A stretch of DNA of 64,000 nucleotides from Clostridia bacterium (GTDB lineage: Bacteria > Bacillota > Clostridia > UMGS1883 > UMGS1540): the NCBI GenBank assembly GCA_017450025.1, contig JAFSYJ010000033.1, positions 1 to 64,000 on the forward strand. The letters are read 5' to 3'. Numbering within the stretch: position 1 is the stretch's first letter; each line of letters begins with the position of its first letter. Positions 1-64,000 of the stretch are shown one piece after another. Under the pieces are notes generated by a model that was not told where the DNA came from, did not search any database, and was given only the letters and a program-made list of their open reading frames with translations. The position numbers and the translations under genes were made by a program.

Positions 1-168
1 AGCTCGATTTCTTACCAATGACTTTGGATGGTCGAGCAACGAAGCAACATCCTCAAAGTATTCATACCATTCATCTGTATCATGGCTTTCTGCAACAATT
101 CTATCAGTAAAGGCACAGGCATATTTATCATCTTTTGATGTTAGCTTCTGTACGATGTTTTCTTTCAT
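1..168 (-). CDS. Partial protein of unknown function, N-terminal 56 residues
   Basis: An open frame runs leftward off the window edge from an ATG at 168. It is preceded by a GAGGAG ribosome binding site seven bases upstream, 37 bases after the flavodoxin stop, so it is probably the last visible gene of the TetR-GNAT-flavodoxin operon. The visible part is charged and helical (begins MKENIVQKLTSKDD, later WYEYFEDVASLLDHP). It resembles small HEAT-like proteins of Clostridia that are often annotated SufBD-like; that is from memory and no catalytic motif is visible. Only the amino end is in the window, so no function is assigned. Confidence 0.6.
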   Translation of the reverse strand, partial: MKENIVQKLTSKDDKYACAFTDRIVAESHDTDEWYEYFEDVASLLDHPKSLVRNRA

Positions 169-205
169 CTCAATGCTCCTCACAACTCCGATTTGTCTCA
201 GATTA

Positions 206-649
206 TCATTTCGATATTTTATCAAAAAAATCTATCGCACCTTGAATTTCAGCGTTGTCCGGGTGCCCCTTTGCAATTCCGCCAACCAATTTGAAAGGCC
301 CGTATGTGTCAAACCCCTTACAGAAATATGTTCCCAAGCACTCACAGCTTTTTGAATCGGCAACAGCCTTTACTGCGGCATTGTGATTCTCTCTCGGCGA
401 ACCAGCCGTGTGAAGAAAGAACACCTTTTTATTCTCCGGCAGATTTCCCTCCACAAACTTAATCATCTGAGGATAGTATTTTCCGTAAGCGATTCCCGAT
501 GCTATTCCTATACAGTCATACTCTTCAAGATTTATTCTCTCTTTTGACAAAACATCAAAAACCTTCACATCGTTTTTTGAAGCTATTGCTTCCACAATTT
601 TTTTAGTGTTTCCGTGATGTACGGAAACATAAATAATTACCGTTTTCAT
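206..649 (-). CDS. Flavodoxin-family protein
   Basis: A 147-residue flavodoxin-fold protein, expected to bind FMN in the cytoplasm and act in low-potential electron transfer or quinone/NADPH chemistry. The amino end has the phosphate-binding loop (VHHGNTKKI, about residues 10-18) after a hydrophobic beta strand, and a second conserved region around HTAGSPRENH. I chose the ATG at 649 because AAAGGGG lies 11 bases upstream; a GTG at 670 would overlap the upstream stop as GTGA and allow coupled translation, but it has no separate ribosome site. It is third in the TetR-GNAT-flavodoxin operon, so its expression probably follows the TetR regulator. Its partner and substrate are unknown. Confidence 0.8.
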   Translation of the reverse strand: MKTVIIYVSVHHGNTKKIVEAIASKNDVKVFDVLSKERINLEEYDCIGIASGIAYGKYYPQMIKFVEGNLPENKKVFFLHTAGSPRENHNAAVKAVADSKSCECLGTYFCKGFDTYGPFKLVGGIAKGHPDNAEIQGAIDFFDKISK

Positions 650-666
650 TTTAACATTAACCCCTT

Positions 667-1638
667 TCACAGGTTCAGTTCCATCGGCGTAAACCGTATT
701 CCGTTTACCGTCTTTTCCTCATCGGCTTCTTCAAAGCCAATCGCTTTATAAAATGACAAGCCGTAAGGTGAGGAATTGAGCGTAATCTTTTCATTTTTAT
801 AATTTTGTATCAAATATTTAAACATCCTTGTCCCGATACCCAAGCGGTGATAGTTGCCATCGACAAAGAAAAAGCAAATATGCTTTTTGTCGGGTCTGAT
901 TCCTATTTCTCCAATCAGCTTTTTGCCGTCAAAGGCTCCGTAATACTCAATTCCCAAGAGATACTGTTCGCTTTTAAGACATCTGCGGAATTCCTGTGTT
1001 CCTTCGGCGGAATAAACAGGGGATTCATATTCGGAAAACACCTTACAAGCAAGATCTAATGCTGTTTTAATTTCATTTTCCGATAATTTGCGTATTGCAA
1101 AACTATTTTTCCAATCATCCCTTAAAAGCCTCGTAATATGCTCTGTGCGTATGTCATCCATCAACTTCCAATAAATATCCTTGTTTGTGTGATGATAGAC
1201 AAATCCGCATTTTTCCTGAACACGCTTTGACATTTCATTACCGTCAAAATAACCGCACCAAAGCGTTTCGAGGTGCAAATCCGCAAATGCATGGCGAACG
1301 AGTTCTCTTGTCGCTTCGGGAATCAGACCTTGTCCCCAGAATGGCACGCCGATCCAATACCCGATTTCCCCTTGTATATCGGGCAACCCGATATTGCTTT
1401 GTCTGCCAACCATAAGACCGATACTTCCGATTGCCTTATTGTCTTCTTTCAGGCAAACAGCGTATGTTTCAGGTGCTGATAAAACCGTTTTAATAATCTC
1501 CCTGCTGTTTTCCACACTCGTGTGCGGTGGCCATCCGGCGATCGGACCTACTTTAGGATTGCTTGCATACTTATATAAAGTTTCTGAATCACTTTCTTCC
1601 CAAGGGCGTAAAATGAGACGTTCAGTCATTAATATCAT
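667..1638 (-). CDS. Double GNAT-domain N-acetyltransferase
   Basis: About 323 residues holding two acetyltransferase domains in tandem. The first (about 1-165) is of RimJ/RimL type: it opens MTERLILRPW and has the acetyl-CoA loop in GVPFWGQGLIPEA. The second (about 185-323) has the loop RLGIGTRM and the closing strand SFYKAIGF. Each domain would transfer acetyl from acetyl-CoA to an amine; the target is unknown. The ATG at 1638 is chosen because AGAAGGA lies eight bases upstream; the ATG at 1629 is also possible. The start overlaps the tetR 3' end by 17 bases, so the two are probably translationally coupled. Two GNATs in one chain may acetylate a drug or polyamine sensed by the TetR protein; that is inference. 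Confidence 0.8.
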   Translation of the reverse strand: MILMTERLILRPWEESDSETLYKYASNPKVGPIAGWPPHTSVENSREIIKTVLSAPETYAVCLKEDNKAIGSIGLMVGRQSNIGLPDIQGEIGYWIGVPFWGQGLIPEATRELVRHAFADLHLETLWCGYFDGNEMSKRVQEKCGFVYHHTNKDIYWKLMDDIRTEHITRLLRDDWKNSFAIRKLSENEIKTALDLACKVFSEYESPVYSAEGTQEFRRCLKSEQYLLGIEYYGAFDGKKLIGEIGIRPDKKHICFFFVDGNYHRLGIGTRMFKYLIQNYKNEKITLNSSPYGLSFYKAIGFEEADEEKTVNGIRFTPMELNL

Positions 1639-2269
1639 TATTTTTTTCCTTCTTGACAAGTTCTTTGAAAATTGCATTTTTATCAAACTTACCGTCAGGC
1701 AGTCCCGGTATTTCCTTATATGCCTTGCAAATTGAAAGGCTGAACTCTGTGAAAATAGCACTTATCTGCTCGTCAGTATAAGGACATTCGCCGATTGCAA
1801 TCATTGTAGTAAAACCATACGCCACCAGCCACAAATCGCGGAAATATTTATCGGCTGTGTCTGCATCCATATTATAAATCCGCATCAGCGATTCTCGTGC
1901 CAAATCCTGTGATAGCTTAAGTCCTTCCATAACTCCGCCGCGTACACCATCGGGTGGTGTTAAAAACAAATATTTGTAAAGATTTGGTTCTTCTTTTGCA
2001 AAACGAAGATACTGTTGTCCCACGCCTAAAAACGGTTTTTCCGCTTTCAATCCATTTTCAACATACTCTTTATATAAATTTTTTGCATAGAGATAGACTT
2101 CTCTTTTAAGCTCTTCCACCGTATCAAAGTATGTAAAAAGTGGTCTGGAAGATACTCCCAGTGTTGCGCCTACCTCTCTTGCAGTAACGGCAGCGATCCC
2201 TTTTGTCCTCGTAATTTTAACGGCAGCTTCAATAATTTCGTTTGAAGTAAATTTTACTTTCGGTGGCAT
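1622..2269 (-). CDS. TetR/AcrR-family transcriptional regulator
   Basis: A 215-residue DNA-binding repressor. Residues about 9-55 form the TetR helix-turn-helix (helix 1 around SNEIIEAAVKI, recognition region TAREVGATLGVSSRPLFTYF). The rest is a helical ligand-binding and dimer domain of the type in which the partner protein is often annotated 'TetR-like C-terminal'. The ATG at 2269 has AAAGGGAG a few bases upstream. It is first in an operon with a double GNAT enzyme and a flavodoxin. A near-perfect promoter with a 28-bp palindrome just downstream of its -10 box precedes it, the usual layout of an autorepressed tetR gene. The ligand is unknown. Confidence 0.88.
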   Translation of the reverse strand: MPPKVKFTSNEIIEAAVKITRTKGIAAVTAREVGATLGVSSRPLFTYFDTVEELKREVYLYAKNLYKEYVENGLKAEKPFLGVGQQYLRFAKEEPNLYKYLFLTPPDGVRGGVMEGLKLSQDLARESLMRIYNMDADTADKYFRDLWLVAYGFTTMIAIGECPYTDEQISAIFTEFSLSICKAYKEIPGLPDGKFDKNAIFKELVKKEKNNDIND

Positions 2270-2288
2270 AAAATCTCCCTTTCAATTT

Positions 2289-2354
2289 ATAACACTTGTT
2301 GCACAACGCTTGTTATATATTGTATATTATACTTCTAAATTTACATTTTGTCAA
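2289..2354 (-). promoter_or_regulatory. tetR promoter with palindromic operator
   Basis: On the minus strand, TTGACA (2354-2349) and TATAAT (2331-2326) are separated by exactly 17 bases, a consensus sigma-A promoter. Directly downstream, 2289-2316 is a 28-bp dyad with arms ATAACA-n3-GTTG and CAAC-n3-TGTTAT around a CA centre. The arms are exact apart from the 3-bp spacers. It covers the likely transcription start and lies 20 bases before the tetR ATG, so binding there would block initiation. I infer it is the TetR operator. Confidence 0.75.
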
Positions 2355-2709
2355 TACCGTTTTTTAGAGTTTATTATGATTTTCAAAAAGATAGAAATGA
2401 CTTTATTTTATAATGCACGAATATAGTTTTATAACCTCGACCTTTTTGTTGCTCTACAGGGGAATAAATATATAATTTTCTACACTTATTTGAGGGTAAA
2501 AAGAACGAGCACACCACCATAAAAAGTGGTATGCTCGTTCTCTCTTGCACCTGTTTGACAGACCGTTATAAACTATACTGTTTTATTGAGGACTGCCAAA
2601 GCAGCGAATTTTTTTCCTTTTATCTTGACTAATATTAGAGTATTAACATTCTTTTATGCCAATATTATTTATGCTTTATGCGATCTGTGCATTTTGTCAC
2701 AGCCCCTTT
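2355..2709. other. Non-coding gap between tetR and murI
   Basis: About 355 bases between the tetR promoter and the murI stop. Apart from the murI terminator hairpin, I see only AT-rich sequence with no ribosome-site-led frame, tRNA or clear repeat. Confidence 0.6.
2502..2541 (-). terminator. Rho-independent terminator of typA-murI
   Basis: A 10-bp perfect stem (AGAACGAGCA with TGCTCGTTCT) is extended by a further 4 bp after one mismatch, with a 10-base loop. Read leftward it is followed by TTTTT (2501 downward), so it terminates transcripts coming from murI. Read rightward there is no T tract. Confidence 0.75.
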
Positions 2710-3492
2710 TTATATTGTTTCCATAAGTTCAAGTCTTCTATGTAATTTTTCAAACCTTTTCAGGCTTTCGCCGTCGTTTGCGTCGCGCCCCGAAACATAA
2801 TAATCCACGCGGCTCTCCCCGCCTTGCTCAAACATATCCTTTTCGCCCATAACGCTGATAAGGCGCTTTATCGTGCCGTTCACGCCGTCGATAACTTTGG
2901 CGTGCGGCGGCAAAATATCGCGGAATAAATCCTTAAAATAATTAAAATGCGTACAGCCGAGCACAATTTGCCCGTACTGCGCCGCGTCGAACTGACCGAG
3001 CCTCTCTGCAAGATACGCGCGCACCGCGTCTGACTCAAACTCCAGCCTTTCCGCAAATCCGACAAGCCGCGGCAACGGCAAAAGGTCGACAATGCCGTAT
3101 TTGTCATATTTGCCAATAAGATTTCTGAGCTTTTCCTCGCGGATTGTCAAAGGCGTAGCGGTTACAAGAACGCGTTTGCCGTCCGCGTTTTCTATGGCGG
3201 GCTTAACTGCAGGCTCCATACCGATAAACGGCACAGAATACCGCTCCCTCAAAGATGCCACAGCCGCGCTGGTCGCCGTATTACACGCGATAACGATAAT
3301 TTTTGCGCCCTTTTCTATCAAAAACTCCGCCGCCCTGTCGGAAAGCTCCATAATTTCCGCGCGCGACTTTTCGCCGTAAGGCACATTGTCCTCGTCGGCG
3401 TAGTATAAAAATTCCTCATTCGGCAGCGCACCGAACGCGCGGTGTAAAACGGTCAAGCCGCCGATACCCGAATCAAAAAAACCGATTTTCAT
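2710..3492 (-). CDS. murI: Glutamate racemase
   Basis: A 260-residue cytoplasmic enzyme that interconverts L- and D-glutamate by a two-base cysteine mechanism, supplying D-glutamate for peptidoglycan. The family signatures are all present: DSGIGGLTV at the amino end, ACNTATSAA carrying the first catalytic cysteine (Cys70) and LGCTHF carrying the second (Cys180). Length is normal for the family. The ATG at 3492 starts 10 bases after the typA stop, so the two genes form an operon and share the typA promoter. A hairpin terminator follows about 170 bases past the stop. Nothing odd was seen. Confidence 0.96.
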   Translation of the reverse strand: MKIGFFDSGIGGLTVLHRAFGALPNEEFLYYADEDNVPYGEKSRAEIMELSDRAAEFLIEKGAKIIVIACNTATSAAVASLRERYSVPFIGMEPAVKPAIENADGKRVLVTATPLTIREEKLRNLIGKYDKYGIVDLLPLPRLVGFAERLEFESDAVRAYLAERLGQFDAAQYGQIVLGCTHFNYFKDLFRDILPPHAKVIDGVNGTIKRLISVMGEKDMFEQGGESRVDYYVSGRDANDGESLKRFEKLHRRLELMETI

Positions 3493-3502
3493 AGGTACAC
3501 TC

Positions 3503-5314
3503 CTATTTATTTCTGTTTTTAAGTCTCAATTCCGTCTTTAAAATCTTTTTTCGCACTCTTAAATTCTCAGGCGTGACCTCCAAAAGCTCGTCGTCACCGA
3601 GGAAGTCAATATACTGTTCAAGGCTCATAACTCGCTTTGGCGAAAGCCTTAATGCCTCGTCGCTGCCTGCGGCGCGCATATTTGTAGCCTGCTTGCGCTT
3701 GCAAACATTAACCGCAATATCGTCAACACGGCTGTTTTCTCCGACAACCATACCCTCGTAAACCTTTTCACCCGGACCTATAAATAGCGTTCCTCTGTCC
3801 TGCGCTCCGTAAAGCCCGTAAGAAACCGCCTCGCCGTCCTCAAACGCCACAAGCGAGCCGCGGCTGCGCGTAGGTATCTCGCCTTTGTACGGCTCGTATC
3901 CGTCAAACACATGGTTCATAACGCAAGTGCCCTTTGTTTCGGTCAGAAGCTTGTCGCGGTAGCCCACAAGTCCGCGCGCCGGAATTTTAAATATCATTCT
4001 GCACAGCCCGCCCGAGATAGGCTCCATATTTATAAGCTCCGCTTTTCTCACGCCAACGCCTTCCATAACCGCACCCGTAAAGTCCTGCGGCACATCTATC
4101 GTAAGCCTTTCGATAGGCTCATAAAGCTGACCGTCAATAGTTTTTGTAATAACTCTCGGCTTAGAAACAAGGAACTCGTAACCCTGCCTGCGCATATTTT
4201 CAATAAGCACGGAAAGGTGCAATTCGCCCCTGCCCGAAACCGTAAAAGCTTCTGTCGAGTCGGTGTCCTCAACGGCGAGGCTGATGTTTGACAAAAGCTC
4301 GCGGTAGAGCCTGTCGCGCAGATGGCGTGATGTAACATACTCACCCTCGCGCCCCGCAAAAGGCCCGTCGTTTACCGAAAATGTCATACTCATAACAGGC
4401 TGGTCAATCTCGACAAACGGCAAAGATTCAGGTGCTGCAGGCGAGCATATCGTGTCTCCGATGTTGATGTCTGGCAAGCCCGTAACGGCGGCAATATCGC
4501 CTGTTTGGGCGGTGTCGCACTGCGCCTTTTCAAGATTTTCAAAAGTGAATAGCTTTGTTATCCTGCCGTTTGACAGTATCTCGCCGTCGCGGCAAACAGT
4601 GACATTTGCGCCGAGCTTTGCCTCCCCGCGCGAGATTTTGCCGATAGCTATTCTGCCCGTGTATTCGTCGTAATCTATGTTTGAGACAAGCATCTGAAAT
4701 TCGCCGTCGTCGTCGCCTTCGGGTGACGGAACAGTCTCCAAAATAAGGTCAAAAAGACACTTCAAATCGCCGCTCCTCGCATCAGGGTCAAGCGACGCAT
4801 ACCCGTCGCGCGCCGAAGCATATACAACGGGCGAATCAAGCTGTTCATCAGTTGCGTCTAAATCCATTAAAAGCTCCAAAACCTCGTCAACGACCTCGTA
4901 CGGCCGCGCGTTGGGGCGGTCTATCTTGTTAACGACCACAATAGGCTTTAAGTCAAGCGCCAACGCCTTTTTAAGCACAAACCTCGTCTGCGGCATACAG
5001 CCCTCAAAAGCATCGACCAAAAGCAAAATACCGTCGGCCATCTTAAGACCGCGCTCGACCTCGCCGCCGAAATCCGCGTGACCGGGCGTGTCTATTATGT
5101 TGATTTTAACGCCGTTATATATCAGAGAGGTGTTTTTTGCCAAAATCGTTATGCCTCTCTCTTTTTCGATGTCGCCGCTGTCCATAACACGCTCCTGCAC
5201 CTGCTCGTTTTCGCGGAATACGCCGCTCTGACGGAGCATAGCGTCAACAAGAGTAGTTTTGCCGTGGTCAACATGCGCCACTATTGCTATATTTCTGATG
5301 TTTTCTTTATTCAT
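3503..5314 (-). CDS. typA: Ribosome-associated GTPase TypA/BipA
   Basis: About 603 residues, a translational GTPase of the EF-G family that binds ribosomes and helps 50S assembly and stress adaptation. The G domain is intact: G1 AHVDHGKTT (residues 13-21), the G2 region RGITI, G3 DTPGHADF and G4 NKIDRP. EF-G-like domains and the BipA-specific C-terminal domain follow (LYGAQDRGTLFIGPG, then the conserved tail MSLEQYIDFL). The ATG at 5314 is chosen because AGAGGG lies five bases upstream and the protein then begins MNKENIRNIAIVAH like its relatives. An upstream in-frame start at 5377 would run through the promoter. It forms an operon with murI. Confidence 0.96.
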   Translation of the reverse strand: MNKENIRNIAIVAHVDHGKTTLVDAMLRQSGVFRENEQVQERVMDSGDIEKERGITILAKNTSLIYNGVKINIIDTPGHADFGGEVERGLKMADGILLLVDAFEGCMPQTRFVLKKALALDLKPIVVVNKIDRPNARPYEVVDEVLELLMDLDATDEQLDSPVVYASARDGYASLDPDARSGDLKCLFDLILETVPSPEGDDDGEFQMLVSNIDYDEYTGRIAIGKISRGEAKLGANVTVCRDGEILSNGRITKLFTFENLEKAQCDTAQTGDIAAVTGLPDINIGDTICSPAAPESLPFVEIDQPVMSMTFSVNDGPFAGREGEYVTSRHLRDRLYRELLSNISLAVEDTDSTEAFTVSGRGELHLSVLIENMRRQGYEFLVSKPRVITKTIDGQLYEPIERLTIDVPQDFTGAVMEGVGVRKAELINMEPISGGLCRMIFKIPARGLVGYRDKLLTETKGTCVMNHVFDGYEPYKGEIPTRSRGSLVAFEDGEAVSYGLYGAQDRGTLFIGPGEKVYEGMVVGENSRVDDIAVNVCKRKQATNMRAAGSDEALRLSPKRVMSLEQYIDFLGDDELLEVTPENLRVRKKILKTELRLKNRNK

Positions 5315-5348
5315 ATTCGCCCTCTTTTCTCTCTGTACACAACATTTA

Positions 5349-5377
5349 ATTTTAACCCTTTTAAAAAGAATTGTCAA
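5349..5377 (-). promoter_or_regulatory. typA promoter
   Basis: On the minus strand, TTGACA (5377-5372) and TAAAAT (5354-5349) are 17 bases apart, 35 bases before the typA ATG. It is divergent from the tRNA-Trp promoter about 60 bases away. Confidence 0.75.
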
Positions 5378-5437
5378 GCGTTTTGGGATATATTTGAAAA
5401 GAAAGCTCCCCGCGGCTCTGTTTTTTTAATTTTTTTG

Positions 5438-5466
5438 TTGACAAATACGGCTTTTTACTGTATAAT
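5438..5466 (+). promoter_or_regulatory. tRNA-Trp promoter
   Basis: TTGACA at 5438-5443 and TATAAT at 5461-5466 with a 17-base spacer, a full consensus sigma-A promoter ending 21 bases before the mature tRNA 5' end. Confidence 0.85.
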
Positions 5467-5487
5467 ACTATTTGTCGCAAAAAATAT

Positions 5488-5561
5488 AGGGGTATGATGT
5501 AATGGTAACATGCCGGTCTCCAAAACCGTTCTTGAGGGTTCGAGTCCTTCTACCCCTGCCA
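5488..5561 (+). tRNA. trnW: tRNA-Trp (CCA anticodon)
   Basis: Seventy-four bases that fold as a cloverleaf. The acceptor stem AGGGGTA pairs with TACCCCT, the D stem is ATGT/ACAT, the anticodon loop is CTCCAAA with CCA at positions 34-36, and the T arm GAGGG-TTCGAGT-CCTTC has one G-T pair. The discriminator G is followed by an encoded CCA. The top pair of the anticodon stem is mismatched. The CCA anticodon reads UGG, tryptophan. It has its own consensus promoter and a terminator immediately after it, so it is a single-gene transcript. Confidence 0.95.
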
Positions 5562-5600
5562 AAAATAAAGCATCTGCCGTAAGGTAGGTGCTTTATTTTT
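5562..5600 (+). terminator. Terminator of tRNA-Trp
   Basis: AAATAAAGCA and TGCTTTATTT form a perfect 10-bp stem, with GT-tolerant pairing continuing inside (TCTGCC against GGTAGG) around a GTAA loop, followed by TTT. The same hairpin type recurs in degraded form at 10251-10284 at the head of the second R1 repeat. Confidence 0.8.
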
Positions 5601-5771
5601 AGTATGCGTTCAAAGCAGAAGGACTTGAAGCCAAAGTGGGCTGCGAGCGTTAAGAAATTATGTCAGTGACATAATTTTAACGAAGCAGGTGTGAGGCGGG
5701 TACTGAAAGCGAAGCTTTCGGTCGCCGAGCAGTGCAGATTGCAAAGCAATATGCGTCCTTCTGCCCCTGCC
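5601..5771 (+). repeat. Repeat R1, copy 1
   Basis: An intergenic element bounded by an exact 10-bp inverted repeat, GCAGAAGGAC (5615-5624) and GTCCTTCTGC (5755-5764). Inside are a long hairpin (AAATTATGTCA paired with TGACATAATTT) and a smaller one (GAAAGC/GCTTTC). A block at 5681-5704 is nearly identical to 10468-10491 in copy 2. The right end, GTCCTTCT[G]CCCCTGCC at 5755-5771, matches 16 of 17 bases of the tRNA-Trp 3' end, and the left end matches the T arm in inverted orientation. No coding potential is seen. It may be a tRNA-derived structured or mobile repeat. Confidence 0.65.
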
Positions 5772-5778
5772 ACCTATG

Positions 5779-5818
5779 GAATAACTTTTGTATACCAAGC
5801 AAAAGTTATTCTTTTTTT
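5779..5818 (+). terminator. Strong hairpin terminator
   Basis: GAATAACTTTTG (5779-5790) and CAAAAGTTATTC (5800-5811) form a perfect 12-bp stem followed by seven Ts. No gene directly precedes it; it ends R1 copy 1. Confidence 0.8.
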
Positions 5819-6238
5819 GTGCGCAAACCGCATAACGACGCGCTTTTTCGGACTTTTGGGAAATTTTCCGGAGCTCTTATTTTTTTGCGAGACAGCAAAA
5901 AAATGAGCAAAAATATTTCCAAATAGGCTTATGTTACAAAAAAACGGTAAGGGTGCGTGTTCAGGGATTTGAACCAAAACGTCCGAAACACGCGTGGCCA
6001 GGCCATTTTTGGAATTATTGCAAAAAAAGTGTACTTTTGGTCTTATTACAAATTTTCGCAAAAACCGGAGCACAGGAAGGGACTTGAACCCCTCAAAGTC
6101 GCATGAACACTTACTTTTTCAAAATAGTTCAAGCCCCTGTTGTAGAGCTGTTTATACTTTTAAGCATTGAGAATGATGAAATGAGGAGCTTCATGATTTG
6201 ATTTTGCCGCACGCTCCAGAGAATAATTATAAAAGCAC
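5819..6238. other. Non-coding region with T-arm-like motifs
   Basis: About 420 bases with no convincing gene. Two minus-strand motifs, GTTCAAATCCCT (5968-5979) and GTTCAAGTCCCTT (near 6080-6092), look like tRNA T arms, but no D arm or anticodon arm can be folded around them. The region is probably decayed sequence. Confidence 0.45.
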
Positions 6239-6267
6239 TTGAAAAATCTGAATTATTGTGGTAAAAT
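6239..6267 (+). promoter_or_regulatory. Promoter of the leader/secreted-protein unit
   Basis: TTGAAA (6239-6244), 17-base spacer, TAAAAT (6262-6267), about 50 bases before the short leader frame and 200 before the 1151-codon gene. Confidence 0.6.
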
Positions 6268-6315
6268 ATAATAGTAAATGTTTAACTAAATTTATTCGAA
6301 AGGGTTGACAAAGTT

Positions 6316-6396
6316 ATGAAAAAGGCGTATAAATATAAATATTCTCCGCCATACAGCATGGCTTTGTTGCTTTGCGCAAAACTTAAAAAGGCATAG
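6316..6396 (+). CDS. Putative 26-residue leader peptide
   Basis: A short frame starting ATGAAAAAGGCG encodes a basic peptide rich in lysine and tyrosine in its first third (MKKAYKYKYSPPYS) and leucine in the middle. AAAGGG lies about 12 bases upstream, a loose ribosome site. Its stop codon sits inside the ascending arm of the hairpin at 6385-6437, the geometry expected of a leader peptide whose translation could open a terminator before the secreted-protein gene. I recognise no family, and it may simply be a chance frame. Confidence 0.4.
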   Translation: MKKAYKYKYSPPYSMALLLCAKLKKA

Positions 6397-6437
6397 ACAT
6401 ATACTGTGAGAAAAATTCTTACGGTATATGCCTTTTT
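6385..6437 (+). terminator. Hairpin terminator/attenuator before the secreted-protein gene
   Basis: AAAAAGGC (6385-6392) pairs with GCCTTTTT (6430-6437), and ATATACTGTGAG (6399-6410) pairs with CTTACGGTATAT (6418-6429) with two G-T pairs; a six-base bulge lies between them. The T run ends the stem. It lies between the promoter and the gene at 6470 and overlaps the end of the short leader frame, so it may act as an attenuator. Confidence 0.65.
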
Positions 6438-6469
6438 GTTTTCATCGAATGAAAGAAAGGTGAGTTTGT

Positions 6470-9400
6470 ATGAAAAAAAGACTGATAGGCTTTTTAATGG
6501 CTTTTGTACTTATTGTATCCGCGCTGCCCGCCTCAATGATTACAGTACATGCGGAAACCTTTGACATTTCCTTGCCTGCCGCACAGACAGAGGGCGGCGA
6601 AATTACCACTTACACTTATGCCGAAGAAGGGGATGAGGTAACGGTATATGTTGCGCCTGACGAGAACTATGCGTTGACTGCACTGACTGTTTCGGGCGAT
6701 AATGTCAATCTTAATTTAGAAAACGGGATCACCAAAGCAACGGATAACATTTATATTTTTACGATGCCCGGCACGGCTGTTTCGATCATACCGGAGTTTA
6801 CCTATGTGGAGTTTTCGGGAACAAAGCTGCTATATGACACAGAAAACGGCGAGATAAGAATAAAGAGCAACACTTCGTATGACAATGCAAGGCTTATAAT
6901 CGCAAAATATACAAATGACAGAAAGCTTGTGGATTACAATATTGAGAGCATAAGCCTGACAGCAGGTGAAACATACATAAAGAATTATTTTTTTGATCAA
7001 AGATACGACACAAAGATCATGCTTTGGGCAAACATGAGACCTCTGGCAACCGTAAACACGTCCAATAGTGCGAACGCATCATCCCTCGGCAATGTGTTTG
7101 TAAATACAACAGGAACGGGAACATACGGAAATCCGATTTTAAGCCTTGCCGGCGTTCCGAACACGTCTGACAGACATACCATCGGCGCTTTGGACGTTTC
7201 CATCAAAAACGGTGAGGAACTGAACGGTATTGCAGAGATCCGTATCAAATATGACAAGAGCAAAGGCTTTGATGCACAAAACCTGCTTCCCGGTTATTTC
7301 AACCCCGAAACAAACCAGTGGGAAACCGTGCCGTATATGCTGGATGAAGAACACGGCGAAGTCGTAATATTGACCGACCATTTTTCAAGATTCGGTCTTT
7401 TTGAGGTGGAACGAAGCGGAACGCCTACTGCATTTGCAAAACCGCTGACGGCAGCGCAGCTTGTCAATATGCCATCAACAACCGCTTCAAAGCTGCTCGG
7501 ACTGGCAAAAACAGGCAATATGGATTTTAACGAGGATGCTGTGGCAGAGGTGCTTAACGCCCTTGATGGCTCGTACAACAACAATTACACAAACACAGCC
7601 GGCGCAGTCAATACGCTTGTATCTAAGGGCGGCGCAATCAGCACCGGTTTTCTCGGAACAATAGGAAAGCAGTTTGCGATCATCGGCGTAACTGCCGCAG
7701 CCATAAATACGGCGAAAACAGTATATACCAAAGGTGTTACTACAGATACAGCTTTAACAACGGGAAAATCGATAATGGGGCTTATCCCGTATCCGCCGAT
7801 ACAGATCGCATACGCAATATACGGTCTTGCGGAAATGGCATATACGCATTATGATGAAAAGGTCATGACTGAAAACAAAAGCGCTCTTTTGCACCATTTC
7901 AAGATGTTCCAATACGAAAAAATATGTAAAGACATAAGTCAAGAAAACTATCACAGATGGTACGCTTTTTCTGTTGACGCAAACCCATATGCTGATGATC
8001 TAACATCGAAAATGACATATTGGAATGACTACGGTTTAATGGAATACTGGGATGCAAGATTTAAAGATTGTTACGACAGCGTATATGCCAAAGACACGGC
8101 TGGAAACACATCAGAGAACGCTGCACGCAGATTTGAACGGTTTAAATCCTCCATTACTAATCAAATTTACGCCTATGCACATGAGTTCAGTGCGCACTTT
8201 GTAAACAACAATCGTCAGTATATGTTAGAGGCAAACGACTGGAACAAAGCGCTGGCAGCTGATATATGCGAAAACTATGCTGCGCAGCTTATGAACCGGC
8301 TTTCGCCGCTGTTTAAAAAATACAGTCTGTTGGCGTATAACGATGCTATAAAGCTTTTAGAAAAGGAGTGTGAAGATCTTCGCACAGAACTGAACAAAAC
8401 GGTCACGCTGAATTTTTACGAGGATGACGGCAGCGGCATCGCAAAGGATTGCTATATTCTCTTTGATTCTGCCAAAGATAACTCCTGGCGTGCGGACTTC
8501 GACAGCGAAGGCAAAACGACTCTGTCGTTCTCACTGCTCGGCTACAGCCAGATCAGATGCCCCGATTCCGCTGTTGTTTATAACAAGAACACTGAAAAAC
8601 CGATCGGAAGGATACCGCTTCCCGACAGGATAGATCCGGGAGAAACATACAGTATTCCGTTTCACCCGGGAGATTTCACGCAAACGGTAAAGATCCATGA
8701 GGTTCTTGAAAAAAGTACCGACGATTATATGTTTGCGGGACTTCACGGCAGGCTTTGCGATTTGACGGAAGTTGCCAATGCCGAAAAGTTCCATTTCACG
8801 CTTGACAGCAAAGGCCGTGCCACGTTAGAGCTTTCGTTACACGATTATGTTGATGCCGGAGCGCCCGAATGGCTTGAAATCATAGATGCGGAAGGCGGTG
8901 TTGTATATCAGACGAGATTCAGCATAGCAATGACAGATATACCTCTCGGCGGGAACTCATACGGCGTAAATATCAGATGCGGTGACAATGCAAGTATAAA
9001 AAAATACAGAAACAGCAAAGCGAAAATAGTATATTATGAAAATGAAGATGCAGAGCCGGAAGTAATTGCTGAAACTACCGTTGATTACGAGGGTAGGGCA
9101 AGGCTGATATTTGACAGGTCGCTTTATGAATTTAAAGGTAAGAAATATTGGCTTTATGTATGTTACACCGACTCTTTGGAAAATATCGAACTTTTTGAAG
9201 AATATGATTTGTCACGGAGTTTTCAAAACGGCAAAAAAATGAAAAATGTTGTTTTGAGCGCTGAGTCGCAATACAAAGAAGAACTCAGAATAAAGGAAAG
9301 TGCGGTTACTTTGGGCGTTGGCGACGGAAAACAGATCACCGTGCTTGCGGGAGAAATTTCCGATTTGGAAATAGGCGACGAAACTGTTGCGACATCAACC

Positions 9401-9925
9401 GTTGAAGGCTATATTGTCGGGCATAATCCCGGCACAACTACGATCACGTATATGAATCAGTATGGAAGCAAAGAAACGGTGACTGTCTCCGTAACAAAAC
9501 CCATCGATGATTTTTATGAAGCGTATTACAGGGTTTGGCAGATATCGGAAAAAACGGAAGCACCGAAGTTCGATATTTCAGACGGAAAGACATGGAATAT
9601 AGGTGAAAGGCTCATCGATTATGCTCATGTTCAATTCCATATTGACAGATTCAGCGGTAAGATCGATACCGCATGGATAACATATCAAGGAGATCAGGGA
9701 AGAACATACTGCTACAGTGATAATACCGGCGCCGTACCCGGGGAAGGAATTGATTTTGCGGGTCGTCTGATTCGTCTTACAGACGGTCAATTTGATGAAA
9801 ACGATTATCTGGAAAATGTTTCTACGGCAAACTTTAAGCGCAGTTTGATGTCATACATGGGAGACTTCATGTTTATTCAGGGCTGCTATTTTGAAGAAAC
9901 CGATCTGACCGGATTTCCTGATTGA
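6470..9925 (+). CDS. Large secreted multidomain protein with Big-2-like domain
   Basis: A 1151-residue exported protein of unknown function. It starts with a Sec signal peptide (MKKRLIGFLMAFVLIVSALP, cleavage probably after VHA near residue 28). A beta-rich repeat-like module follows (about 40-110, with GDEVTVYVAPDENYAL and YIFTMPGTAVSI) that resembles bacterial surface repeats. Next come a long middle part with a small-residue hydrophobic helical stretch (about 390-460, GKQFAIIGVTAAAINTAKT), several beta domains, and a bacterial Ig-like (Big-2 type) domain at about 940-1015 (KQITVLAGE to ETVTVSV). No LPXTG or SLH anchor is seen. The start has GAAAGGTGAG upstream. No catalytic motif was recognised. 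It sits alone between repeat-rich gaps, which suggests an accessory gene. Confidence 0.85.
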   Translation: MKKRLIGFLMAFVLIVSALPASMITVHAETFDISLPAAQTEGGEITTYTYAEEGDEVTVYVAPDENYALTALTVSGDNVNLNLENGITKATDNIYIFTMPGTAVSIIPEFTYVEFSGTKLLYDTENGEIRIKSNTSYDNARLIIAKYTNDRKLVDYNIESISLTAGETYIKNYFFDQRYDTKIMLWANMRPLATVNTSNSANASSLGNVFVNTTGTGTYGNPILSLAGVPNTSDRHTIGALDVSIKNGEELNGIAEIRIKYDKSKGFDAQNLLPGYFNPETNQWETVPYMLDEEHGEVVILTDHFSRFGLFEVERSGTPTAFAKPLTAAQLVNMPSTTASKLLGLAKTGNMDFNEDAVAEVLNALDGSYNNNYTNTAGAVNTLVSKGGAISTGFLGTIGKQFAIIGVTAAAINTAKTVYTKGVTTDTALTTGKSIMGLIPYPPIQIAYAIYGLAEMAYTHYDEKVMTENKSALLHHFKMFQYEKICKDISQENYHRWYAFSVDANPYADDLTSKMTYWNDYGLMEYWDARFKDCYDSVYAKDTAGNTSENAARRFERFKSSITNQIYAYAHEFSAHFVNNNRQYMLEANDWNKALAADICENYAAQLMNRLSPLFKKYSLLAYNDAIKLLEKECEDLRTELNKTVTLNFYEDDGSGIAKDCYILFDSAKDNSWRADFDSEGKTTLSFSLLGYSQIRCPDSAVVYNKNTEKPIGRIPLPDRIDPGETYSIPFHPGDFTQTVKIHEVLEKSTDDYMFAGLHGRLCDLTEVANAEKFHFTLDSKGRATLELSLHDYVDAGAPEWLEIIDAEGGVVYQTRFSIAMTDIPLGGNSYGVNIRCGDNASIKKYRNSKAKIVYYENEDAEPEVIAETTVDYEGRARLIFDRSLYEFKGKKYWLYVCYTDSLENIELFEEYDLSRSFQNGKKMKNVVLSAESQYKEELRIKESAVTLGVGDGKQITVLAGEISDLEIGDETVATSTVEGYIVGHNPGTTTITYMNQYGSKETVTVSVTKPIDDFYEAYYRVWQISEKTEAPKFDISDGKTWNIGERLIDYAHVQFHIDRFSGKIDTAWITYQGDQGRTYCYSDNTGAVPGEGIDFAGRLIRLTDGQFDENDYLENVSTANFKRSLMSYMGDFMFIQGCYFEETDLTGFPD

Positions 9926-10071
9926 TTAGCCGGATATAATAAAACGCAAGGGGACGGTTTGTGTTTTGTTGATGCAATATGAGGATTTATTAAAGAAATG
10001 ATAAAAAATGATGCTGAAAAAAAGTTATTGCATCATTACTATAAAGGACAAATAGAATAAACATAAGAGGC

Positions 10072-10115
10072 GCCTCAGCGGACGGTTATAGTAACCGGAA
10101 GCTGAGGCTTTTTTT
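10072..10115 (+). terminator. Terminator after the secreted-protein gene
   Basis: GCCTCAGC (10072-10079) pairs with GCTGAGGC (10101-10108), with an inner GGTTA/TAACC stem, followed by seven Ts. Confidence 0.85.
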
Positions 10116-10148
10116 GATTGTTTTGCCGCACCGCACAGATAGAAAAAA

Positions 10149-10200
10149 TGGTGTAATTTTTGGATTTCTTTGACTGGGTGGTGTACTTTTTGAATTTCTT
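10149..10200 (+). repeat. Imperfect 30-bp-period direct repeat
   Basis: TGGTGTAATTTTTGGATTTC at 10149-10168 recurs as TGGTGTACTTTTTGAATTTC at 10179-10198 (two mismatches, period 30). A related string, GTGTACTTTTGGTCTTATTAC, occurs at about 6029-6049. Repeats of this shape can be left by insertion-sequence ends, but no transposase remains. Confidence 0.5.
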
Positions 10201-10241
10201 ACCTTAAAATTACCCTTAAAATGTACCTTTTTGCCCGTGTT

Positions 10242-10556
10242 TGCCAAAAAAGAAAGCACCGGTCGCAAGGTAAGTGCTTTTTTTTATTCAAAGCAGAAGG
10301 ACTTGAATACCAAGGGGGCTGCGAGCGTTTAAAAAGTGTTTTCAATACATCAACCCCCTGCCCCCAATCTTGGTGGCAGAGCGGTAAACTTTTTTGAAAC
10401 AAGCTAAATTACGCACTTTCGCACGCAATTTCCTATGTTATAAAAAACGGTTGATAACCGTTTTTAGCGAAGCAGGTGCGAGGCGGGTACTGCAAGCAAC
10501 GCTTGCGGTCACCGAGCAGTAAAGACGCAAAGCGGCTTTGTCCTTCTGCCCCTGCC
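10242..10556 (+). repeat. Repeat R1, copy 2, interrupted by R2
   Basis: This has the same order as copy 1: a degraded terminator-like hairpin (GCACC...GTAAGGTAAGTGC), the left arm GCAGAAGGAC (10293-10302), GGGCTGCGAGCG, a central block at 10468-10491 nearly identical to copy 1, and the right end GTCCTTCTGCCCCTGCC (10540-10556), identical to copy 1 and 16/17 to the tRNA-Trp 3' end. Where copy 1 has a 33-bp hairpin, copy 2 has the complete 117-bp R2 element plus a different hairpin (AAACGGTT/AACCGTTT). Confidence 0.65.
10331..10447 (+). repeat. Repeat R2, copy A (nested in R1)
   Basis: This 117-bp element begins AAAAAGTGTTTTCAA and ends CCTATGTTATAAAAAA, with a central GC hairpin (CTGCCCCCAA against TTGGTGGCAG) and the conserved string ACTTTTTTGAAACAAGCT. 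It is about 90% identical to the copies at 12153 and 25413. No frame is conserved. Confidence 0.8.
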
Positions 10557-10612
10557 TCATCGGAACAAGTTACGCTTGCTCCGCCGTTCGTTCACAGCTT
10601 TTCGCTTTTATA

Positions 10613-10641
10613 TTGCAATTTTGCTGATTTTAAGTTATAAT
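10613..10641 (+). promoter_or_regulatory. Promoter of the gene at 10681
   Basis: TTGCAA (10613-10618), 17 bases, TATAAT (10636-10641), 39 bases before the ATG at 10681. Confidence 0.7.
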
Positions 10642-10680
10642 GTTAAAAAGACAAATCGGGATTTGCGGAGGAACATAAAA

Positions 10681-11574
10681 ATGCCGAAATACAGCGAACA
10701 AGATTTGAAATATGCGGCAGAATTTCGGGAAGAGATCCACAGGGAAGCTCTGGCGATTGTTCGGAAAACGCGCCCGAACGCCACAGAGGTAGTTGACCGT
10801 CATTCTGTTGAGGATTATTTTCAGGAGAATTGGGAATATCCCGGTAAGCTGTACACGGTCGTTGCTATTCCCTACGGCTACAAAAGCCGCGAGGCGCTTG
10901 TTGATGCTATTGTGAGGGATACGCTCTCCGGGAGGACTCCTGAAAAGGAGCGTGCAAATACGCAAGAATTGCAAGAGATGGCTAATAAGGCGTCTGATAA
11001 ACAGAACGAATCAAAGCGGCTTGATGCGAAAACGGCGCTTTTGAACGGGAAGTTAAAAGAGGAAGAATACGACCGCCTGACCGCCGAACCGAAAATAGTC
11101 TCAAAGAACAGTCAAGACCCTTTTTATCTGTTGTTAGCCGATTATCCTGATCTGGTCGTGGACTACTGTATTGTTGACGAAGGGCAGTATTGCGGATATG
11201 AATCGCACCGCAAGGCTTTGAAAACAGCTTATATCAGAATTTGCCGTGGCTGGAACGGTGATCCGGATAAAGCAACAGGCAAAAAAATCGCCTCCGAGGA
11301 GATGTTTTCGTCAGACTATAAGGAAGAAACTCTCAACTATCGAAAGGCTTTTCTTTATCCGCCGCATCGAAACAGCTACAACGGCAGGGATTTTGTGCGT
11401 GTCAATGCTGCCCTTTTTCCAAACGGGACAGACGGGCTGGAAGTATTTGAATGGAATACGGATTGGTCGGAATACTTTGATGAAGGTCACGAATGGTGGG
11501 GTGCGCTTTGCCTGACTGCTTACGATAAAACGCTTGACCGTTTTGTCATAATTATGGCATCGGCGACAGACTGA
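10681..11574 (+). CDS. Uncharacterised 297-residue protein
   Basis: A cytoplasmic protein with no signal peptide or membrane segment that I can see. I do not recognise the family. The amino half is charged and helical (a coiled-coil-prone stretch EKERANTQELQEMANKASDK near 90-110). The C-terminal half is rich in aromatic residues (NWDTDW-like FEWNTDWSEYFDEGHEWWG near 265-282). The ATG at 10681 is chosen because GGAGGA lies eight bases upstream behind a good promoter; the longer frame from 10576 would start upstream of that promoter. The end lies only 32 bases before a kinase relic, so the gene borders a deletion-scarred area. Confidence 0.75.
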   Translation: MPKYSEQDLKYAAEFREEIHREALAIVRKTRPNATEVVDRHSVEDYFQENWEYPGKLYTVVAIPYGYKSREALVDAIVRDTLSGRTPEKERANTQELQEMANKASDKQNESKRLDAKTALLNGKLKEEEYDRLTAEPKIVSKNSQDPFYLLLADYPDLVVDYCIVDEGQYCGYESHRKALKTAYIRICRGWNGDPDKATGKKIASEEMFSSDYKEETLNYRKAFLYPPHRNSYNGRDFVRVNAALFPNGTDGLEVFEWNTDWSEYFDEGHEWWGALCLTAYDKTLDRFVIIMASATD

Positions 11575-11606
11575 TAAAGTCCAAAAAACACAGTAATAAT
11601 AAGCGT

Positions 11607-12080
11607 ATGTTTGTTGAATTTATCGACAAGATAGCACAAAGCAACAATCTGCTCCACGGCGACTATAATCGCGGAAATGTGATGCTGTGCGACGGTAAGT
11701 ATGTTTTGATAGATATAGGCGGAGCATTTTTGGGGCATCCCGTTCTTGAACTTGCTTCAATCTTTCCTATTGCAATGTTCAACGCCGCGTATGCCGAATC
11801 GCCTCAGGGCGTAGCCGACCCTGATATAAGATATTACCGTAAATTCATAGACACATATCTCGACGGTGTTCAGGCGGAAAAGTCCGCCGTTATCAAGGAT
11901 AAAGTCAAGACCGTGGCAGCATTCCTTTTTGTCTTTAATTATTATGTGCTCGGCTTTGAGATGCCTGGCGGTGAAACTCTTTTAGAAACGATCCTTTGTT
12001 ATCGCGCACCGTCTTTCTACGATACGAAACGCCGACCGGATATTTGTAATGAAGGACGGCGATGTTGTCGAAATCGGTAA
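11607..12080 (+). pseudogene. Truncated aminoglycoside-phosphotransferase-type kinase
   Basis: The frame carries the catalytic half of a small-molecule kinase: HGDYNRGNVML (Brenner-type catalytic loop with Asp and Asn) and the metal-binding equivalent VLIDIGGAFLGHP, about 15 and 30 residues from the frame start. The ATP-binding amino-terminal lobe is absent, so it cannot be a working APH enzyme. The true kinase sequence appears to end around 11990; beyond that the frame runs out of register over an ABC exporter tail. It resembles the kinases of the TIGR02172 type, by memory. No ribosome site precedes the ATG. It is a relic created by deletion at both ends. Confidence 0.75.
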
Positions 12081-12150
12081 GCACGATGAACTCCTCGCAA
12101 GAAACGGACTGTACGCCGAACTGTATAACAGCCAATTTGCAGGAGCATAA
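11989..12150 (+). pseudogene. C-terminal fragment of an ABC exporter ATPase
   Basis: Shifted by one base relative to the kinase relic, the strand reads [20 protein letters not shown], then [16 protein letters not shown] and a normal stop at 12148-12150. This is the H-loop (IAHRLSTI) and carboxyl tail typical of multidrug/lipid ABC exporters. Walker A, signature and Walker B are missing. The join to the kinase lies near 11985-11995, so one deletion fused the 3' ends of two genes. R2 copy B starts three bases after the stop. Confidence 0.75.
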
Positions 12151-12152
12151 TG

Positions 12153-12268
12153 AAAAAGTGTTTTCAACACATCAACCCCCTGCCCCCATCTTGGGGGCAG
12201 AGCGGTAAACTTTTTTGAAACAAGCTGAATTACGCACTTTCGCGCGCAATTTCCTATGTTATAAAAAA
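12153..12268 (+). repeat. Repeat R2, copy B
   Basis: The full-length element starts AAAAAGTGTTTTCAACAC and ends CCTATGTTATAAAAAAA, with the CTGCCCCCA/TGGGGGCAG hairpin. It lies directly after the ABC relic stop. The remaining 75 bases to 12345 hold only AT-rich promoter-like sequence. Confidence 0.8.
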
Positions 12269-12344
12269 AGACCAATCAAATTTGTAAATAAATTTTTTCC
12301 GCACTACTGTTTATACGGTAATAAAATATGAAAGGGGACTAACA

Positions 12345-13568
12345 ATGAATTACTCTGAAGCAAAAGAAAAAATGACAGCTGTAGGTCAGGAGCATATCCT
12401 CAAATACTATGAGGAGCTGCCGCAGACGCAAAAAGAAAATCTACTTAAACAAATTGAAGAAACCGACTTTTCTGTCCTGAAAAGGATTGACTGCGGCGCA
12501 GGCGAAGAACGCGGAAAGTTTGCGCCTCTTGCCGCTATGAAGGTCAGCGAAATCGAAGCTCGCAAAGAGGAGCTTTATAACACCGGTGCAGAAGCCATTA
12601 AGGCAGGCAAAACCGCGGCTCTTCTCCTTGCAGGCGGAATGGGCACACGGCTTGGCTCTGATTCGCCAAAGGGTATGTATGATATAGGCATAACAAAGCC
12701 CTTGTATATTTTCGAGCGGATAATATCAAATCTGCTGGATGTCGTCAAAGAAACAGACACTTGGATAAGACTGTTTGTTATGACGAGCGAAAAGAATCAC
12801 GACGCCACCGTTAAATTCCTGAAAGAGAAAAACTATTTTGGATACAAAGAGGACCGTATAGTATTTTTCAAGCAGGATATGGCTCCTGCCTGCGATTTTG
12901 ACGGCAAGCTTTATATGGAAGCAAAAGACCGCATCTCGACTTCGCCAAACGGCAATGCAGGATGGTATTCTTCTATGGTACGCGCAGGACTTGACAAAAT
13001 ACTGACCGACGAGGGTATTGAGTGGATCGACATTTTTGCGGTGGACAATGTTCTCCAGCGAATTTGCGACCCCTGCTTTGTAGGCGCGACTATTCTTTCC
13101 GATGTGTCTGTCGGCGCAAAGGTTGTACGCAAAGCCGCTCCTGATGAAAAGGTTGGCGTTATGTGTCTTGAGGACGGCAGACCTTCTATCGTTGAATACT
13201 ATGAGCTGTCCGAAGAAATGATGAACGCAAAAGACGAAACCGGCGAGCCTGCTTATAACTACGGCGTAATTCTTAACTATCTTTTCCGTACAAGCGAGCT
13301 GTCAAAGGTGGCTGACGATAATATGCCGCTTCATGTTGTCAAAAAGAAAATACCATATATTGATGACAACGGAACAGTGATAAAACCGTCTGAGCCAAAC
13401 GGCTATAAGTTTGAACAGCTTGTGCTGGATATGATTCACCGGCTTTCGAGCTGTCTGCCTTATGAAGTCATCAGAGATAAGGAATTTGCACCTATAAAGA
13501 ATCTGACGGGCGTTGACTCGGTCGAAACCGCAAGAGAATTGCTTAAAAAGAACAATATAGAATTGTAA
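12345..13568 (+). CDS. UDPGP-family UTP-sugar-1-phosphate uridylyltransferase
   Basis: A 407-residue cytoplasmic nucleotidyltransferase of the UDPGP (UAP1/UGP) family, which makes UDP-sugars from UTP and GlcNAc-1-P or Glc-1-P. The uridine-binding signature LAGGMGTRLGSDSPKG lies near 92-107. The conserved AGWYSSMVRAG, the metal/substrate region FAVDNVLQRICDP and the C-terminal NGYKFEQLVLDM motif follow. The sequence looks closer to the UDP-N-acetylhexosamine pyrophosphorylase branch than to GalU, but the sugar cannot be settled by reading. AAAGGGG precedes the ATG. A downstream RsbW-like gene 30 bases on probably shares the transcript. Confidence 0.88.
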   Translation: MNYSEAKEKMTAVGQEHILKYYEELPQTQKENLLKQIEETDFSVLKRIDCGAGEERGKFAPLAAMKVSEIEARKEELYNTGAEAIKAGKTAALLLAGGMGTRLGSDSPKGMYDIGITKPLYIFERIISNLLDVVKETDTWIRLFVMTSEKNHDATVKFLKEKNYFGYKEDRIVFFKQDMAPACDFDGKLYMEAKDRISTSPNGNAGWYSSMVRAGLDKILTDEGIEWIDIFAVDNVLQRICDPCFVGATILSDVSVGAKVVRKAAPDEKVGVMCLEDGRPSIVEYYELSEEMMNAKDETGEPAYNYGVILNYLFRTSELSKVADDNMPLHVVKKKIPYIDDNGTVIKPSEPNGYKFEQLVLDMIHRLSSCLPYEVIRDKEFAPIKNLTGVDSVETARELLKKNNIEL

Positions 13569-13599
13569 TATTGATTAAACGGCAGACGAGGTGGAACTA

Positions 13600-14013
13600 T
13601 TGAGAGAGTGTATCATAAGAGCATCAAAAGAAAATTGCGGTCACGCAATCGAATTTGTGCGCTCCATTCTTGAAGAAAATCAATGTGATTCGCCGCTGAT
13701 ACAAATGCAGGTCGAGCTTGCGATTGAGGAGATATTTGTAAATATCGCAAGCTACGCCTATCCTTCGGGCAATGGCGATGTGTGTATTTTGGCGGAGGTA
13801 TCGGGTGTTCCCAAAGCTTTGACTGTTGTTTTTAAGGACAGCGGTATTCCGTTTGACCCTCTTGCGATGAAGGACCCCGACATAACGCTGCCGACAGAAC
13901 AGCGCAGCATAGGAGGGCTTGGGATTTTTCTTGTAAAGGATAATATGGATAAAGTAGAGTATTGTTATGCCGACGGAAAAAATGTTCTGAAAATCAAAAA
14001 GACGCTTGAATAA
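13600..14013 (+). CDS. RsbW/SpoIIAB-like anti-sigma ATPase
   Basis: About 137 residues of the GHKL ATPase fold used by serine-kinase anti-sigma factors. The ATP-binding boxes are present: N box EEIFVNIASYAY, G1 box FKDSGIPFDP and G2 box GGLGIFLVKDNMD. Such proteins bind a sigma factor and phosphorylate a STAS-domain antagonist, but neither partner is in the window, so the target is unknown. I prefer the TTG at 13600 because GAGGTGG lies five bases upstream; a GTG at 13591 overlaps that ribosome site. It follows the UDPGP gene by about 30 bases and probably forms an operon with it. Confidence 0.82.
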   Translation: MRECIIRASKENCGHAIEFVRSILEENQCDSPLIQMQVELAIEEIFVNIASYAYPSGNGDVCILAEVSGVPKALTVVFKDSGIPFDPLAMKDPDITLPTEQRSIGGLGIFLVKDNMDKVEYCYADGKNVLKIKKTLE

Positions 14014-14034
14014 AAAAATCTATTATGTTTGGCA

Positions 14035-14062
14035 AGAGCCACAGTAAAATTACTGTGGCTCT
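14035..14062. terminator. Convergent hairpin between 13600 and 14050 genes
   Basis: AGAGCCACAGTA (14035-14046) pairs perfectly with TACTGTGGCTCT (14051-14062) around a five-base loop. It lies between converging genes and includes the stop of the leftward one. T runs are weak in both directions, so it is a probable, not certain, bidirectional terminator. Confidence 0.55.
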
Positions 14063-14982
14063 CGACTTTTATCCCTTTCATAGTTGTTATCTTTATTTCT
14101 GTCTTTAAGTCCGTCTATAATACCGTCAACAAAGAACTTTGTCAAATCATCAACATTAAGCCTGTATTTTTCAGCAAAATACTCCAATATGTCGTACGGA
14201 ATCCGAATATTGTTTTTTTCTCCCTTTAAGCCAATCATAACGCCAATACTGTATGCTTCTTTAAAAATTTCCTCAGCCTTTGCATCATCTTTCAAAAGTG
14301 CAAACATTTTGGCTCTCCTGATATTTGTAAGACGGTTTGAGATTATCCGTATTAAAAAGCTTACACAAAGCCCAAATAAAAACAGCATCGGTATTGCCAG
14401 CCAATAAGGTAAAAGCTCTTTGACGCGGTAAATATCGGGCCAGCCGCCATTTGCTTCGCCTATCAGTATCACTTCAATAAAATAAGCTATTATATATAAG
14501 CATAAAGGTATCATTCCAAGCGACTGGTTTTTCATTGTATATGTGTATTCATTTTCAATCTGAAAAAACGAAATCAGTATAAGAACCGGACAAAAAATAT
14601 GTGTAACAATATTGGCACCTCCAAATGCGTCATCGGGAGATACCCAGCTGATAAAGCATATAACACAAAGCATCATAATCGTTACTGAAACTGTGGCGGA
14701 ATAGTGCATCAGCGCTATCCACCGCGGCAGTGTAAAGCGCTTTTTCCGCATTCCCTCAACAGCAAAAGGAATTGTAAAAGCCGCCGATAGCATAGCAAGC
14801 GTATTTGCAATCATCGTAAAGTAAATAAATGAGAGAAAGCCGTCTTTGCCCAAAACAACATTTGTTTTGTTTACGCCTGCTATCATCCCGTAAAATGCAA
14901 GAATTACAGTCAAAACCCCCGCACAAAGCGCAATTATGCTGCGTCGTTTCATAAAATTGGTAACATAATCTTTTTTTATCAT
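14050..14982 (-). CDS. Multi-pass membrane protein
   Basis: A 310-residue integral membrane protein. About six hydrophobic segments (around 17-36, 48-75, 90-115, 125-145, 155-175 and 195-215) are followed by a charged cytoplasmic C-terminal domain of about 90 residues (RAKMFALLKDDAKAEEIF onward). The transmembrane half resembles the Pr6Pr-type six-helix proteins, from memory. No enzymatic motif was recognised. GGAGGT lies eight bases before the ATG. It follows the glycosyltransferase at 15008-16165 by 25 bases in the same direction, so both may act at the membrane, for example in glycolipid metabolism; that link is inference. Confidence 0.75.
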   Translation of the reverse strand: MIKKDYVTNFMKRRSIIALCAGVLTVILAFYGMIAGVNKTNVVLGKDGFLSFIYFTMIANTLAMLSAAFTIPFAVEGMRKKRFTLPRWIALMHYSATVSVTIMMLCVICFISWVSPDDAFGGANIVTHIFCPVLILISFFQIENEYTYTMKNQSLGMIPLCLYIIAYFIEVILIGEANGGWPDIYRVKELLPYWLAIPMLFLFGLCVSFLIRIISNRLTNIRRAKMFALLKDDAKAEEIFKEAYSIGVMIGLKGEKNNIRIPYDILEYFAEKYRLNVDDLTKFFVDGIIDGLKDRNKDNNYERDKSREPQ

Positions 14983-15007
14983 ATATAATGACCTCCTTCC
15001 GCAAAAA

Positions 15008-16165
15008 TCAGCTTTTACGCTTTTCCCAAATCGCGTCTTTATATAAATTCATTATAGAATCAGCAAACGCATCGCTTGAAAATTCTTCCGCCTTTTCGAG
15101 CGATTTTTGTCCCATATTTTTTCTTAAGCCGTCATCACTAAGTATTTTGTAGGCAAAATCAGAAAATTCCTCCTGCAAATGATATATCATACCGTTGTAA
15201 TTGTGTTCCAAAACGCCGTTTAACGCATCATCGGCACGGCAGAGAAGAGGAAGCCACTGCGCCAAAGCTTCGAGGTAACTCATGCTGTGCACCTCAAAGG
15301 TCGAAGCCGAAGCAAACATATCCCCTATGCTGTAATAACGCCAAACCTCTTCCGCCGCAACACGCCCCGTAAATATGATATTATTAAGATTTAATTTTTT
15401 TGCCTGTTTTTCAAGCTGACTTTTTGACGGTCCGTCACCAACAATAACAAGCTTTACATCAGGCAGCTTGTTTAAAAGCGACGGCAAAAATTCAATAAGC
15501 TCACGGATGTTTTTTTCCTTGCTCAGTCTGGAAACGGATACAATCACCCTTGTTTTGTCACCAATCCCCAAAGCCTGCCGTAACAAATGCTTTTCCGCTG
15601 TCGGAAGGGTTTTCCGATATTTTTCAAGTTCGATGCCGTTTGGTATAACTGTCAGGCTTTCCTTCCGTGAGCGCAAAAAGTGGAAGTTACTTGCCTTTTG
15701 AGACGGAACAATCACTTTGTCCGCGTGACGGTATATGATTTTGCCAACGCCGCACATAATTGTCTTTACAAGAGGTAAAGCCTTAAACCGCCCGAACAAA
15801 AAGTGAGCGTAATCAGTATGACAGGTCATTACGATCGGGATATTGCAATGCTTTTTTATCCTTTTGGATATACGGTATGCCGAGCCCTCTGTTTGAACAT
15901 GGATTATATCGGGCTGCCATGCCTCAAGCTCCTTTATAAAAGCATCGTTAACCGAAACCGCACACCGCATACCGGGATAATAAAACGCGGGAACGGAGCC
16001 GATATAGTAATCATCCCCGTCACAAAAGGACCTGCGGCAGTCGGAAGGAGATATAACCTTTACCTCATGCCCTCCGCGGCGAAGCCCTGCACACAACGCC
16101 ATAACAGATGCCGTAATGCCTCCCGTATTGAATTTATAACAATCCGTTGCAATCAGAATTTTCAT
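15008..16165 (-). CDS. GT4 glycosyltransferase, glycolipid-synthase type
   Basis: A 385-residue GT-B glycosyltransferase. The amino end ATDCYKFNTGGITASV and PDIIHVQTEG match enzymes that glucosylate diacylglycerol (1,2-diacylglycerol 3-glucosyltransferase relatives). The nucleotide-sugar domain shows VSRLSKEKNIRELI, VGDGPSKSQLE, and FEVHSMSYLEALA in place of the usual E-x7-E (Glu-x7-Glu is kept). No signal peptide is present; a peripheral membrane enzyme is expected. It overlaps nothing and precedes the membrane protein gene by 25 bases. The ribosome site is weak. Acceptor identity is inferred only from family likeness. Confidence 0.8.
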   Translation of the reverse strand: MKILIATDCYKFNTGGITASVMALCAGLRRGGHEVKVISPSDCRRSFCDGDDYYIGSVPAFYYPGMRCAVSVNDAFIKELEAWQPDIIHVQTEGSAYRISKRIKKHCNIPIVMTCHTDYAHFLFGRFKALPLVKTIMCGVGKIIYRHADKVIVPSQKASNFHFLRSRKESLTVIPNGIELEKYRKTLPTAEKHLLRQALGIGDKTRVIVSVSRLSKEKNIRELIEFLPSLLNKLPDVKLVIVGDGPSKSQLEKQAKKLNLNNIIFTGRVAAEEVWRYYSIGDMFASASTFEVHSMSYLEALAQWLPLLCRADDALNGVLEHNYNGMIYHLQEEFSDFAYKILSDDGLRKNMGQKSLEKAEEFSSDAFADSIMNLYKDAIWEKRKS

Positions 16166-16297
16166 AATATATTGCCCGGTAAATGTGCTTTATTCATTAT
16201 GATCGTGTTCTCCCTCTTTTTAAATCTGTTTCAACCAAACAGCAAAGTGTATATAAACCGCCGCATATCAGGGAAAGCCAAACCCGACAGGCTTTAT

Positions 16298-17857
16298 CTA
16301 CTCTATAACCGCAATAGCCGTAAGGTTTGAAAGCCAGGTCGTTCCGTTGCCGCGTAAAGTAGAAAGGTCGTTTACTATTACGCTTCGCGGGCGTATTATT
16401 CCGCCTTCGGGATTTTCGGAAGCAACAAGCGAGCTCACATCGTTTATAATATAATACAGACCGTTTTCCGTGCCTAAATACATCATTTCGTGACCCGGGA
16501 AAAACAGTATAGCTCCCGAAGGAGTTTTGTCAAGCTCCGCCTTTTTTTCTTCATCAGTCATTTGGCTTATATCTGTGACGCGGACAGGCATAGCCGCCTG
16601 CCATGTCGTGTTGCGCGGAATAACGAGACCGAAACACAGATAAACTTCACGCACAAACGATGAGCAGTCCTGCGAATCAAGCATACCTCCCCAGCCGTAT
16701 CGGTTGCCAAGCGATTTAAACGCCTGACTTATAACATTTGCCCTCGTGTATGGCATATATCCGATGTTCACATCTCTGTTTGCCGATATAAGAGCCGTTT
16801 TTTCGGCGTAGCTTCCGTCGCTGTTCCTCACGGGCAGCACTACGGTGTAATTGTTCCAGGCAAGGCGGTTTAACTGCTCAAAAGAAGCTGTATCGGCAAG
16901 CTCCAAAACAGTACCCATTGTGAGCTGTTTTTGGGATAAGTCCTCATCATAGCTTGGCTCAAGCCATACTCTCTCCCCTGTTATAACAAGAAAATCCTTG
17001 TGCTCCTTTGCCTTTACCCACTCTGCCTTATTCTTGCATACGGCAACATCTTCGACCTTTACCCAGCCCTCGCAGCACACGCTTCTTGCGTAGATAAACG
17101 CCCCGTCAGCGGTAGTGTTATAAAGCACTAGCGGCTCACCGAAAAGAACGGCAGTATTGACAAAATTATCCCATTCCTTATCCCACTCGCTGTCCGAAAG
17201 CCAACCGTCATAAGGGTATGCCTTCAGTACTGTTCTTTCGGTACATATACCGTAGCGCACCTTTTCGTTTTCAGAGAGCTTTGCGTTTTTGATATTTTTT
17301 CTTATTGCATCATAGTAGCCTTCCGTAACAGGTTTTCCGTCTGAATATATTCCTGTGGGAGAAGCAAAACCTGCCTGTTCCTCGGCAACGGCTTTTCCGT
17401 TGTATGTGTCATGCAGATTGTCAAGGTCGTTCATCATTGTTTTTTTACTGTTCATAATACGCGTGTTCAGCTCATTTATTTCGCGCTTTGATAAAACGAG
17501 GTCGCAATCGCCGTCGCTTGTCCAATATTGCGGAAGACACATATCATCAGTCACATTCGACGCTTTTTGCGTGTAAGATAACCTGTCTTTTTCCTTAGTG
17601 ATTTCAACCGTATCGGTTTTCCACCAGCCGCCTTCAAATTGAAATATTTTGCCGTTTATACTGTCACGCGGCGCATAAAAATTTGCGTATTCGCTCAAAT
17701 CAGCGCCGGTACAGTCGCGCTCAACTTTCTTTATGTCCGCCAATTTTCCGTCTTTGTCATAATACGCAATGTAAGCGTCTGCGCTTGCGGTGATTACGAC
17801 AGAAGCCGCCGCTAAAGCAAAAGCCAATATTGACGCTGTCAGTTTTGATTTAATCAT
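16298..17857 (-). CDS. Secreted NlpC/P60 peptidoglycan hydrolase with SH3-like domains
   Basis: About 519 residues. A Sec signal peptide (KLTASILAFALAAASVVITA, cleavage near ASA) is followed by a unique amino half, two SH3b-like stretches (about 250-290 and 305-370, EGWVKVEDV and LTMGTVLELA) and a C-terminal NlpC/P60 papain-like domain. The catalytic Cys is in YGWGGMLDSQDCSSFVREVY and the His in FPGHEMMYLG. Such enzymes cut D-Glu-mDAP bonds in cell-wall peptides. The ATG at 17857 is chosen (AAAGGGA seven bases upstream); a TTG at 17863 is in frame. It is monocistronic with its own promoter at 18013-18041. Confidence 0.9.
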   Translation of the reverse strand: MIKSKLTASILAFALAAASVVITASADAYIAYYDKDGKLADIKKVERDCTGADLSEYANFYAPRDSINGKIFQFEGGWWKTDTVEITKEKDRLSYTQKASNVTDDMCLPQYWTSDGDCDLVLSKREINELNTRIMNSKKTMMNDLDNLHDTYNGKAVAEEQAGFASPTGIYSDGKPVTEGYYDAIRKNIKNAKLSENEKVRYGICTERTVLKAYPYDGWLSDSEWDKEWDNFVNTAVLFGEPLVLYNTTADGAFIYARSVCCEGWVKVEDVAVCKNKAEWVKAKEHKDFLVITGERVWLEPSYDEDLSQKQLTMGTVLELADTASFEQLNRLAWNNYTVVLPVRNSDGSYAEKTALISANRDVNIGYMPYTRANVISQAFKSLGNRYGWGGMLDSQDCSSFVREVYLCFGLVIPRNTTWQAAMPVRVTDISQMTDEEKKAELDKTPSGAILFFPGHEMMYLGTENGLYYIINDVSSLVASENPEGGIIRPRSVIVNDLSTLRGNGTTWLSNLTAIAVIE

Positions 17858-18012
17858 TTTCAAATCCCTTTCTTATATTTTGCCATAATATTTTATGCGG
17901 CAGGCTCGCCTGTATAGGTCACACCTTCGCCGTAAATCGTTGTCCTATGATTTTTGATTGCTTTTCGGCAGCACGCATCATTTTTGTAAACACATAATGC
18001 TCTGCTTCGTTT
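17858..18012 (-). promoter_or_regulatory. Untranslated leader of the NlpC/P60 gene
   Basis: About 150 transcribed bases lie between the promoter and the ATG. Small hairpins (CAGGC/GCCTG and AGGT/ACCT) and short unsupported frames are visible. No known riboswitch pattern was recognised. Confidence 0.4.
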
Positions 18013-18041
18013 ATTTTACCATAAAATCGCTTGTTTGACAA
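18013..18041 (-). promoter_or_regulatory. Promoter of the NlpC/P60 gene
   Basis: On the minus strand TTGTCA (18041-18036) and TAAAAT (18018-18013) are 17 bases apart. Confidence 0.65.
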
Positions 18042-18068
18042 GAATCCGAAAGAAATTTTGGACACATA

Positions 18069-18097
18069 TTTACAATTCAGTTACTTTATGATAAAAT
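18069..18097 (+). promoter_or_regulatory. Promoter of the SLH-protein gene
   Basis: TTTACA (18069-18074), 17 bases, TAAAAT (18092-18097), 76 bases before the ATG at 18174. Confidence 0.65.
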
Positions 18098-18173
18098 ATA
18101 TTCATAAAATATTAAATTTTTGCTCGATAAAAAATGATTTTGATTTTTAAATCGGATAGGAGACGCAAAAAGA

Positions 18174-19274
18174 ATGAAAAAACCGTCAAAATTTATTTCG
18201 ATACTGTTGATAACGGCAATTATGAATATTCCGTTTGCGGTAAATGCCGCAGATGATATTTCGTATGGTGGTGAATACGGACTTGAATACAGCGAAGCCA
18301 CAGCGGCATTTCACTATCGGCACGACCCCCGCCTTAATAAAAAGGCAATGGAGGATATTATTATTGACCCTTCCGCCGTTTATGGCTTTTCACCAAGTCC
18401 GTCGGGAAGTCTTGCACCTTACGCCGGGTATGATTGGACTAATGCCGATGCCGTAGAATCTTACCGTCAGAACCGTATTGAATATTTGCAAAGCTACTCA
18501 CAGATGTACGGTATTTTGGATGAAATGACTGCCGAAGGTAAATCCATAGAAGAAATCGCACGCAAAGTGAGCGGCAAACGCAATGAGCTGCGGCTTGCGG
18601 CTTATGAAGGCGACCCTGAAGGGCTTGAAACGGTTAAAGCATATAATCTTGAACGCTACGGACACGAAGACGGTCCTACGGCGGATGAAATGTTTGAGAA
18701 GTACGGTTCCTGGGAGCGAGTGATTGAAAAAGCCTTCAGTCACAATCCGGGTATGGATGCGTGCGTAGGACTGTATGACGACTGCTATAATTATTATATA
18801 GCGTTTGACTACATAGAGGATGAAAGTACAGCTCCTGCGTCACGGGAATACACAGTTGCCGCGTTCATAGATGCAGTCGGTTTGTATGGACATTCGGACA
18901 CCGGTACACTTTTTGCCTTTTCAGATGCAGAAGATGTCAGCAAAGTCTATGCCGCAGAATTGGCACAGGCTGCCGAATACGGCGTTGTCAAAGGCTACGA
19001 TGACAAAAGCCTGCGCCCTAAGACAACGGTTTGCCGTGTTGAGGCTCTTGTGATTCTCGACCGCATACTGCCTGAAAAAGAAGCCGTAAGGGAAGCCTCC
19101 GATTTTCCCGATGTACCAAAATGGGCAAAGGCGTCTGTTGATAACTTGAGCGCCGCAGGCATTGTGGAAGGCTATGACAACGGAACGCTCGGTGCTTATG
19201 ACGATTTAACCGTTGAGCAGATTAAAATTTTGATTGCAAGGCTTAACGAATATAAAGAACCGCATTATAATTAA
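18174..19274 (+). CDS. Secreted protein with two C-terminal SLH domains
   Basis: A 366-residue exported protein. A signal peptide (FISILLITAIMNIPFAVNA) is followed by a novel charged helical region of about 200 residues (with DEMTAEGKSIEEIARKVSGK). Two S-layer-homology domains end the protein: FSDAEDVSKVYAAELAQAAE with GVVKGYDD, then FPDVPKWAKASVDNLSAAG with IVEGYDNGTLG. SLH domains usually hold proteins to pyruvylated secondary wall polymers; three copies are more common, so binding may be weak. AGGAGA precedes the ATG. The amino-terminal function is unknown. Confidence 0.88.
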   Translation: MKKPSKFISILLITAIMNIPFAVNAADDISYGGEYGLEYSEATAAFHYRHDPRLNKKAMEDIIIDPSAVYGFSPSPSGSLAPYAGYDWTNADAVESYRQNRIEYLQSYSQMYGILDEMTAEGKSIEEIARKVSGKRNELRLAAYEGDPEGLETVKAYNLERYGHEDGPTADEMFEKYGSWERVIEKAFSHNPGMDACVGLYDDCYNYYIAFDYIEDESTAPASREYTVAAFIDAVGLYGHSDTGTLFAFSDAEDVSKVYAAELAQAAEYGVVKGYDDKSLRPKTTVCRVEALVILDRILPEKEAVREASDFPDVPKWAKASVDNLSAAGIVEGYDNGTLGAYDDLTVEQIKILIARLNEYKEPHYN

Positions 19275-19340
19275 ACTTTATCGTCGGAACAAGCGAATTT
19301 TCGATAATATAATATTGATAAAACAAAGGAGAGTGTAATT

Positions 19341-20081
19341 ATGGCAAATTTCTGTTCAAATTGCGGAACGGCATTGAATGAAGGTGTAAAATTCTGTCCC
19401 GAATGTGGCGAGTCCGTACAGCAGAACATAACTCCGCAGGCCGCGCCGCCTGCTCAACCTGATGCTGCTCCGTCTTACGCAGGCAGCGGTGCTGTGCGTC
19501 AGGGTATTCCCTCAACGGGTTTTTCAAACAGAGTAAACGACCCTAAGATCCTCGCGGCAGTTAAAAAGAATCGCCGCGCGGCAGGCATATTTTCCCTTAT
19601 TCTTGTCCCCTTGCCGCTGATTGGATTTGTTATTTACAGTATTTTCAGCGATAAAATGGAAACCGCTCAGGCGGCAAAGTACGGCGGATTTATTTCGGTT
19701 GTTTTTCTTGTCTTTACGCTGTATGGCATTATTAAGCAAAGGGCGTCTAACGCTTATGAGGCAACAGTTATCGACAAAAAGTCCCACCGTGCCTACCGCC
19801 ATAACAGCTCTGACGATAATAGCTATTATACCGAGTATATAACCGTTGTGAGAACTCTGTCAGGCAAGAAAAAGAAAATCGTGGAGCGTGAAGGCTCACA
19901 GATATGGGCGTGGAATTATCTAAATGTCGGTGACAGATTCAGGTATCATCCGCAGTTCAATTTTCCGTATGAACTGTACGATAAATCAAGGGCACCGTAT
20001 ATCGTCTGCGTAAGCTGCGCCACAAAAAACCCAATAGAAGCGGACTGCTGCCAAAAATGCGGCTTGCCCCTGCTTAAATAA
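19341..20081 (+). CDS. Zinc-ribbon membrane protein
   Basis: A 246-residue protein with a zinc ribbon at each end. The first is CSNCGTALNEGVKFCPECG at residues 5-23; the second is CVSCATKNPIEADCCQKCG near the carboxyl end. Between them are a Pro/Ala-rich linker, two transmembrane helices (about 80-100 and 111-127, SLILVPLPLIGFVIYSIF and GGFISVVFLVFTLYGII) and a beta-rich DUF3592-like domain, which often follows such paired helices. GGAGAG lies before the ATG. The function is unknown. It stands alone after the SLH gene, 66 bases downstream. Confidence 0.8.
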   Translation: MANFCSNCGTALNEGVKFCPECGESVQQNITPQAAPPAQPDAAPSYAGSGAVRQGIPSTGFSNRVNDPKILAAVKKNRRAAGIFSLILVPLPLIGFVIYSIFSDKMETAQAAKYGGFISVVFLVFTLYGIIKQRASNAYEATVIDKKSHRAYRHNSSDDNSYYTEYITVVRTLSGKKKKIVEREGSQIWAWNYLNVGDRFRYHPQFNFPYELYDKSRAPYIVCVSCATKNPIEADCCQKCGLPLLK

Positions 20082-20092
20082 GGAGTTCGACT

Positions 20093-20125
20093 ATGGAAGA
20101 GCAAAAAGCATACCAAAAAAAGTGA
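20093..20125 (+). CDS. Ten-codon micro-frame, possible relic
   Basis: ATG at 20093 with AAGGAG seven bases upstream encodes only MEEQKAYQKK before a stop. The good ribosome site right after the zinc-ribbon stop suggests the start of a former downstream gene that has lost its body, or an unstudied micro-peptide. Confidence 0.25.
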   Translation: MEEQKAYQKK

Positions 20126-20156
20126 CGACAGTAAATGCCGTTGGCTCTATGAAGTA

Positions 20157-20194
20157 AATTATCCACCCGCTATGCGAGTGGATAATTATTTTTA
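20157..20194. terminator. Bidirectional terminator
   Basis: AATTATCCAC (20157-20166) pairs with GTGGATAATT (20178-20187), with a further CGC/GCG inside. It is followed by ATTTTT rightward and preceded by an A-rich tract for the leftward transcript, and it separates converging genes. Confidence 0.75.
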
Positions 20195-20608
20195 TTCCCC
20201 TATTATCTTTATCAGCACGCGCTTTGTGCGCTTTCCGTCAAATTCATAGTAAAAAATCTGCTCCCAAGTTCCAAAGTCAAGCTTGCCATTTGTGATGGCG
20301 ACAACCGTTTCTCTGCCCATAACAGTTCTTTTGAGGTGTGCGTCGGCGTTGTCCTCGTAACCGTTGTGCGCGTAGCGGTCGTAAGGCTTTTCGGGTGCAA
20401 GGCCTTCAAGCCACCTCTCATAATCGCTGTGCAGGCCACTTTCGTCGTCGTTTATGAAAACGCTCGCCGTGATGTTCATTGCATTAACAAGCACAAGCCC
20501 CTCGCTTACGCCGCTTTCTCTTACGGCTTCTTCGACCTTGTCGGTTATATTCACAATAGCGCGCCTTGTCGGCAGGTTAAATGTTAAAACCTTTCTGTAT
20601 GATTTCAT
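20192..20608 (-). CDS. yjbQ: YjbQ/UPF0047 family protein
   Basis: A 138-residue protein of the YjbQ family, members of which show weak thiamine-phosphate synthase activity in vitro; the true role is unsettled. Conserved elements are visible: [18 protein letters not shown], the acidic-histidine region [19 protein letters not shown] and the closing motif [14 protein letters not shown]. It lies 21 bases downstream of the GH13 gene on the same strand with GGGAG before its ATG, so it is co-transcribed. No functional link with starch degradation is obvious. Confidence 0.88.
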
Positions 20609-20629
20609 ATTATAATTCTCCCTTCTTTT

Positions 20630-22696
20630 TTAACCTTCCGCACGCTCTTTTGTCAAGATAATCGCCGTGTGCGGAGAAATTTTAAAGTCAATAACGCTCC
20701 CCGTAAATTCCGTGATTTTGCCGCCGTCGTGCCAGCCGTCACAGCTTGTTATAAAGCTCTGTATAAACCTGTCGCCTGCCGCGGCGTTTGCAAGCCTCAA
20801 GTCAATCGGCAGGGTGATTTCCGAGTCGTTGTCGTTGCAAATCACGGCTATGCAGTCGCTTTTGTCAAATCTTGCATACGCTATAAAGCCATACCCTGCG
20901 CCAAGCTCCACAAGCGAGCCGCGCCGCAGTGCGGAATGTTCTTTGTGCAGCGCTATCAAATACCTGTGCATTTCTATAAGCGAGGTGTCCTCGTTGCCCC
21001 AGGGGTATGTGCGGCGGCTGTCGGGGTCAGTCCAGCCGACCTGCCCTGCCTCATCGCCGTAATATATAGTAGGCGCGCCGGGCCAAGTCATCTGAATTGC
21101 GACCGCCTCGCGGAATACAGCTTTGCTGACGCCGTGTGACGCCGCCTCCGAGCCGAGCGACTGCAAACGCCCGACGGTGCGGTTTGTGCGCGTCAAAAAT
21201 CTCGAATGGTCGTGGTTAGACAGCTCATTCATAGCGCATAAAAGAGAATTTGACTGAAACCGCGCCATATTCTTCCGCATCGAGCGGAAGAACTCCGCGC
21301 CGTCGTGGTATAAGTCGTCTCTTTTTCTGTCGCTGTGCTTTTCCATACCTGTCAAAAAGTAAGTCAAAGGCTCCATAAAAGCGTCGTAGTTCATAACAGT
21401 ATCCCACTCGTCGCCGCAAAGCCAGCTTTTTGGGTCGCCGTAATGCTCCGCCAATATGATGGCATTCGGGTTTACGGCTTTAACGCGCTTTCTGAATTCC
21501 TTCCAGAACTTGTGATTAAATTCCAAGCTGTGTCCCAAGTCCGCACCGACATCAAGCCGCCAGCCGTCTATGCAGTACGGCGGTTTAAGCCATTTTACTG
21601 CAACGGCAAAGATTTCTTCGCATAGCTTTTGCGACTTTTCGTAGCATAGCTTTGGTAGCGTTTCCATTCCCCACCACGCTTCAAAGCCGGGCTTTTCGTC
21701 TTTAAAGTTAAAGTATTCTCGGTATGGACTGTTTATGTCCTGATACGCGCCCGTAGCATAGCCATCTTTATCGCGATAAATGCCTTCCTTGTCCATCCAG
21801 CGATGATAAGAGCCGCAATGGTTAAACACGCCGTCGAGGATAATTTTTATGCCTTTTTTGTGACATTCTTCGCAAAACAGAGCAAAAAGAGCGTTTGATT
21901 TTTCCAGATTTGTGCGCGACAAAACGCGTTTTATATACATTCTTGCGTAACCGTTGTGGTGTTCCCAATCCAAAAGCGGCCGGTCGGCGTCGTCCTCAAT
22001 AACGCCGAAGTGCGGGTCAATAAAGTCATAATCCTGCGTGTCGTATTTGTGGCTTGACGGCGAGAGAAAAACAGGATTTAAATATATGACCTCAACGCCG
22101 AGTCCCTGTAAATAGTCAAGCTTTTTGATTATTCCGCTGATGTCGCCGCCGTAGATACACCTGTAATCGTCAGGCTCGACGGGGCTGTCCCATTTTTTAA
22201 AGCGTATGTGCCTGTGGTTGTACGAATACTCCCCGTCACGCACATCGTTTGCGGTATCGCCGTTACAAAATCTGTCGGGAAATATCTGATACTGCACCGC
22301 GCCCTTTGCCCATTCGGGTATATGAAATCCCGCAGTAAAGCAAAAGTCAAGCTCCGTATCGCGTTGTCCGTTTTGATATTCTTTTAATCCGTCTTTTTGA
22401 TAGATGTATTTTGTGCCGCCGAATTCAGCTTCAAAGTGATAAGCTGTCGTGCCGCCGCCGCAGGTAAAACCTGCTTCGTATATGTCAAAAAAGTCAGATG
22501 ACGCTGTTTTTGCCATCGGGATTTTAACTTTGGAATTTACGCATAAAAAGATATTAAGCTGTCCGTCAAGCTTCGGCGCGCGAATTCTCACGGTGACAAA
22601 GCCGCCCTCGTCAGGCTCTGACGGAGTGCGGAACAGCTCTGTTTCGTCGCTGAAAAACCCCTGTAAGCCGACAAAGTTGTTCTGTGTATTGTTCAA
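20630..22696 (-). CDS. GH13 alpha-glycosidase, neopullulanase/cyclomaltodextrinase type
   Basis: A 688-residue alpha-amylase superfamily enzyme without a signal peptide, so it probably acts on imported maltodextrins. An amino-terminal beta domain (about 1-135, the N domain found in neopullulanase-type enzymes) precedes the barrel. The four GH13 regions are readable: I DGVFNHCG; II GWRLDVGAD with the nucleophile Asp; III ILAEHYGDP with the acid Glu; IV LSNHDHSRF with the third Asp. A C-terminal beta domain follows. Translation starts at TTG (22696), with GAGGA nine bases upstream and a consensus promoter at 22758-22786. Maltogenic specificity is inferred from the N domain only. Confidence 0.92.
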   Translation of the reverse strand: MNNTQNNFVGLQGFFSDETELFRTPSEPDEGGFVTVRIRAPKLDGQLNIFLCVNSKVKIPMAKTASSDFFDIYEAGFTCGGGTTAYHFEAEFGGTKYIYQKDGLKEYQNGQRDTELDFCFTAGFHIPEWAKGAVQYQIFPDRFCNGDTANDVRDGEYSYNHRHIRFKKWDSPVEPDDYRCIYGGDISGIIKKLDYLQGLGVEVIYLNPVFLSPSSHKYDTQDYDFIDPHFGVIEDDADRPLLDWEHHNGYARMYIKRVLSRTNLEKSNALFALFCEECHKKGIKIILDGVFNHCGSYHRWMDKEGIYRDKDGYATGAYQDINSPYREYFNFKDEKPGFEAWWGMETLPKLCYEKSQKLCEEIFAVAVKWLKPPYCIDGWRLDVGADLGHSLEFNHKFWKEFRKRVKAVNPNAIILAEHYGDPKSWLCGDEWDTVMNYDAFMEPLTYFLTGMEKHSDRKRDDLYHDGAEFFRSMRKNMARFQSNSLLCAMNELSNHDHSRFLTRTNRTVGRLQSLGSEAASHGVSKAVFREAVAIQMTWPGAPTIYYGDEAGQVGWTDPDSRRTYPWGNEDTSLIEMHRYLIALHKEHSALRRGSLVELGAGYGFIAYARFDKSDCIAVICNDNDSEITLPIDLRLANAAAGDRFIQSFITSCDGWHDGGKITEFTGSVIDFKISPHTAIILTKERAEG

Positions 22697-22757
22697 ATGA
22701 GGACTTCCTCTCTAAAATGTTTTACAAATGCAGAATACCTTGCTGTATCTCTTGTAT

Positions 22758-22786
22758 ATTATACTTTTTTCCGCAAATATTGTCAA
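22758..22786 (-). promoter_or_regulatory. Promoter of the GH13-yjbQ operon
   Basis: On the minus strand TTGACA (22786-22781) and TATAAT (22763-22758) are separated by 17 bases, 62 bases before the TTG start. Confidence 0.85.
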
Positions 22787-22869
22787 GCAAAATATACGCC
22801 TCCAAAATAGCAAACCGCCGCCCGTATAATCGGCTGTCCGCAGCGCATTTCCACTCATTAAATAAAATG

Positions 22870-22898
22870 TTGACAAGCGTGATTTTGACAGGTATAAT
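22870..22898 (+). promoter_or_regulatory. Promoter of the SGNH surface-protein gene
   Basis: TTGACA (22870-22875), 17 bases, TATAAT (22893-22898), 71 bases before the ATG at 22970. Confidence 0.85.
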
Positions 22899-22969
22899 AA
22901 AGATTTTGTTTTATGCTTAAAATTTGTTTTTCATCACTATTTACCTGAATATGAAAGGAAGATTTTGTT

Positions 22970-23845
22970 ATGAAAAAACTTGCCGCACTTTTCATTATTT
23001 TGGCACTTTTACTTACACAGACTTCCGCGTTTGCGGAAGATGAAGCCTCCCCTGCACTTCCGTCAAGCTTAAAGGTTTTAGCGATAGGCAACAGCTTCAG
23101 CGTTGACGCAATGCAGTGGCTATATAATGTCCTTACGGATATGGGCGTAGAGGAGGTTGTCCTCGGCAATCTATATGTATCGGGCTGTTCACTTGGAACG
23201 CACGCGTCAAACGCCAAAAACAATTCGGAGGCATATACATACTACAAATGCTCCAAGGACACAAACGGAGAATGGCAAAAGGCAAAAACGACTATGCTCT
23301 ACGGCATAGAAGACGAAGATTGGGATTATATCACGATGCAGCAGGCAAGCGGTCAGTCGGGCTTGCCGTCGTCGTATGAGCCATCGCTTTCGTACCTTAT
23401 CGACTATGTAAAGGCAAAAAGACCAAACGCCAAACTGCTCTGGCATATGACCTGGGCGTATCAGGGCGACAGCACGCACGCTTCGTTTATAAACTACGGC
23501 AAAAGCCAGAATGTTATGTACCGCTCAATTTTAAACGCGGTAAATCAAAATATCGTAAATAACAGCAGTTTTGACGGAATTATCCCCTGCGGCACAGCCG
23601 TTCAGAATATGCGCACATCGTCAATCGGTGACAATATGACGCGCGACGGTTACCATATGAATGTAGTTTACGGCAGGTATCTTCTCAGCGTTATGTGGGC
23701 AAAGATGCTGACGGGCAGCTCTGACTTTGCAAGCCTCACGGGAATCCCCGCAAGGATAGGCACAGTTGACAAAGACACTCTCGAAATAATAATCGAATCG
23801 GTCGAAAACGCGTATAAAAAGCCGTTTGAGGTCACGCCGTCATAA
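22970..23845 (+). CDS. Secreted SGNH-type hydrolase (DUF4886-like), N-terminal part of a split gene
   Basis: 291 residues: a signal peptide (LAALFIILALLLTQTSAFA), then an SGNH-like hydrolase domain. The nucleophile block is LAIGNSFSVDAMQWL (Ser in GNSFS); later blocks are MQQASGQSG and the C-terminal catalytic pair DGYHMN (Asp-x-x-His). Enzymes of this shape remove acetyl or other ester groups from sugars. AAAGGAAG precedes the ATG. The reading frame ends at TAA (23843-23845), but exactly the same frame stays open for another 519 codons carrying further domains. This looks like the first third of one large protein cut by an in-frame stop. Confidence 0.85.
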   Translation: MKKLAALFIILALLLTQTSAFAEDEASPALPSSLKVLAIGNSFSVDAMQWLYNVLTDMGVEEVVLGNLYVSGCSLGTHASNAKNNSEAYTYYKCSKDTNGEWQKAKTTMLYGIEDEDWDYITMQQASGQSGLPSSYEPSLSYLIDYVKAKRPNAKLLWHMTWAYQGDSTHASFINYGKSQNVMYRSILNAVNQNIVNNSSFDGIIPCGTAVQNMRTSSIGDNMTRDGYHMNVVYGRYLLSVMWAKMLTGSSDFASLTGIPARIGTVDKDTLEIIIESVENAYKKPFEVTPS

Positions 23846-25402
23846 CACAGAGCAGGCGGTGACGACACCGACTATGTAAAAGAAATCGATGACTGCTTTG
23901 TCGATGTAACGGATTTAGGTAAATATGACGCTTTAGAGAGCGTATTTACATTCAATGACAGCAGAACAATAGCGCGCAACGCCGTTGATATTGCATATCT
24001 CGGTGATATAGCGTCATCTCTTGAAGACAGAAACTGCGCGTATGTTGACGGAAGATTTTATGTACCTCAGCTTTTTCTGGATTACGCAGACGGAATTGAG
24101 CCTGCACAGCCGTATGACGAAAATTTGTTCGACATAAAGGCTGATATTTACAAAAACACAGACGATAGCTGGCAGGTTAAAATCTACCTCACATCATACC
24201 TTACCGACATCACGGTAAAGGGCAAAATAGTATTCACCTCACCCGAATGTATAAAAGGTCAGTCGTTTGATATTTCGTCAACGCCCGGCGAGCTTACAAC
24301 ATACGCCGTGTGCGATGTTCCGTCAATCGGTGCGGATAACGGCTACTGCGACCTCAAATTTAACTTTGTAACAAACAGCCGTACATACCCGTATGACTTC
24401 TGCAAAGCCGTGTCGCTTGCAAGTCCTGCAAACGGTATTGTGATTGACGGCGTAATCGAAGATGGCGAGTGGAACAGTGCCTGCGCCATAGTAACAGACG
24501 AAGAACAGTACGCATCACACCTTAAGGGCTGGGCAGGCAAAGAGGATATGTCTGCAAAATCCTATATCGCGTGGGATAATGAAAGATTTTATTTCTGCGG
24601 CGAAACGCTTGATAACACATTTGCAACAGCCGAAGAAAAACCAACGCTCTGGCAGGGTGACAGCATTCAGATAGTAGTTTATCACGATTCGGAAAATAAT
24701 CACTATGTCCCCGGCGAAGCAGGCAAAACATACCACGAGCTTGGGCTCGCGTCTGTAAACGGCGTTCCATGTGCGTATAAATTAAAGGCGCAGACAGACG
24801 CCACACAAACAGGCGAAATGACATACGCCGACTTTGCGCTCACAAACGACGGCAATAAAAATGTTTTTGAATTCAGTATTAAATGGAGTGACCTTTTCGG
24901 TTATGAATATACCCCAAGCGCAGGCGATACATTGGGATTTTCGGTAGTCTATAACGATAACGACGGCGAAGGCAGACGCGGCTTTGTTGAGTATTGCGGC
25001 ATTACCGACCCCAACGCTCTGTCACAGCTTTACCTGATGAACACTGCGCCGTCAAAAGACGAAATCAGCGTATATGTAAACGATAAAAAGCTCTCTTTTG
25101 ACAGTGCGCCCGTTATCGTACAAGGCAGAACGCTCGTTCCGCTCCGCGCTATATTTGAAGAACTCGGAGCAGATGTTTCGTGGGAAGATGAAACAAAAAC
25201 TGCATACGCCGAAAAAGACGGCATAACGCTCAGTATCACAATAGGCGGCAGCGTTATGACGGTTGGCGGAAAGGAAATCGCGCTTGATGTACCGCCGCAG
25301 CTTGTAAAGGACAGAACGCTCGTTCCGCTCCGCGCTGTATCAGAGGCTTTTGGCAACACGGTTGACTGGATTGACGAGACAAAAACGGTTATTATTCACT
25401 AA
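23846..25402 (+). pseudogene. C-terminal part of the split surface protein: CBM9-like and stalk domains
   Basis: Directly after the TAA at 23843 the same frame is open for 519 codons to 25402. It has no ATG in frame and no ribosome site in the first 280 bases; a TTG at 24125 is the first possible start. The content is coherent: an acidic linker (DDTDYVKEIDDCFVDVTDLG), a beta domain, a CBM9-type or DOMON-like module (IDGVIEDGEWNSACAI, QGDSIQIVVYHD) and two copper-amine-oxidase-N-like stalk repeats, each with GRTLVPLRA or DRTLVPLRA and followed by DETKT. Such tails are common on Clostridia surface proteins. It is expressed only by stop readthrough, or is a recent pseudogene. Confidence 0.7.
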
Positions 25403-25412
25403 CAATCAGATA

Positions 25413-25529
25413 AAAAAGTGTTTTCAGCATATCAACCCCCTGTCCCCCAATCTTGGGGGCAGAGCGGTGAACTTTTTTGAAACAAGCTATTTGCGCACTT
25501 TCGCGCGCAATTTCCTATGTTATAAAAAA
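25413..25529 (+). repeat. Repeat R2, copy C
   Basis: The third copy starts AAAAAGTGTTTTCAGC and ends CCTATGTTATAAAAAAG, with CCCCCAA/TTGGGGG hairpin arms. It begins 10 bases after the stop of the stalk-protein frame. Its 3' edge merges into a terminator hairpin. Confidence 0.8.
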
Positions 25530-25554
25530 GAATCGAGTTCAACTCGATTCTTTT
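25526..25554. terminator. Bidirectional terminator
   Basis: AAAAGAATCGAGTT (25526-25539) and AACTCGATTCTTTT (25541-25554) are perfect complements, giving A/T tracts on both sides. It lies between the converging stalk-protein and trxB genes. Confidence 0.8.
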
Positions 25555-25596
25555 CTTTAATTATTCATTATTTTTTATTCATTATTCATTCCCAAA

Positions 25597-26502
25597 CTAC
25601 CTATCTATATACTCGCACGCCGCAAGTGCCGCCACCGCTCCGTCAGCCGCGGCGGTTGTAACCTGCCGTATGCGCTTGTTGCGGCAGTCGCCTGCCACAA
25701 ACACGCCTTCGGTCTTTGTGCGGCAATCCTCGCCAGAATCGGCATAGCCGCGCTCTGTAAGCTCCAAAACATTTTCAAACGGCTCGTTCTGCGGAATAAG
25801 CCCAATCGCCAAAAATACGCCGTTCACCGCAATTTCGCGTTCTTCGCCGCCCGAAAGCTTTATCTTGATTCCCGTAATGCCGTTTTCGTCGGATAAATAC
25901 TCCTCAAGATGCGCGCCGCATATGATTTCGGCGTTTTCTTTTGTTTTGAGCTGCTCTGCAAGCTTTGCCTCGCCTGTCAGATAATCAAGGTCCTGAATAA
26001 CATAAAGCTTTTTAACTGTTTCCGAGAGCAAAAGCGCCTCCTGCAAAGCCGAGTTGCCGCCGCCTATCACAGCGACCGTCTGACCGCCGTAAAAAGCTCC
26101 GTCGCAAACGGCACAAAACGATATTCCGTCGCCGATAAGCGCGTCCTCGCCCTCAAGCCCAAGCGTGCGGTGGCGCGCGCCCGTCGCAATTATAACAGCG
26201 CGCGCTACGAATTCGCCCGCATCTGTCACAACTGTCTTTGTGTCGCCGCCGTCGCGAATCTCCGTCACGACTGCGCTTTCCATTTCCGCGCCCTGTTCAA
26301 GCGCCTGCTCAACGAGCTTTTCGGCGTATTCATTGCCCGAAATCTGTATAAATCCGGGTATATTTTCCACCTTGGGCGAATATGTTATTTGACCGCCGAA
26401 TGTTTCTTTTTCAATTACAAGAACGCTTTTTGACGCTCTGCACGCGTACAGCGCCGCCATAAGACCTGATACGCCGCCGCCAATTACAATAATGTCGTAC
26501 AT
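25597..26502 (-). CDS. trxB: Thioredoxin reductase
   Basis: A 301-residue FAD enzyme that reduces thioredoxin-type proteins with NADPH. The FAD loop IIVIGGGVSGLMAA is at the amino end, the redox pair CAVC is Cys130/Cys133, the pyridine-nucleotide loop is VAVIGGGNSALQEAL, and the FAD tail motif is VFVAGDCRNK. Length is typical. It lies 71 bases downstream of nrdD in the same direction. Since that NrdD carries its own redoxin domain, this TrxB may be its dedicated electron donor; that is inference from context. AGAGGGA precedes the ATG. Confidence 0.94.
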   Translation of the reverse strand: MYDIIVIGGGVSGLMAALYACRASKSVLVIEKETFGGQITYSPKVENIPGFIQISGNEYAEKLVEQALEQGAEMESAVVTEIRDGGDTKTVVTDAGEFVARAVIIATGARHRTLGLEGEDALIGDGISFCAVCDGAFYGGQTVAVIGGGNSALQEALLLSETVKKLYVIQDLDYLTGEAKLAEQLKTKENAEIICGAHLEEYLSDENGITGIKIKLSGGEEREIAVNGVFLAIGLIPQNEPFENVLELTERGYADSGEDCRTKTEGVFVAGDCRNKRIRQVTTAAADGAVAALAACEYIDR

Positions 26503-26573
26503 AGTCTTTCCCTCTGAAAAATTATTTTAAATTGCAAAGGGCGCAAAACCTGCGCCCTTCTACATCATATTAC

Positions 26574-28949
26574 CTACGCAAGGTATTTTTTGATTTCCGC
26601 AATACCCGTGTATTTTTCCGCGCTGCCATCTTTTATAACAACAAGCGTCGGAGCCTGCTTTACACCGAGGCTCTTTGCGAGGTCGGGCTTTTCGTTGGCG
26701 TAAATCTTTTCGTACTGCGCGCCTGCTTTGTCAAGTGCCGCGCCCGCTATTTTGCAGTTCGGGCAGGTCGGCGTTGCAAAAAGATAAACCGCGTTGCCTC
26801 CGACTTCCGCTACCTCTGCGCTTTGTTCTTCTTTTTCAGCCTTCGGTGCGGCCTCGATATGGCGCGTCAAGCGCGATGCTCCGAGGTCGTAAACCTTTCT
26901 GTCGTTGTATTCCTGAGTTTTGCCGTCGTTCCAGTTCTGAACGGGACGGTAGTAGCCTGTTATGCGGCTGTAAACCTCTGTACTCTCACCGCACTCGGGG
27001 CATGTAAAGTGTTCGCCTGCGATATATCCGTGCGTTTTGCAAACGGAATATGTCGGTGAAAGCGTGTAGTACGGCAGCTTGTAATTTTCTGCAATTTTGC
27101 GTACAAGGTTTGCCGCTGATTTCCAATCGGGCAGCTTTTCGCCGAGGAAGGCGTGGAAAACAGTACCCGAAGTATAAAGCGTCTGCAGCTCGTCTTGGAT
27201 ATCGAGAGCGGAGAATACATCTTCCGTATATCCGACGGGCAGATGTGATGAGTTTGTGTAATAAGGCGTATCGTCGCACGATTTTGCCGCGGTTATAATA
27301 TCGGGATAACGCTTTTTGTCGTGCTTTGCAAGACGGTACGCGGTAGATTCCGCAGGAGTAGCCTCAAGGTTAAACAAATCGCCGTATTTTTCCTGATAAT
27401 CCGAAAGACGCTCGCGCATATGGTTAAGAACATCTTTTGTAAAGTTCTGTGTTTTTTCGTGCGTCATATCTGCGCGCAGCCATTTTGCGTTAAGGCCAAC
27501 TTCGTTCATTCCGACAAGGCCGATAGTTGAGAAGTGGTTTGCAAATGTGCCGAGGTAACGCTTTGTGTAAGGATAAAGGCCGTTTTCGAGAAGCCTTGTG
27601 ATAACCGAACGCTTAACATCGAGTGAGCGTGCGGCGATGTCCATCATTTTGTCAAGACGCTTGTAAAAATCTTCTTCGTCTTTAGCAAGGTAAGCAATAC
27701 GCGGCATATTAATCGTAACAACGCCGATTGAGCCTGTGCTCTCGCCGCTTCCGAAGAAGCCGCCCGACTTTTTGCGAAGCTCGCGCAAGTCAAGACGCAG
27801 ACGGCAACACATCGAGCGTACATCGCTTGGCTCCATATCACTGTTTATATAGTTTGAGAAGTACGGCGTGCCGTATTTTGAAGTCATTTCAAACAAAAGG
27901 CGGTTGTTTTCGGTATCGGACCAGTCAAAGTTGTTTGTTATCGAGTATGTCGGGATAGGATATTGGAATCCGCGTCCGTTGGCGTCGCCCTCTATCATAA
28001 CCTCGATAAACGCCTTGTTTATCATGTCAAGCTCTTTTTGGCAGTCCTTGTATTTAAAGTCCATCTCCTTGCCGCCTACGATGCAGTTTTGTTCAGCCAA
28101 GTCGGCAGGAACTACCCAGTCGAGCGTAACGTTCGAGAACGGAGCCTGCGTGCCCCAGCGTGAAGGTGTGTTAACGCCGTAGATAAAAGACTCTATGCAC
28201 TTTTTAACCTGATCGTAAGGAAGGTTGTCCGCCTTAACAAACGGAGCAAGGTATGTGTCAAACGATGAGAACGCCTGTGCACCTGCCCATTCGTTCTGCA
28301 TAATACCGAGGAAGTTTACCATCTGGTTGCAGAGCGTTGCAAGGTGCTTTGCGGGAGACGAAGTGATTTTTCCGTTTACGCCGCCGAGGCCTTCCTGAAT
28401 AAGCTGTCTCAAGGACCAGCCTGCGCAGTAGCCCGTGAGCATTGATAAGTCGTGAAGGTGAATATCCGCGTTGCGGTGAGCGTCGCCTATCTCGTCGTCA
28501 TAAATTTCCGAAAGCCAGTAGTTGGCCGTGATAGCGCCCGAATTTGAAAGAATAAGACCGCCTACGGAATATGTTACGGTAGAATTTTCTTTAACGCGCC
28601 AGTCGTTGACCTGAACATAATTGTCAACGGTCTGCTTGTAATCTATGAGAGTTGTTGACAGATTACGCAGTTTTTCACGCTGACGGCGGTAAATGATGTA
28701 TGCCTTTGCAACATCGTCATAGCCTGCTTTTATCAAAACGGATTCAACGCTGTCCTGAATATTTTCGACAGTGATCACGCCGTCCTGGATCTTTGGCTCA
28801 AAGTCAGCCGTAACCTTGAGCGAAAGAAAATCAATAACATCGCTGTGGTAATTAAGGTCGCAGGCGTCAAATGCCTGAGTTATCGCGTTTGAGATTTTCG
28901 ACAGGTCAAATTCAACGTTTGAGCCGTCTCTTTTTTGTACTTTATACAT
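26574..28949 (-). CDS. nrdD: Anaerobic ribonucleoside-triphosphate reductase with fused redoxin domain
   Basis: A 791-residue class III ribonucleotide reductase, oxygen-sensitive, making dNTPs with a glycyl radical. An ATP cone opens the protein (YKVQKRDGSNVEFDLSKI). The catalytic barrel follows, then the zinc site CKTHGYIAGEHFTCPECG and the radical loop RITGYYRPVQNW with Gly665. After about 30 linker residues comes an extra domain, 717-791: VYLFATPTCPNCKIAG with Cys729/Cys732 and the cis-proline motif QAPTLVVI, a thioredoxin/glutaredoxin fold. Most NrdD proteins lack it. AAGGAGTG precedes the ATG. It is preceded by nrdG and followed by trxB; a pair of NrdR boxes overlaps its promoter. Confidence 0.95.
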   Translation of the reverse strand: MYKVQKRDGSNVEFDLSKISNAITQAFDACDLNYHSDVIDFLSLKVTADFEPKIQDGVITVENIQDSVESVLIKAGYDDVAKAYIIYRRQREKLRNLSTTLIDYKQTVDNYVQVNDWRVKENSTVTYSVGGLILSNSGAITANYWLSEIYDDEIGDAHRNADIHLHDLSMLTGYCAGWSLRQLIQEGLGGVNGKITSSPAKHLATLCNQMVNFLGIMQNEWAGAQAFSSFDTYLAPFVKADNLPYDQVKKCIESFIYGVNTPSRWGTQAPFSNVTLDWVVPADLAEQNCIVGGKEMDFKYKDCQKELDMINKAFIEVMIEGDANGRGFQYPIPTYSITNNFDWSDTENNRLLFEMTSKYGTPYFSNYINSDMEPSDVRSMCCRLRLDLRELRKKSGGFFGSGESTGSIGVVTINMPRIAYLAKDEEDFYKRLDKMMDIAARSLDVKRSVITRLLENGLYPYTKRYLGTFANHFSTIGLVGMNEVGLNAKWLRADMTHEKTQNFTKDVLNHMRERLSDYQEKYGDLFNLEATPAESTAYRLAKHDKKRYPDIITAAKSCDDTPYYTNSSHLPVGYTEDVFSALDIQDELQTLYTSGTVFHAFLGEKLPDWKSAANLVRKIAENYKLPYYTLSPTYSVCKTHGYIAGEHFTCPECGESTEVYSRITGYYRPVQNWNDGKTQEYNDRKVYDLGASRLTRHIEAAPKAEKEEQSAEVAEVGGNAVYLFATPTCPNCKIAGAALDKAGAQYEKIYANEKPDLAKSLGVKQAPTLVVIKDGSAEKYTGIAEIKKYLA

Positions 28950-28985
28950 AAGTAAAACACTCCTTACTTTTTATCGTGCAGATTT

Positions 28986-29038
28986 ATTCTACCACATATT
29001 TTGCGCTGTGTCAAGAGGCAAAACACAATATATTGTGT
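28986..29038 (-). promoter_or_regulatory. nrdD promoter with NrdR box pair
   Basis: On the minus strand TTGACA (29014-29009) and TAGAAT (28991-28986) are 17 bases apart. The 16-mer ACACAATATATTGTGT at 29023-29038 is a perfect palindrome matching the NrdR-box consensus. A weaker copy (10 of 16 matching) lies at 28991-29006, 32 bp away and inside the promoter spacer. Paired boxes three helical turns apart are the known NrdR arrangement, so repression when dATP is plentiful is expected. Confidence 0.8.
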
Positions 29039-29052
29039 TTTTTTAAAATTTT

Positions 29053-29745
29053 TTAAATTCCGCGCAGTGACACGGCTTTGATGTATTTTTTAGCGGCTTC
29101 TGCCATTTTTTGCATTTCTTCTTTGGGAACGCCGCTCATATTTTCGCCTATCAAGTTGCCGCTGTCCGTAAACGCCTGCAAAAAATATCTCTTTGCGCCT
29201 TTAATCCATTCCGCAGCTTTTTCTATTGAATTCACATCGTGGAACTGCCGCACAACGGTTGTCCTGAACTCGTAATCAACACCGCCCTCAAGCAAAAGCT
29301 TAACGCTCTCCTTTATGGGCGTAATGTCAAACGACGGCACGCCGACTGTTTCGGCATATAAGCCGGGGCAGTTTTTTATATCCATCGCAACATAATCGAG
29401 AACGCCGCTTTTAATAAGCTCCTCCAGCCTTTCCGGGAATGTCCCGTTTGTGTCAAGCTTTACAGAATACCCAAGCGCGCGTATCTCGGCGATAAAATCA
29501 GCTATGTCCTTTTGCATAAGCGGCTCGCCGCCCGTTATCGCCACGCCGTCTAAAAGCCCCTGCCGCTTTTTGAGAAAGCTTATTACCTCCTCTGCCGCGA
29601 TGCGCTCGTCTGTGTTTATCTCGGTCACAAGCGGCGCGTTGTGGCAAAATGGACATCTCATATTGCAGCCTGCCGTAAAAACCGTGCAGGCAACACGACC
29701 CGGAAAATCCAAAAGAGTCATTTTCAAAAATCCGTTTATAATCAT
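29053..29745 (-). CDS. nrdG: Anaerobic ribonucleotide reductase activase
   Basis: A 230-residue radical-SAM enzyme that creates the glycyl radical on NrdD. The [4Fe-4S] ligands are Cys27, Cys31 and Cys34 in CNMRCPFC, and the SAM-binding GGEP motif follows (AITGGEPLMQ). It is of the longer NrdG type with the amino signature GFLKMTLLDFPG. The ATG at 29745 is used because GGAGG lies nine bases upstream; the longer frame to 29838 runs through regulatory boxes. nrdD starts 103 bases downstream behind its own promoter, so nrdG and nrdD are transcribed separately or by read-through. Confidence 0.94.
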   Translation of the reverse strand: MIINGFLKMTLLDFPGRVACTVFTAGCNMRCPFCHNAPLVTEINTDERIAAEEVISFLKKRQGLLDGVAITGGEPLMQKDIADFIAEIRALGYSVKLDTNGTFPERLEELIKSGVLDYVAMDIKNCPGLYAETVGVPSFDITPIKESVKLLLEGGVDYEFRTTVVRQFHDVNSIEKAAEWIKGAKRYFLQAFTDSGNLIGENMSGVPKEEMQKMAEAAKKYIKAVSLRGI

Positions 29746-29772
29746 TTTAAATAACCTCCGATATTTTCTATT

Positions 29773-29820
29773 ATACAACTTATTGATACAAAATGCAATA
29801 CAAACCACAATATATTGATA
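29773..29820 (-). promoter_or_regulatory. NrdR box pair before nrdG
   Basis: Two 16-mers, ATACAACTTATTGATA (29773-29788) and CCACAATATATTGATA (29805-29820), match the NrdR palindrome in their cores and are spaced 32 bp start to start, as at nrdD. They lie between nrdG and the divergent TPR gene. Confidence 0.65.
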
Positions 29821-29873
29821 AAAAACTTGCAAAAGCATAAAAAGTGTGCTACTATAATAAGGAGGTGAGATAC

Positions 29874-30686
29874 ATGGAAGTTTATGATTATACCGACCCC
29901 GTCTGCCCCTTTTGCACGGAGCAGTATCAAAAAGAGCCGCCTGTGCGCGCTATTCCGATAGACAGAGTTCTTTCAAAGCTTGACGAACTCCTTGACCGCG
30001 ATAACAGCGCCGAGGCAAAGCGTATGCTTTTGTATTGGCTTTCGGAAGCGCGCCTCGGAAAAGACGGGCGCGGCGAGATCACCGTTTTAAATGAGCTTAT
30101 GGGGCTCTGCCGCACAACAGGCGACCGGGACAATGCGTTTAAGTACGCGGAAGAAGGCATCGCACTTGCCAAAAAGGATCATTGGCAGAGCATAACGGGC
30201 GCGACCGTCGCGCTTAATGCGGCGACCGTCTGTAAGGCGTTCGGCGAGCCAAAGCGTGCTATGGAGCTTTACCGCCACGCACAAAAAATATATGAACAAT
30301 ACCTCTCAGACGACTACCGCCTCGGAAGTCTTTATAATAATATGGCACTTGCACTTGCGGAGCTTGGCGAATATGTCGAAGCTGAGGAGCTTTATAATAA
30401 GGCGCTCTGTATTATGGAAAAGCTCCCAAACCGCGAGCCCGAGCAGGCTGTGACATATCTTAATATCGCAGACCTCGTAACAGCGCGCGACGGAGCGGAA
30501 AACGCCGAAAGCCGCGTCAATGACTGCCTTGATAAGGCGGAGGAGCTTTTGGAAAAAGCTGAAATCCGCGACGGAAAATACGCCTTTGTCTGTGAAAAAT
30601 GCGCGTCTGTTTTCGGATATTACGGCAGATTTGCCTACGAACAAATATTAAATGAAAGAGTAAATGAGATTTATGAACGGACTTGA
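29874..30686 (+). CDS. TPR-repeat protein
   Basis: A 270-residue cytoplasmic protein made mainly of helical tetratricopeptide-like repeats (for example NNMALALAELGEYVEAEELY and LNAATVCKAFGEPKRAMELY). A short amino-terminal segment contains CPFC, which could bind metal together with the CEKC pair near the carboxyl end. TPRs bind partner proteins. The ATG at 29874 has a perfect AAGGAGGTGAG site. Its 3' end overlaps the DUF4037 gene by 23 bases, so the two are translationally coupled and probably work together. It is divergent from nrdG. Confidence 0.85.
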   Translation: MEVYDYTDPVCPFCTEQYQKEPPVRAIPIDRVLSKLDELLDRDNSAEAKRMLLYWLSEARLGKDGRGEITVLNELMGLCRTTGDRDNAFKYAEEGIALAKKDHWQSITGATVALNAATVCKAFGEPKRAMELYRHAQKIYEQYLSDDYRLGSLYNNMALALAELGEYVEAEELYNKALCIMEKLPNREPEQAVTYLNIADLVTARDGAENAESRVNDCLDKAEELLEKAEIRDGKYAFVCEKCASVFGYYGRFAYEQILNERVNEIYERT

Positions 30687-31611
30687 GCTTTCGCGTAAAT
30701 ATTATGAAGAATTTGGAAAGCCGATGATTTATGAAAAGTTCCCCCACCTTGTGCCGTATGTTGCAGCCGGGCTTTGCGGACAAGGCTCCGAATGCCTCGG
30801 CTTTGATGATGAAGTCTCGCGCGACCACGATTTTGAGCCGGGGTTTATTGTTTTTCTGCCCGATGAGGATATTATAGACCGTAGGCAGGCTTTTTTGCTG
30901 GAACGGGCTTATTCGTCGCTCCCAAAGGAGTTTTGCGGCGTAAGGCGCTCAAATATCGCGCCTGTCGGCGGAGCAAGACACGGAGTTATCAGAACTGCTG
31001 ATTTTTTTAATAAAACCGTTGGCACGCCCGACGGCAGTTTGTCACTCACAAGCTGGCTGACAGTACCCGACTGTTCTCTTTGCGAGGCGACAAACGGTGA
31101 AATCTTTGAGGATAACTACGGCGAAGTCACTAAAATCCGCAAAAATCTCTCCTCTATGCCCGAGGACGCACGCCGCAAGCGGCTCTCGGGCAGGCTCTTG
31201 ATGATGGCGCAATCGGGGCAGTATAACTATCCGCGCTGCCTCGCACATGGCGAAACTGCAGCGGCGCAGCTCTGCGCTTTTGAATTTTCCAAACGCGGCG
31301 CAGAAGCCGTATTTTTATTAAATCGCCGCCCGATGCCGTATTATAAATGGTCTTTCCGCGCAATGCGAAGCCTCGACACTCTCAGCGACCTTGCGGACAC
31401 ATTCGAATACCTCATAACCGCCGATAACTCACCCGAAAACGCCGACACAAAAAAAGAAGTTATCGAAAGCGTATGCAAGCTTATATCCGACGAAGTAGCG
31501 GCTCGGGGCATTGCCTCACCTGACGCCGAACTCGAACGCCTCGCATACGCTGTAAATGACAGTATCAAGAACCCCGCAGTACGCTCTATGAATATTTTTT
31601 GCACCTTGTAG
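30664..31611 (+). CDS. DUF4037 protein, nucleotidyltransferase-like
   Basis: A 315-residue protein of the DUF4037 type. Its amino half resembles a nucleotidyltransferase fold: VAAGLCGQGSECLGFDDEVS followed by SRDHDFEPGF, where the two acidic residues could bind metal. The C-terminal half is helical. No substrate is known for the family. The start overlaps the TPR gene; the ATG at 30673 (third codon later) is an equal alternative. A hairpin follows directly after the stop. The pair TPR + DUF4037 suggests a protein-recruited nucleotidylating enzyme, an inference only. Confidence 0.8.
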   Translation: MRFMNGLELSRKYYEEFGKPMIYEKFPHLVPYVAAGLCGQGSECLGFDDEVSRDHDFEPGFIVFLPDEDIIDRRQAFLLERAYSSLPKEFCGVRRSNIAPVGGARHGVIRTADFFNKTVGTPDGSLSLTSWLTVPDCSLCEATNGEIFEDNYGEVTKIRKNLSSMPEDARRKRLSGRLLMMAQSGQYNYPRCLAHGETAAAQLCAFEFSKRGAEAVFLLNRRPMPYYKWSFRAMRSLDTLSDLADTFEYLITADNSPENADTKKEVIESVCKLISDEVAARGIASPDAELERLAYAVNDSIKNPAVRSMNIFCTL

Positions 31612-31619
31612 TCATAAAA

Positions 31620-31644
31620 AACGGGCAGTTCACGAACCGCCCGT
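31620..31644. terminator. Hairpin after the DUF4037 gene
   Basis: AACGGGC-A-GTT (31620-31629) pairs with AAC-C-GCCCGTT with one mismatch. Leftward it is followed by TTTTTT, rightward only by ATATTATT, so it best terminates transcripts from the right. Confidence 0.6.
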
Positions 31645-31702
31645 TATATTATTACTCAATTTTATCGCGCCCGCCATAAGGGCGCAAAGAAAATAGTGCA
31701 GA

Positions 31703-31782
31703 ACGGACAAACTGAGCCAAAGCGAATGCTTTGGGTTACCCGAAGGCGTATATAGATACGCCGAGAGGCGAAGTTTGTTCGT
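31703..31782. ncRNA. Possible 80-nt three-stem structured RNA
   Basis: ACGGACAAACT (31703-31713) closes with AGTTTGTTCGT (31772-31782). Inside are two perfect hairpins, CCAAAGC/GCTTTGG (31717-31734, loop GAAT) and GGCGTAT/ATACGCC (31745-31762, loop ATAG). The result is a three-way junction of the same style as the R1 elements. No coding frame is present. Strand and function are unknown. Confidence 0.4.
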
Positions 31783-31803
31783 AGAAAAAGGCTTATTATT
31801 AGA

Positions 31804-31830
31804 GAAAAACCGAATCTAATTCGGTTTTTC
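31804..31830 (-). terminator. Terminator of the polysaccharide locus
   Basis: GAAAAACCGAAT (31804-31815) and ATTCGGTTTTTC (31819-31830) form a perfect 12-bp stem with a three-base loop and U tracts in either direction, 39 bases past the rmlB stop. Confidence 0.8.
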
Positions 31831-31868
31831 TTCTTATCAGTATAAAGTTTATTTTTCAAGATATTTTA

Positions 31869-32927
31869 TTATAAATTATAATTGCCTTTTTCGTTCTGTG
31901 CGATTTTATCGCGCCCGCCGTACATTTTGTCGTAGTAATTCTGATACTCTCCGCTTATTATCTCCTCCCACCAATCGCGGTTGTCAAGATACCACCTTAT
32001 CGTCTTTTTTATACCGTCTTTAAATTTAGTTTCAGGCAGCCAGCCGAGCTCGTTATGTATTTTGGTCGGGTCTATTGCATAACGCATATCGTGACCTTTT
32101 CTGTCGGTCACATAGGTTATAAGCTCCTCGCCCTTCCCAAGCTCCTTGCAAATAAGCTTTACAATGTCGATATTTCGCATTTCATTGTGACCGCCGATAT
32201 TATAAACCTCGCCTACTCTGCCTTTGTGAATAATAAGGTCTATAGCCTTGCAGTGATCCTCAACATAAAGCCAGTCGCGCACATTAACGCCCTGTCCGTA
32301 AACGGGCAAAGGCTTGTCGTTTAAGCAGTTTGCAATCATCAAGGGTATCAGCTTTTCAGGAAAGTGATACGGTCCGTAGTTGTTTGAGCATCTCGAAATT
32401 GTCACAGGCAGACCAAATGTGCGGTGATACGCCATAACAAGTAAATCCGCTCCCGCCTTTGACGAGCTGTACGGCGAGGAAGTATGTATCGGCGTTTCTT
32501 CCGTAAAGAATAAATCAGGTCTGTCAAGAGGAAGGTCGCCGTAAACCTCATCGGTTGAAACCTGATGATACCGCGTTATCCCGTACTTTCTGCAAGCGTC
32601 CATCAAAACAGATGTACCGATGATATTGGTCTGCAAAAAGATCGACGGATCCTCAATACTTCTGTCAACATGGCTTTCTGCGGCAAAGTTCACGACAATA
32701 TCGGGCTTTTCTTCTTCAAAAAGCTTATAAATCCCCTCTCTGTCGCAGATGTCGAGCTTTGCAAAGCGGAAATTGGGCTTGTCCATAACGGTCTTCAGCG
32801 TAGAGAGATTTCCTGCGTATGTAAGCTTGTCAACGCACACTATCCTGTAATCGGGGTGCGCCTTTAACATATAAAAAATAAAGTTAGAGCCAATAAATCC
32901 GGCGCCGCCGGTAACTATAATTGTCAT
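31869..32927 (-). CDS. rmlB: dTDP-glucose 4,6-dehydratase
   Basis: A 352-residue short-chain dehydrogenase-type enzyme that converts dTDP-glucose to dTDP-4-keto-6-deoxyglucose. The NAD loop GGAGFIGSNF is at the amino end. The active site shows STDEVYGDL (Thr-Asp-Glu) and YSSSKAGAD (Tyr-x3-Lys), and the sugar-nucleotide region SNNYGPYHFPEKLIP is intact. It overlaps rmlA by four bases and is the last gene of the polysaccharide locus. With no rmlC or rmlD visible, the product more likely feeds the aminotransferase at 35006 than rhamnose synthesis. Confidence 0.95.
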   Translation of the reverse strand: MTIIVTGGAGFIGSNFIFYMLKAHPDYRIVCVDKLTYAGNLSTLKTVMDKPNFRFAKLDICDREGIYKLFEEEKPDIVVNFAAESHVDRSIEDPSIFLQTNIIGTSVLMDACRKYGITRYHQVSTDEVYGDLPLDRPDLFFTEETPIHTSSPYSSSKAGADLLVMAYHRTFGLPVTISRCSNNYGPYHFPEKLIPLMIANCLNDKPLPVYGQGVNVRDWLYVEDHCKAIDLIIHKGRVGEVYNIGGHNEMRNIDIVKLICKELGKGEELITYVTDRKGHDMRYAIDPTKIHNELGWLPETKFKDGIKKTIRWYLDNRDWWEEIISGEYQNYYDKMYGGRDKIAQNEKGNYNL

Positions 32928-33802
32928 CTTACTTCCTCCGCTACTGAGAGAATATACCGCCCGTAATCAGTCATTTTAAGCTCCTTGCCGAGCTTTTTGA
33001 GCTGCTCCGTTGTGATAAAGCCGCGTCTCCAGGCGATTTCTTCAATACAAGATATGTAAAAGCCCTGCATTTCCTGAACGGTTTTTACAAAGTTGCCCGC
33101 CTTTTGCATACCCTTTGGCGTACCCGTGTCAAGCCACGATATACCTCTCGGAAGCAGCGTGACCTTGAGCTTGCCCTCTCTGAGATAGTGGTTGTTTATC
33201 GAGGTTATTTCTATTTCACCGCGCGCAGACGGCTTAACATTTTTGGCAATTTCCACGACCTCGTTGTTATAGAAGTAAAGTCCCGGAACAGCGTAGTTTG
33301 ACTTCGGCTCTGACGGCTTTTCCTCTATCGAGATAACATTGAGCTTGCTGTCAAATTCAACAACGCCGAATTCCTTCGGATTTTTTACAGGGAAGCCGAA
33401 TATTGCCGCGCCTGAACCTTCAGCCTCCTGCATTGCTGATTTAAGCATTTTTGTAAAATCTTTTCCGTAGAATACATTGTCACCGAGCACAAGACACACG
33501 CTGTCGCTCCCGATAAAATCAGCGCCGAGGATAAATGCGTCGGCAAGACCGCGCGGCGTGTCCTGAACCTTGTACTCAATATGTATTCCGAGACGGCTTC
33601 CGTCGCCCAAAAGTCTTTCGTAGTTCGGGGTATCTTCAGGCGTTGAAATAACCAGCACCTCTCTTATCCCCGCCAAAAGCAATACTGACAGAGGATAGTA
33701 TATAAGCGGCTTGTCGTAAATCGGCAATAACTGCTTCGATACCGCTATTGTGTTTGGATATAGCCGTGTGCCTTTTCCGCCGGCAAGAATTATACCTTTC
33801 AT
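32924..33802 (-). CDS. rmlA: Glucose-1-phosphate thymidylyltransferase
   Basis: A 292-residue enzyme making dTDP-glucose from dTTP and glucose-1-phosphate. The nucleotide-binding signature GGKGTRLYPNT is at the amino end, followed by LLPIYDKPLIYYPLSVL, the metal-site region LVLGDNVFYG and the C-terminal helix region EEIAWRRGFI typical of RmlA. GGAGGA precedes the ATG. It is coupled to rmlB by a four-base overlap and lies 18 bases after the acyltransferase gene. Confidence 0.95.
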   Translation of the reverse strand: MKGIILAGGKGTRLYPNTIAVSKQLLPIYDKPLIYYPLSVLLLAGIREVLVISTPEDTPNYERLLGDGSRLGIHIEYKVQDTPRGLADAFILGADFIGSDSVCLVLGDNVFYGKDFTKMLKSAMQEAEGSGAAIFGFPVKNPKEFGVVEFDSKLNVISIEEKPSEPKSNYAVPGLYFYNNEVVEIAKNVKPSARGEIEITSINNHYLREGKLKVTLLPRGISWLDTGTPKGMQKAGNFVKTVQEMQGFYISCIEEIAWRRGFITTEQLKKLGKELKMTDYGRYILSVAEEVR

Positions 33803-33820
33803 TTGTATCCTCCTATACGG

Positions 33821-34990
33821 TTAATTTGAAACGCCCATTTTGTCAAGGGCTTTCCGCTCGCATTTTTTAAATTTTTCCGAAAAGCTGTCCCAGCGCTTGT
33901 CCCAAGCCTTAAAAAACGGCTTTTCAAGTAAATTTATTCTCAAAATATCTATTATAATACAAACCACAAAAATCGCGGCAACGCACCCGATAGCGTAAAG
34001 CGGCATAAGCCTTGCGCCGTAGTGTCCGACATTGTCAAGTAGATCCTTCCAAAGCCAGCGGCGCATCGTGTTGCTGTTTGCGTGAATACAAAGCACACCG
34101 AATGTCGAAGCGGCAATCGTGTTTATGACTTTGCTGTACCCTATTTTAACATTTTTAAAGAACATAAACGAGCACACGCCGACTGCCACAGCTAAAAATG
34201 TATTTGAATCCGTCACAAAAAATGTAGCTTTAAAAAATCCTCTCCTGTCTGCAAGCCACGCCCCTGCGACAACGCTTGCGGCGGAAATAACGATAAACAA
34301 AAGTGCCAATAACCCCCAAAGCTTTGTGTTGGAAAAGCACTTTTTGGGGTAAAGCCTTATATAAGACGCAATAAAATACAGTACAATAAACCAGCTGACA
34401 TAATTAAAATTAATACGGTGAAATGTACCGAGAACAACATACAAAAATCCGCAGAGCAACAGTAGATAAATGTGCTGTTTTTCGTTCATTTTGTTTACTA
34501 AAACATTCAAAAACGGAATACATAAATAGAACATAAAGAAGCAGCTTGTAAAGCCCTTGTCAATAGCTGTAACGGGAATCAATGTCATTATCAGATTTTT
34601 TACCGAAAATTCGGTATATCCTGTTATGATAAAGATAAAATGCAAAACTATTCTGTAAAACATAACTTCAAGTACGAGCTTGGCAAACTTTTTGGCGGTT
34701 ATGTTTGATTTGCACATAAAGTATCCCGTAATCATCACAAAGCAATTTATGCCTATTTTGCCCCACGATCCAAGAAACACCAATAAAAACAGTGACCTCC
34801 ACGAAAGCGGGTCTGCGTATATGGGACCCGAAGCTTCTGCCAATCCGGAATTTACAACATAGTGATATGCAACAATCATAAGCATTGTGATAATTCTGAA
34901 AAGTTCTATGTTAGAATCCCTGACCTTAGAAGGGCGTGGGTTACCCCCCCCCGTGCGTTTTTTTACATTAACCGTATCTTGTTCAGTCAT
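33821..34990 (-). CDS. Acyltransferase-3 family membrane O-acyltransferase
   Basis: A 389-residue multi-pass membrane protein with about ten helices, of the acyltransferase-3 (OafA/WecH-like) family that acetylates exported or lipid-linked sugars. The family signature region is at the amino end: NIELFRIITMLMIVAYHYV with the catalytic-type His, and the FLGSWGKIGINCFVMITGYF stretch. An extra basic amino tail (KKRTGGGNPRPSKVRD) precedes it. AGAGGT lies before the ATG. Its location between the aminotransferase and rmlA suggests it decorates the glycan built from that sugar; the exact acceptor is unknown. Confidence 0.85.
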   Translation of the reverse strand: MTEQDTVNVKKRTGGGNPRPSKVRDSNIELFRIITMLMIVAYHYVVNSGLAEASGPIYADPLSWRSLFLLVFLGSWGKIGINCFVMITGYFMCKSNITAKKFAKLVLEVMFYRIVLHFIFIITGYTEFSVKNLIMTLIPVTAIDKGFTSCFFMFYLCIPFLNVLVNKMNEKQHIYLLLLCGFLYVVLGTFHRINFNYVSWFIVLYFIASYIRLYPKKCFSNTKLWGLLALLFIVISAASVVAGAWLADRRGFFKATFFVTDSNTFLAVAVGVCSFMFFKNVKIGYSKVINTIAASTFGVLCIHANSNTMRRWLWKDLLDNVGHYGARLMPLYAIGCVAAIFVVCIIIDILRINLLEKPFFKAWDKRWDSFSEKFKKCERKALDKMGVSN

Positions 34991-35005
34991 TATAAGCGTA
35001 CCTCT

Positions 35006-36112
35006 TTATTTCATTATTATTTCACAAATCCTGTCAACATCATCTTCACTCAGATCCGCATACAGCGGAAGCGTCAGAACTCTGTCGGCAATATATGCCG
35101 CAACAGGTGTTTTGCCTGCGCCTGCAGTCTTTAAATCCCTGTAACATTCAAAGCTGTTTGTAAGCGGATAAAAATACTTGCGCGCCGTAATGTTTTGCTT
35201 TGCAAGCTTTGCAAAAACTTCATCTCTCGTTGCCTTAAAGCCGTCAAACACCGCAGGAAAATACGCATAATTCGACTCAACATCGCGCTGCGGCTTGCAA
35301 AGCTTAATGCCGCTTATTCCGCCGAGATTTTCGCGGTATCTTTCCACGGCTTTTTTGCGCTTTGTAATTTCAGCGTCAAGATGCCTTAAATTGCAAATAC
35401 CCATTGCCGCCTGGAACTCGTTCATTTTGGCGTTTCCGCCGGCGTAAATTATATTCTCGGCGTCACGCATACCGAAGTTTCTCATCTCGTTTAAGGTTTT
35501 AACAAGCGCGGGATCTCTAAGGCAAACTGCTCCGCCCTCAATAGTGTTATAAACCTTTGTCGCGTGAAAGCTGAACATAGAAGCGTCACCGAAGTTTGCC
35601 GCCGATATGCCCTTGTATTTTGCGGCAAAAGCGTGCGCCGCGTCGTAAATCACCTTGAGATTGTGCTTTTTGGCAATCTCGTCGATTTTTTCAACATCGC
35701 AGATATTGCCGTAAACATGAACAGGAACAATGGCGACAGTTTTGCCGGTTATCAAAGCCTCTATTTTGTCCGCGTCAATCGTGTATGTTTCGGGATCAAC
35801 ATCGCAAAAGACGGGCACAAGTCCGTTTCTCGCGATAGCGTGCGTGGTAGAGGCAAATGTAAACGGCGTTGTAATTACCTCCGCACCCTTCGGGAACTGC
35901 ATCGCGGCGATAATATTCTCAAGTGCCAGATGACCGTTTGTGTATAAAACCACATTCGGACAATCCAGATATTCTTCCAGATTGCTCTGTAATTTCTGAT
36001 GCTCAGCACCCATATTCGTCAGCCAATGACTGTCCCATAATTTTTTTATTTCCTCGCAGTATTCCTCGTATGTTGGCATCGAGGAGCGGGTAACAAGAAT
36101 TGTTTTTGCCAC
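35006..36112 (-). CDS. DegT/DnrJ/EryC1-type sugar-nucleotide aminotransferase
   Basis: A 368-residue PLP enzyme that aminates a keto sugar nucleotide. The PLP-lysine motif is SFHATKVYNT followed by EGG; other family blocks are TPFTFASTTHAI, VPVHVYGNICDVE, YDAAHAFAAKYKG and the NAKMNEFQAA substrate region. It is closest in look to VioA/WecE enzymes that convert dTDP-4-keto-6-deoxy sugars to 4-amino sugars, and RmlA/RmlB two genes downstream supply that substrate. The start is GTG at 36112 with AGAGGT upstream. Glucose or galactose configuration cannot be told from sequence. Confidence 0.9.
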   Translation of the reverse strand: MAKTILVTRSSMPTYEEYCEEIKKLWDSHWLTNMGAEHQKLQSNLEEYLDCPNVVLYTNGHLALENIIAAMQFPKGAEVITTPFTFASTTHAIARNGLVPVFCDVDPETYTIDADKIEALITGKTVAIVPVHVYGNICDVEKIDEIAKKHNLKVIYDAAHAFAAKYKGISAANFGDASMFSFHATKVYNTIEGGAVCLRDPALVKTLNEMRNFGMRDAENIIYAGGNAKMNEFQAAMGICNLRHLDAEITKRKKAVERYRENLGGISGIKLCKPQRDVESNYAYFPAVFDGFKATRDEVFAKLAKQNITARKYFYPLTNSFECYRDLKTAGAGKTPVAAYIADRVLTLPLYADLSEDDVDRICEIIMK

Positions 36113-36150
36113 CGGTATAACCTCTTTTGTTTAAATTTTGTAAAACGCCC

Positions 36151-37563
36151 TTAAATTGTATCGTTTATCTTGCCAAAGTCTTCGCCGTAACGCTTTTTGC
36201 ATATTGCAAAGAATATAAGGCCGAGAATTGCCCAACCGCCGACGATAATCCATTCTTCTGTTGTCATTGAGCATCCCGAACCGGGAATAAGATATAATAT
36301 TACCATAAGTCCCGACAATACAGATGCCATAATTCCGACAAACTTGTAATGCTTTACCTTGTACGGTCTTTCCAGATCAGGCTCTTTTTTGCGGAGTATA
36401 AGGAATGACATAGCTACCATACAGTAAGCAAGACAGCAGGCAAAGCTTGCAGCGTCAGAAATCCATATAAGCATCGTTCTGCCGAAGAACGGAGCGGCAA
36501 GCGATAAAATGCCTATCAAAAGAAGTGCGTTGACAGGAGTTTTCTTTTTGCTGTGAAGCTTAGCAAATCTCCCCGGAATCATCAATGATTCCGCCATAGA
36601 AAATATCGCTCTGCTGCCGCCTATCAAAAACGAGTTCCAGCTTGTAACAACACCGCAAAGACCGCCGATAATGAGTACCTTCGCCATAACACGACTGTTA
36701 AATACTTTTTCCATAGCGGTAGCGGTAACAAGTCCGTCGCCTTCCATTGCGCTCTGTATAGCACCGCTGTTAAGCGCATAGCCTACTGCAAATACAACAA
36801 GCCCGTAAAAAACAACAGCACATATTATTGAAAGCAAAAGTATCTTAGAAATCTTTTTAAGCGGTATTTTGATCTCCTCTGCGACCTGCGGAATTACATC
36901 AAAGCCAAAAAGGAAAAACGGCGCAACAACAGCGACTGTCATTATAGCTTTGAATGAGCCGAATCCTTCTCCGATAATTACCTGCCCCTCCAGGTTTGAA
37001 GGAGAACCGTTGATTGCAGAAGCGACGACAAGAACAATACCGACTGCGGCTATTGTCACCGTCAGAATTGTCTGAAATACAGATGCCGCCTTGATGCCCA
37101 GTATGTTTACCCCTACAATGCCTATCGTCACAACGCCTGCGACAATTACACCCGAAAGATATACATCAGAGCCTGCAACCGAATACATATATCCGTATTT
37201 GAACGACGGAATTATGTACTGTATAATTGTCGGCAGTGATACTGCTTCAAAGCAGACAACGCCGATGTAACTTAAAATCAGCGCCCAAGTGCAAATAAAA
37301 GATCCCGTCGGGCCGAACGCCTTGTGGCTAAAGACATGCTCTCCGCCTACCTTTGGCATGGCTGGTGTCAGCTCGGCATAGGTCATTCCGACAAAAAATA
37401 TCATTATGCCGCCTATAACAAAACCTATAACAGTTCCTATTACGCCTGCATTTTGTATCCACCTGCCTGATGAGACAACCCAGCCCCACCCAATCATAGC
37501 GCCAAAAGCAACAACTAATAAATCCAAAGAATTTAAAACTCGGTTAAATGATTTACCGGACAT
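36151..37563 (-). CDS. APC-family amino-acid permease
   Basis: About 470 residues with 12 predicted membrane helices, an amino acid-polyamine-organocation transporter. The helix-1 substrate loop AFGAMIGWGWVVSSG is a variant of the family's unwound GxG region, and the MTYAELTPAMPKVGGEHVF block is typical. The ATG at 37563 is used, six bases after GGGAGG; an ATG one codon upstream is possible. It lies inside the polysaccharide locus between an ATP-grasp gene and the aminotransferase. A transporter of this class is unexpected there and hints that an amino acid or amine is a substrate of the locus. Confidence 0.88.
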   Translation of the reverse strand: MSGKSFNRVLNSLDLLVVAFGAMIGWGWVVSSGRWIQNAGVIGTVIGFVIGGIMIFFVGMTYAELTPAMPKVGGEHVFSHKAFGPTGSFICTWALILSYIGVVCFEAVSLPTIIQYIIPSFKYGYMYSVAGSDVYLSGVIVAGVVTIGIVGVNILGIKAASVFQTILTVTIAAVGIVLVVASAINGSPSNLEGQVIIGEGFGSFKAIMTVAVVAPFFLFGFDVIPQVAEEIKIPLKKISKILLLSIICAVVFYGLVVFAVGYALNSGAIQSAMEGDGLVTATAMEKVFNSRVMAKVLIIGGLCGVVTSWNSFLIGGSRAIFSMAESLMIPGRFAKLHSKKKTPVNALLLIGILSLAAPFFGRTMLIWISDAASFACCLAYCMVAMSFLILRKKEPDLERPYKVKHYKFVGIMASVLSGLMVILYLIPGSGCSMTTEEWIIVGGWAILGLIFFAICKKRYGEDFGKINDTI

Positions 37564-37644
37564 CATACGCCTCCCATTATGTATTTTATGCAAATTTAAT
37601 TTTATCATAAAAATGTTAAAACAAAACGGCACTAAATAAACTGT

Positions 37645-38790
37645 TTATTCTGCAAAACAAATAGGCGGTTCTTCCCACCAAAATTGCTTTGTTAAATGCC
37701 ACCCAAAAATTTCCTCAATTTCACTTTGAGACCCCTTATCCTCATACAGCTCCCACATAAAGGCACCGCTTGTATTGCCTTCCATAATGCACCAGCCTTT
37801 TGGCGTAAGCACAAGATCCCAACCAATCATTCTTAATGTATCAAATTTTTTGGCAGCCTGAACGGCAAGTTCAATGGCTTCCTGCCATTTTGGAATTTGA
37901 AATCCAAGTATGCGTTCACCTGTGTCCGGGTGAATATTCATATATTCTCTCATTTCTGTTGCACCGGGAGTATTGACAATACCTGTTTCGGCATCGATTC
38001 CGGCATCAAATGTGCCGTAAATTGCGCTTGTAACAAACTGCCCGAATCTGCCTATCTTAAACCACGGTTTAAATGTTTTTACCTCATCGCCGTTTCTGAA
38101 TGTATTGATCCTCACTCCATTGATGGATTGCGGATGGAATTTTGCAAATTCCGGAACCTGTTCGATAACTTCTTCCAGAACAAACGCCGTATCCTGATAA
38201 TTATTATATTTTTCGGTGTATTGTTTTCCTGTGTTTAACAGCTCGTTAAAATGCCACTCAATAGTGTGGTCACCGGTGATTTCCGTACAAAAAACTCCGT
38301 GCCCCTGCCTAAGGCTGCGGGGCTTTACTACGAATTTTGGATGCTTTTTTACAAAATCGCAAAATATGTCAAAGTCATCCTTTCCATTTATACAAACAAC
38401 ATCTCTTTTATACTCGTCCTTTAACAGAGAATAAGCGATGTATTTATCATTCAACAAATAGACATCTTCTTTTTTATTAAAGCGGTCGCGATACAAGCAT
38501 TTTTTGTGAACGGTTACATATTGACTCACTTCGTCATGTGTTTTGTGCAGCAAATCAAACATAAAGAATTCTTCGGCAGAGCTGCCGTAAGCCCAGTAAT
38601 AATATACGGATAATAAATAATACTTTTCGATTGTTTCCTGATCCTCCGTATTCATTGAATGACGCACTGTATCCTTAATGCTTTTTACGACATTTTCTTT
38701 ATATATCTGCCTGTTTTTATTGATAATTTCTTCTGCAATACTCAATCTTTCCTGTTCGTTTTCAGTAAGCTTAAAGCAAGTTAAATCCAT
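37645..38790 (-). CDS. Sugar-transfer-associated ATP-grasp enzyme, paralogue 1
   Basis: A 381-residue ATP-grasp ligase of the kind found in capsule loci (ATPgrasp_ST type). The ATP site shows FVVKPRSLRQGHGVF, the ligand region VLEEVIEQVPEFAKFHPQS with INGVRINTF, and the metal/closing motif IGWDLVLTPKGWCIMEGN. Such enzymes would join a carboxylate to an amine via an acyl-phosphate. A helical amino-terminal 130 residues precede the fold. GAAAGGAA precedes the ATG. The next gene upstream (38848) is a clear paralogue, so the two arose by tandem duplication and probably act on related substrates. Confidence 0.85.
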   Translation of the reverse strand: MDLTCFKLTENEQERLSIAEEIINKNRQIYKENVVKSIKDTVRHSMNTEDQETIEKYYLLSVYYYWAYGSSAEEFFMFDLLHKTHDEVSQYVTVHKKCLYRDRFNKKEDVYLLNDKYIAYSLLKDEYKRDVVCINGKDDFDIFCDFVKKHPKFVVKPRSLRQGHGVFCTEITGDHTIEWHFNELLNTGKQYTEKYNNYQDTAFVLEEVIEQVPEFAKFHPQSINGVRINTFRNGDEVKTFKPWFKIGRFGQFVTSAIYGTFDAGIDAETGIVNTPGATEMREYMNIHPDTGERILGFQIPKWQEAIELAVQAAKKFDTLRMIGWDLVLTPKGWCIMEGNTSGAFMWELYEDKGSQSEIEEIFGWHLTKQFWWEEPPICFAE

Positions 38791-38847
38791 TTTTGTATTC
38801 CTTTCATATTGTTTGTAATTTTGAAATTATTTTCACAGTTGTTGTAT

Positions 38848-39969
38848 CTATTCAAAATGTAATCCTAAAATTTCTTCCAATTCATTTTTATCTCCGATTT
38901 TTGTTGCGTATTGGTCGCCAAACTGACCGTACAGATTACCTTCCAGCATTATCCAGCCTTTTTCGGTAAGAGCGCAGTCCCATCCGACATAACCTGCGCC
39001 GCTTCCTAAAACATTTGCAAGGTCATTGACAAAACGCACAGCTTCATTCCATTTCGGTACTTGAAAACCGGGAAAGACCACCCCTGTATCAGGATGCCTT
39101 AAATAATACTTGCCGTGTTCTGTTATTCCCTGTTGAGTTACTATACCCGTCTCGGGATCAACCGGGGCAATAATTCCTCCGCTTCCTGCATTATCAACTA
39201 TTGACGAACCTATCCCAACTCGCAAACGCGGATGGAAAAGTATTATTTCTCCTTTTGGAGTTTTAACAGTGGGTATTCTCACTGTATTTACCGACTCCGG
39301 ATGCAATTTAGCCATTTCCTCTGCTTGTTTTACAAGCTCCTCAATAACTACAGGCCCGTCTTTTATGATTCTTTCAAACACTTTCCTGTCATTGTCATAA
39401 GACTTATGTTCGATAAATACACCGCGCCCTTGATGCCCCGTTTGAGGTTTTACGATAAATTCCTGATGTTTCTCTCTAAAACTGCAAAAAGTATCAAAGT
39501 CGTCTGATGAAGAAACTAATATAACATCTCTTTTATAAAAATCTTTAAACTTCGCGTATGTCCTTTCTTTTGATTTAAATAACATAAAATTCTCATCACT
39601 GTTTAATGCGTCATAAAAGAAATAACGGTTTTTATCTGTAATAAACTGTCCGCGGCCACGCGTATTTAAATTCTCAAATCCAAATAAAAAGTATTCATTG
39701 TACATACATCCAAACCGGTGAAGCGAGTATATCATATCAACAATATACTTCTGACGCTCTGTATCATCAATCCCACCGCGAAATTCATCTAAAACCTTTT
39801 CAATCATTTTCATACCTTTTTCATAATAAACAGGATCATTTTCGCGATAATAATTTACATAATTTATTTTTTCTTCTTCATACTTGTCAGCAAGAGTGGC
39901 AAGCCTTTTTTCCTCATCGCTTTCAATTCTCCACTTTGCTATTCTGGAGTTGGTAATTTTAGTGCCCAT
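38848..39969 (-). CDS. Sugar-transfer-associated ATP-grasp enzyme, paralogue 2
   Basis: 373 residues with the same architecture as the neighbour at 37645. Matching blocks are FIVKPQTGHQGRGVF, VIEELVKQAEEMAKLHPES with VNTVRIPTV, and VGWDCALTEKGWIMLEGN. Identity is moderate, so the duplication is old. The ATP-grasp catalytic Arg and Glu/Asn metal ligands are retained in both, so both should be active. AAAAGGGGG lies before the ATG. A 136-base AT-rich gap separates it from the acyltransferase gene upstream. Substrates are unknown; ligation of an amino or hydroxy acid onto an aminosugar is an inference. Confidence 0.85.
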   Translation of the reverse strand: MGTKITNSRIAKWRIESDEEKRLATLADKYEEEKINYVNYYRENDPVYYEKGMKMIEKVLDEFRGGIDDTERQKYIVDMIYSLHRFGCMYNEYFLFGFENLNTRGRGQFITDKNRYFFYDALNSDENFMLFKSKERTYAKFKDFYKRDVILVSSSDDFDTFCSFREKHQEFIVKPQTGHQGRGVFIEHKSYDNDRKVFERIIKDGPVVIEELVKQAEEMAKLHPESVNTVRIPTVKTPKGEIILFHPRLRVGIGSSIVDNAGSGGIIAPVDPETGIVTQQGITEHGKYYLRHPDTGVVFPGFQVPKWNEAVRFVNDLANVLGSGAGYVGWDCALTEKGWIMLEGNLYGQFGDQYATKIGDKNELEEILGLHFE

Positions 39970-40105
39970 ACATATCCCCCTTTTATGCCGTTAAACCAAT
40001 TAAGCGTAAATCTCAGGTTTAAGCGGCAAAGACATTAAATCAATTTTTGCATTTTTCTTTAAATATTGCAAGTAATATACCATTTCTGCTGTCATCACGA
40101 AATAA

Positions 40106-41095
40106 CTATGCCGGCTTATTTTCTTTTTTACTTCCTGCAATAAGCGATTTAAGCCAAACATATACGGCGGAAATCAGGAATGTTAAAACCAAGCAAAGCA
40201 CCGGCAACATATAAAGAGCTATCGCGCTTCCGTCAATATGTAACGCGGCGTACAGCTTGTCCAGCAAATGCCAGACGGCAGGGTGTATAATATAAACATA
40301 CAGCGAATACTCTGTGCCGACTTTTGTTAAAAACAGACCTTTTCCAAAGTCCTTATTTTTTATTCCCAGCATAAACAAGGCCCAAACCTGCGGAAATGTA
40401 GCAATATTCACCCCAAAATCCCTGCCCAGCAAATATCTTTCAATCGGGCAAAGCACTGTCGAAATAATGACAATTATTATCAATGAGCTTTTTTTAATCC
40501 GTATATTATCCTGATACTTATGAATCCAAAAACCAAGCGCAAAAAACGGAAATCCTTCTATCAAAAAATTGCGATAAAACATATTCGGAATACCATGCCC
40601 CAAGAGATGAAGCCCTTGCGCCAGAAAAACATATAACGCAAAGAACAATGGGATAGCATAGTACGACAGTTTCCTTAAATTTGATTTCTCCAGCAGTGCG
40701 AACAGAATGTAATCGTATAAAAGCGCAAACAAAAACCATAATTGACCGGCAATATAGACCGGAGTATTGAATACAAGCCAATACACAAATTTAGTGAATG
40801 TTATTTCCCCACTGAAGCCGTAAACAGGTGTTATAATAAGATAAAACAACGATGAGAACAGAGTTATTTTTCCTATGTGCAATAATTTTTTTGTGTAGTC
40901 AACTTCACCGTTCGCTTTAAAGCAGAAGTATCCGCTGACCATAAAGAAGAAAGGCACACAAAACCTTGAAACGCATTGGACAAGCACTCCGAGCGTCCCG
41001 GGAAATTCGCAGTGCATAAACACAACGCATATACAAGCAATCCCCTTTATGAAATCAAGACAATAATTTCTGTTTACCGTTTTTTCATTCTGCAT
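40106..41095 (-). CDS. Acyltransferase-3 family membrane protein
   Basis: A 329-residue membrane protein with about ten helices. It starts CLDFIKGIACICVVFMHCEF, carrying the His of the acyltransferase-3 family, followed by CVSRFCVPFFFMVSGYF. Family members O-acetylate or O-succinylate surface sugars. Its start lies two bases after the aldolase stop (GAGGGATAAAGATG), so it is tightly coupled to the C-C lyase gene, which is uncommon. It could use an acyl group made by the neighbouring acid-metabolism enzymes; that is inference. Confidence 0.85.
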   Translation of the reverse strand: MQNEKTVNRNYCLDFIKGIACICVVFMHCEFPGTLGVLVQCVSRFCVPFFFMVSGYFCFKANGEVDYTKKLLHIGKITLFSSLFYLIITPVYGFSGEITFTKFVYWLVFNTPVYIAGQLWFLFALLYDYILFALLEKSNLRKLSYYAIPLFFALYVFLAQGLHLLGHGIPNMFYRNFLIEGFPFFALGFWIHKYQDNIRIKKSSLIIIVIISTVLCPIERYLLGRDFGVNIATFPQVWALFMLGIKNKDFGKGLFLTKVGTEYSLYVYIIHPAVWHLLDKLYAALHIDGSAIALYMLPVLCLVLTFLISAVYVWLKSLIAGSKKENKPA

Positions 41096-41097
41096 CT

Positions 41098-42234
41098 TTA
41101 TCCCTCAAACAACTCTATGTATTTTGATTCATCCTCAATTACGCCGTACGCCTTTGCTCGCATTACTATTTTTTCAGCCCAGCAACGGTGCGGACCAATC
41201 TCATTCATCTTATTTCCGCTGCTGCTTTTTACCACGCCGCCGCTTGTATCAAGAATCTGTAAAGCGTCCTCATAGACCTCTTTTGTAACAGCAAGCATTC
41301 CGTTTACATACGGAATATGCGTCGGGTGAATAATTGTTTTGCCGATAAAGCCGTTTGCTCCGTCAAGTAATAACTCACGCAAAAGCCCGTCAACAGCGTC
41401 ATTGACCAATGTGTTTGTCTTGAAGAGCGACTTGTTTATAGAATTTGGAGTGTCCTCGAATTTCATATTTTTTTTGGCTCTGAAATACTCCCAAACAGGG
41501 CCGGAAACGCTGTAATCATTATGCCGCGTGAACACATTCAATACATCCTTCAGGCAATCTGAAACCGTCATAATATCATAAATAGTATAGTTAATTCCGC
41601 GCCGCATTCCGAACACCGAAGACCAGTCCGTGCCGCCGACTCTGATATTCAAAACAAGATTTTTGTGTCTGTCGAGAATCTCCTTCACACCCATAAGCTC
41701 AGGAATACGCGTTTCAAGATATGCCATTTCCTTGCTCTCAAGTATAGGCATACCGTAAATAACTTCACCGAACTTTTTATTCAGGTACTCCAGGTGTTCA
41801 TAGTAGGCTTCTCCAACCTCTACATTGAATTTGGGGAAATTAAACGCAGTAACCAAATGAATATGTTCAGGCTTAAGCATAGAAGAAAAATGCTTAAACT
41901 GCTCTATATTGCGAACGCGGAAAATAATCAGCGGGATTTCCTCATATTTTATTGTTCCTTTTTTCAGCTCAATGTTCAGCGCGTCAAGCAAATTAATAAC
42001 ATTTTGTTCCGCCTCCGGAACATCTTCTTCCTTGCAGGCATCTTCAAAGCACATAACCATTGATGTAAGACCGGGGTATTTTTTAGTCAAAATCGGCTGC
42101 AAAAAATCCTTTGTCCCGGGCATATACATTGTTGCGCCGAGGCAGTACCGCAACATTTCCCGGTCCGTATATTTATCAAAATTGATAGGCTCTAAAACAA
42201 ATTTGGAACTTGGTTGATAAATATGATGTCTCAT
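41098..42234 (-). CDS. HpcH/CitE-like C-C bond lyase
   Basis: A 378-residue TIM-barrel protein of the HpcH/HpaI-CitE superfamily. It resembles the branch (C-C_Bond_Lyase type) known from the biosynthetic module of tellurium-resistance-type gene clusters. Recognisable blocks are LGATMYMPGTKDFL, MVMCFEDACKEED (acidic metal ligands), VYGMPILESKEMAY-like GMPILESKEMAYLETR, NIRVGGTDWSSVFGMRRG and the C-terminal KTIIHPTHIPYVNGM typical of CitE. Such enzymes form or break bonds between pyruvate/acetyl-CoA-like donors and aldehydes or oxo acids. It is followed at once by an acyltransferase and preceded by a gene relic. The true substrate is unknown. Confidence 0.82.
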   Translation of the reverse strand: MRHHIYQPSSKFVLEPINFDKYTDREMLRYCLGATMYMPGTKDFLQPILTKKYPGLTSMVMCFEDACKEEDVPEAEQNVINLLDALNIELKKGTIKYEEIPLIIFRVRNIEQFKHFSSMLKPEHIHLVTAFNFPKFNVEVGEAYYEHLEYLNKKFGEVIYGMPILESKEMAYLETRIPELMGVKEILDRHKNLVLNIRVGGTDWSSVFGMRRGINYTIYDIMTVSDCLKDVLNVFTRHNDYSVSGPVWEYFRAKKNMKFEDTPNSINKSLFKTNTLVNDAVDGLLRELLLDGANGFIGKTIIHPTHIPYVNGMLAVTKEVYEDALQILDTSGGVVKSSSGNKMNEIGPHRCWAEKIVMRAKAYGVIEDESKYIELFEG

Positions 42235-42235
42235 A

Positions 42236-42355
42236 CTACTTCCTCAACTTTCTCATACATGATTTTCTGTCTTCGTCAATTATATCGATAAGCGAATAGG
42301 CTTCATTTTCTTTTTTTATAAGCTCATCAATTGATTCTGCAAAAACTGTAAAACC
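42236..42355 (-). pseudogene. 39-codon tail of a lost gene
   Basis: Upstream of the lyase an open tail reads GFTVFAESIDELIKKENEAY, then SLIDIIDEDRKSCM and a stop at 42236-42238, two bases before the lyase ATG, the normal spacing for an operon gene. There is no start codon with a ribosome site, and a stop lies in frame just upstream. It is probably the 3' remnant of a deleted gene; the family is unrecognised. Confidence 0.4.
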
Positions 42356-42394
42356 TCACTCATATAATCTCTATTCAGTTGGTTTTTGTGTAAC

Positions 42395-43636
42395 TCAAAG
42401 CTTATCATTTGCCAAACTCAGATCTCTTCTTATAATGCTTTTTCCGTTTTCATCGATAATATCAATTTTCTTCAATACCTGACCAACTTTTTGCTTTATT
42501 TCAAATTCATTATCCCCGCTGACAACTGTGACAAGCACCCTGCTACTGCCTGCGCTCGAAGCGTCAGTTTCGGAATGTTCACGCCTGTAAAAGGAAATAA
42601 TATCAACTAATCCGGATGATTGTAAATCCTCCCATCCCGTAATAGCGCCAATCATACCTGTTTCTGCATAGACCTGATTAACTGCATATATCCGTTTAAG
42701 CGGATGTAACTTTGAAAAATCAGGCGTCAGTCCGATGTAAGAATCTATTGCCGCACTAATAAAATCAAACCCCGCAGCAATTTTCATCGTCTGCGTACTG
42801 ATACCGCCACCGGTTCTCGGAGCAAATTCGATTACCGAAATATCATCTCCTTTGACAATACCCTGAAAGAAAAGCGGCGTATTGTCAAGTTCAAAAGCGT
42901 CTGCAATATTCTTTAACAGCTCACGGGCTTTTTCCTTTGCTTTTTCAGAAATTCTCGCAGGTGCAACCGATGCATAACATTTGATTACCTTGTCTGCCCC
43001 ATCATATGTACTGATTCGTTCTTGAATCATAATTACTGTCGGCTGATGATTAGAAATATATCCATATGCACTTATTTCAATGCCTTCAACATACTCCTCT
43101 GCAATAACCATTCCGTTTCTGCTGTATTGTTTAGCAGCATCAAAGGCAATGACAGCCTCTTCTGCGGTTTCTGCCTTCTTAACACCTTTTGCAGAATTGC
43201 TGTCTGCAGGTTTAATCATAATCGGATAACGCAAATCCTTTGTAATTAATTCATCTGACCGCTCCAGACTGAAATGTCTTGAAGTTTCTATCCCATGTTC
43301 AAGCATTATTGACTTCATACGGACCTTGTCAGTCACATTAAGAGCGGTATCATAACTGTAAGGATGTGGAAGACCTAACTTCTCCGCAACATAACAGCAC
43401 ACAACATTAGCCTGATCCACACTTGTACTTATTACCAAATCTGCGTTCTTATCCCGAGCTATTTGTAAAACAGCCTCTTTATCCAAAGTGCTTTCGCTTA
43501 TATGTTCATCCGCATACTCTTTTGCCGGCGGAGCAATAGAATAATCCACGAGCACAGTTCTATAACCCCTGTTTTTCAATTGACATATTAAATCTATGTG
43601 CGGAACTGTTCCGCCCAAAACAATTGCTGTTTTCAT
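42395..43636 (-). CDS. ATP-grasp carboxylate-amine ligase
   Basis: A 413-residue ATP-grasp ligase of the BacD/PurK-like group. The amino domain starts TAIVLGGTVPHIDLICQLK (Rossmann-like preATP-grasp). The ATP site includes YPIMIKPADSNSAKGV and MVIAEEYVEGIEIS, and the metal ligands lie in VIEFAPRTGGG. A C-terminal extension of about 100 residues is typical of L-amino-acid ligases. It should activate a carboxylate as acyl-phosphate and join it to an amine or amino acid. It lies between the C-C lyase and the MmgE/PrpD gene, so I infer it uses their product. AGAGGG precedes the ATG. Confidence 0.87.
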   Translation of the reverse strand: MKTAIVLGGTVPHIDLICQLKNRGYRTVLVDYSIAPPAKEYADEHISESTLDKEAVLQIARDKNADLVISTSVDQANVVCCYVAEKLGLPHPYSYDTALNVTDKVRMKSIMLEHGIETSRHFSLERSDELITKDLRYPIMIKPADSNSAKGVKKAETAEEAVIAFDAAKQYSRNGMVIAEEYVEGIEISAYGYISNHQPTVIMIQERISTYDGADKVIKCYASVAPARISEKAKEKARELLKNIADAFELDNTPLFFQGIVKGDDISVIEFAPRTGGGISTQTMKIAAGFDFISAAIDSYIGLTPDFSKLHPLKRIYAVNQVYAETGMIGAITGWEDLQSSGLVDIISFYRREHSETDASSAGSSRVLVTVVSGDNEFEIKQKVGQVLKKIDIIDENGKSIIRRDLSLANDKL

Positions 43637-43648
43637 ATTACATCCCTC

Positions 43649-44986
43649 TTATATAATATGGAGAAGCTCATAGAAAGAAGTCTCCAAATTAGATATATAT
43701 TCTATAACTTGTTCGCAATAAGCTACACTTTTTCCTGAATGTGTTGCCATTTGCTTAAATTTGTCTTTCAGTTCCTCAGCGCTAATGGGATTTTCAGGCT
43801 CACCCTTTGGATAAATGACCTTTTTACTAATCTGTTCACCGTCTTTTAAATGTATTACTACTTCGGCAATCCTTTGTGCCGGAACAAGTTTTGAGAATTC
43901 TGCATTCTCTATCACCCGCACTTTTTTGGCAAGGTTAAGAATGTCCTTATTTGCAACAGCTCCCTCAGACATTGCGTCTATTCCACCGGTATGTAAACAA
44001 ATGGCCGCCGCAACACTGTAAGGAATACTCATCTTTGCCGAACTGATCCCGCGAATATCGGTATGATCGTGACCGAACACTGCAAGACCGTATGTAACCA
44101 CATCAATTTGCGCTATTTGATCCGGGTTGACCTGCCTTCCGAGTGAAATTGCAGCTTCAACTGCGGAATGACAATGCCTGCATGAAGCATACGGCTTTTT
44201 GTATATGTCCAAAATAGCATATTCCTTTTTTTGTCTGTCAAACCAACAGCTATCAAAAGAATCCGTCATCACACCCAAGAAGCCTCTCTTCCCGCCAACC
44301 GGATTTATCGGTCCCGAAAATCCACATTGCCCGATTCTTGCCGCAGTTATCGCAGTTTGAGCAGCTTTTCCGGCATTAAAAGGCTTTAATTGAGAAACAT
44401 CATCAATCATTTCAAGTAATCCTGACGCACCGGCAACTGCAGCGGCAATAGTATTTTCAAGCGCTTGTTCGTTATATTTCAAAGAAACCGCAACAGCAGC
44501 GGCAGCTCCGATACACCCGCAAGTTCCTGTTGCATGAAATCCTTTCTTTTTATGTCCCGGCTGAATAGCAGAAGCCAGTCTTACGGTAATTTCATATCCT
44601 GTTAACGCACCGTAAAGGAAATCTTCAAAAGTAATCTTGTATAGGTCAGCAACAGCAAGGAGAGCAGAAAAAACCGGCGCTCCTATGTGTACCATCCCAA
44701 ATCTGCTACCGTCATCAAGCTCAAAATAGTGGGCGGCAATACCGTTCAGCATAGCTGCATCCTCAGCCGTACCGCATTTATCTATTCCAATAATTGCGGC
44801 TTCTTCAGATTCGAGAGGCTTTGTATTCAAATACAGAGTAATTTTTTCCTTCAAATCGGCAGAACCCGCAAGAGTAACGCCAAGATAATCCAGCAGGCAG
44901 CTTTTTATTGTCGAAATAATTTCTGAAGGTATTTTTTCGTTTCTGAGCTCCTTGATCATTTCAACAATCATTTTTGTTTCCGTCAT
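43649..44986 (-). CDS. MmgE/PrpD family protein
   Basis: A 445-residue member of the MmgE/PrpD fold, which includes 2-methylcitrate dehydratase, cis-aconitate decarboxylase and iminodisuccinate epimerase. The fold's central blocks are present: LLDYLGVTLAGS, LNGIAAHYFELDDG, GFHATGTCGCIGAAAA, LKPFNAGKAAQTA and YKPYASCRHCHSAVEAA-like KKPYASCRHCHSA. Conserved Asp, His and Lys residues expected in the active site are visible. Reactions in the family remove water or CO2 from tricarboxylic or hydroxy acids, or epimerise. Within a polysaccharide locus it is unexpected and suggests an acid precursor pathway. GAGGGAG precedes the ATG. Confidence 0.88.
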   Translation of the reverse strand: MTETKMIVEMIKELRNEKIPSEIISTIKSCLLDYLGVTLAGSADLKEKITLYLNTKPLESEEAAIIGIDKCGTAEDAAMLNGIAAHYFELDDGSRFGMVHIGAPVFSALLAVADLYKITFEDFLYGALTGYEITVRLASAIQPGHKKKGFHATGTCGCIGAAAAVAVSLKYNEQALENTIAAAVAGASGLLEMIDDVSQLKPFNAGKAAQTAITAARIGQCGFSGPINPVGGKRGFLGVMTDSFDSCWFDRQKKEYAILDIYKKPYASCRHCHSAVEAAISLGRQVNPDQIAQIDVVTYGLAVFGHDHTDIRGISSAKMSIPYSVAAAICLHTGGIDAMSEGAVANKDILNLAKKVRVIENAEFSKLVPAQRIAEVVIHLKDGEQISKKVIYPKGEPENPISAEELKDKFKQMATHSGKSVAYCEQVIEYISNLETSFYELLHII

Positions 44987-45103
44987 ATTAGCACTCCCTC
45001 ATTAACTTTCTATTCATTGTTAAATTCACTTTCTATTATCTGTAACTCGACGCATATTTCGACAGCTTCTTTAGCGTTATATTTGACATACAATTTCACT
45101 TAC

Positions 45104-46072
45104 TTAAAGGTATCTATAAGGCTCGATCTCTTCTAATTGTCCTTGGTCAAATAATTTTATATTTCTAAAGGCGTCATGCATCATTGCATTAAAGGAATCA
45201 GCCGTCACTCCGGCAATATGCGGAGTAAGAATTACATTTTCGTCATACTTAAGAGGATAATCATCAGGTATAGGCTCTTTAGCGTGCACATCCAAGCCTG
45301 CGTATGCAAGCTTCCCGCTTTTTAAAGCGTTTGAAACTGCAACAGGATCAACAATTTCTCCCCTTGCTGTGTTTACAAGAATTGCACCGTCCTTCATCAT
45401 TGCAAGCGACTCGTCATTTATAAGATTTCTTGTACGCTGGTTCAAAGAACAATGGATAGTTACAATATCCGAATTTGCGAGCAGCTCATCAAGGCAGACA
45501 AACTTCATATTGTTTTCCGACTCAAACTCACGCTCCACTTGCGTAAGGTTATTGTATAAAATATTTACATGAAACGGCTTTAGCAATCCCACAAGAACCG
45601 TTGCAATATTTCCCATGCCGATTATGCCGACAGTTCTGCCTCTTAATTCTCCCGTCAAAACGCCTTGATCCTGTTTCTTCCAGATACCGTTTTTTGTGTT
45701 ACTGTTAACTATCGGTAGCCTTCTGAGGCAAGCAAGCAAAAGAAGTAAAGCGTGTTCCGCCACACTCTCGGAATTTACACCCCTGTTTACATAAAGAGGT
45801 ATTCCCTTTTCTTTAATAGCTTCCAAATCCAAAGCGTCAAGCCCTACCCCTGACCTTTGTATCATTTTCAAATTATCTGCCCTGTCCAGAACATCTTTAT
45901 TTAATTTAAGACGCCCTCCGGCCAAAATATAGTCTGCATTGCCAACTTGTCTTTCCAAAGCTTGTTGACTTGATTCTTCGAGAAACATCAACTCAAATCC
46001 GTCAGGAACATACTTTTTTATTAACCTGATCACAGTCTGTGAATAGGAATTTAATACCAATATTGTCTTCAT
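45104..46072 (-). CDS. D-2-hydroxyacid dehydrogenase
   Basis: A 322-residue NAD-dependent enzyme that reduces 2-oxo acids to D-2-hydroxy acids (or the reverse). The NAD loop is GIIGMGNIATVLV. The catalytic triad is readable: Arg in NTARGEIVD, Glu in DVHAKEPIP and His in LTPHIAGVT. The amino-terminal substrate domain is of PGDH/SerA-like length without the regulatory ACT domain. AGGAGAT precedes the ATG. It is next to the MmgE/PrpD gene (117-base gap), so a shared pathway for an unusual hydroxy acid is plausible. The substrate cannot be read from sequence. Confidence 0.9.
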   Translation of the reverse strand: MKTILVLNSYSQTVIRLIKKYVPDGFELMFLEESSQQALERQVGNADYILAGGRLKLNKDVLDRADNLKMIQRSGVGLDALDLEAIKEKGIPLYVNRGVNSESVAEHALLLLLACLRRLPIVNSNTKNGIWKKQDQGVLTGELRGRTVGIIGMGNIATVLVGLLKPFHVNILYNNLTQVEREFESENNMKFVCLDELLANSDIVTIHCSLNQRTRNLINDESLAMMKDGAILVNTARGEIVDPVAVSNALKSGKLAYAGLDVHAKEPIPDDYPLKYDENVILTPHIAGVTADSFNAMMHDAFRNIKLFDQGQLEEIEPYRYL

Positions 46073-46150
46073 ACTATCTCCTTATCAATCAATACTTGTC
46101 GTTTCAGCGTGTCATAGACTGTTTTCACAGCACACTTAACTTAAACAGCT

Positions 46151-47614
46151 TTAATCTTTTTGCTTTCTCTTGCCCACATACCCTTTTAAGAGCGCAAGCA
46201 CATATTCAAAGCTGTCAATATGCAAAATCTTAGACAATGCTATAAAAATCACAGCTCCGAGAGGCACTTGAATTAGCAAAGTCACGAAATCCGAAAGCCC
46301 CAAAAATTGTATCGGATAAATCATAACTCCCATTACGCAAGCCAAAAGAATTCCGGGCAAAATATCCTTGAGCTGCTCGATATATCCGTAATTCATCAGC
46401 TTTTTGTTGGGTGATGCATTTATGATCTGACTTGCTATACTGCTCACTATACTGCCCCATGCAATCGCCTTTACGCTGATAAACATTGTGGCGGCAACAA
46501 TCGCCAGCCCCACAATTTTTTTTGTTACTTCAAGCCGCAAAAACAAATCGCTGCGCCCCATCGCTTTAATGGCGTTAAGATTTGCTGTATGAACAGGGTA
46601 AAACATACATGTAACACATATAATCCGCATAAAGAATACCGATGGCATCCATTTTTCCGTAAGAACAAGCCTTACAAGCGGCTCTCCGATAAACGCAAGT
46701 CCCAAAAGAAGCGGAGCCATAAGATAAGTGCTTGTCTTTATAGAACGCCTTGTCATAGCCTTGACAGCTTCCGGATTGTCCTGATGCTTTGACATTGCAG
46801 GCAAAAGCACACTGTCAATAGACGCGTTTATGTTTTCAACGATAAGGCTTGGCCAGCTTTTTCCTTTATTGTACTGCGCCAAATCAGCTGCCGAATACAC
46901 CTTCCCTATTATAAGTGTTCTTAAGCTTTTATATGCTCTGTCGAGCAAACTTGAGACGAGCAGCTTCCAACCGAAAGAAAACAAGCCTTTAATTCTTTGC
47001 AGCGAAAACATCAGCTTCGGTCTCCACTTAACCATAAACCAAAGGATAACCGTATCAATCACATTATTGCTTAAAGACTGCGTAACAAGCGCCCATACGC
47101 CGTAACCCTTGTAAGCCATCCAAATACCCACAAAAGCAGAAAAAATTGTTCCGCCGAGCGTTGCAAAAAAGAACTTTTTAAACAGCATATGTCTTGAAAC
47201 ATACGATTGCTGAATTCCCTTTACACCGGATACAATAAGCGTAAGACTCATAACACGCACGACAGGTGTAAGATCGGGCATTGCGTAAAAGTTTGCAATA
47301 TGCGGCGCTGCAAAAAACATTATTATGTAAAGCAAAGTACACATGGCGAGATTGAAGTAAAACAAGCTCGAAAAGTCCAAATCGTCAGCATCCTTTTTTT
47401 GTATAAGAGCTACTCCCATACCGCTGTTTATAAAAACATTAAGTATTGAAATAAAAACAGCAACAAGCGCCACTATACCGTAAACAGACGGCTCAAGAAG
47501 TCTTGCTAAAACTATTGAAACAATAAAGCTGACGCCTTGTGAGCCGCACTGCTCCAAAAAGCGCCATATAAACCCAGAAAAGGTTTTTTTTGAAAGATTT
47601 TCAGATTTTCCCAA
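46151..47614 (-). CDS. Polysaccharide flippase, Wzx/MOP type
   Basis: About 487 residues with 12-14 predicted membrane helices, a lipopolysaccharide/teichuronic-type exporter (WzxC/TuaB-like) that flips lipid-linked oligosaccharide across the membrane. The amino motif TFSGFIWRFLEQCGSQGVSF and ARLLEPSVYGIVALVAVF are typical. I place the start at TTG (47614): GAGGTG lies six bases upstream and the protein then begins right before the first helix. A longer frame to 47710 would overlap the upstream gene. It works with the polymerase at 54814 and the initiating transferase at 60729. Confidence 0.9.
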   Translation of the reverse strand: MGKSENLSKKTFSGFIWRFLEQCGSQGVSFIVSIVLARLLEPSVYGIVALVAVFISILNVFINSGMGVALIQKKDADDLDFSSLFYFNLAMCTLLYIIMFFAAPHIANFYAMPDLTPVVRVMSLTLIVSGVKGIQQSYVSRHMLFKKFFFATLGGTIFSAFVGIWMAYKGYGVWALVTQSLSNNVIDTVILWFMVKWRPKLMFSLQRIKGLFSFGWKLLVSSLLDRAYKSLRTLIIGKVYSAADLAQYNKGKSWPSLIVENINASIDSVLLPAMSKHQDNPEAVKAMTRRSIKTSTYLMAPLLLGLAFIGEPLVRLVLTEKWMPSVFFMRIICVTCMFYPVHTANLNAIKAMGRSDLFLRLEVTKKIVGLAIVAATMFISVKAIAWGSIVSSIASQIINASPNKKLMNYGYIEQLKDILPGILLACVMGVMIYPIQFLGLSDFVTLLIQVPLGAVIFIALSKILHIDSFEYVLALLKGYVGKRKQKD

Positions 47615-47678
47615 TTTTTGCACCTCTGTATTATGCTTATGACAATTTACATCAATAATCTTATATAGACAATGTCTG

Positions 47679-48794
47679 CTATTTTCTTTCAGGCAGGCTG
47701 TCATAGACATTCTGCCATTTTTTTACGCCTACTTCCAAATGTGTTCTTTCGTAAATATATTTACTGAATTTTTCCTCGTTATAATCGTCTTGCGGTTTGC
47801 AAAATTTATTAAAATCAGACTTTGCAATATCGTTATAATCGCAAATTGACACTCCGTTATCGTGAAAATAACCAAACATCGGATTATCAGTCTGCATATA
47901 TATTTTCGTTTTTTGCCATATAAGGCTGTTAATATTTCCTAATCCTATTTGTCTCTTTGTATTAAATATTGCTATATCTATTTTATCTAACAATTCAAAA
48001 TATGCTTTTCTTTCCATCATTTGACGAAGCGCCAAAGTTTTTTCTTTCCCGAATAATGAAACGGCGTATTCTTCAACCTTATCCGCATATTCTTTGTCAC
48101 TACCGTAACTTAGCGGCATAAAAATAACAATATTTTCATCTTTGAATTTTTCTAAATCACTCAGCGTCTTAATATGATTATGTTCCTTTTTTGCATTGTT
48201 GCCTACTTGAATATAAACAGGAGAACCACTATCATGCACAGCCAGCTTTGGCTTATCATAGATATTATTATAATATTGAGGTATTATCGTTCCGCCATTG
48301 TAAGGCGCATAAAAAACTTTTGCCTTTGAATTTGGGAATTTCTTTTTGTATATATCCACATCGGGCGGAAAAATAGCCACTACCGTATTGACGGATTTTC
48401 TCACCCTGTTTCTTAAGGCTTCCGTAACTTTGGAATTTCTTTTGGTGTATAAATCTCCTCCCCACTCAATCCATACAAATTTTTTTCTGAAAATTGATTT
48501 GGGAAGTAAACAAGCATATCTGCCGAAATCTTCTAAGCAGCCCAGCGAGTGCAAAACAATATAATCATACTCGCGTATATATTTTATCAGCGTTCTTATT
48601 TTGTCAAAACGGCTTCCGTCCGATAAAAATTCTGTCTGCGCTATATTGCATTGCGGAGAAATCAGCTTTCCTTTGTTTTTTGATGAAGTTATGTAGCAAA
48701 TTTCATGCTGACCGTCATTAAAAAATTTATCATAATATTTCACAACACCTTTTGTAAAATTGGTATTTCTCATTAAATGCAGTATTCTTTTCAT
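47679..48794 (-). CDS. WecF-like 4-amino-4,6-dideoxyhexose transferase
   Basis: A 371-residue glycosyltransferase of the GT56 type (TDP-Fuc4NAc:lipid II transferase, WecF). Family-like blocks are MRNTNFTKGVVKYYDKFF, VWIEWGGDLY, VYIQVGNNAKKEHNHI and FNTKRQIGLGNINSLI. It would add a 4-acetamido-4,6-dideoxyhexose from dTDP to a lipid-linked intermediate. This fits the RmlA, RmlB and aminotransferase genes at the end of the locus. The gene and the next two upstream are clearly more AT-rich than the rest of the locus, suggesting separate acquisition. AAGGAGAG precedes the ATG. Confidence 0.85.
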   Translation of the reverse strand: MKRILHLMRNTNFTKGVVKYYDKFFNDGQHEICYITSSKNKGKLISPQCNIAQTEFLSDGSRFDKIRTLIKYIREYDYIVLHSLGCLEDFGRYACLLPKSIFRKKFVWIEWGGDLYTKRNSKVTEALRNRVRKSVNTVVAIFPPDVDIYKKKFPNSKAKVFYAPYNGGTIIPQYYNNIYDKPKLAVHDSGSPVYIQVGNNAKKEHNHIKTLSDLEKFKDENIVIFMPLSYGSDKEYADKVEEYAVSLFGKEKTLALRQMMERKAYFELLDKIDIAIFNTKRQIGLGNINSLIWQKTKIYMQTDNPMFGYFHDNGVSICDYNDIAKSDFNKFCKPQDDYNEEKFSKYIYERTHLEVGVKKWQNVYDSLPERK

Positions 48795-48872
48795 AAACTC
48801 TCCTTGGAATTGTCATTTTGAAATATGAACAACACTTCACATAACAATTAATTTTGCTTATTTTTCATTATG

Positions 48873-49598
48873 TTAAATATTATTCTGATTATTGTTTTTA
48901 TATAGATTCGTTGCAAAATCAAGGTCTGATTCGGTCGTGATTTTAAAATCTCCGGCACGCGCCACTATTGTTTTCACCTTATGTCCTAACATAACCATCA
49001 ACTGAGAAGTGCATGTAACTTTTCTTAACAGTTGTTTATCAGCTTTTATACACTCATTATACAATAACTCAAGATTAAAACCAGACGGAGTGTGTATCTC
49101 AAATAAAGATGTTCTATCCAATGATTCTTCTAAAAAAGTGCCGTCTTTTGAAAGGAGAACCGTATATGTAACCGGCTTGACAACTGTGGAAAGCTTATTG
49201 ATCAGTGTTTGTTCTATACAATCATAAACCGTTTCATCTGGTGTTAAAGGTCTAACAGAATCATGATAGATAATAATATCATCTGAATGTATCCCCTTAT
49301 GTAAAACAATATGATACATGATATTCAAAAAAGAATCAATTCTTTCTTGACCCCCATCAAGAATAACAATACGTTTTAAATCATCTTCCAAAAAAAATTT
49401 TTTAAACAAATCCTTTGTATATTCCATCCATTCTTTATTAACTGCAACATAAATTTCGTTAATCCTTTTATTCTTTAAAATAGGTCTCATTGTCAAAATA
49501 ATTATGGGTATTCCATCAATAGTTATAAATTGCTTTGGTATTGTCGAACTTTTAAAGCGTCTACCCGTGCCTCCTGCTAAAACTGCTCCGTATATCAC
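48873..49598 (-). CDS. IspD/TarI-family cytidylyltransferase, copy 1
   Basis: About 241 residues of the CTP-dependent IspD/TarI group, which makes CDP-methylerythritol, CDP-ribitol or similar CDP-alditols. The CTP loop is YGAVLAGGTGRRFKSS with the following PKQF; the substrate-side block is IYHDSVRPLTPDETVYDC. The start is GTG (49598), seven bases after AAAGGGG. A second homologue lies at 53253 and a CDP-glycerol-transferase-like gene lies just upstream, so a role in phospho-alditol decoration is more likely than isoprenoid synthesis. It is in the AT-rich islet. Confidence 0.85.
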   Translation of the reverse strand: MIYGAVLAGGTGRRFKSSTIPKQFITIDGIPIIILTMRPILKNKRINEIYVAVNKEWMEYTKDLFKKFFLEDDLKRIVILDGGQERIDSFLNIMYHIVLHKGIHSDDIIIYHDSVRPLTPDETVYDCIEQTLINKLSTVVKPVTYTVLLSKDGTFLEESLDRTSLFEIHTPSGFNLELLYNECIKADKQLLRKVTCTSQLMVMLGHKVKTIVARAGDFKITTESDLDFATNLYKNNNQNNI

Positions 49599-49842
49599 AA
49601 AAAAACCCCTTTCTGTCCATTCAAACACATTTCCAATCCGTTGTCAATAATAGCACTATTTAAAAGATTACTATGCGTTATCTTTTTTAGCCCTTAGTTG
49701 ACATATCATAACTTAATAATATATTCGATTTTTATTTCTAACAAACAATAATTCCATTTTCTGAGAACGCTGCTCCATTATTCATCTTTCCCTTGCAAAA
49801 CAACTTTGTTGTGATTTCTTATAACTGTATAGGATTTTTTGT
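49599..49842. other. AT-rich spacer inside the polysaccharide locus
   Basis: About 245 bases with no supported gene. TTGACA followed after 17 bases by TTGAAT on the minus strand (near 49650-49622) could be an internal promoter for the cytidylyltransferase gene. Confidence 0.4.
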
Positions 49843-51102
49843 TTAAGAATCCTTCCAATCCTTTAATAATCTATTTATAATTAATTCTCCCGCCGATTTA
49901 ATATTTTGTCTTAAAATTTTTTGAGTATATGTTATTCTGTAATTTTTTTTATAATCATTTCCACGAGATATATCTAATATCAGATCTTCCACGCTTTCCC
50001 AGTTATTGACATTGTACATACCGTTAAAAAGTGGCTTATATTGTTCAGAAAAATTCTGACTAGTGCCAAAATAAATTATTGGTTGACCAACTAAAAGAAA
50101 TTCCGCAATCGTAGAACTGTAATCTGTCACCACAATATCAGCTGAAATTAAGGTATGGTGATAATCGTTTGATTCATCAAGAGTAACATTATTTGTTGAG
50201 GAGATTATATCCATGTATTCTTTTATCTCTTCCTTGTTTAATAAACCATACTTAATAAATCTGTCAAACAAAATCGGATGTGGCCTAATTACAATTTCAT
50301 AATCAGAATGTTTTTCTGCAAAATCAAGTATTCTGTCTTTAAACAACATAAAACTACTTGGCTCATGTCCATTTGCTTCATTTTCTGGTGTTGTCCATCT
50401 CGGGAAATAAGCAATTCTTTTAATTTTCTTTTTCTCCAAACAGTCATTTTTACTCTTTAAAAGATCAAAACGGGGAAAGCCCAAAGAATAAACTTTAACT
50501 CCTTCAAGTTTTTCAAATAAAAATAACTTTTTTTTGCAATACCTATATCCTATAGGTCCTTCAGCAAAAAAATAGGATATATGGGCGAGGAGACATAAAT
50601 TGAACGCTGTTTCCAGAACCACTCCATCAATAAAACAATATCCATACGGAACGACACATAGCTTTGAAAAGTTAGCCATTTCATGAAATTTAAACCCATC
50701 AGGATATTCTTCATTATATGGTATTCCCAAAAAAATATAGTCTGGATTAAACTTTCTGAGGTCTACAAAAGAACCGTCATTTTCATAACAACTTATTGCC
50801 CTGTCTCCTGCTATACCTTTGCAAAAATCAAGAACATTCGAATTATCCGTATTTTTTTTATTCTTTGACCTATCCGGAAGAGCTATCAAATATGTATCAA
50901 TACACTTGTTTTTGTTTGCTTCAGTATATACAGATTCAACTGAACTGAATATATTGGTTCTTGAAACCAAAAACAAAATAACACATTTACTGTTTTTAAC
51001 TTTAGAATGTTTATAGTGATATTTTCTTTTATAGTTAATAATTTTAATATTATCCTTTATTACCGTCGGAATCATTTTTTTTATTATACAAATTAAATGC
51101 AT
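49843..51102 (-). CDS. CDP-glycerol glycerophosphotransferase-like enzyme
   Basis: A 419-residue GT-B-type polymer phosphotransferase (TagB/TagF/TarL group), which transfers glycerol- or ribitol-phosphate from a CDP donor onto a polymer. The C-terminal blocks are IVIRPHPILFDRF (the family RPHP) and IVVTDYSSTIAEFLLVGQPI (TDYSS), both needed for binding the CDP-alditol phosphates. The amino part is divergent. The ATG at 51102 is used (AAGAGGTG six bases upstream). Together with the IspD/TarI homologue it indicates phospho-alditol groups on the polymer. It is very AT-rich. Confidence 0.87.
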   Translation of the reverse strand: MHLICIIKKMIPTVIKDNIKIINYKRKYHYKHSKVKNSKCVILFLVSRTNIFSSVESVYTEANKNKCIDTYLIALPDRSKNKKNTDNSNVLDFCKGIAGDRAISCYENDGSFVDLRKFNPDYIFLGIPYNEEYPDGFKFHEMANFSKLCVVPYGYCFIDGVVLETAFNLCLLAHISYFFAEGPIGYRYCKKKLFLFEKLEGVKVYSLGFPRFDLLKSKNDCLEKKKIKRIAYFPRWTTPENEANGHEPSSFMLFKDRILDFAEKHSDYEIVIRPHPILFDRFIKYGLLNKEEIKEYMDIISSTNNVTLDESNDYHHTLISADIVVTDYSSTIAEFLLVGQPIIYFGTSQNFSEQYKPLFNGMYNVNNWESVEDLILDISRGNDYKKNYRITYTQKILRQNIKSAGELIINRLLKDWKDS

Positions 51103-51155
51103 ACAAAACACCTCTTAAATGAAAAAATACAATGTGTTATTTTAAGCATTTTAAT

Positions 51156-52178
51156 CTAAAACGCCTCATCGTTGTCCTTCTTCAAAAACACTCTGAAGAA
51201 CACCGCCCCAAGTATCATAAACGACTTGCTGTTAAGCTTGTTTGCGTAATAAATATATTTACCGAACTTGCCTACGCAATCCTTTTTGTGCTTCAGTACG
51301 ATTTCGCGGTTTTCGTTGCTCAATAACCGCGCGGCTATTTTGTATTTTGACTTTAAAGCTACCTTGCCGCCCAGATTTCTTTCTATAATGGCGCGGATAA
51401 TATCTATCTTCCCGACCTCTGCTTTGTCCTTGTAGCTTTCATAAAAGCCCTTGTCCTTCAGCATTATAAGCTGTGTTTTGTAAAGCGATTCCATAATATC
51501 GCAAAGCTCAGGTCTCGGTTTTCTGCTTGACGAGCCTTTTATTTCTCTCCAATAGTATAAAGGCTTCGGCACAAAAGCAAAGCTTTTGCAGCTGAATATA
51601 TACGGACCGACGATAAAGCGGTCTTCAAAAGTCCTTACGGTATTTTGGCAGTACCTGTTCATATTTTCTATGTAAATATCGCGCTTAAAAAGCTTGTCCC
51701 ACCGCGCCTGCGAAAAGCTTGATGACATTGTCGGAAATACAATGTCATAAATTTCGGATATCGTTTTTTCATCATAGTATTCCTTGTAGTCGGGAACGCT
51801 CGGCACCGCGGATACAGTATTAAGGTTATATCTTCCGCACATAACGACATCAGCGTTTGTTTTTTCTTCACAGCGCATCATTTCCTCGTACATTGTAGGC
51901 TCTATGTAATCGTCGCTGTCAACAAACCCGAAGTACTCGCCATGCGAATTTTTAACGCCCAGAATCCACGCTGACATCTGCCCGCCGTTTTCTTTGTTTA
52001 TCAAATGGAAATTAGCGTACTTTTCCTCGTACTCACGGCATATTTTCCCGCTTTCGTCTGTTGAGCCGTCGTTTACCATTATAACCTCAATATCATTATA
52101 AGTCTGATTTGCAATAGAATCAAGACATTCGCGCAAATATTTTTGCGCGTTATATATAGGCACTATAACACTAATCAT
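51156..52178 (-). CDS. GT2 glycosyltransferase
   Basis: A 340-residue family-2 (GT-A) glycosyltransferase. The nucleotide-sugar domain starts ISVIVPIYNAQKYLRECLDS; ENGGQMSAW-like NKENGGQMSAWILG, and the DxD-type motif FVDSDDYI follow. It adds one sugar of the repeat on the cytoplasmic face of the membrane; donor and acceptor are not readable. A basic C-terminal region could contact lipid. AAGGGAGA precedes the ATG, 11 bases downstream of the epimerase stop, so it is in the same operon. Confidence 0.92.
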   Translation of the reverse strand: MISVIVPIYNAQKYLRECLDSIANQTYNDIEVIMVNDGSTDESGKICREYEEKYANFHLINKENGGQMSAWILGVKNSHGEYFGFVDSDDYIEPTMYEEMMRCEEKTNADVVMCGRYNLNTVSAVPSVPDYKEYYDEKTISEIYDIVFPTMSSSFSQARWDKLFKRDIYIENMNRYCQNTVRTFEDRFIVGPYIFSCKSFAFVPKPLYYWREIKGSSSRKPRPELCDIMESLYKTQLIMLKDKGFYESYKDKAEVGKIDIIRAIIERNLGGKVALKSKYKIAARLLSNENREIVLKHKKDCVGKFGKYIYYANKLNSKSFMILGAVFFRVFLKKDNDEAF

Positions 52179-52189
52179 TATGTTCTCCC

Positions 52190-53239
52190 TTAACCTCTCA
52201 CCAAATCCGGCAACATTCTTTCGTACATTTCCTTGAGATTGTATTTTGCACTCCAGCCGAGGCTGTTCAGCTTTTTGGAGCTTAATCTCATCTTTGTTTC
52301 GGGAGCGTAACCGAATGTGTTGCCCTCGGGAATATCAAATACGACCTCCGAACGACCGCCGGAAAATTCCTTCGCCACCATTTTTGCCATATCGGCAATC
52401 GTGATTGCGGTTTCTTCGTTTACAACCGTGTATACATCGCCGTCAGCGCCGTTTTTCAAAAGCAAAAGGAGTGCTCTCACGACATCTGCGGTGTAGCAGT
52501 AGTTTCCGACCGTTCCGCCCTTCGTGTGCAAAACAATGTCCTCGCCCTTCAAAGCGCTTCGCGCAAACTGTGCAAAAACCCTGTTTTCACCCTCGGGAAC
52601 GCCTGCACCGAAGGTCTGTGAAAGCCTTGCTACCCTGACAGGCAAACCGTACTCCTTCGCGTAAGCCGCCGCCATACACTCCGCAAGCCGCTTGCCTTCG
52701 GAATAACAGCTCCTTATGTTCTGAATATCTATGTACCCAAGCTCCGATTCGCCTATCCGCCCGTCTTTGTAAACCTGCCCGAACGCCTCCATTGAGGACA
52801 GATATACCAAGCCTTTGACCTTGCTTTCTTTAGCATAATCAAAAATCTGCTTTGTTCCTGTGTAAATGCTTTCTATAACCTCAACGGGGTTTGTTATAAA
52901 ATACTTTGAAGTCGTGGAATTCGCTGTGTGAATTATGTAATCGCACTCCGTTCCTTCGGGAACAGGGGCCGCAATATCCTGATATACAAAGCTTATATTT
53001 TCATCGCTGCCGTCAAAAAAATCTGCAAAAACGCTTTTGACCTTTTGCGGATTTCTCGCAAAGCCGACGCACGATATGGCGTTTTTATGCGTTTTGTTGT
53101 ATTCGCATATCGCCTTTATAACGAGCGAGCCGATAAGTCCCGTTGCGCCCGTCACCATTATTCTGCTTCCTGCAAAACCTGTTTTGTCTAAATAATCAGA
53201 AAGATTTTTTAAATCCTCTTTCAAAAACTCCGAATACAT
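52190..53239 (-). CDS. NAD-dependent epimerase/dehydratase
   Basis: About 349 residues of the extended short-chain dehydrogenase family acting on sugar or alditol nucleotides. The NAD loop is VTGATGLIGSLVI. The central Ser/Thr block is YLSSMEAFGQVY, and the Tyr-x3-Lys pair is CYSEGKRLAE. An amino extension of about 35 residues precedes the Rossmann fold. The ATG at 53239 is used, eight bases after AAGAAGG. It lies directly after an IspD/TarI-type gene and LicD. This triad recurs in Firmicute capsule loci, where the epimerase may shape the CDP-linked product. Confidence 0.87.
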   Translation of the reverse strand: MYSEFLKEDLKNLSDYLDKTGFAGSRIMVTGATGLIGSLVIKAICEYNKTHKNAISCVGFARNPQKVKSVFADFFDGSDENISFVYQDIAAPVPEGTECDYIIHTANSTTSKYFITNPVEVIESIYTGTKQIFDYAKESKVKGLVYLSSMEAFGQVYKDGRIGESELGYIDIQNIRSCYSEGKRLAECMAAAYAKEYGLPVRVARLSQTFGAGVPEGENRVFAQFARSALKGEDIVLHTKGGTVGNYCYTADVVRALLLLLKNGADGDVYTVVNEETAITIADMAKMVAKEFSGGRSEVVFDIPEGNTFGYAPETKMRLSSKKLNSLGWSAKYNLKEMYERMLPDLVRG

Positions 53240-53252
53240 ATGTAAAACCTTC

Positions 53253-53978
53253 TTAAATTCCGAATATCTGTGAATTTTCCTTAGCGTCAAGGAGCGCGCG
53301 GCAGATGTAAAAATCAGCCGGATTTGTTACCTTGATGTTTTCCGCAGGACCTATAACCGTGTGCAGCTTGTGCCCGTAATGCAGCATCATACTTGTAGAA
53401 TCCACAAAATTGTATGTGCCGTCCTTGCGCGCTCTGTCGTGCAAAGCATATATATCTTTTAAGTAAAAGCATTGCGGCGCTCTTGCAAGCTGACATTCGT
53501 TTCTCGGAACAGCGTCTGTTATCATATTTTCCTCGTCAACTCTGATTACAGTTTCTATCGCAGGCGCAACAGTAATTGCAGAGCCGTATTTTTTAACGGC
53601 ATTTATGCAGTCGGTGATAGTTGCTTCGTCTATAAGAGGACGGACTCCGTCGTGAATAAGCACAATGTCGCCGTCTGTCGGCTTTTCGCTGTCCGCTATT
53701 GCTTTAAGCCCGTTATACTGCGACTGAAGCGCAGACGCACCGCCTTCAACAACAAATTTTGCTTTTTTAATACCAAAGCGCTCGACCAGCTTTTTCATAT
53801 AGTCAAGCCACTCCGAAACGCAAACGACGCAAATCGCGTCAATGTCAGGATGCGAGTCAAAGACCTCAATGGTATGAATAATAATAGGCTTGCTGTGGAT
53901 TTCCAAAAACTGCTTCGGCTTTGCTTTGCTGTTCATTCTGTTGCCGATACCGCCGGCAAATATCAATGCGTAATTCAT
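53253..53978 (-). CDS. IspD/TarI-family cytidylyltransferase, copy 2
   Basis: A 241-residue CTP:alditol-phosphate cytidylyltransferase-type enzyme. The CTP loop is LIFAGGIGNRMNSKAKPKQF and the second signature VLIHDGVRPLIDEATITDC is intact; VPRNECQLARAPQCFYL is the usual substrate loop. The ATG at 53978 overlaps the LicD stop as TAATG, so translation is coupled. Its partner epimerase and LicD suggest it activates a polyol or choline-like phosphate for transfer. The copy at 48873 is divergent, so two CDP donors may be made. Confidence 0.9.
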   Translation of the reverse strand: MNYALIFAGGIGNRMNSKAKPKQFLEIHSKPIIIHTIEVFDSHPDIDAICVVCVSEWLDYMKKLVERFGIKKAKFVVEGGASALQSQYNGLKAIADSEKPTDGDIVLIHDGVRPLIDEATITDCINAVKKYGSAITVAPAIETVIRVDEENMITDAVPRNECQLARAPQCFYLKDIYALHDRARKDGTYNFVDSTSMMLHYGHKLHTVIGPAENIKVTNPADFYICRALLDAKENSQIFGI

Positions 53979-54817
53979 TATATTTCCTTTCCGGGCTCGT
54001 CCTTCCAATAAACCTCTATATCGTGTATTATTTTTTGATTTTCAGGCGGAAGCTGCATATAATCTCCGTTGTTTATGTGTGAATACAAGGTTCTCAAATA
54101 CTTGTCATATCCCACGGGCGCAGAAAATGTATGCCCCTCAAACTCAACAGGTATTGCCGAGGCAAAGCACTCCTTGGGAACGCAATTGTGCATACCGCCG
54201 GCGACAATCGTAGCGCAGTAGTCCGAAGAATCAAAATTGTACTGCGTGGCAATCTTAAGTGCCTTGTTAAGCGGATGTAGACTGTCTTTTACAAAAGGTG
54301 AAGCAATGTATGCAACCGCTTTTTTAAGCGGGTTATTTTTCATCTTCCAAACTCTCACCGAATATTTATTAAACCAATACATATCACATAATAACTTTAC
54401 CTTGCGGCAATTTGCCGCCGCCTTTTTCATATCTGACGGAAGCCCGTCTTTCGGGAATAAATCTATGTATATGCTGACCTCCGAGCGCAGCGTATCGGGA
54501 TATTCAATCAAAAGCGTGCGCCTGTCGCATATTTTTGCAAAAGGGAACAAGCCGTCCTGCGGAAAGTCAATGTCAATGTAATCAGCAATTTTCTTTGTTT
54601 TGGTAATCTCCAAAAACCTGTCGTAATCGGGGCGCGGCATACAAATATCCATATCGTCGTCCCACGGAATAAAGCCCTTGTGGCGGATCGATCCGAGCAA
54701 AGTCCCCGAATCAAGAAAATACCTTATATTGTTTTCTTTGCAATATTCATCAACCTTAATAAGTAAATCCACAAGTATTTTTTTCATTTCGTCAATAGCG
54801 ATTTTTTTCATTTTCAT
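53978..54817 (-). CDS. licD: LicD-family phosphotransferase
   Basis: A 279-residue LicD/fukutin-type enzyme. The signature is complete: RYFLDSGTLLGSIRHKGFIP, then WDDDMDICMPRPDY with the acidic metal ligands. LicD proteins move phosphocholine or other CDP-activated groups onto glycans. The ATG at 54817 overlaps the upstream polymerase stop (ATGA). It is followed by the IspD/TarI homologue and epimerase in a coupled set. There is no choline kinase or choline permease in the window, so phosphocholine is not assured. Confidence 0.93.
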   Translation of the reverse strand: MKMKKIAIDEMKKILVDLLIKVDEYCKENNIRYFLDSGTLLGSIRHKGFIPWDDDMDICMPRPDYDRFLEITKTKKIADYIDIDFPQDGLFPFAKICDRRTLLIEYPDTLRSEVSIYIDLFPKDGLPSDMKKAAANCRKVKLLCDMYWFNKYSVRVWKMKNNPLKKAVAYIASPFVKDSLHPLNKALKIATQYNFDSSDYCATIVAGGMHNCVPKECFASAIPVEFEGHTFSAPVGYDKYLRTLYSHINNGDYMQLPPENQKIIHDIEVYWKDEPGKEI

Positions 54818-56013
54818 TCCGCTCCATTGTCAATATATGCACTTTTCTGTAAATACTCAATCCTTTTGCGCCTTGCGAGTATCCCCCACATAAGCCATAG
54901 CAAATAGCACCGCGTTCCCGGACCGAAAGGGGCGAGTTCTTCTGAAATCATTTCTGCAAATATTGACGCGCTGATAACAAAAAAGCATAAATCAACGGAA
55001 TCCGCATTTTTCAAATTATATATACTCCATATAAAAGGCACGACTGCCATAACCAAAAGAGGCCAACCGAAAATCCCGCAATTTGCAAGTACAGATACAT
55101 AAAAACAGTCCAGCGTGTCATGCAACGCTCCTACCCCAAATAACTCGTTTGCCCTGAACACGCTCATACCGTAGCTTATCTGGTCGCTTCTGCCTGAAGA
55201 TAAATCATTGATATCACTCGAATCACGACCCGCATATATAAATTGATCCAAAAAAGTATCAAATCTGTCCGTATTAAATATAAAGAAAATCGTACAAGCT
55301 ATAACAAACAGCGTTATCATCATCCGCAAACCCGGTTTTATACCCTTGTTGCTGAAAACCATGACTAATATCAAAATTGCAATACCCACCATTACCGTTC
55401 TGCATCTTAAATAAAGGATATCTGTAACACAAAAGACTATCAAAGCAACACGCATAAGCTTTTTCATATGTGTATCGGCATCATATACTGTGCAGCCAAT
55501 GGCTAAAGCACACATAAGAAGAACCGAGATTTCATTTTTGCCGTAACGGTACTCATAATACCTGGTTGACAAATCAGTTTTTCTTAAATAAATAAAAAAC
55601 AGCAAAATTGAAATTATAAGCATACTGTAAAAATACGCCTTGCATATTTTAATAAGCTTTTCTTTATCAATCTCATACCCTAATGTGTATGCACAAAAGA
55701 ATATTACAAACGCTGTCATAGCAGGCTGAAAAAAATGATTGTCAAAAGCGTTCTCACCCGTAAAATATGATACGACCGCAGAGTTAATAACAAATAATGC
55801 AAATAAAATAGTATATGTTCTTATTAACGAACCGCCAAAGGAAATTTTATTATCATATAATATAAGGATGCCAAGTAAGACCCACAGAGCGGTGTTTACG
55901 CGCCTGCCGATTCCGTTTGCAACAAATACGGGGTAATATGATAAGTTTGCCACTATGCACAATATCGCCAAAAAAAGTGTTTTACCCTTATACGAGCGAA
56001 TTGCCTCTATCAT
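54814..56013 (-). CDS. O-antigen-type polysaccharide polymerase (Wzy-like)
   Basis: A roughly 399-residue membrane protein with about ten helices and one large extracytoplasmic loop between the late helices (TDRFDTFLDQFIYAGRDSSD to GMSVFRANELFGVGA). That loop, with its Arg-rich SSGRSDQISYG region, is the layout of Wzy/O-antigen ligases. It would polymerise or ligate lipid-linked repeats outside the membrane. The ATG at 56013 is preceded by GGAGGA and overlaps the end of the deacetylase gene. Sequence conservation in this family is low, so topology is the main evidence. Confidence 0.82.
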   Translation of the reverse strand: MIEAIRSYKGKTLFLAILCIVANLSYYPVFVANGIGRRVNTALWVLLGILILYDNKISFGGSLIRTYTILFALFVINSAVVSYFTGENAFDNHFFQPAMTAFVIFFCAYTLGYEIDKEKLIKICKAYFYSMLIISILLFFIYLRKTDLSTRYYEYRYGKNEISVLLMCALAIGCTVYDADTHMKKLMRVALIVFCVTDILYLRCRTVMVGIAILILVMVFSNKGIKPGLRMMITLFVIACTIFFIFNTDRFDTFLDQFIYAGRDSSDINDLSSGRSDQISYGMSVFRANELFGVGALHDTLDCFYVSVLANCGIFGWPLLVMAVVPFIWSIYNLKNADSVDLCFFVISASIFAEMISEELAPFGPGTRCYLLWLMWGILARRKRIEYLQKSAYIDNGAE

Positions 56014-56752
56014 TTGCTTCCTCCAAAATTTTTGCCAGATCTTTCCCAAACGGCGCATCATACGGTGCTTCACCGCTGCGGTCAATAAGTGCCCCGTCAA
56101 GAGTTAAATCGGGGTGAACCATAAGCTCCACAGCAGCATTTTTTATTTTGTCTTTGTTTAAAGCACTGCACTCCTCAGGACTTCCAAAATAATCCGTATA
56201 ATCTATCCCGAGGCGCTTCAGCCGTGAATTAAAAGCGGCTTTTGCCATCTTTTTTATTGCAGAAATTTCACCGATATTTCTGGAAATCCTGACCTTTTGA
56301 ATTCCGTACTCTTTCCAGATTTCCTGAAATACAGGGAACAAATTCGGTGCCGTGTGTATGTGGTGATGCGAATCAGCGTGATGGATTTTCAGCCCGTAAG
56401 AACAGTATTTTTCAGCCTGCGCAGACAGCTCGTCATATGCGTGCTTTTTCTGCTCCGCAGTTAACTTTTTGTATCTGTTAACGCGCATATGAAATAAACC
56501 GTCGTCACCGCAGAAAAACGGGTCGTGCCTGATGCCGTCAGTCATTGGCGTACCCTCTGTCAAATCAAAATGTATTCCGATAAAATCTTTTAAATCAGAA
56601 CTCTTTGCGATCTCATAAGCTTTGTCAGCATAGCTGCCGCAGTTTATCATTGTTGTCGTTTTGATAATCCCCTTGTCAAAAGCCTCACAAATCGCCTTCG
56701 TGCATGACTCCGACCAGCCAAAATCATCAGCGTTTACCGTTATTTTTATCAT
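55988..56752 (-). CDS. ChbG/YdjC-type carbohydrate deacetylase
   Basis: A 254-residue metal-dependent deacetylase of the ChbG/HpnK/YdjC family, which removes acetyl from N-acetyl amino sugars. The amino motif VNADDFGWSESCTKAI holds the catalytic Asp pair, and HADSHHHIHTAPN supplies the metal histidines. GIHFDLTEGTP is also conserved. It lacks a signal peptide, so it acts in the cytoplasm on a sugar nucleotide or lipid-linked sugar. The freed amine could be the acceptor for the locus's ATP-grasp ligases; that is inference. Confidence 0.92.
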   Translation of the reverse strand: MIKITVNADDFGWSESCTKAICEAFDKGIIKTTTMINCGSYADKAYEIAKSSDLKDFIGIHFDLTEGTPMTDGIRHDPFFCGDDGLFHMRVNRYKKLTAEQKKHAYDELSAQAEKYCSYGLKIHHADSHHHIHTAPNLFPVFQEIWKEYGIQKVRISRNIGEISAIKKMAKAAFNSRLKRLGIDYTDYFGSPEECSALNKDKIKNAAVELMVHPDLTLDGALIDRSGEAPYDAPFGKDLAKILEEANDRGNSLV

Positions 56753-56787
56753 TGTAAAATGCTCCGTTAATTCAGAATTCTATCAGT

Positions 56788-57873
56788 TCATTTCTCTAAG
56801 ACCGTTTTAAATACATCACAATGCTTTAGAGCCATATTTTCAAATGTGTATGGTCTTATCGTATCCAGCGAATTTTGCGCCATAATGTTGTAGCGTTGTC
56901 CGCTTAATGCGATTTCGGCTGTTTTAGCACACATCAAAGCGTCGTCTCCCATTGGAATCTGATAGCCGTTTTCGCCGTTTTTAATAAGCTCCAGACCTGC
57001 AACGCAGTGGTCGGAAACAACAACAGGCAAGCCGCAAGCCATAGCCTCGTTTACCACAAGTCCCCAAACATCGTAGCTGGTCGGATGAACAAACACATCA
57101 GACGCTTTGTAATAATCCATAAGCTCGTCCTTTGCGTGGAATCCGTCTATCATCACATTAGTTAAACTCAAATCTTTTATTGCCTTTTTGTAATTTTCCT
57201 CTTCTTCCCCGCCGCCGATAATAAGCAGCAAAAAATCATCAGCCATAGATTTCCATTCACAAATCAGTTCTTGATACCGCTTCAGAGGTATAAACCTCCC
57301 CACGGCTATTGCAATTTTTTTTCCTGTAGGTAACCCGAGCTTTTCGCGCAGCTCCGTTTTTTCCACATCGGATAAGGGCTTTTCCAAAACATCTCCGCTG
57401 TCCAGAGTTGAAAAAGTATGTAAAAATATTTTGTTTTCAGGCGCGCCGTATTTTATAAAGTAACGCTTGGCATTTTCGCCGCTGGCAAGATAAGCCGCCG
57501 CACCTTTTAATAAATACTTTTTCAGCATATCCTTTAACGGATTCCCGTGATTTGTCAGCATAACGCCGTCGCAGTTGATAATATAAGGTATTTTTTTACT
57601 TTTGCATTTTCTTATCAGCTTCATAGCGTGCGGCGTTGTAAAATCATATATTGCCACCAAATCATACGAATTCATATCTAAAGAAGCAAACCTTTTTTGC
57701 CCTTCTTCGGTATCTAAAGTATAATAGTTTCCTTTTTGAAACCAATCGGAGTTTCTGTTATCCCCCGACGATGTTTCACAAAAAAAGTCAATATCAAAAT
57801 CCCTGACAAAGTAATCGAGTAAATTCACTCTGTACGGTGCAGGATATATCGCAAAAAAAAGTATTTTATTCAT
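56788..57873 (-). CDS. GT4 glycosyltransferase
   Basis: A 361-residue GT-B glycosyltransferase. The amino domain begins [19 protein letters not shown]; the donor domain shows [30 protein letters not shown] and the E-x7-E region [20 protein letters not shown] followed by [10 protein letters not shown] cytoplasmic enzyme adding one residue of the repeat is expected. It overlaps the acetyltransferase gene upstream by eight bases and follows its translation. Sugar specificity is unknown. Confidence 0.92.
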
Positions 57874-58501
57874 TTGTCAACCTTTCCGCCGCTTCGCGCG
57901 GATTGTTAAATAACGCCGCAAATTCAAGTAATTTTGCATCGTTTAAATTCCACCATTGCGATAACTGCAATTTTTCTATCGTGTCGCTGTCAAATCTGTA
58001 CCGTATTATTTTGGCGGGAACACCGCCGACTATTGCATAATCAGGCACATCGCGTGTTACCACAGCTCCTGCAGCAATAACTGCGCCGTTGCCGACTTTA
58101 AGTCCGCTTTTTATCATTGCCCCTGCGCCGATCCAGACATCGCTTCCGATTTCGGTCTTCGGGCAAGGCTCATAAGGGAATTTTGTAAAGTGTGTTTTCA
58201 GACAGTTGCCGCCCTCAAGAAATACAGGAGATGTTGAAACAAAATCCAGAGGATGCGAAGGCATACCTATATTGCAGCTCTCGGATATTGAGCAAAATCC
58301 GCCTATTTGCGTGTTTTGTATAAGCGTGTTGCGACCAATATATGTATATCTTCCGATATTGGTGTTATATATGCGGCATTTTTGACGAATAGCCGCCGCT
58401 TGGTCGATATTGCAGTTCATAATGTTAGAAGAAAAACATATTTTTTTATTAAAAATGCCACATATCTTCCATTTAAAAACGGAAAGTATCTTTTTCAGCA
58501 T
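57866..58501 (-). CDS. Hexapeptide-repeat acetyltransferase
   Basis: A 211-residue left-handed beta-helix acyltransferase of the CatB/xenobiotic or WbbJ-like kind. Hexapeptide turns are obvious from [17 protein letters not shown]-like [26 protein letters not shown] and [20 protein letters not shown], with the catalytic-type His after ICNIGMPSH. It would O- or N-acetylate a sugar with acetyl-CoA. TTGGAGGA precedes the ATG. The AT-rich 55 bases upstream separate it from the GT4 gene at 58557. Confidence 0.9.
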
Positions 58502-58556
58502 TATTCAATCCTCCAAAAGAAATGCATATTATTTATGTGTATTATATAATAACAAA

Positions 58557-59783
58557 TCAAATTTTTTCTTCTGACAACTTTTTTAATAATGTATAGTACT
58601 TATTTGTCTGTTTCTTTCTGCTTGCAATTTCTTCACAAACCGTTCTTGAATTATCACCCATTTCGGGCAAATTCTCTTTTTCGTTATATGCTTTCAAAAT
58701 TGTTTTAGCAAGCTCACCAGCATCGTTTAACGCTAAGGTATAACCCATATTACGGCTTTTTATAATATGTGCCACATCGCTGGTCTGATCTACAAGAGAC
58801 AGCAAAGCCGTACCGGCCGCCATAATGGCGAATGTTTTAGACGGTAAAGCTAATTTGGATAATCCGGGTTCTATTGAAACAAGTTCCAAATCTCCAATGC
58901 TGTATATCTCAGATAAACGCGAAGCAGGTTGAAGCGGATATGTTGTAATATAATCCAAACCTTCCTGTTTTATCTGTTCTTCAAGCTTTTCTTTATATGA
59001 GCCGCTTCCTATAATTACAAACCTTATATCTTTATTTTGTTTATGAACTCTTTTTGCAGCATCTACAATTACAGGCCAACCTTGAAACAGACCTATGTCA
59101 CCCGCATAAGAAACAATAAAACCTTCTTTGGAGATACCAAGCTCGTCCATAAGCTTGTTATCCTGCCTTTGAACATGGTGAATACTTTCTGTATCCGCCC
59201 AATTATAAATCACTTCTATCTTGTCTTTAGGGCAATCATGCGTGGATATGGTGTTTTTCATTTCTTCAGAGATAGTTACGATTTTTGTGTTCTTTTTGTA
59301 TACATTTCTTTCTCTGTATCTTAGGAATTTAATAAATAGATTGGACTCTCTAAAGCCCTTTATACGCATCAATGTATCAGGAAATAAATCCTGTGCGTTG
59401 TACAAGGTTGGCGCAATCTTTGCAAGCTTTGCTCCGATCCACCCCAAAAAAGGCGGCGAACTGTATATGTAATATACATCTGTCGGAGTTTTCTTTGCCT
59501 CCTTGTAAAGAAGCCTTGTAAGCCGCAAGTATTTTATCATACGGTCAAAAAGGCCTTCTCCTTCACCGTTTTTTGAGCCTATTCTCTTTACAACAACATT
59601 CTTTGAAATTTTTTCTACAGGATGATCCAGGTAATAATTTTTCACATCTTCAGAAATGCGACGCGAAGGAAATCCTGTAAGCACCGTTACTTCGGCGCCA
59701 TACTCACCAAGGTCAAGTGCCAATTCGTTAAGAAGGGCATGTCTTTCTTTGCAAAGATGCCCGGTAATAAATGTTATTTTCAT
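58557..59783 (-). CDS. GT4 glycosyltransferase, WbuB-like
   Basis: About 408 residues, GT-B fold. The amino half opens KITFITGHLCKERHALLNEL and includes YIYSSPPFLGWIGAKLAK, as in WbuB-type N-acetylfucosaminyltransferases. The donor half has VSYAGDIGLFQGWPVIVDAA, VIIGSGSYKEKLEE and LVSIEPGLSKLALPSKTFAIMA. The ATG at 59783 is used (GAGGTG seven bases before). It is 11 bases after the class IV aminotransferase stop, so co-transcribed. Its acceptor is probably the lipid-linked first sugar. Confidence 0.9.
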   Translation of the reverse strand: MKITFITGHLCKERHALLNELALDLGEYGAEVTVLTGFPSRRISEDVKNYYLDHPVEKISKNVVVKRIGSKNGEGEGLFDRMIKYLRLTRLLYKEAKKTPTDVYYIYSSPPFLGWIGAKLAKIAPTLYNAQDLFPDTLMRIKGFRESNLFIKFLRYRERNVYKKNTKIVTISEEMKNTISTHDCPKDKIEVIYNWADTESIHHVQRQDNKLMDELGISKEGFIVSYAGDIGLFQGWPVIVDAAKRVHKQNKDIRFVIIGSGSYKEKLEEQIKQEGLDYITTYPLQPASRLSEIYSIGDLELVSIEPGLSKLALPSKTFAIMAAGTALLSLVDQTSDVAHIIKSRNMGYTLALNDAGELAKTILKAYNEKENLPEMGDNSRTVCEEIASRKKQTNKYYTLLKKLSEEKI

Positions 59784-59794
59784 AATAAAACACC

Positions 59795-60712
59795 TCAATA
59801 AATTCCGGTTACCCAGTCATTAAAATTACCGTTTTTTCCGCTTGCCGCATTTACATATTCTTTATGTAATATTTGAGTTATCTCGCCTTCCCCCAGCTCA
59901 TATCCGTCAATACTTAATACAGGTGTCAATTCCATAGCCGAACCGCATAAAAACGCTTCATCAGCGGTATAAAGCTCGGTACGGTCGATAGTTCTTTCCT
60001 CAACATCATATCCAATACTTTTAGCAAGTTTAATAATACTGTCTCTTGTAATGCTCTCCAATACAGCGTCTGTATGAGCAGGTGTAATTATCTTTTTGTT
60101 GCGAATCATAAAAAAGCAGCTTCCCGGTCCTTCAGACACCTTTCCGAACTCATTTAGGAATATACATGTATCATAACCGTTCCTCAAAGCTTCTCTTTGC
60201 CCAGCACGGCTGTTAATATAATTTGCTCCGCATTTAATTCGCGGAGAAAGAGCATTTTCGCTGATTCTTCTCCACGAAGTCACGCAAACTTTAAGACCGC
60301 TCTTATTATACTCCGCGCTCGTTTTTCTTCTCGGAATCGGTGCTACAAACATTTCAACAGGGCTGTCACTTCCCCATGAACCGAATCCGTCTACAAACAA
60401 TGTTTGCCGAACCGATAAATTTTCTTGGTATTCGTTAGCTTTAACCACATCTGTCAAAGCCTTTTTCATATCGTCAATACTGTACGGGCATATAATTTGA
60501 ATCAACCGTGCCGACCTTATTAAACGCTCATAATGATCATTCAGGCGGAAAGCATATAACTGTTTTTTCTCATCATTCCAATAGCACGGAATGCCCTCAA
60601 ATACATTTAACCCAAATTGGGATGTAGGAGACAATACATTTATTTTAGCGTCATTCACATTTAAAATTTCACCTTTAAACCATATCCGTCTTTCCGAAAC
60701 ATCATATTTCAT
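59795..60712 (-). CDS. Class IV (branched-chain/D-amino-acid type) aminotransferase
   Basis: A 305-residue fold-type IV PLP enzyme. The amino signature FEGIPCYWNDEKKQLYAFRL is like branched-chain aminotransferases. The PLP lysine is in RIKCGANYINS, and the phosphate-binding region FGKVSEGPGSCFFMI, then SITRDSIIKLAK is intact. It moves an amino group between glutamate and a 2-oxo acid. Within a polysaccharide locus this is unusual and points to synthesis of an amino acid for glycan modification, fed by the lyases and the dehydrogenase nearby. AAGGAT precedes the ATG. IlvE activity on common branched chains is possible. Confidence 0.88.
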   Translation of the reverse strand: MKYDVSERRIWFKGEILNVNDAKINVLSPTSQFGLNVFEGIPCYWNDEKKQLYAFRLNDHYERLIRSARLIQIICPYSIDDMKKALTDVVKANEYQENLSVRQTLFVDGFGSWGSDSPVEMFVAPIPRRKTSAEYNKSGLKVCVTSWRRISENALSPRIKCGANYINSRAGQREALRNGYDTCIFLNEFGKVSEGPGSCFFMIRNKKIITPAHTDAVLESITRDSIIKLAKSIGYDVEERTIDRTELYTADEAFLCGSAMELTPVLSIDGYELGEGEITQILHKEYVNAASGKNGNFNDWVTGIY

Positions 60713-60728
60713 AATAAAATCCTTATCT

Positions 60729-61361
60729 TTACAATTTTAAAGTTTCTATGTTTTTTTCCTGATTATTTTGTGTCTCCTCAACATTTTTCATTGAAAAAAC
60801 ACGAAGTATAGTTAAAAACCATATTTTAATGTCAAATAAAATATAATACTTATTTACTTTGTCTATGTAAATATTATCATATTCAACCTTTTCGTCCCAC
60901 GAAAACTCATTTCGCCCAACAACTTGAGCCAATCCTGTTATACCCGGCAAAACCGTAAACCGCCGTTTATATTTATCATTTAAAGAATCATATTCGGGAA
61001 AATGACCAACAACAGGAGAACGCGGACCGACAAAAGACATTTGACCTTTTAAAATATTAAAAAGCTGCGGAAGCTCATCCAAGCTTGTTTTCCGTAGGAT
61101 GCGTCCTACCTTTGTAATTCTCGGGTCATCGGCAAAGCTGTATACGCCTGTTCCCATATTTTGTGCATTAACAACCATCGAACGGAATTTCCACATCTTA
61201 AATGTTTTAAAATCTTTACCTATTCTTTCCTGTTTAAATATTACAGGTCCTTTTGAATCAATTTTAATTGCTACCCCTATTACAAGAAATATCGGTAATA
61301 AAACTATAATGGCTAACCCTGCAATAATCGTATCAATAATCCTTCTGACCGCAAAATACAT
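60729..61361 (-). CDS. Initiating sugar-phosphate transferase (PglC/WcaJ type)
   Basis: A 210-residue small monotopic phosphoglycosyltransferase that puts the first sugar-1-phosphate onto undecaprenyl phosphate. A hydrophobic re-entrant helix (IIDTIIAGLAIIVLLPIFLV) precedes the catalytic block GPVIFKQERIGKDFKTFKMW. RKTSLDELPQLFNILKGQMS, VGPRSP and LPGITGLAQVVGRN are the family signatures with the Asp-Glu pair in DEL. TTAGGAG lies upstream. It is second in the leftward operon, right after the HpcH aldolase gene (four bases). It initiates the lipid-linked repeat unit. Confidence 0.95.
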   Translation of the reverse strand: MYFAVRRIIDTIIAGLAIIVLLPIFLVIGVAIKIDSKGPVIFKQERIGKDFKTFKMWKFRSMVVNAQNMGTGVYSFADDPRITKVGRILRKTSLDELPQLFNILKGQMSFVGPRSPVVGHFPEYDSLNDKYKRRFTVLPGITGLAQVVGRNEFSWDEKVEYDNIYIDKVNKYYILFDIKIWFLTILRVFSMKNVEETQNNQEKNIETLKL

Positions 61362-61365
61362 CAGC

Positions 61366-62193
61366 TTATACTCCTAACCTTTCTTTAGAAATGCGTTCAA
61401 CTATTTCTACTACCTCTTTATGATTGCTAAGATATTTATTTTCTGAATATGTAGCAACAATTTCTTCATATTCGCGCAAGCGTTTTAGTTCTTGGCTGAA
61501 TACCGTCTCAACTGCTTCAATACTTTCTATCCTGTCGGTATTGCAAAAGCTCCTGGATAGTATTGCTCTTGTTGAACCTAAACGATAGTGTTCCACAATT
61601 ATCTTTTCAGCTGAAATATCTCCGCATCCAAGTCTAGCAATACCACCAAAGCCATATGGGATACCTTTGTACGCAAATTTTCTGCAAAGTGTGTCAACAA
61701 GCCCATTTGCCAAAAATTCAAACATAAAAGCTCCCCCGTATGAAAGGCACAGGTCGTTGAGTCCTATATGTATTTCATCAACTTCAAGCATATTTAAGAC
61801 TTCATCAATACATTCTACAGCTTCTTTAGTTTCCAACAAAAGCGTTGTCTTACAACGCTTTTCCACAGCATTAACAAAACAAGCAACTTCTTTTGACGAC
61901 TTCCAATACGGAAGCATCATTATATCTGCCCCTGCATCAATAACATCGTTTATTTCTTCAGGAGATTCATTGTGCCAAGGATTTATCCTAACAAGCATTT
62001 CAGACTCGTTTAAATATGGTTTTATTGTTCTTATATCATTTACGGAATGATGTGATTTAACACTATCCTGCCCTTTTTGGCGTTCTTCTTTTCCGAGTGT
62101 CTCAAGGTCAATCCATATTCTGTCAACACCGTATTTTTGTGCTATCATCGCAACTTCCAAATTATTTGTTATATACATTAATTTCAAGGACAT
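61366..62193 (-). CDS. HpcH/HpaI-family aldolase
   Basis: A 275-residue TIM-barrel lyase, a different branch from the gene at 41098. It begins LKLMYITNNLEVAMIAQKYG. The barrel carries the acidic metal site in WIDLETLGKEER (Asp-x-Glu) and further blocks NDVIDAGADIMMLPYWKSS, LLLETKEAVECI and IHIGLNDLCLSYGG. Such enzymes add pyruvate or phosphoenolpyruvate-type donors to aldehydes. It is the first gene of the polysaccharide operon, with AAAGGCGGA before its ATG and a 140-base leader. As promoter-proximal gene ahead of the initiating transferase it is likely central to the glycan, not incidental. Confidence 0.85.
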   Translation of the reverse strand: MSLKLMYITNNLEVAMIAQKYGVDRIWIDLETLGKEERQKGQDSVKSHHSVNDIRTIKPYLNESEMLVRINPWHNESPEEINDVIDAGADIMMLPYWKSSKEVACFVNAVEKRCKTTLLLETKEAVECIDEVLNMLEVDEIHIGLNDLCLSYGGAFMFEFLANGLVDTLCRKFAYKGIPYGFGGIARLGCGDISAEKIIVEHYRLGSTRAILSRSFCNTDRIESIEAVETVFSQELKRLREYEEIVATYSENKYLSNHKEVVEIVERISKERLGV

Positions 62194-62228
62194 AATGATC
62201 CGCCTTTATATTTTTAGTTTCGTCACTA

Positions 62229-62276
62229 TTTTGTCGAAAGTTAACTTTTATTAAAAAATTGTATCTTTCGACAAAT
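62229..62276 (-). promoter_or_regulatory. Inverted pair of Spo0A-box-like sites
   Basis: TTTTGTCGAAAG (62229-62240) and CTTTCGACAAAT (62265-62276) are inverted, 11 of 12 bases matching, and each contains TTTGTCGAA, the Spo0A box consensus. They lie between the operon promoter and the first ATG, so they could bind a regulator or form an RNA hairpin in the leader. Spo0A itself is not in the window. Confidence 0.5.
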
Positions 62277-62343
62277 TTTTCCGTATGATAAGTTTGTTGC
62301 CTGTTCTTTTGCACAAATATCATCTCATAGAATTTTATATTTT

Positions 62344-62373
62344 ATTATAACACACTTCATATACATATGTCAA
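62344..62373 (-). promoter_or_regulatory. Promoter of the polysaccharide operon
   Basis: On the minus strand TTGACA (62373-62368) and TATAAT (62349-62344) are 18 bases apart, about 150 bases before the first ATG at 62193. No other promoter this strong was noticed within the 30-kb locus. Confidence 0.75.
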
Positions 62374-62398
62374 TAATTTTATAGCTACTTGTATATAC

Positions 62399-62431
62399 AA
62401 AAACCCACCCATTTGAAATGAGCGGGTTTTT
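62399..62431 (-). terminator. Terminator of htrA
   Basis: AAAAACCC (62399-62406) pairs with GGGTTTTT (62424-62431), with a further CATTT/AAATG arm inside. It has T tracts both ways and lies 14 bases past the htrA stop, isolating it from the polysaccharide promoter. Confidence 0.8.
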
Positions 62432-62444
62432 AAGAGAAATTGTT

Positions 62445-63767
62445 TTATCTTAAAAATGATGTTTTGCTTTCTTCTCCAAGCACTACATCAACATTCATAA
62501 CGGAGCCGTTTCTGTTTATAACAAGGTGTATAGTTTCGCCTGCCTTGTGCTGGTCGCGTATTTCGTTAAGCTCGTTTGAAGATGTTACTTCCTGTCCGTC
62601 GCAGGAGACAACGATGTCGCCTTTTTGTATTCCGGCGGCTTCTGCACCGCTTCCCGGTGTAACTTCAACAACTACAAGTCCCTTTGTGGCAAAGTTGTAG
62701 TAGTAAGCTTCCTGTTCGGTTATATATCTTACGGCAAGTCCGATAAGCGGTCTGCCTGTAACATATCCGTTGTTCATAAGGTCTTCTATTATCGGTTTTG
62801 CGTCGCTTATCGGGATTGCAAAGCCCATGCCCTCAACACCAGACGATGCAACCTTAACGGAATTGATGCCGATAACCTCGCCGTAAGCGTTTACGAGTGC
62901 TCCGCCCGAGTTGCCCGGGTTTATGGCGGCGTCTGTCTGAATAAGCTTGTATGTTCTGCCGCTAACGGTAAGCGTTCTGTTGACAGCGCTTATAATGCCC
63001 TGCGTCAGCGAGCCTGCAAATTCAAGCCCCATAGGATTACCTATCGCTACGACCATTTCGCCGGCTTCAAGGCTGCTGCTGTCACCGAGTACCGCAGGTG
63101 TCAGGTCAGGCGCGTCGATTTTGATAACTGCAAGGTCGGTTCTCTCGTCACTGCCGATAAGCGTTGCATTGTACTCTGTGCCGTTGTTGAGAACGACCGA
63201 CACATTGGTTGCGCCCTCGATAACATGGTAGTTTGTAACTATATGTCCTGCAGCAGTAAAAATAATTCCGGAGCCGTTTTCTTCAGCGGATTGCTGTGAA
63301 AAGAAACCCTGATACTGTTTTTTGGTGATTATTCCGACTATGCTCGGACCAACAGTTTTGCCGATTTCGACCGCGGTCATCTGATGTCTGTCCTCTGTGC
63401 TGTGCGTAACGGGCGTTACGGAAGCGTCGTTGTTTGCGTGTTGCGGAACAGAAAAAGCAAAGCTTTCATTTTGTGAAAACAGCGGTTTTGTCAAGCTGGA
63501 CACGACCGGCGCGCAAAAAGAAAAAATCAGAGCGCCTGCAATGGCGCTTGCGGCGGCAACGAGCCAAATTTTCGGCTTTTTTTCTTTTTTATATCTGATA
63601 TTTTCGTGAACAGGATTGAGAACAACAGGATAAGCCTCATGAGTAGTCATTCTGTACGAGCCGTCGTTTTCGGCAAAAAATGACTGCTGATTGGGGTCCT
63701 GCGGTTCGTTTGCTTCCTGTGGCTGTTCAGGCTCAAAACCCTCATAATAATTGTTATTATCCATCAT
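62445..63767 (-). CDS. htrA: Membrane-anchored HtrA/DegP serine protease
   Basis: A 440-residue quality-control protease. A Pro/Gln-rich cytoplasmic amino tail is followed by one membrane helix (WLVAAASAIAGALIFSFCAP, about 68-87). The S1C protease domain lies outside, with His in VTNYHVIEGA, Asp in RTDLAVIKI and Ser in NPGNSGGALV. One PDZ domain ends the protein (AAGIQKGDIVVSCDGQ). It cuts misfolded proteins at the envelope. AGGAGTGA precedes the ATG. A histidine kinase gene lies just upstream on the same strand, a linkage common in Gram-positives, so control by that two-component system is likely. Confidence 0.95.
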   Translation of the reverse strand: MMDNNNYYEGFEPEQPQEANEPQDPNQQSFFAENDGSYRMTTHEAYPVVLNPVHENIRYKKEKKPKIWLVAAASAIAGALIFSFCAPVVSSLTKPLFSQNESFAFSVPQHANNDASVTPVTHSTEDRHQMTAVEIGKTVGPSIVGIITKKQYQGFFSQQSAEENGSGIIFTAAGHIVTNYHVIEGATNVSVVLNNGTEYNATLIGSDERTDLAVIKIDAPDLTPAVLGDSSSLEAGEMVVAIGNPMGLEFAGSLTQGIISAVNRTLTVSGRTYKLIQTDAAINPGNSGGALVNAYGEVIGINSVKVASSGVEGMGFAIPISDAKPIIEDLMNNGYVTGRPLIGLAVRYITEQEAYYYNFATKGLVVVEVTPGSGAEAAGIQKGDIVVSCDGQEVTSSNELNEIRDQHKAGETIHLVINRNGSVMNVDVVLGEESKTSFLR

Positions 63768-63867
63768 AAATCACTCCTGTAATTTTTCTTTAGCTATATA
63801 TTAACACACAATTATTATTAAACTGTGAACAAATTTTTAAAAAAATTCAAAACATCTGCAATCTGTA

Positions 63868-64000
63868 TTAAACTTTCTTTAAAGTAAAAGTAAACCTTGC
63901 CCATTTATCTTTTTCGCTTTCGGCTTTAATTTCGCCGCCGTGCAGATTTATTATGTTGTGCACCATATACAGTCCAAGCCCCAGGCCGTTTTTGTCGTAT
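63868..64000 (-). CDS. Sensor histidine kinase, C-terminal end (partial)
   Basis: The last 44 codons of a gene entering from the right edge. They read NGLGLGLYMVHNIINLHGG, the G2 (GLGL) box of a histidine kinase ATPase domain, and end in FTFTLKKV and a stop at 63868-63870. The kinase probably senses envelope stress and controls the htrA gene about 100 bases downstream; this rests on position only. Sensor and dimerisation parts are outside the window. Confidence 0.85.
   Translation of the reverse strand, partial: YDKNGLGLGLYMVHNIINLHGGEIKAESEKDKWARFTFTLKKV

Follow-up and report, generated by a model that had tools for sequence, protein, structure and literature searches.

Lyases of the Pfam family PF15617 are reportedly components of a tellurium-resistance (Ter)-dependent biosynthetic module outlined by Anantharaman, Iyer and Aravind in 2012. 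Surface glycans are the site of another relevant type of modification, the acylation of amino sugars, for example, the N-acylation of dTDP-4-amino-4,6-dideoxyhexoses. A third related system is the ict-ich-ccl-mmgE cluster for itaconate and methylsuccinate degradation (PMC12290011).

The locus studied here lies in a 64,000-nucleotide stretch of a Clostridia bacterium contig (the window). Its lyase is of the same family as that of the Ter module and has the same catalytic and family-specific residues. However, the Ter module includes TerD, StiP/PELOTA, PRTase_2/TRSP and HAD components, whereas the cassette described below has MmgE/PrpD, fumarase-like and dehydrogenase enzymes and TIM300, a 300-amino-acid predicted TIM-barrel protein. 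Like the itaconate cluster, the cassette combines a CitE-superfamily lyase with an MmgE/PrpD protein; the predicted fold of the window lyase is close to that of citramalyl-CoA lyases, and in locus L024 the lyase gene lies beside a CoA transferase gene. In contrast, the window lyase scores far below the NCBIfam equivalog cut-off for RipC (19.7 versus 375 bits), and ATP-grasp and glycan genes take the place of the CoA transferase and itaconyl-CoA hydratase, neither of which was found by Pfam among the window neighbors. The citrate lyase operon citDEF, on contig C22 of the same genome, encodes a lyase of the same superfamily, and behind it lie the TIM300 and fumarase-like genes missing from the window, but the window lyase is not a CitE and is accompanied by neither CitD nor CitF. 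With respect to amino-sugar acylation, the window locus unites RmlA, RmlB, a DesI-like aminotransferase, acyltransferases and ATP-grasp enzymes; we found no described system in which the acyl group is built by a PF15617 lyase, MmgE/PrpD and TIM300.

Four adjacent genes from a larger enzyme set

A check of the open reading frames in the window showed four intact genes without internal stops, all on the minus strand. In the 5'-to-3' direction, they encode a D-2-hydroxyacid dehydrogenase (45104 to 46072; PF02826, 2-Hacid_dh_C, 189.4 bits), an MmgE/PrpD family enzyme (43649 to 44986; MmgE_PrpD_N, 169.8 bits; MmgE_PrpD_C, 112.8 bits), an ATP-grasp ligase of the carboxylate-amine/thiol ligase superfamily (42395 to 43636; PF13535, ATP-grasp_4, 50.7 bits) and a PF15617 C-C bond lyase with a predicted CLYBL/malyl-CoA-lyase-like fold (41098 to 42234). 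The successive intergenic gaps are 117, 12 and 160 bp. A preliminary description had proposed these genes as an adjacent, co-directional core. Adjacency, strand and families are borne out by the reading frames and Pfam, but the core itself comprises about seven enzymes, three of which are missing from the window. The four genes are a truncated view of this larger conserved enzyme set, which has not been described previously.

The catalytic and NAD domains of the dehydrogenase both exceed their Pfam cut-offs (189.4 and 84.1 bits), and the protein reaches no specific equivalog, the best being PGDH (210.3 bits, cut-off 454). Likewise, the MmgE/PrpD protein falls below the NCBIfam equivalogs for 2-methylcitrate dehydratase PrpD (47.6 versus 950 bits and 38.7 versus 575 bits). 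Its residues His86, His100, His151, Lys201 and Lys264 are kept in 58 to 59 of 59 cassette homologues, and this set matches the C4-dicarboxylate-binding residues of characterized MmgE/PrpD members (PMC12290011). The ATP-grasp protein is distant to PylC, PurT and Ddl and reaches no NCBIfam equivalog. A literature search found nothing on MmgE together with ATP-grasp in polysaccharide loci.

The lyase belongs to the PF15617 family

The window lyase matches PF15617 at 372.9 bits (cut-off, 28.4) over positions 2 to 320 of the 320-position model, its sole Pfam family. Residues E64, D65, R106, R108, E166, D203, R211-R212, W248-E249, H303-P304, N344-E345 and H349 are identical to those of Ter-type lyases, and the family-specific motifs RR, SGPVWEYF and NKMNE are present. 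This agrees with the earlier assignment to the lyase family of tellurium-resistance modules. No match to PF03328 (Pfam) or citE (NCBIfam) was found, and in searches of PDB sequences with the lyase profile RipC was reached at an E value of 0.012 only. Profile comparison against PF15617 and CitE/HpcH models placed the protein with PF15617 only and not in an ordinary citrate-lyase or HpcH clade. The predicted structural model (pLDDT of 79, with a weak stretch at 249 to 296) aligns with human CLYBL (5vxs_C) at a Z score of 24.2 and a root mean square deviation of 3.0 over 278 residues (VIA-align). As modeled, the fold is that of citramalyl-CoA and malyl-CoA lyases, with CLYBL nearest.

The window lyase groups in a clade of its own, in which no characterized enzyme was found, and Ter-type lyases of the same class share 30 to 49% identity with it. 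This relatedness and the identical family-specific residues are consistent with a Ter-like module in which lyase and ATP-grasp help to build the nucleoside-like metabolite proposed for tellurium-resistance systems, here on a glycan. However, the window genome (87.5% complete) has no match to TerD, and Pfam found none of the PRTase_2/TRSP, StiP/PELOTA or HAD genes among the window neighbors, in contrast to the Ter loci L101 to L110, which carry such genes. A link to Ter systems in the window organism is therefore not supported; the cassette partners are dicarboxylate enzymes rather than phosphoribosyl ones, and a Ter-like module is improbable. For the PF15617 lyases, which are poorly understood and on which our literature search found no paper, the cassette offers a second and far simpler genetic context, free of the Ter machinery, in which to test the reaction. 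Among the viral contigs searched, no relative of the lyase or of TIM300 was found. A second PF15617 match in the window genome, on contig C22, proved to be a CitE subunit and not another lyase of the window kind.

A cassette conserved across 77 lyase loci

Related lyase loci were compared in 77 cases from gut and rumen Bacillota, Bacteroidota, Fibrobacterota and Lentisphaerota. TIM300 is present in 64 of them, a fumarase-like alpha subunit in 57 and a beta subunit in 54 (together a two-subunit, class I fumarase-like hydro-lyase), and within 10 kb of the lyase lie ATP-grasp in 57, PrpD in 53 and the 2-hydroxyacid dehydrogenase in 41. These partner counts are lower bounds, because at G+C-rich loci (L024 and L083) the greedy caller of open reading frames puts antisense frames on top of genuine genes. 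In 375 of 375 cases the partners share the strand of the lyase, in 52 different gene orders, so the adjacency of the four window genes is not due to chance. Although transfer lets glycan loci collect genes, and three usual partners are missing from the window, recurrence of the set on a single strand in so many orders already refutes the notion of unrelated glycan-locus cargo, leaving it a negligible probability. Gut and rumen bacteria from four phyla or more have come to share the cassette through its spread between them.

The dehydrogenase (41 loci) and a phosphonopyruvate-decarboxylase (Ppd)-like enzyme (15 loci), the latter paired with an aldo-keto reductase, are mutually exclusive, with no locus encoding both (Fisher P of 1.6e-6, uncorrected for relatedness, for the dehydrogenase versus Ppd/aldo-keto reductase); the Ppd loci fall within one clade of the lyase tree. 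Replacement of a dehydrogenase by a decarboxylase and a reductase suggests that the cassette pathway passes through a 2-oxo acid.

Given the Ppd homologue in the cassettes, a phosphonate (or sulfonate) pathway was considered, in which this 2-oxo acid would be phosphonopyruvate; the dehydrogenase would reduce it directly, or Ppd would decarboxylate it ahead of a reduction by the aldo-keto reductase. Known phosphonate pathways do use reduction and decarboxylation as alternatives, which fits this pattern, and the Ppd-like enzyme scores 416.7 bits against the TIGR03297 cut-off of 312.5. However, no PEP mutase (PF13714) was matched in the five genomes with the Ppd variant (G402, G403, G404, G407 and G409, drafts that may be incomplete), and we reject the phosphonate route, now very improbable, on this basis. 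In addition, a simple phosphonopyruvate route has no place for PrpD, the fumarase-like pair or the lyase, and nothing was found in the literature on Ppd in polysaccharide loci.

Glycan-locus context

Further minus-strand genes flank the four. A Wzx-type polysaccharide flippase (46151 to 47710; PF13440, 327.3 bits) lies just upstream of the dehydrogenase, a position conserved by synteny in L032, L043 and L112. Directly 3' of the lyase is a membrane acyltransferase of the Acyl_transf_3 type (40106 to 41095; PF01757, 107.1 bits), which recurs in 20 of the 77 loci. It is followed by two sugar-transfer-associated ATP-grasp genes, ATPgrasp_ST (38848 to 39969 and 37645 to 38790; PF14397, 148.4 and 134.7 bits; found in 26 loci), and by an amino-acid permease family transporter (36151 to 37632; PF13520, 134.0 bits), which accompanies the cassette at 58 to 70% identity in L028, L043, L049 and L063. 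Beyond these lie a DegT/DesI-like sugar-4-aminotransferase (35006 to 36112; PF01041, 334.4 bits; TIGR04427, 279.1 bits, below its cut-off of 650), whose subfamily (at least 40% identity) occurs in 29 loci, and a second membrane acyltransferase (33821 to 34990; PF01757, 59.5 bits). RmlA, the glucose-1-phosphate thymidylyltransferase (32924 to 33802; TIGR01207, 454.9 bits, cut-off 360.65), and RmlB, the dTDP-glucose 4,6-dehydratase (31869 to 32927; TIGR01181, 495.9 bits, cut-off 365.1), complete the set.

Glycan-type neighbors occur at 62 of the 77 lyase loci, which bears out the earlier proposal of a parallel module linked to the surface-glycan loci. Two observations weigh against glycan attachment: no more than about a dozen loci have RmlA or RmlB near the cassette, and eight or more cassettes, whole or partial (e.g., L095, L097, L082, L091 and L113), lie outside a clear amino-sugar locus, so that the proposed attachment would not be universal.

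The main alternative is a catabolic or fermentative module. An imported di- or tricarboxylate (itaconate, mesaconate, citramalate, aconitate or similar) would be isomerized by PrpD and the fumarase-like pair and then cleaved by the lyase, with the dehydrogenase or the decarboxylase and reductase as an electron sink; the glycan location would reflect a shared hot spot for horizontal transfer. Transporters do adjoin the cassette, namely the amino-acid permease in the window, an SSF symporter in L020, L024 and L041 and a citrate-type CitMHS/DASS transporter in L075. CoA transferase genes come after the lyase in L024, and L095 has a LysR regulator without glycan genes. Against this stand the glycan-type neighbors at most loci, the synteny with Wzx, DegT, RmlA and RmlB, and the ATP-grasp enzymes, ligases that degradation does not need and that are nonetheless present in 57 of the 77 loci. 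On balance, we consider a catabolic role unlikely, though still a serious contender.

TIM300 and the second half of the cassette

TIM300 has no Pfam or NCBIfam match, and its mean column identity across phyla is 81%. Searches of PDB sequences yielded nothing useful, structural comparison matched only general TIM barrels (best Z score of 15.8; Foldseek, VIA), and hhalign comparison with the U32 and HMGL-like (DRE-TIM) families gave probabilities of 53% for U32, 45% for an oxaloacetate-decarboxylase-type barrel and below 1% for LeuA. No characterized member was found; a highly conserved enzyme family without a name is thereby exposed. All five genomes with a cassette-type lyase (at least 56% identity) have TIM300, versus 11 overall among 391 genomes of the class (P of ~6e-9), a value that tests linkage as much as function, as most of the five have lyase and TIM300 adjacent.

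The window locus is nearly identical in synteny to L028 and L112, and the core genes that it lacks are TIM300 and the fumarase-like pair, of which no remnants were found in the window (best E value of 0.25). The same genome carries both on contig C22, behind the citrate-lyase-type citDEF. This arrangement also favors a catabolic role, as do distant TIM300-PrpD-fumarase operons, which carry malic enzyme, a TctABC (TctCBA) transporter and RraA and look catabolic.

Proposed pathway

Our preferred but tentative reading, a little short of an even call, takes the four genes as the glycan-locus half of a conserved cassette numbering some seven enzymes. The cassette would produce a small hydroxy acid built on a C4-dicarboxylate core, and ATP-grasp would join this acid to an amino sugar. 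A plausible product is a branched C5-C6 acid akin to citramalate or mesaconate. Besides the recurrent gene set and the glycan context, this reading draws on the dicarboxylate-binding residues kept by the PrpD homologues, the hydration of mesaconate by class I fumarases (PMC4682846), the CLYBL-like predicted fold of the lyase and the CoA transferase beside the lyase in L024. In the first step, PrpD and the fumarase-like pair would isomerize or hydrate a dicarboxylate. TIM300 and the Mg-dependent lyase would then form or cleave C-C bonds, yielding a 2-oxo acid, which the dehydrogenase would reduce to a D-2-hydroxy acid; in the variant, the decarboxylase and reductase would produce a shorter hydroxy acid. 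In outline, these three steps are probably correct. In a fourth step, ATP-grasp, perhaps with an acyltransferase, would couple the acid to an amino sugar, e.g., dTDP-4-amino-4,6-dideoxyglucose, which RmlA, RmlB and the DesI-like aminotransferase would supply; flipping and polymerization of the acid-bearing unit would follow. This last step is held with less confidence and has nearly, but not quite, even prospects.

More broadly, and still more tentatively, a Ter-type lyase branch and the new TIM300 family may form an undescribed pathway, exchanged among at least four phyla of gut and rumen bacteria, that builds an acyl group from a dicarboxylate for the decoration of surface glycans. The window genome would run it as two halves, with TIM300 and the fumarase-like pair shared with a citrate-lyase-type operon. 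Such a pathway points to an acid substituent on the surfaces of gut and rumen bacteria, the kind of feature recognized by hosts, phages and antibodies. The exchange of dehydrogenase for decarboxylase and the split over two loci provide definite starting points for working out the chemistry.

A lyase of the Ter family within a larger recurrent cassette

The four adjacent genes at 41098-46072, proposed as a core in the preliminary description, were confirmed as ORFs on the same strand. Pfam identifies their products as a lyase (41098-42234), an ATP-grasp ligase, an MmgE/PrpD protein of two domains, and a D-2-hydroxyacid dehydrogenase. The lyase was correctly placed in the PF15617 branch: C-C_Bond_Lyase matches across its entire length (372.9 bits), and the Pfam search found no other family. 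Its closest named relative is from Lachnospiraceae FE2018 (93%), on which basis the source was assumed to be a Clostridia-type bacterium.

A scan of public genomes yielded 121 loci with relatives, mostly from metagenome-assembled genomes; 80 were kept, and every ORF in these was called and clustered. Where a cassette-type lyase was called (77 loci), its partners are the 300-amino-acid protein TIM300 (64), fumarase-like alpha (PF05681; 57) and beta (PF05683; 54) subunits, ATP-grasp (57), PrpD (53), DegT (42), dehydrogenase (41), the sugar transfer-associated ATPgrasp_ST (26), Wzx (24), Acyl_transf_3 (20), a phosphonopyruvate decarboxylase (Ppd)-like enzyme (15), and aldo-keto reductase (14), all counts being lower bounds because contigs end and the ORF caller fails in G+C-rich loci. 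The four genes hence recur as partners, but the real unit is larger and also includes TIM300 and the fumarase-like pair. TIM300 has no match in Pfam or NCBIfam; it is confidently predicted to be a TIM barrel (pLDDT of 86) with general fold matches only, and hhalign profile comparison gave probabilities of 53% for U32, 45% for an oxaloacetate-decarboxylase-type barrel, and below 1% for LeuA.

Every core partner gene (375 of 375) is encoded on the strand of the lyase, in 52 different gene orders, so the association outlasts rearrangement. Among 391 genomes of the class, TIM300 occurs in 11 and the cassette-type lyase (≥56% identity) in 5, all of which carry TIM300 (hypergeometric P of about 6e-9, largely a test of linkage because the genes are adjacent in most of the five). 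The cassette is carried by gut and rumen bacteria of the Bacillota, Bacteroidota, Fibrobacterota, and Lentisphaerota. These phyla are intermixed in the lyase tree, where near-identical Lachnospiraceae (L069) and Bacteroidales (L075) loci adjoin, a pattern that indicates horizontal transfer, although mis-binned metagenome contigs could contribute. Two Ruminococcus albus loci (L093 and L099) carry a cassette-clade lyase alone, with none of the usual partners inside 10 kb.

The suggested parallel to tellurium resistance-type (Ter) modules holds for the lyase family only. Ter-type lyases of this class neighbor TerD, StiP/PELOTA, PRTase_2/TRSP, and HAD genes. The cassette clade stands apart from them (branch support of 99, length of 1.36; the tree was built by a quick method and its Ter rows have long branches), and TerD is absent from the window's 1.32-Mb draft genome (87.5% complete); the cassette is therefore no Ter module.

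An apparently split cassette in this genome

Locus L028 reads Wzx, ATP-grasp, c17, ATP-grasp, dehydrogenase, PrpD, TIM300, lyase, acyltransferase, fumarase beta, alpha, ATPgrasp_ST, permease, DegT, RmlA, and RmlB, and L112 has a similar order. The window reads Wzx, dehydrogenase, PrpD, ATP-grasp, lyase, acyltransferase, two ATPgrasp_ST, permease, DegT, acyltransferase, RmlA, and RmlB, with neither genes nor remnants of TIM300 and the fumarase pair. These three lie consecutively on another contig of the same genome, C22 (34365-36686; TIM300 75% and alpha 61% identical to L112), after citD, citE, and citF. The operon is resident, since a lyase-less genome of the same order also has it (TIM300 92% identical), and we infer that this copy stands in for the missing genes. 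In this citrate lyase-type operon, which continues into TIM300 and the fumarase-like pair (locus L111, 8536-13690), CitD and CitF score above equivalog cutoffs and CitE below (303.1 versus 443.4); its substrate may be other than citrate, e.g., citramalate.

Candidate chemistry

The lyase model (pLDDT of 79, weak at 249-296) best matches the fold of human CLYBL (Z of 24.2), followed by malyl-CoA lyases (22-23), RipC (18.8), and CitE (17.8). The superfamily Mg and 2-oxo-acid site residues are retained, and motifs are shared with Ter-type lyases and not CitE within our alignment. In characterized MmgE/PrpD members, conserved residues bind a four-carbon dicarboxylate substructure (PMC12290011), and the cassette protein retains them. 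Hydration of mesaconate to citramalate is common among class I fumarases (PMC4682846). At L024, CoA transferase genes directly follow the lyase, similar to the itaconate cluster. Together, these features favor a branched C5-C6 dicarboxylate, with no single acid singled out.

The dehydrogenase occurs in 41 loci and the Ppd-like enzyme in 15 (14 with aldo-keto reductase), and both in none (Fisher P of 1.6e-6, which overstates independence because the Ppd loci all fall inside one lyase-tree clade). Most simply, the two variants would use the same kind of 2-oxo acid, one by reduction and the other by decarboxylation plus reduction. PEP mutase had no matches in five draft genomes carrying the Ppd variant, which disfavors phosphonopyruvate as this acid.

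Biosynthesis or catabolism

As first described, the four genes sit in a glycan locus, containing Wzx, a Wzy-like protein, glycosyltransferases, LicD, IspD-like enzymes, RmlA, RmlB, a DesI-like aminotransferase, and two ATPgrasp_ST. Glycan-type neighbors (62 of 77 loci), a subfamily of DegT proteins sharing ≥40% identity with that of the window (29 of 77), ATP-grasp ligases (57), and RmlA/RmlB, which would here complete a route to a 4-amino-4,6-dideoxy sugar, argue for biosynthesis of a glycan substituent, a reading we hold tentatively, at slightly short of even odds. Several Bacteroidales loci additionally encode KAS III and a short-chain dehydrogenase, and L075 (2103-9211) has both with an acyl carrier protein, an AMP-ligase, and a citrate-type transporter; these are compatible with acyl-group building.

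A catabolic cassette is less likely but is the main alternative: acid transporters recur at the loci, L095 is stand-alone and LysR linked, and distant TIM300 operons contain malic enzyme, TctCBA, and RraA. By-eye assignment places TIM300 homologues of about 50% identity at L130, L132, and L134 in operons with a fumarase-like pair, malic enzyme, and MmgE/PrpD, joined at L130 by Ldh_2, a TctCBA transporter, and RraA; these operons may represent an undescribed catabolic pathway. At L133 (9408-10346), a homologue of 34% identity adjoins, by eye, a PanB-like gene and tetrahydrofolate one-carbon genes.

Elsewhere in the glycan locus of the window, a second, ordinary HpcH/HpaI-type aldolase (61366-62193, minus strand; PF03328, 47.8 bits) and a branched-chain-type transaminase (59795-60712, minus strand; PRK06606, 283.8 bits versus a cutoff of 279) lie at its start beside a sugar transferase and may produce a further uncommon acid or amino acid. 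Two IspD-like cytidylyltransferases, a short-chain epimerase/dehydratase, LicD, and a glycerophosphotransferase-like protein (48873-54817, minus strand), with the IspD-like copy at 53253 above the D-ribitol-5-phosphate cytidylyltransferase cutoff, suggest that the glycan has a phospho-polyol branch, of the CDP-ribitol type or another.
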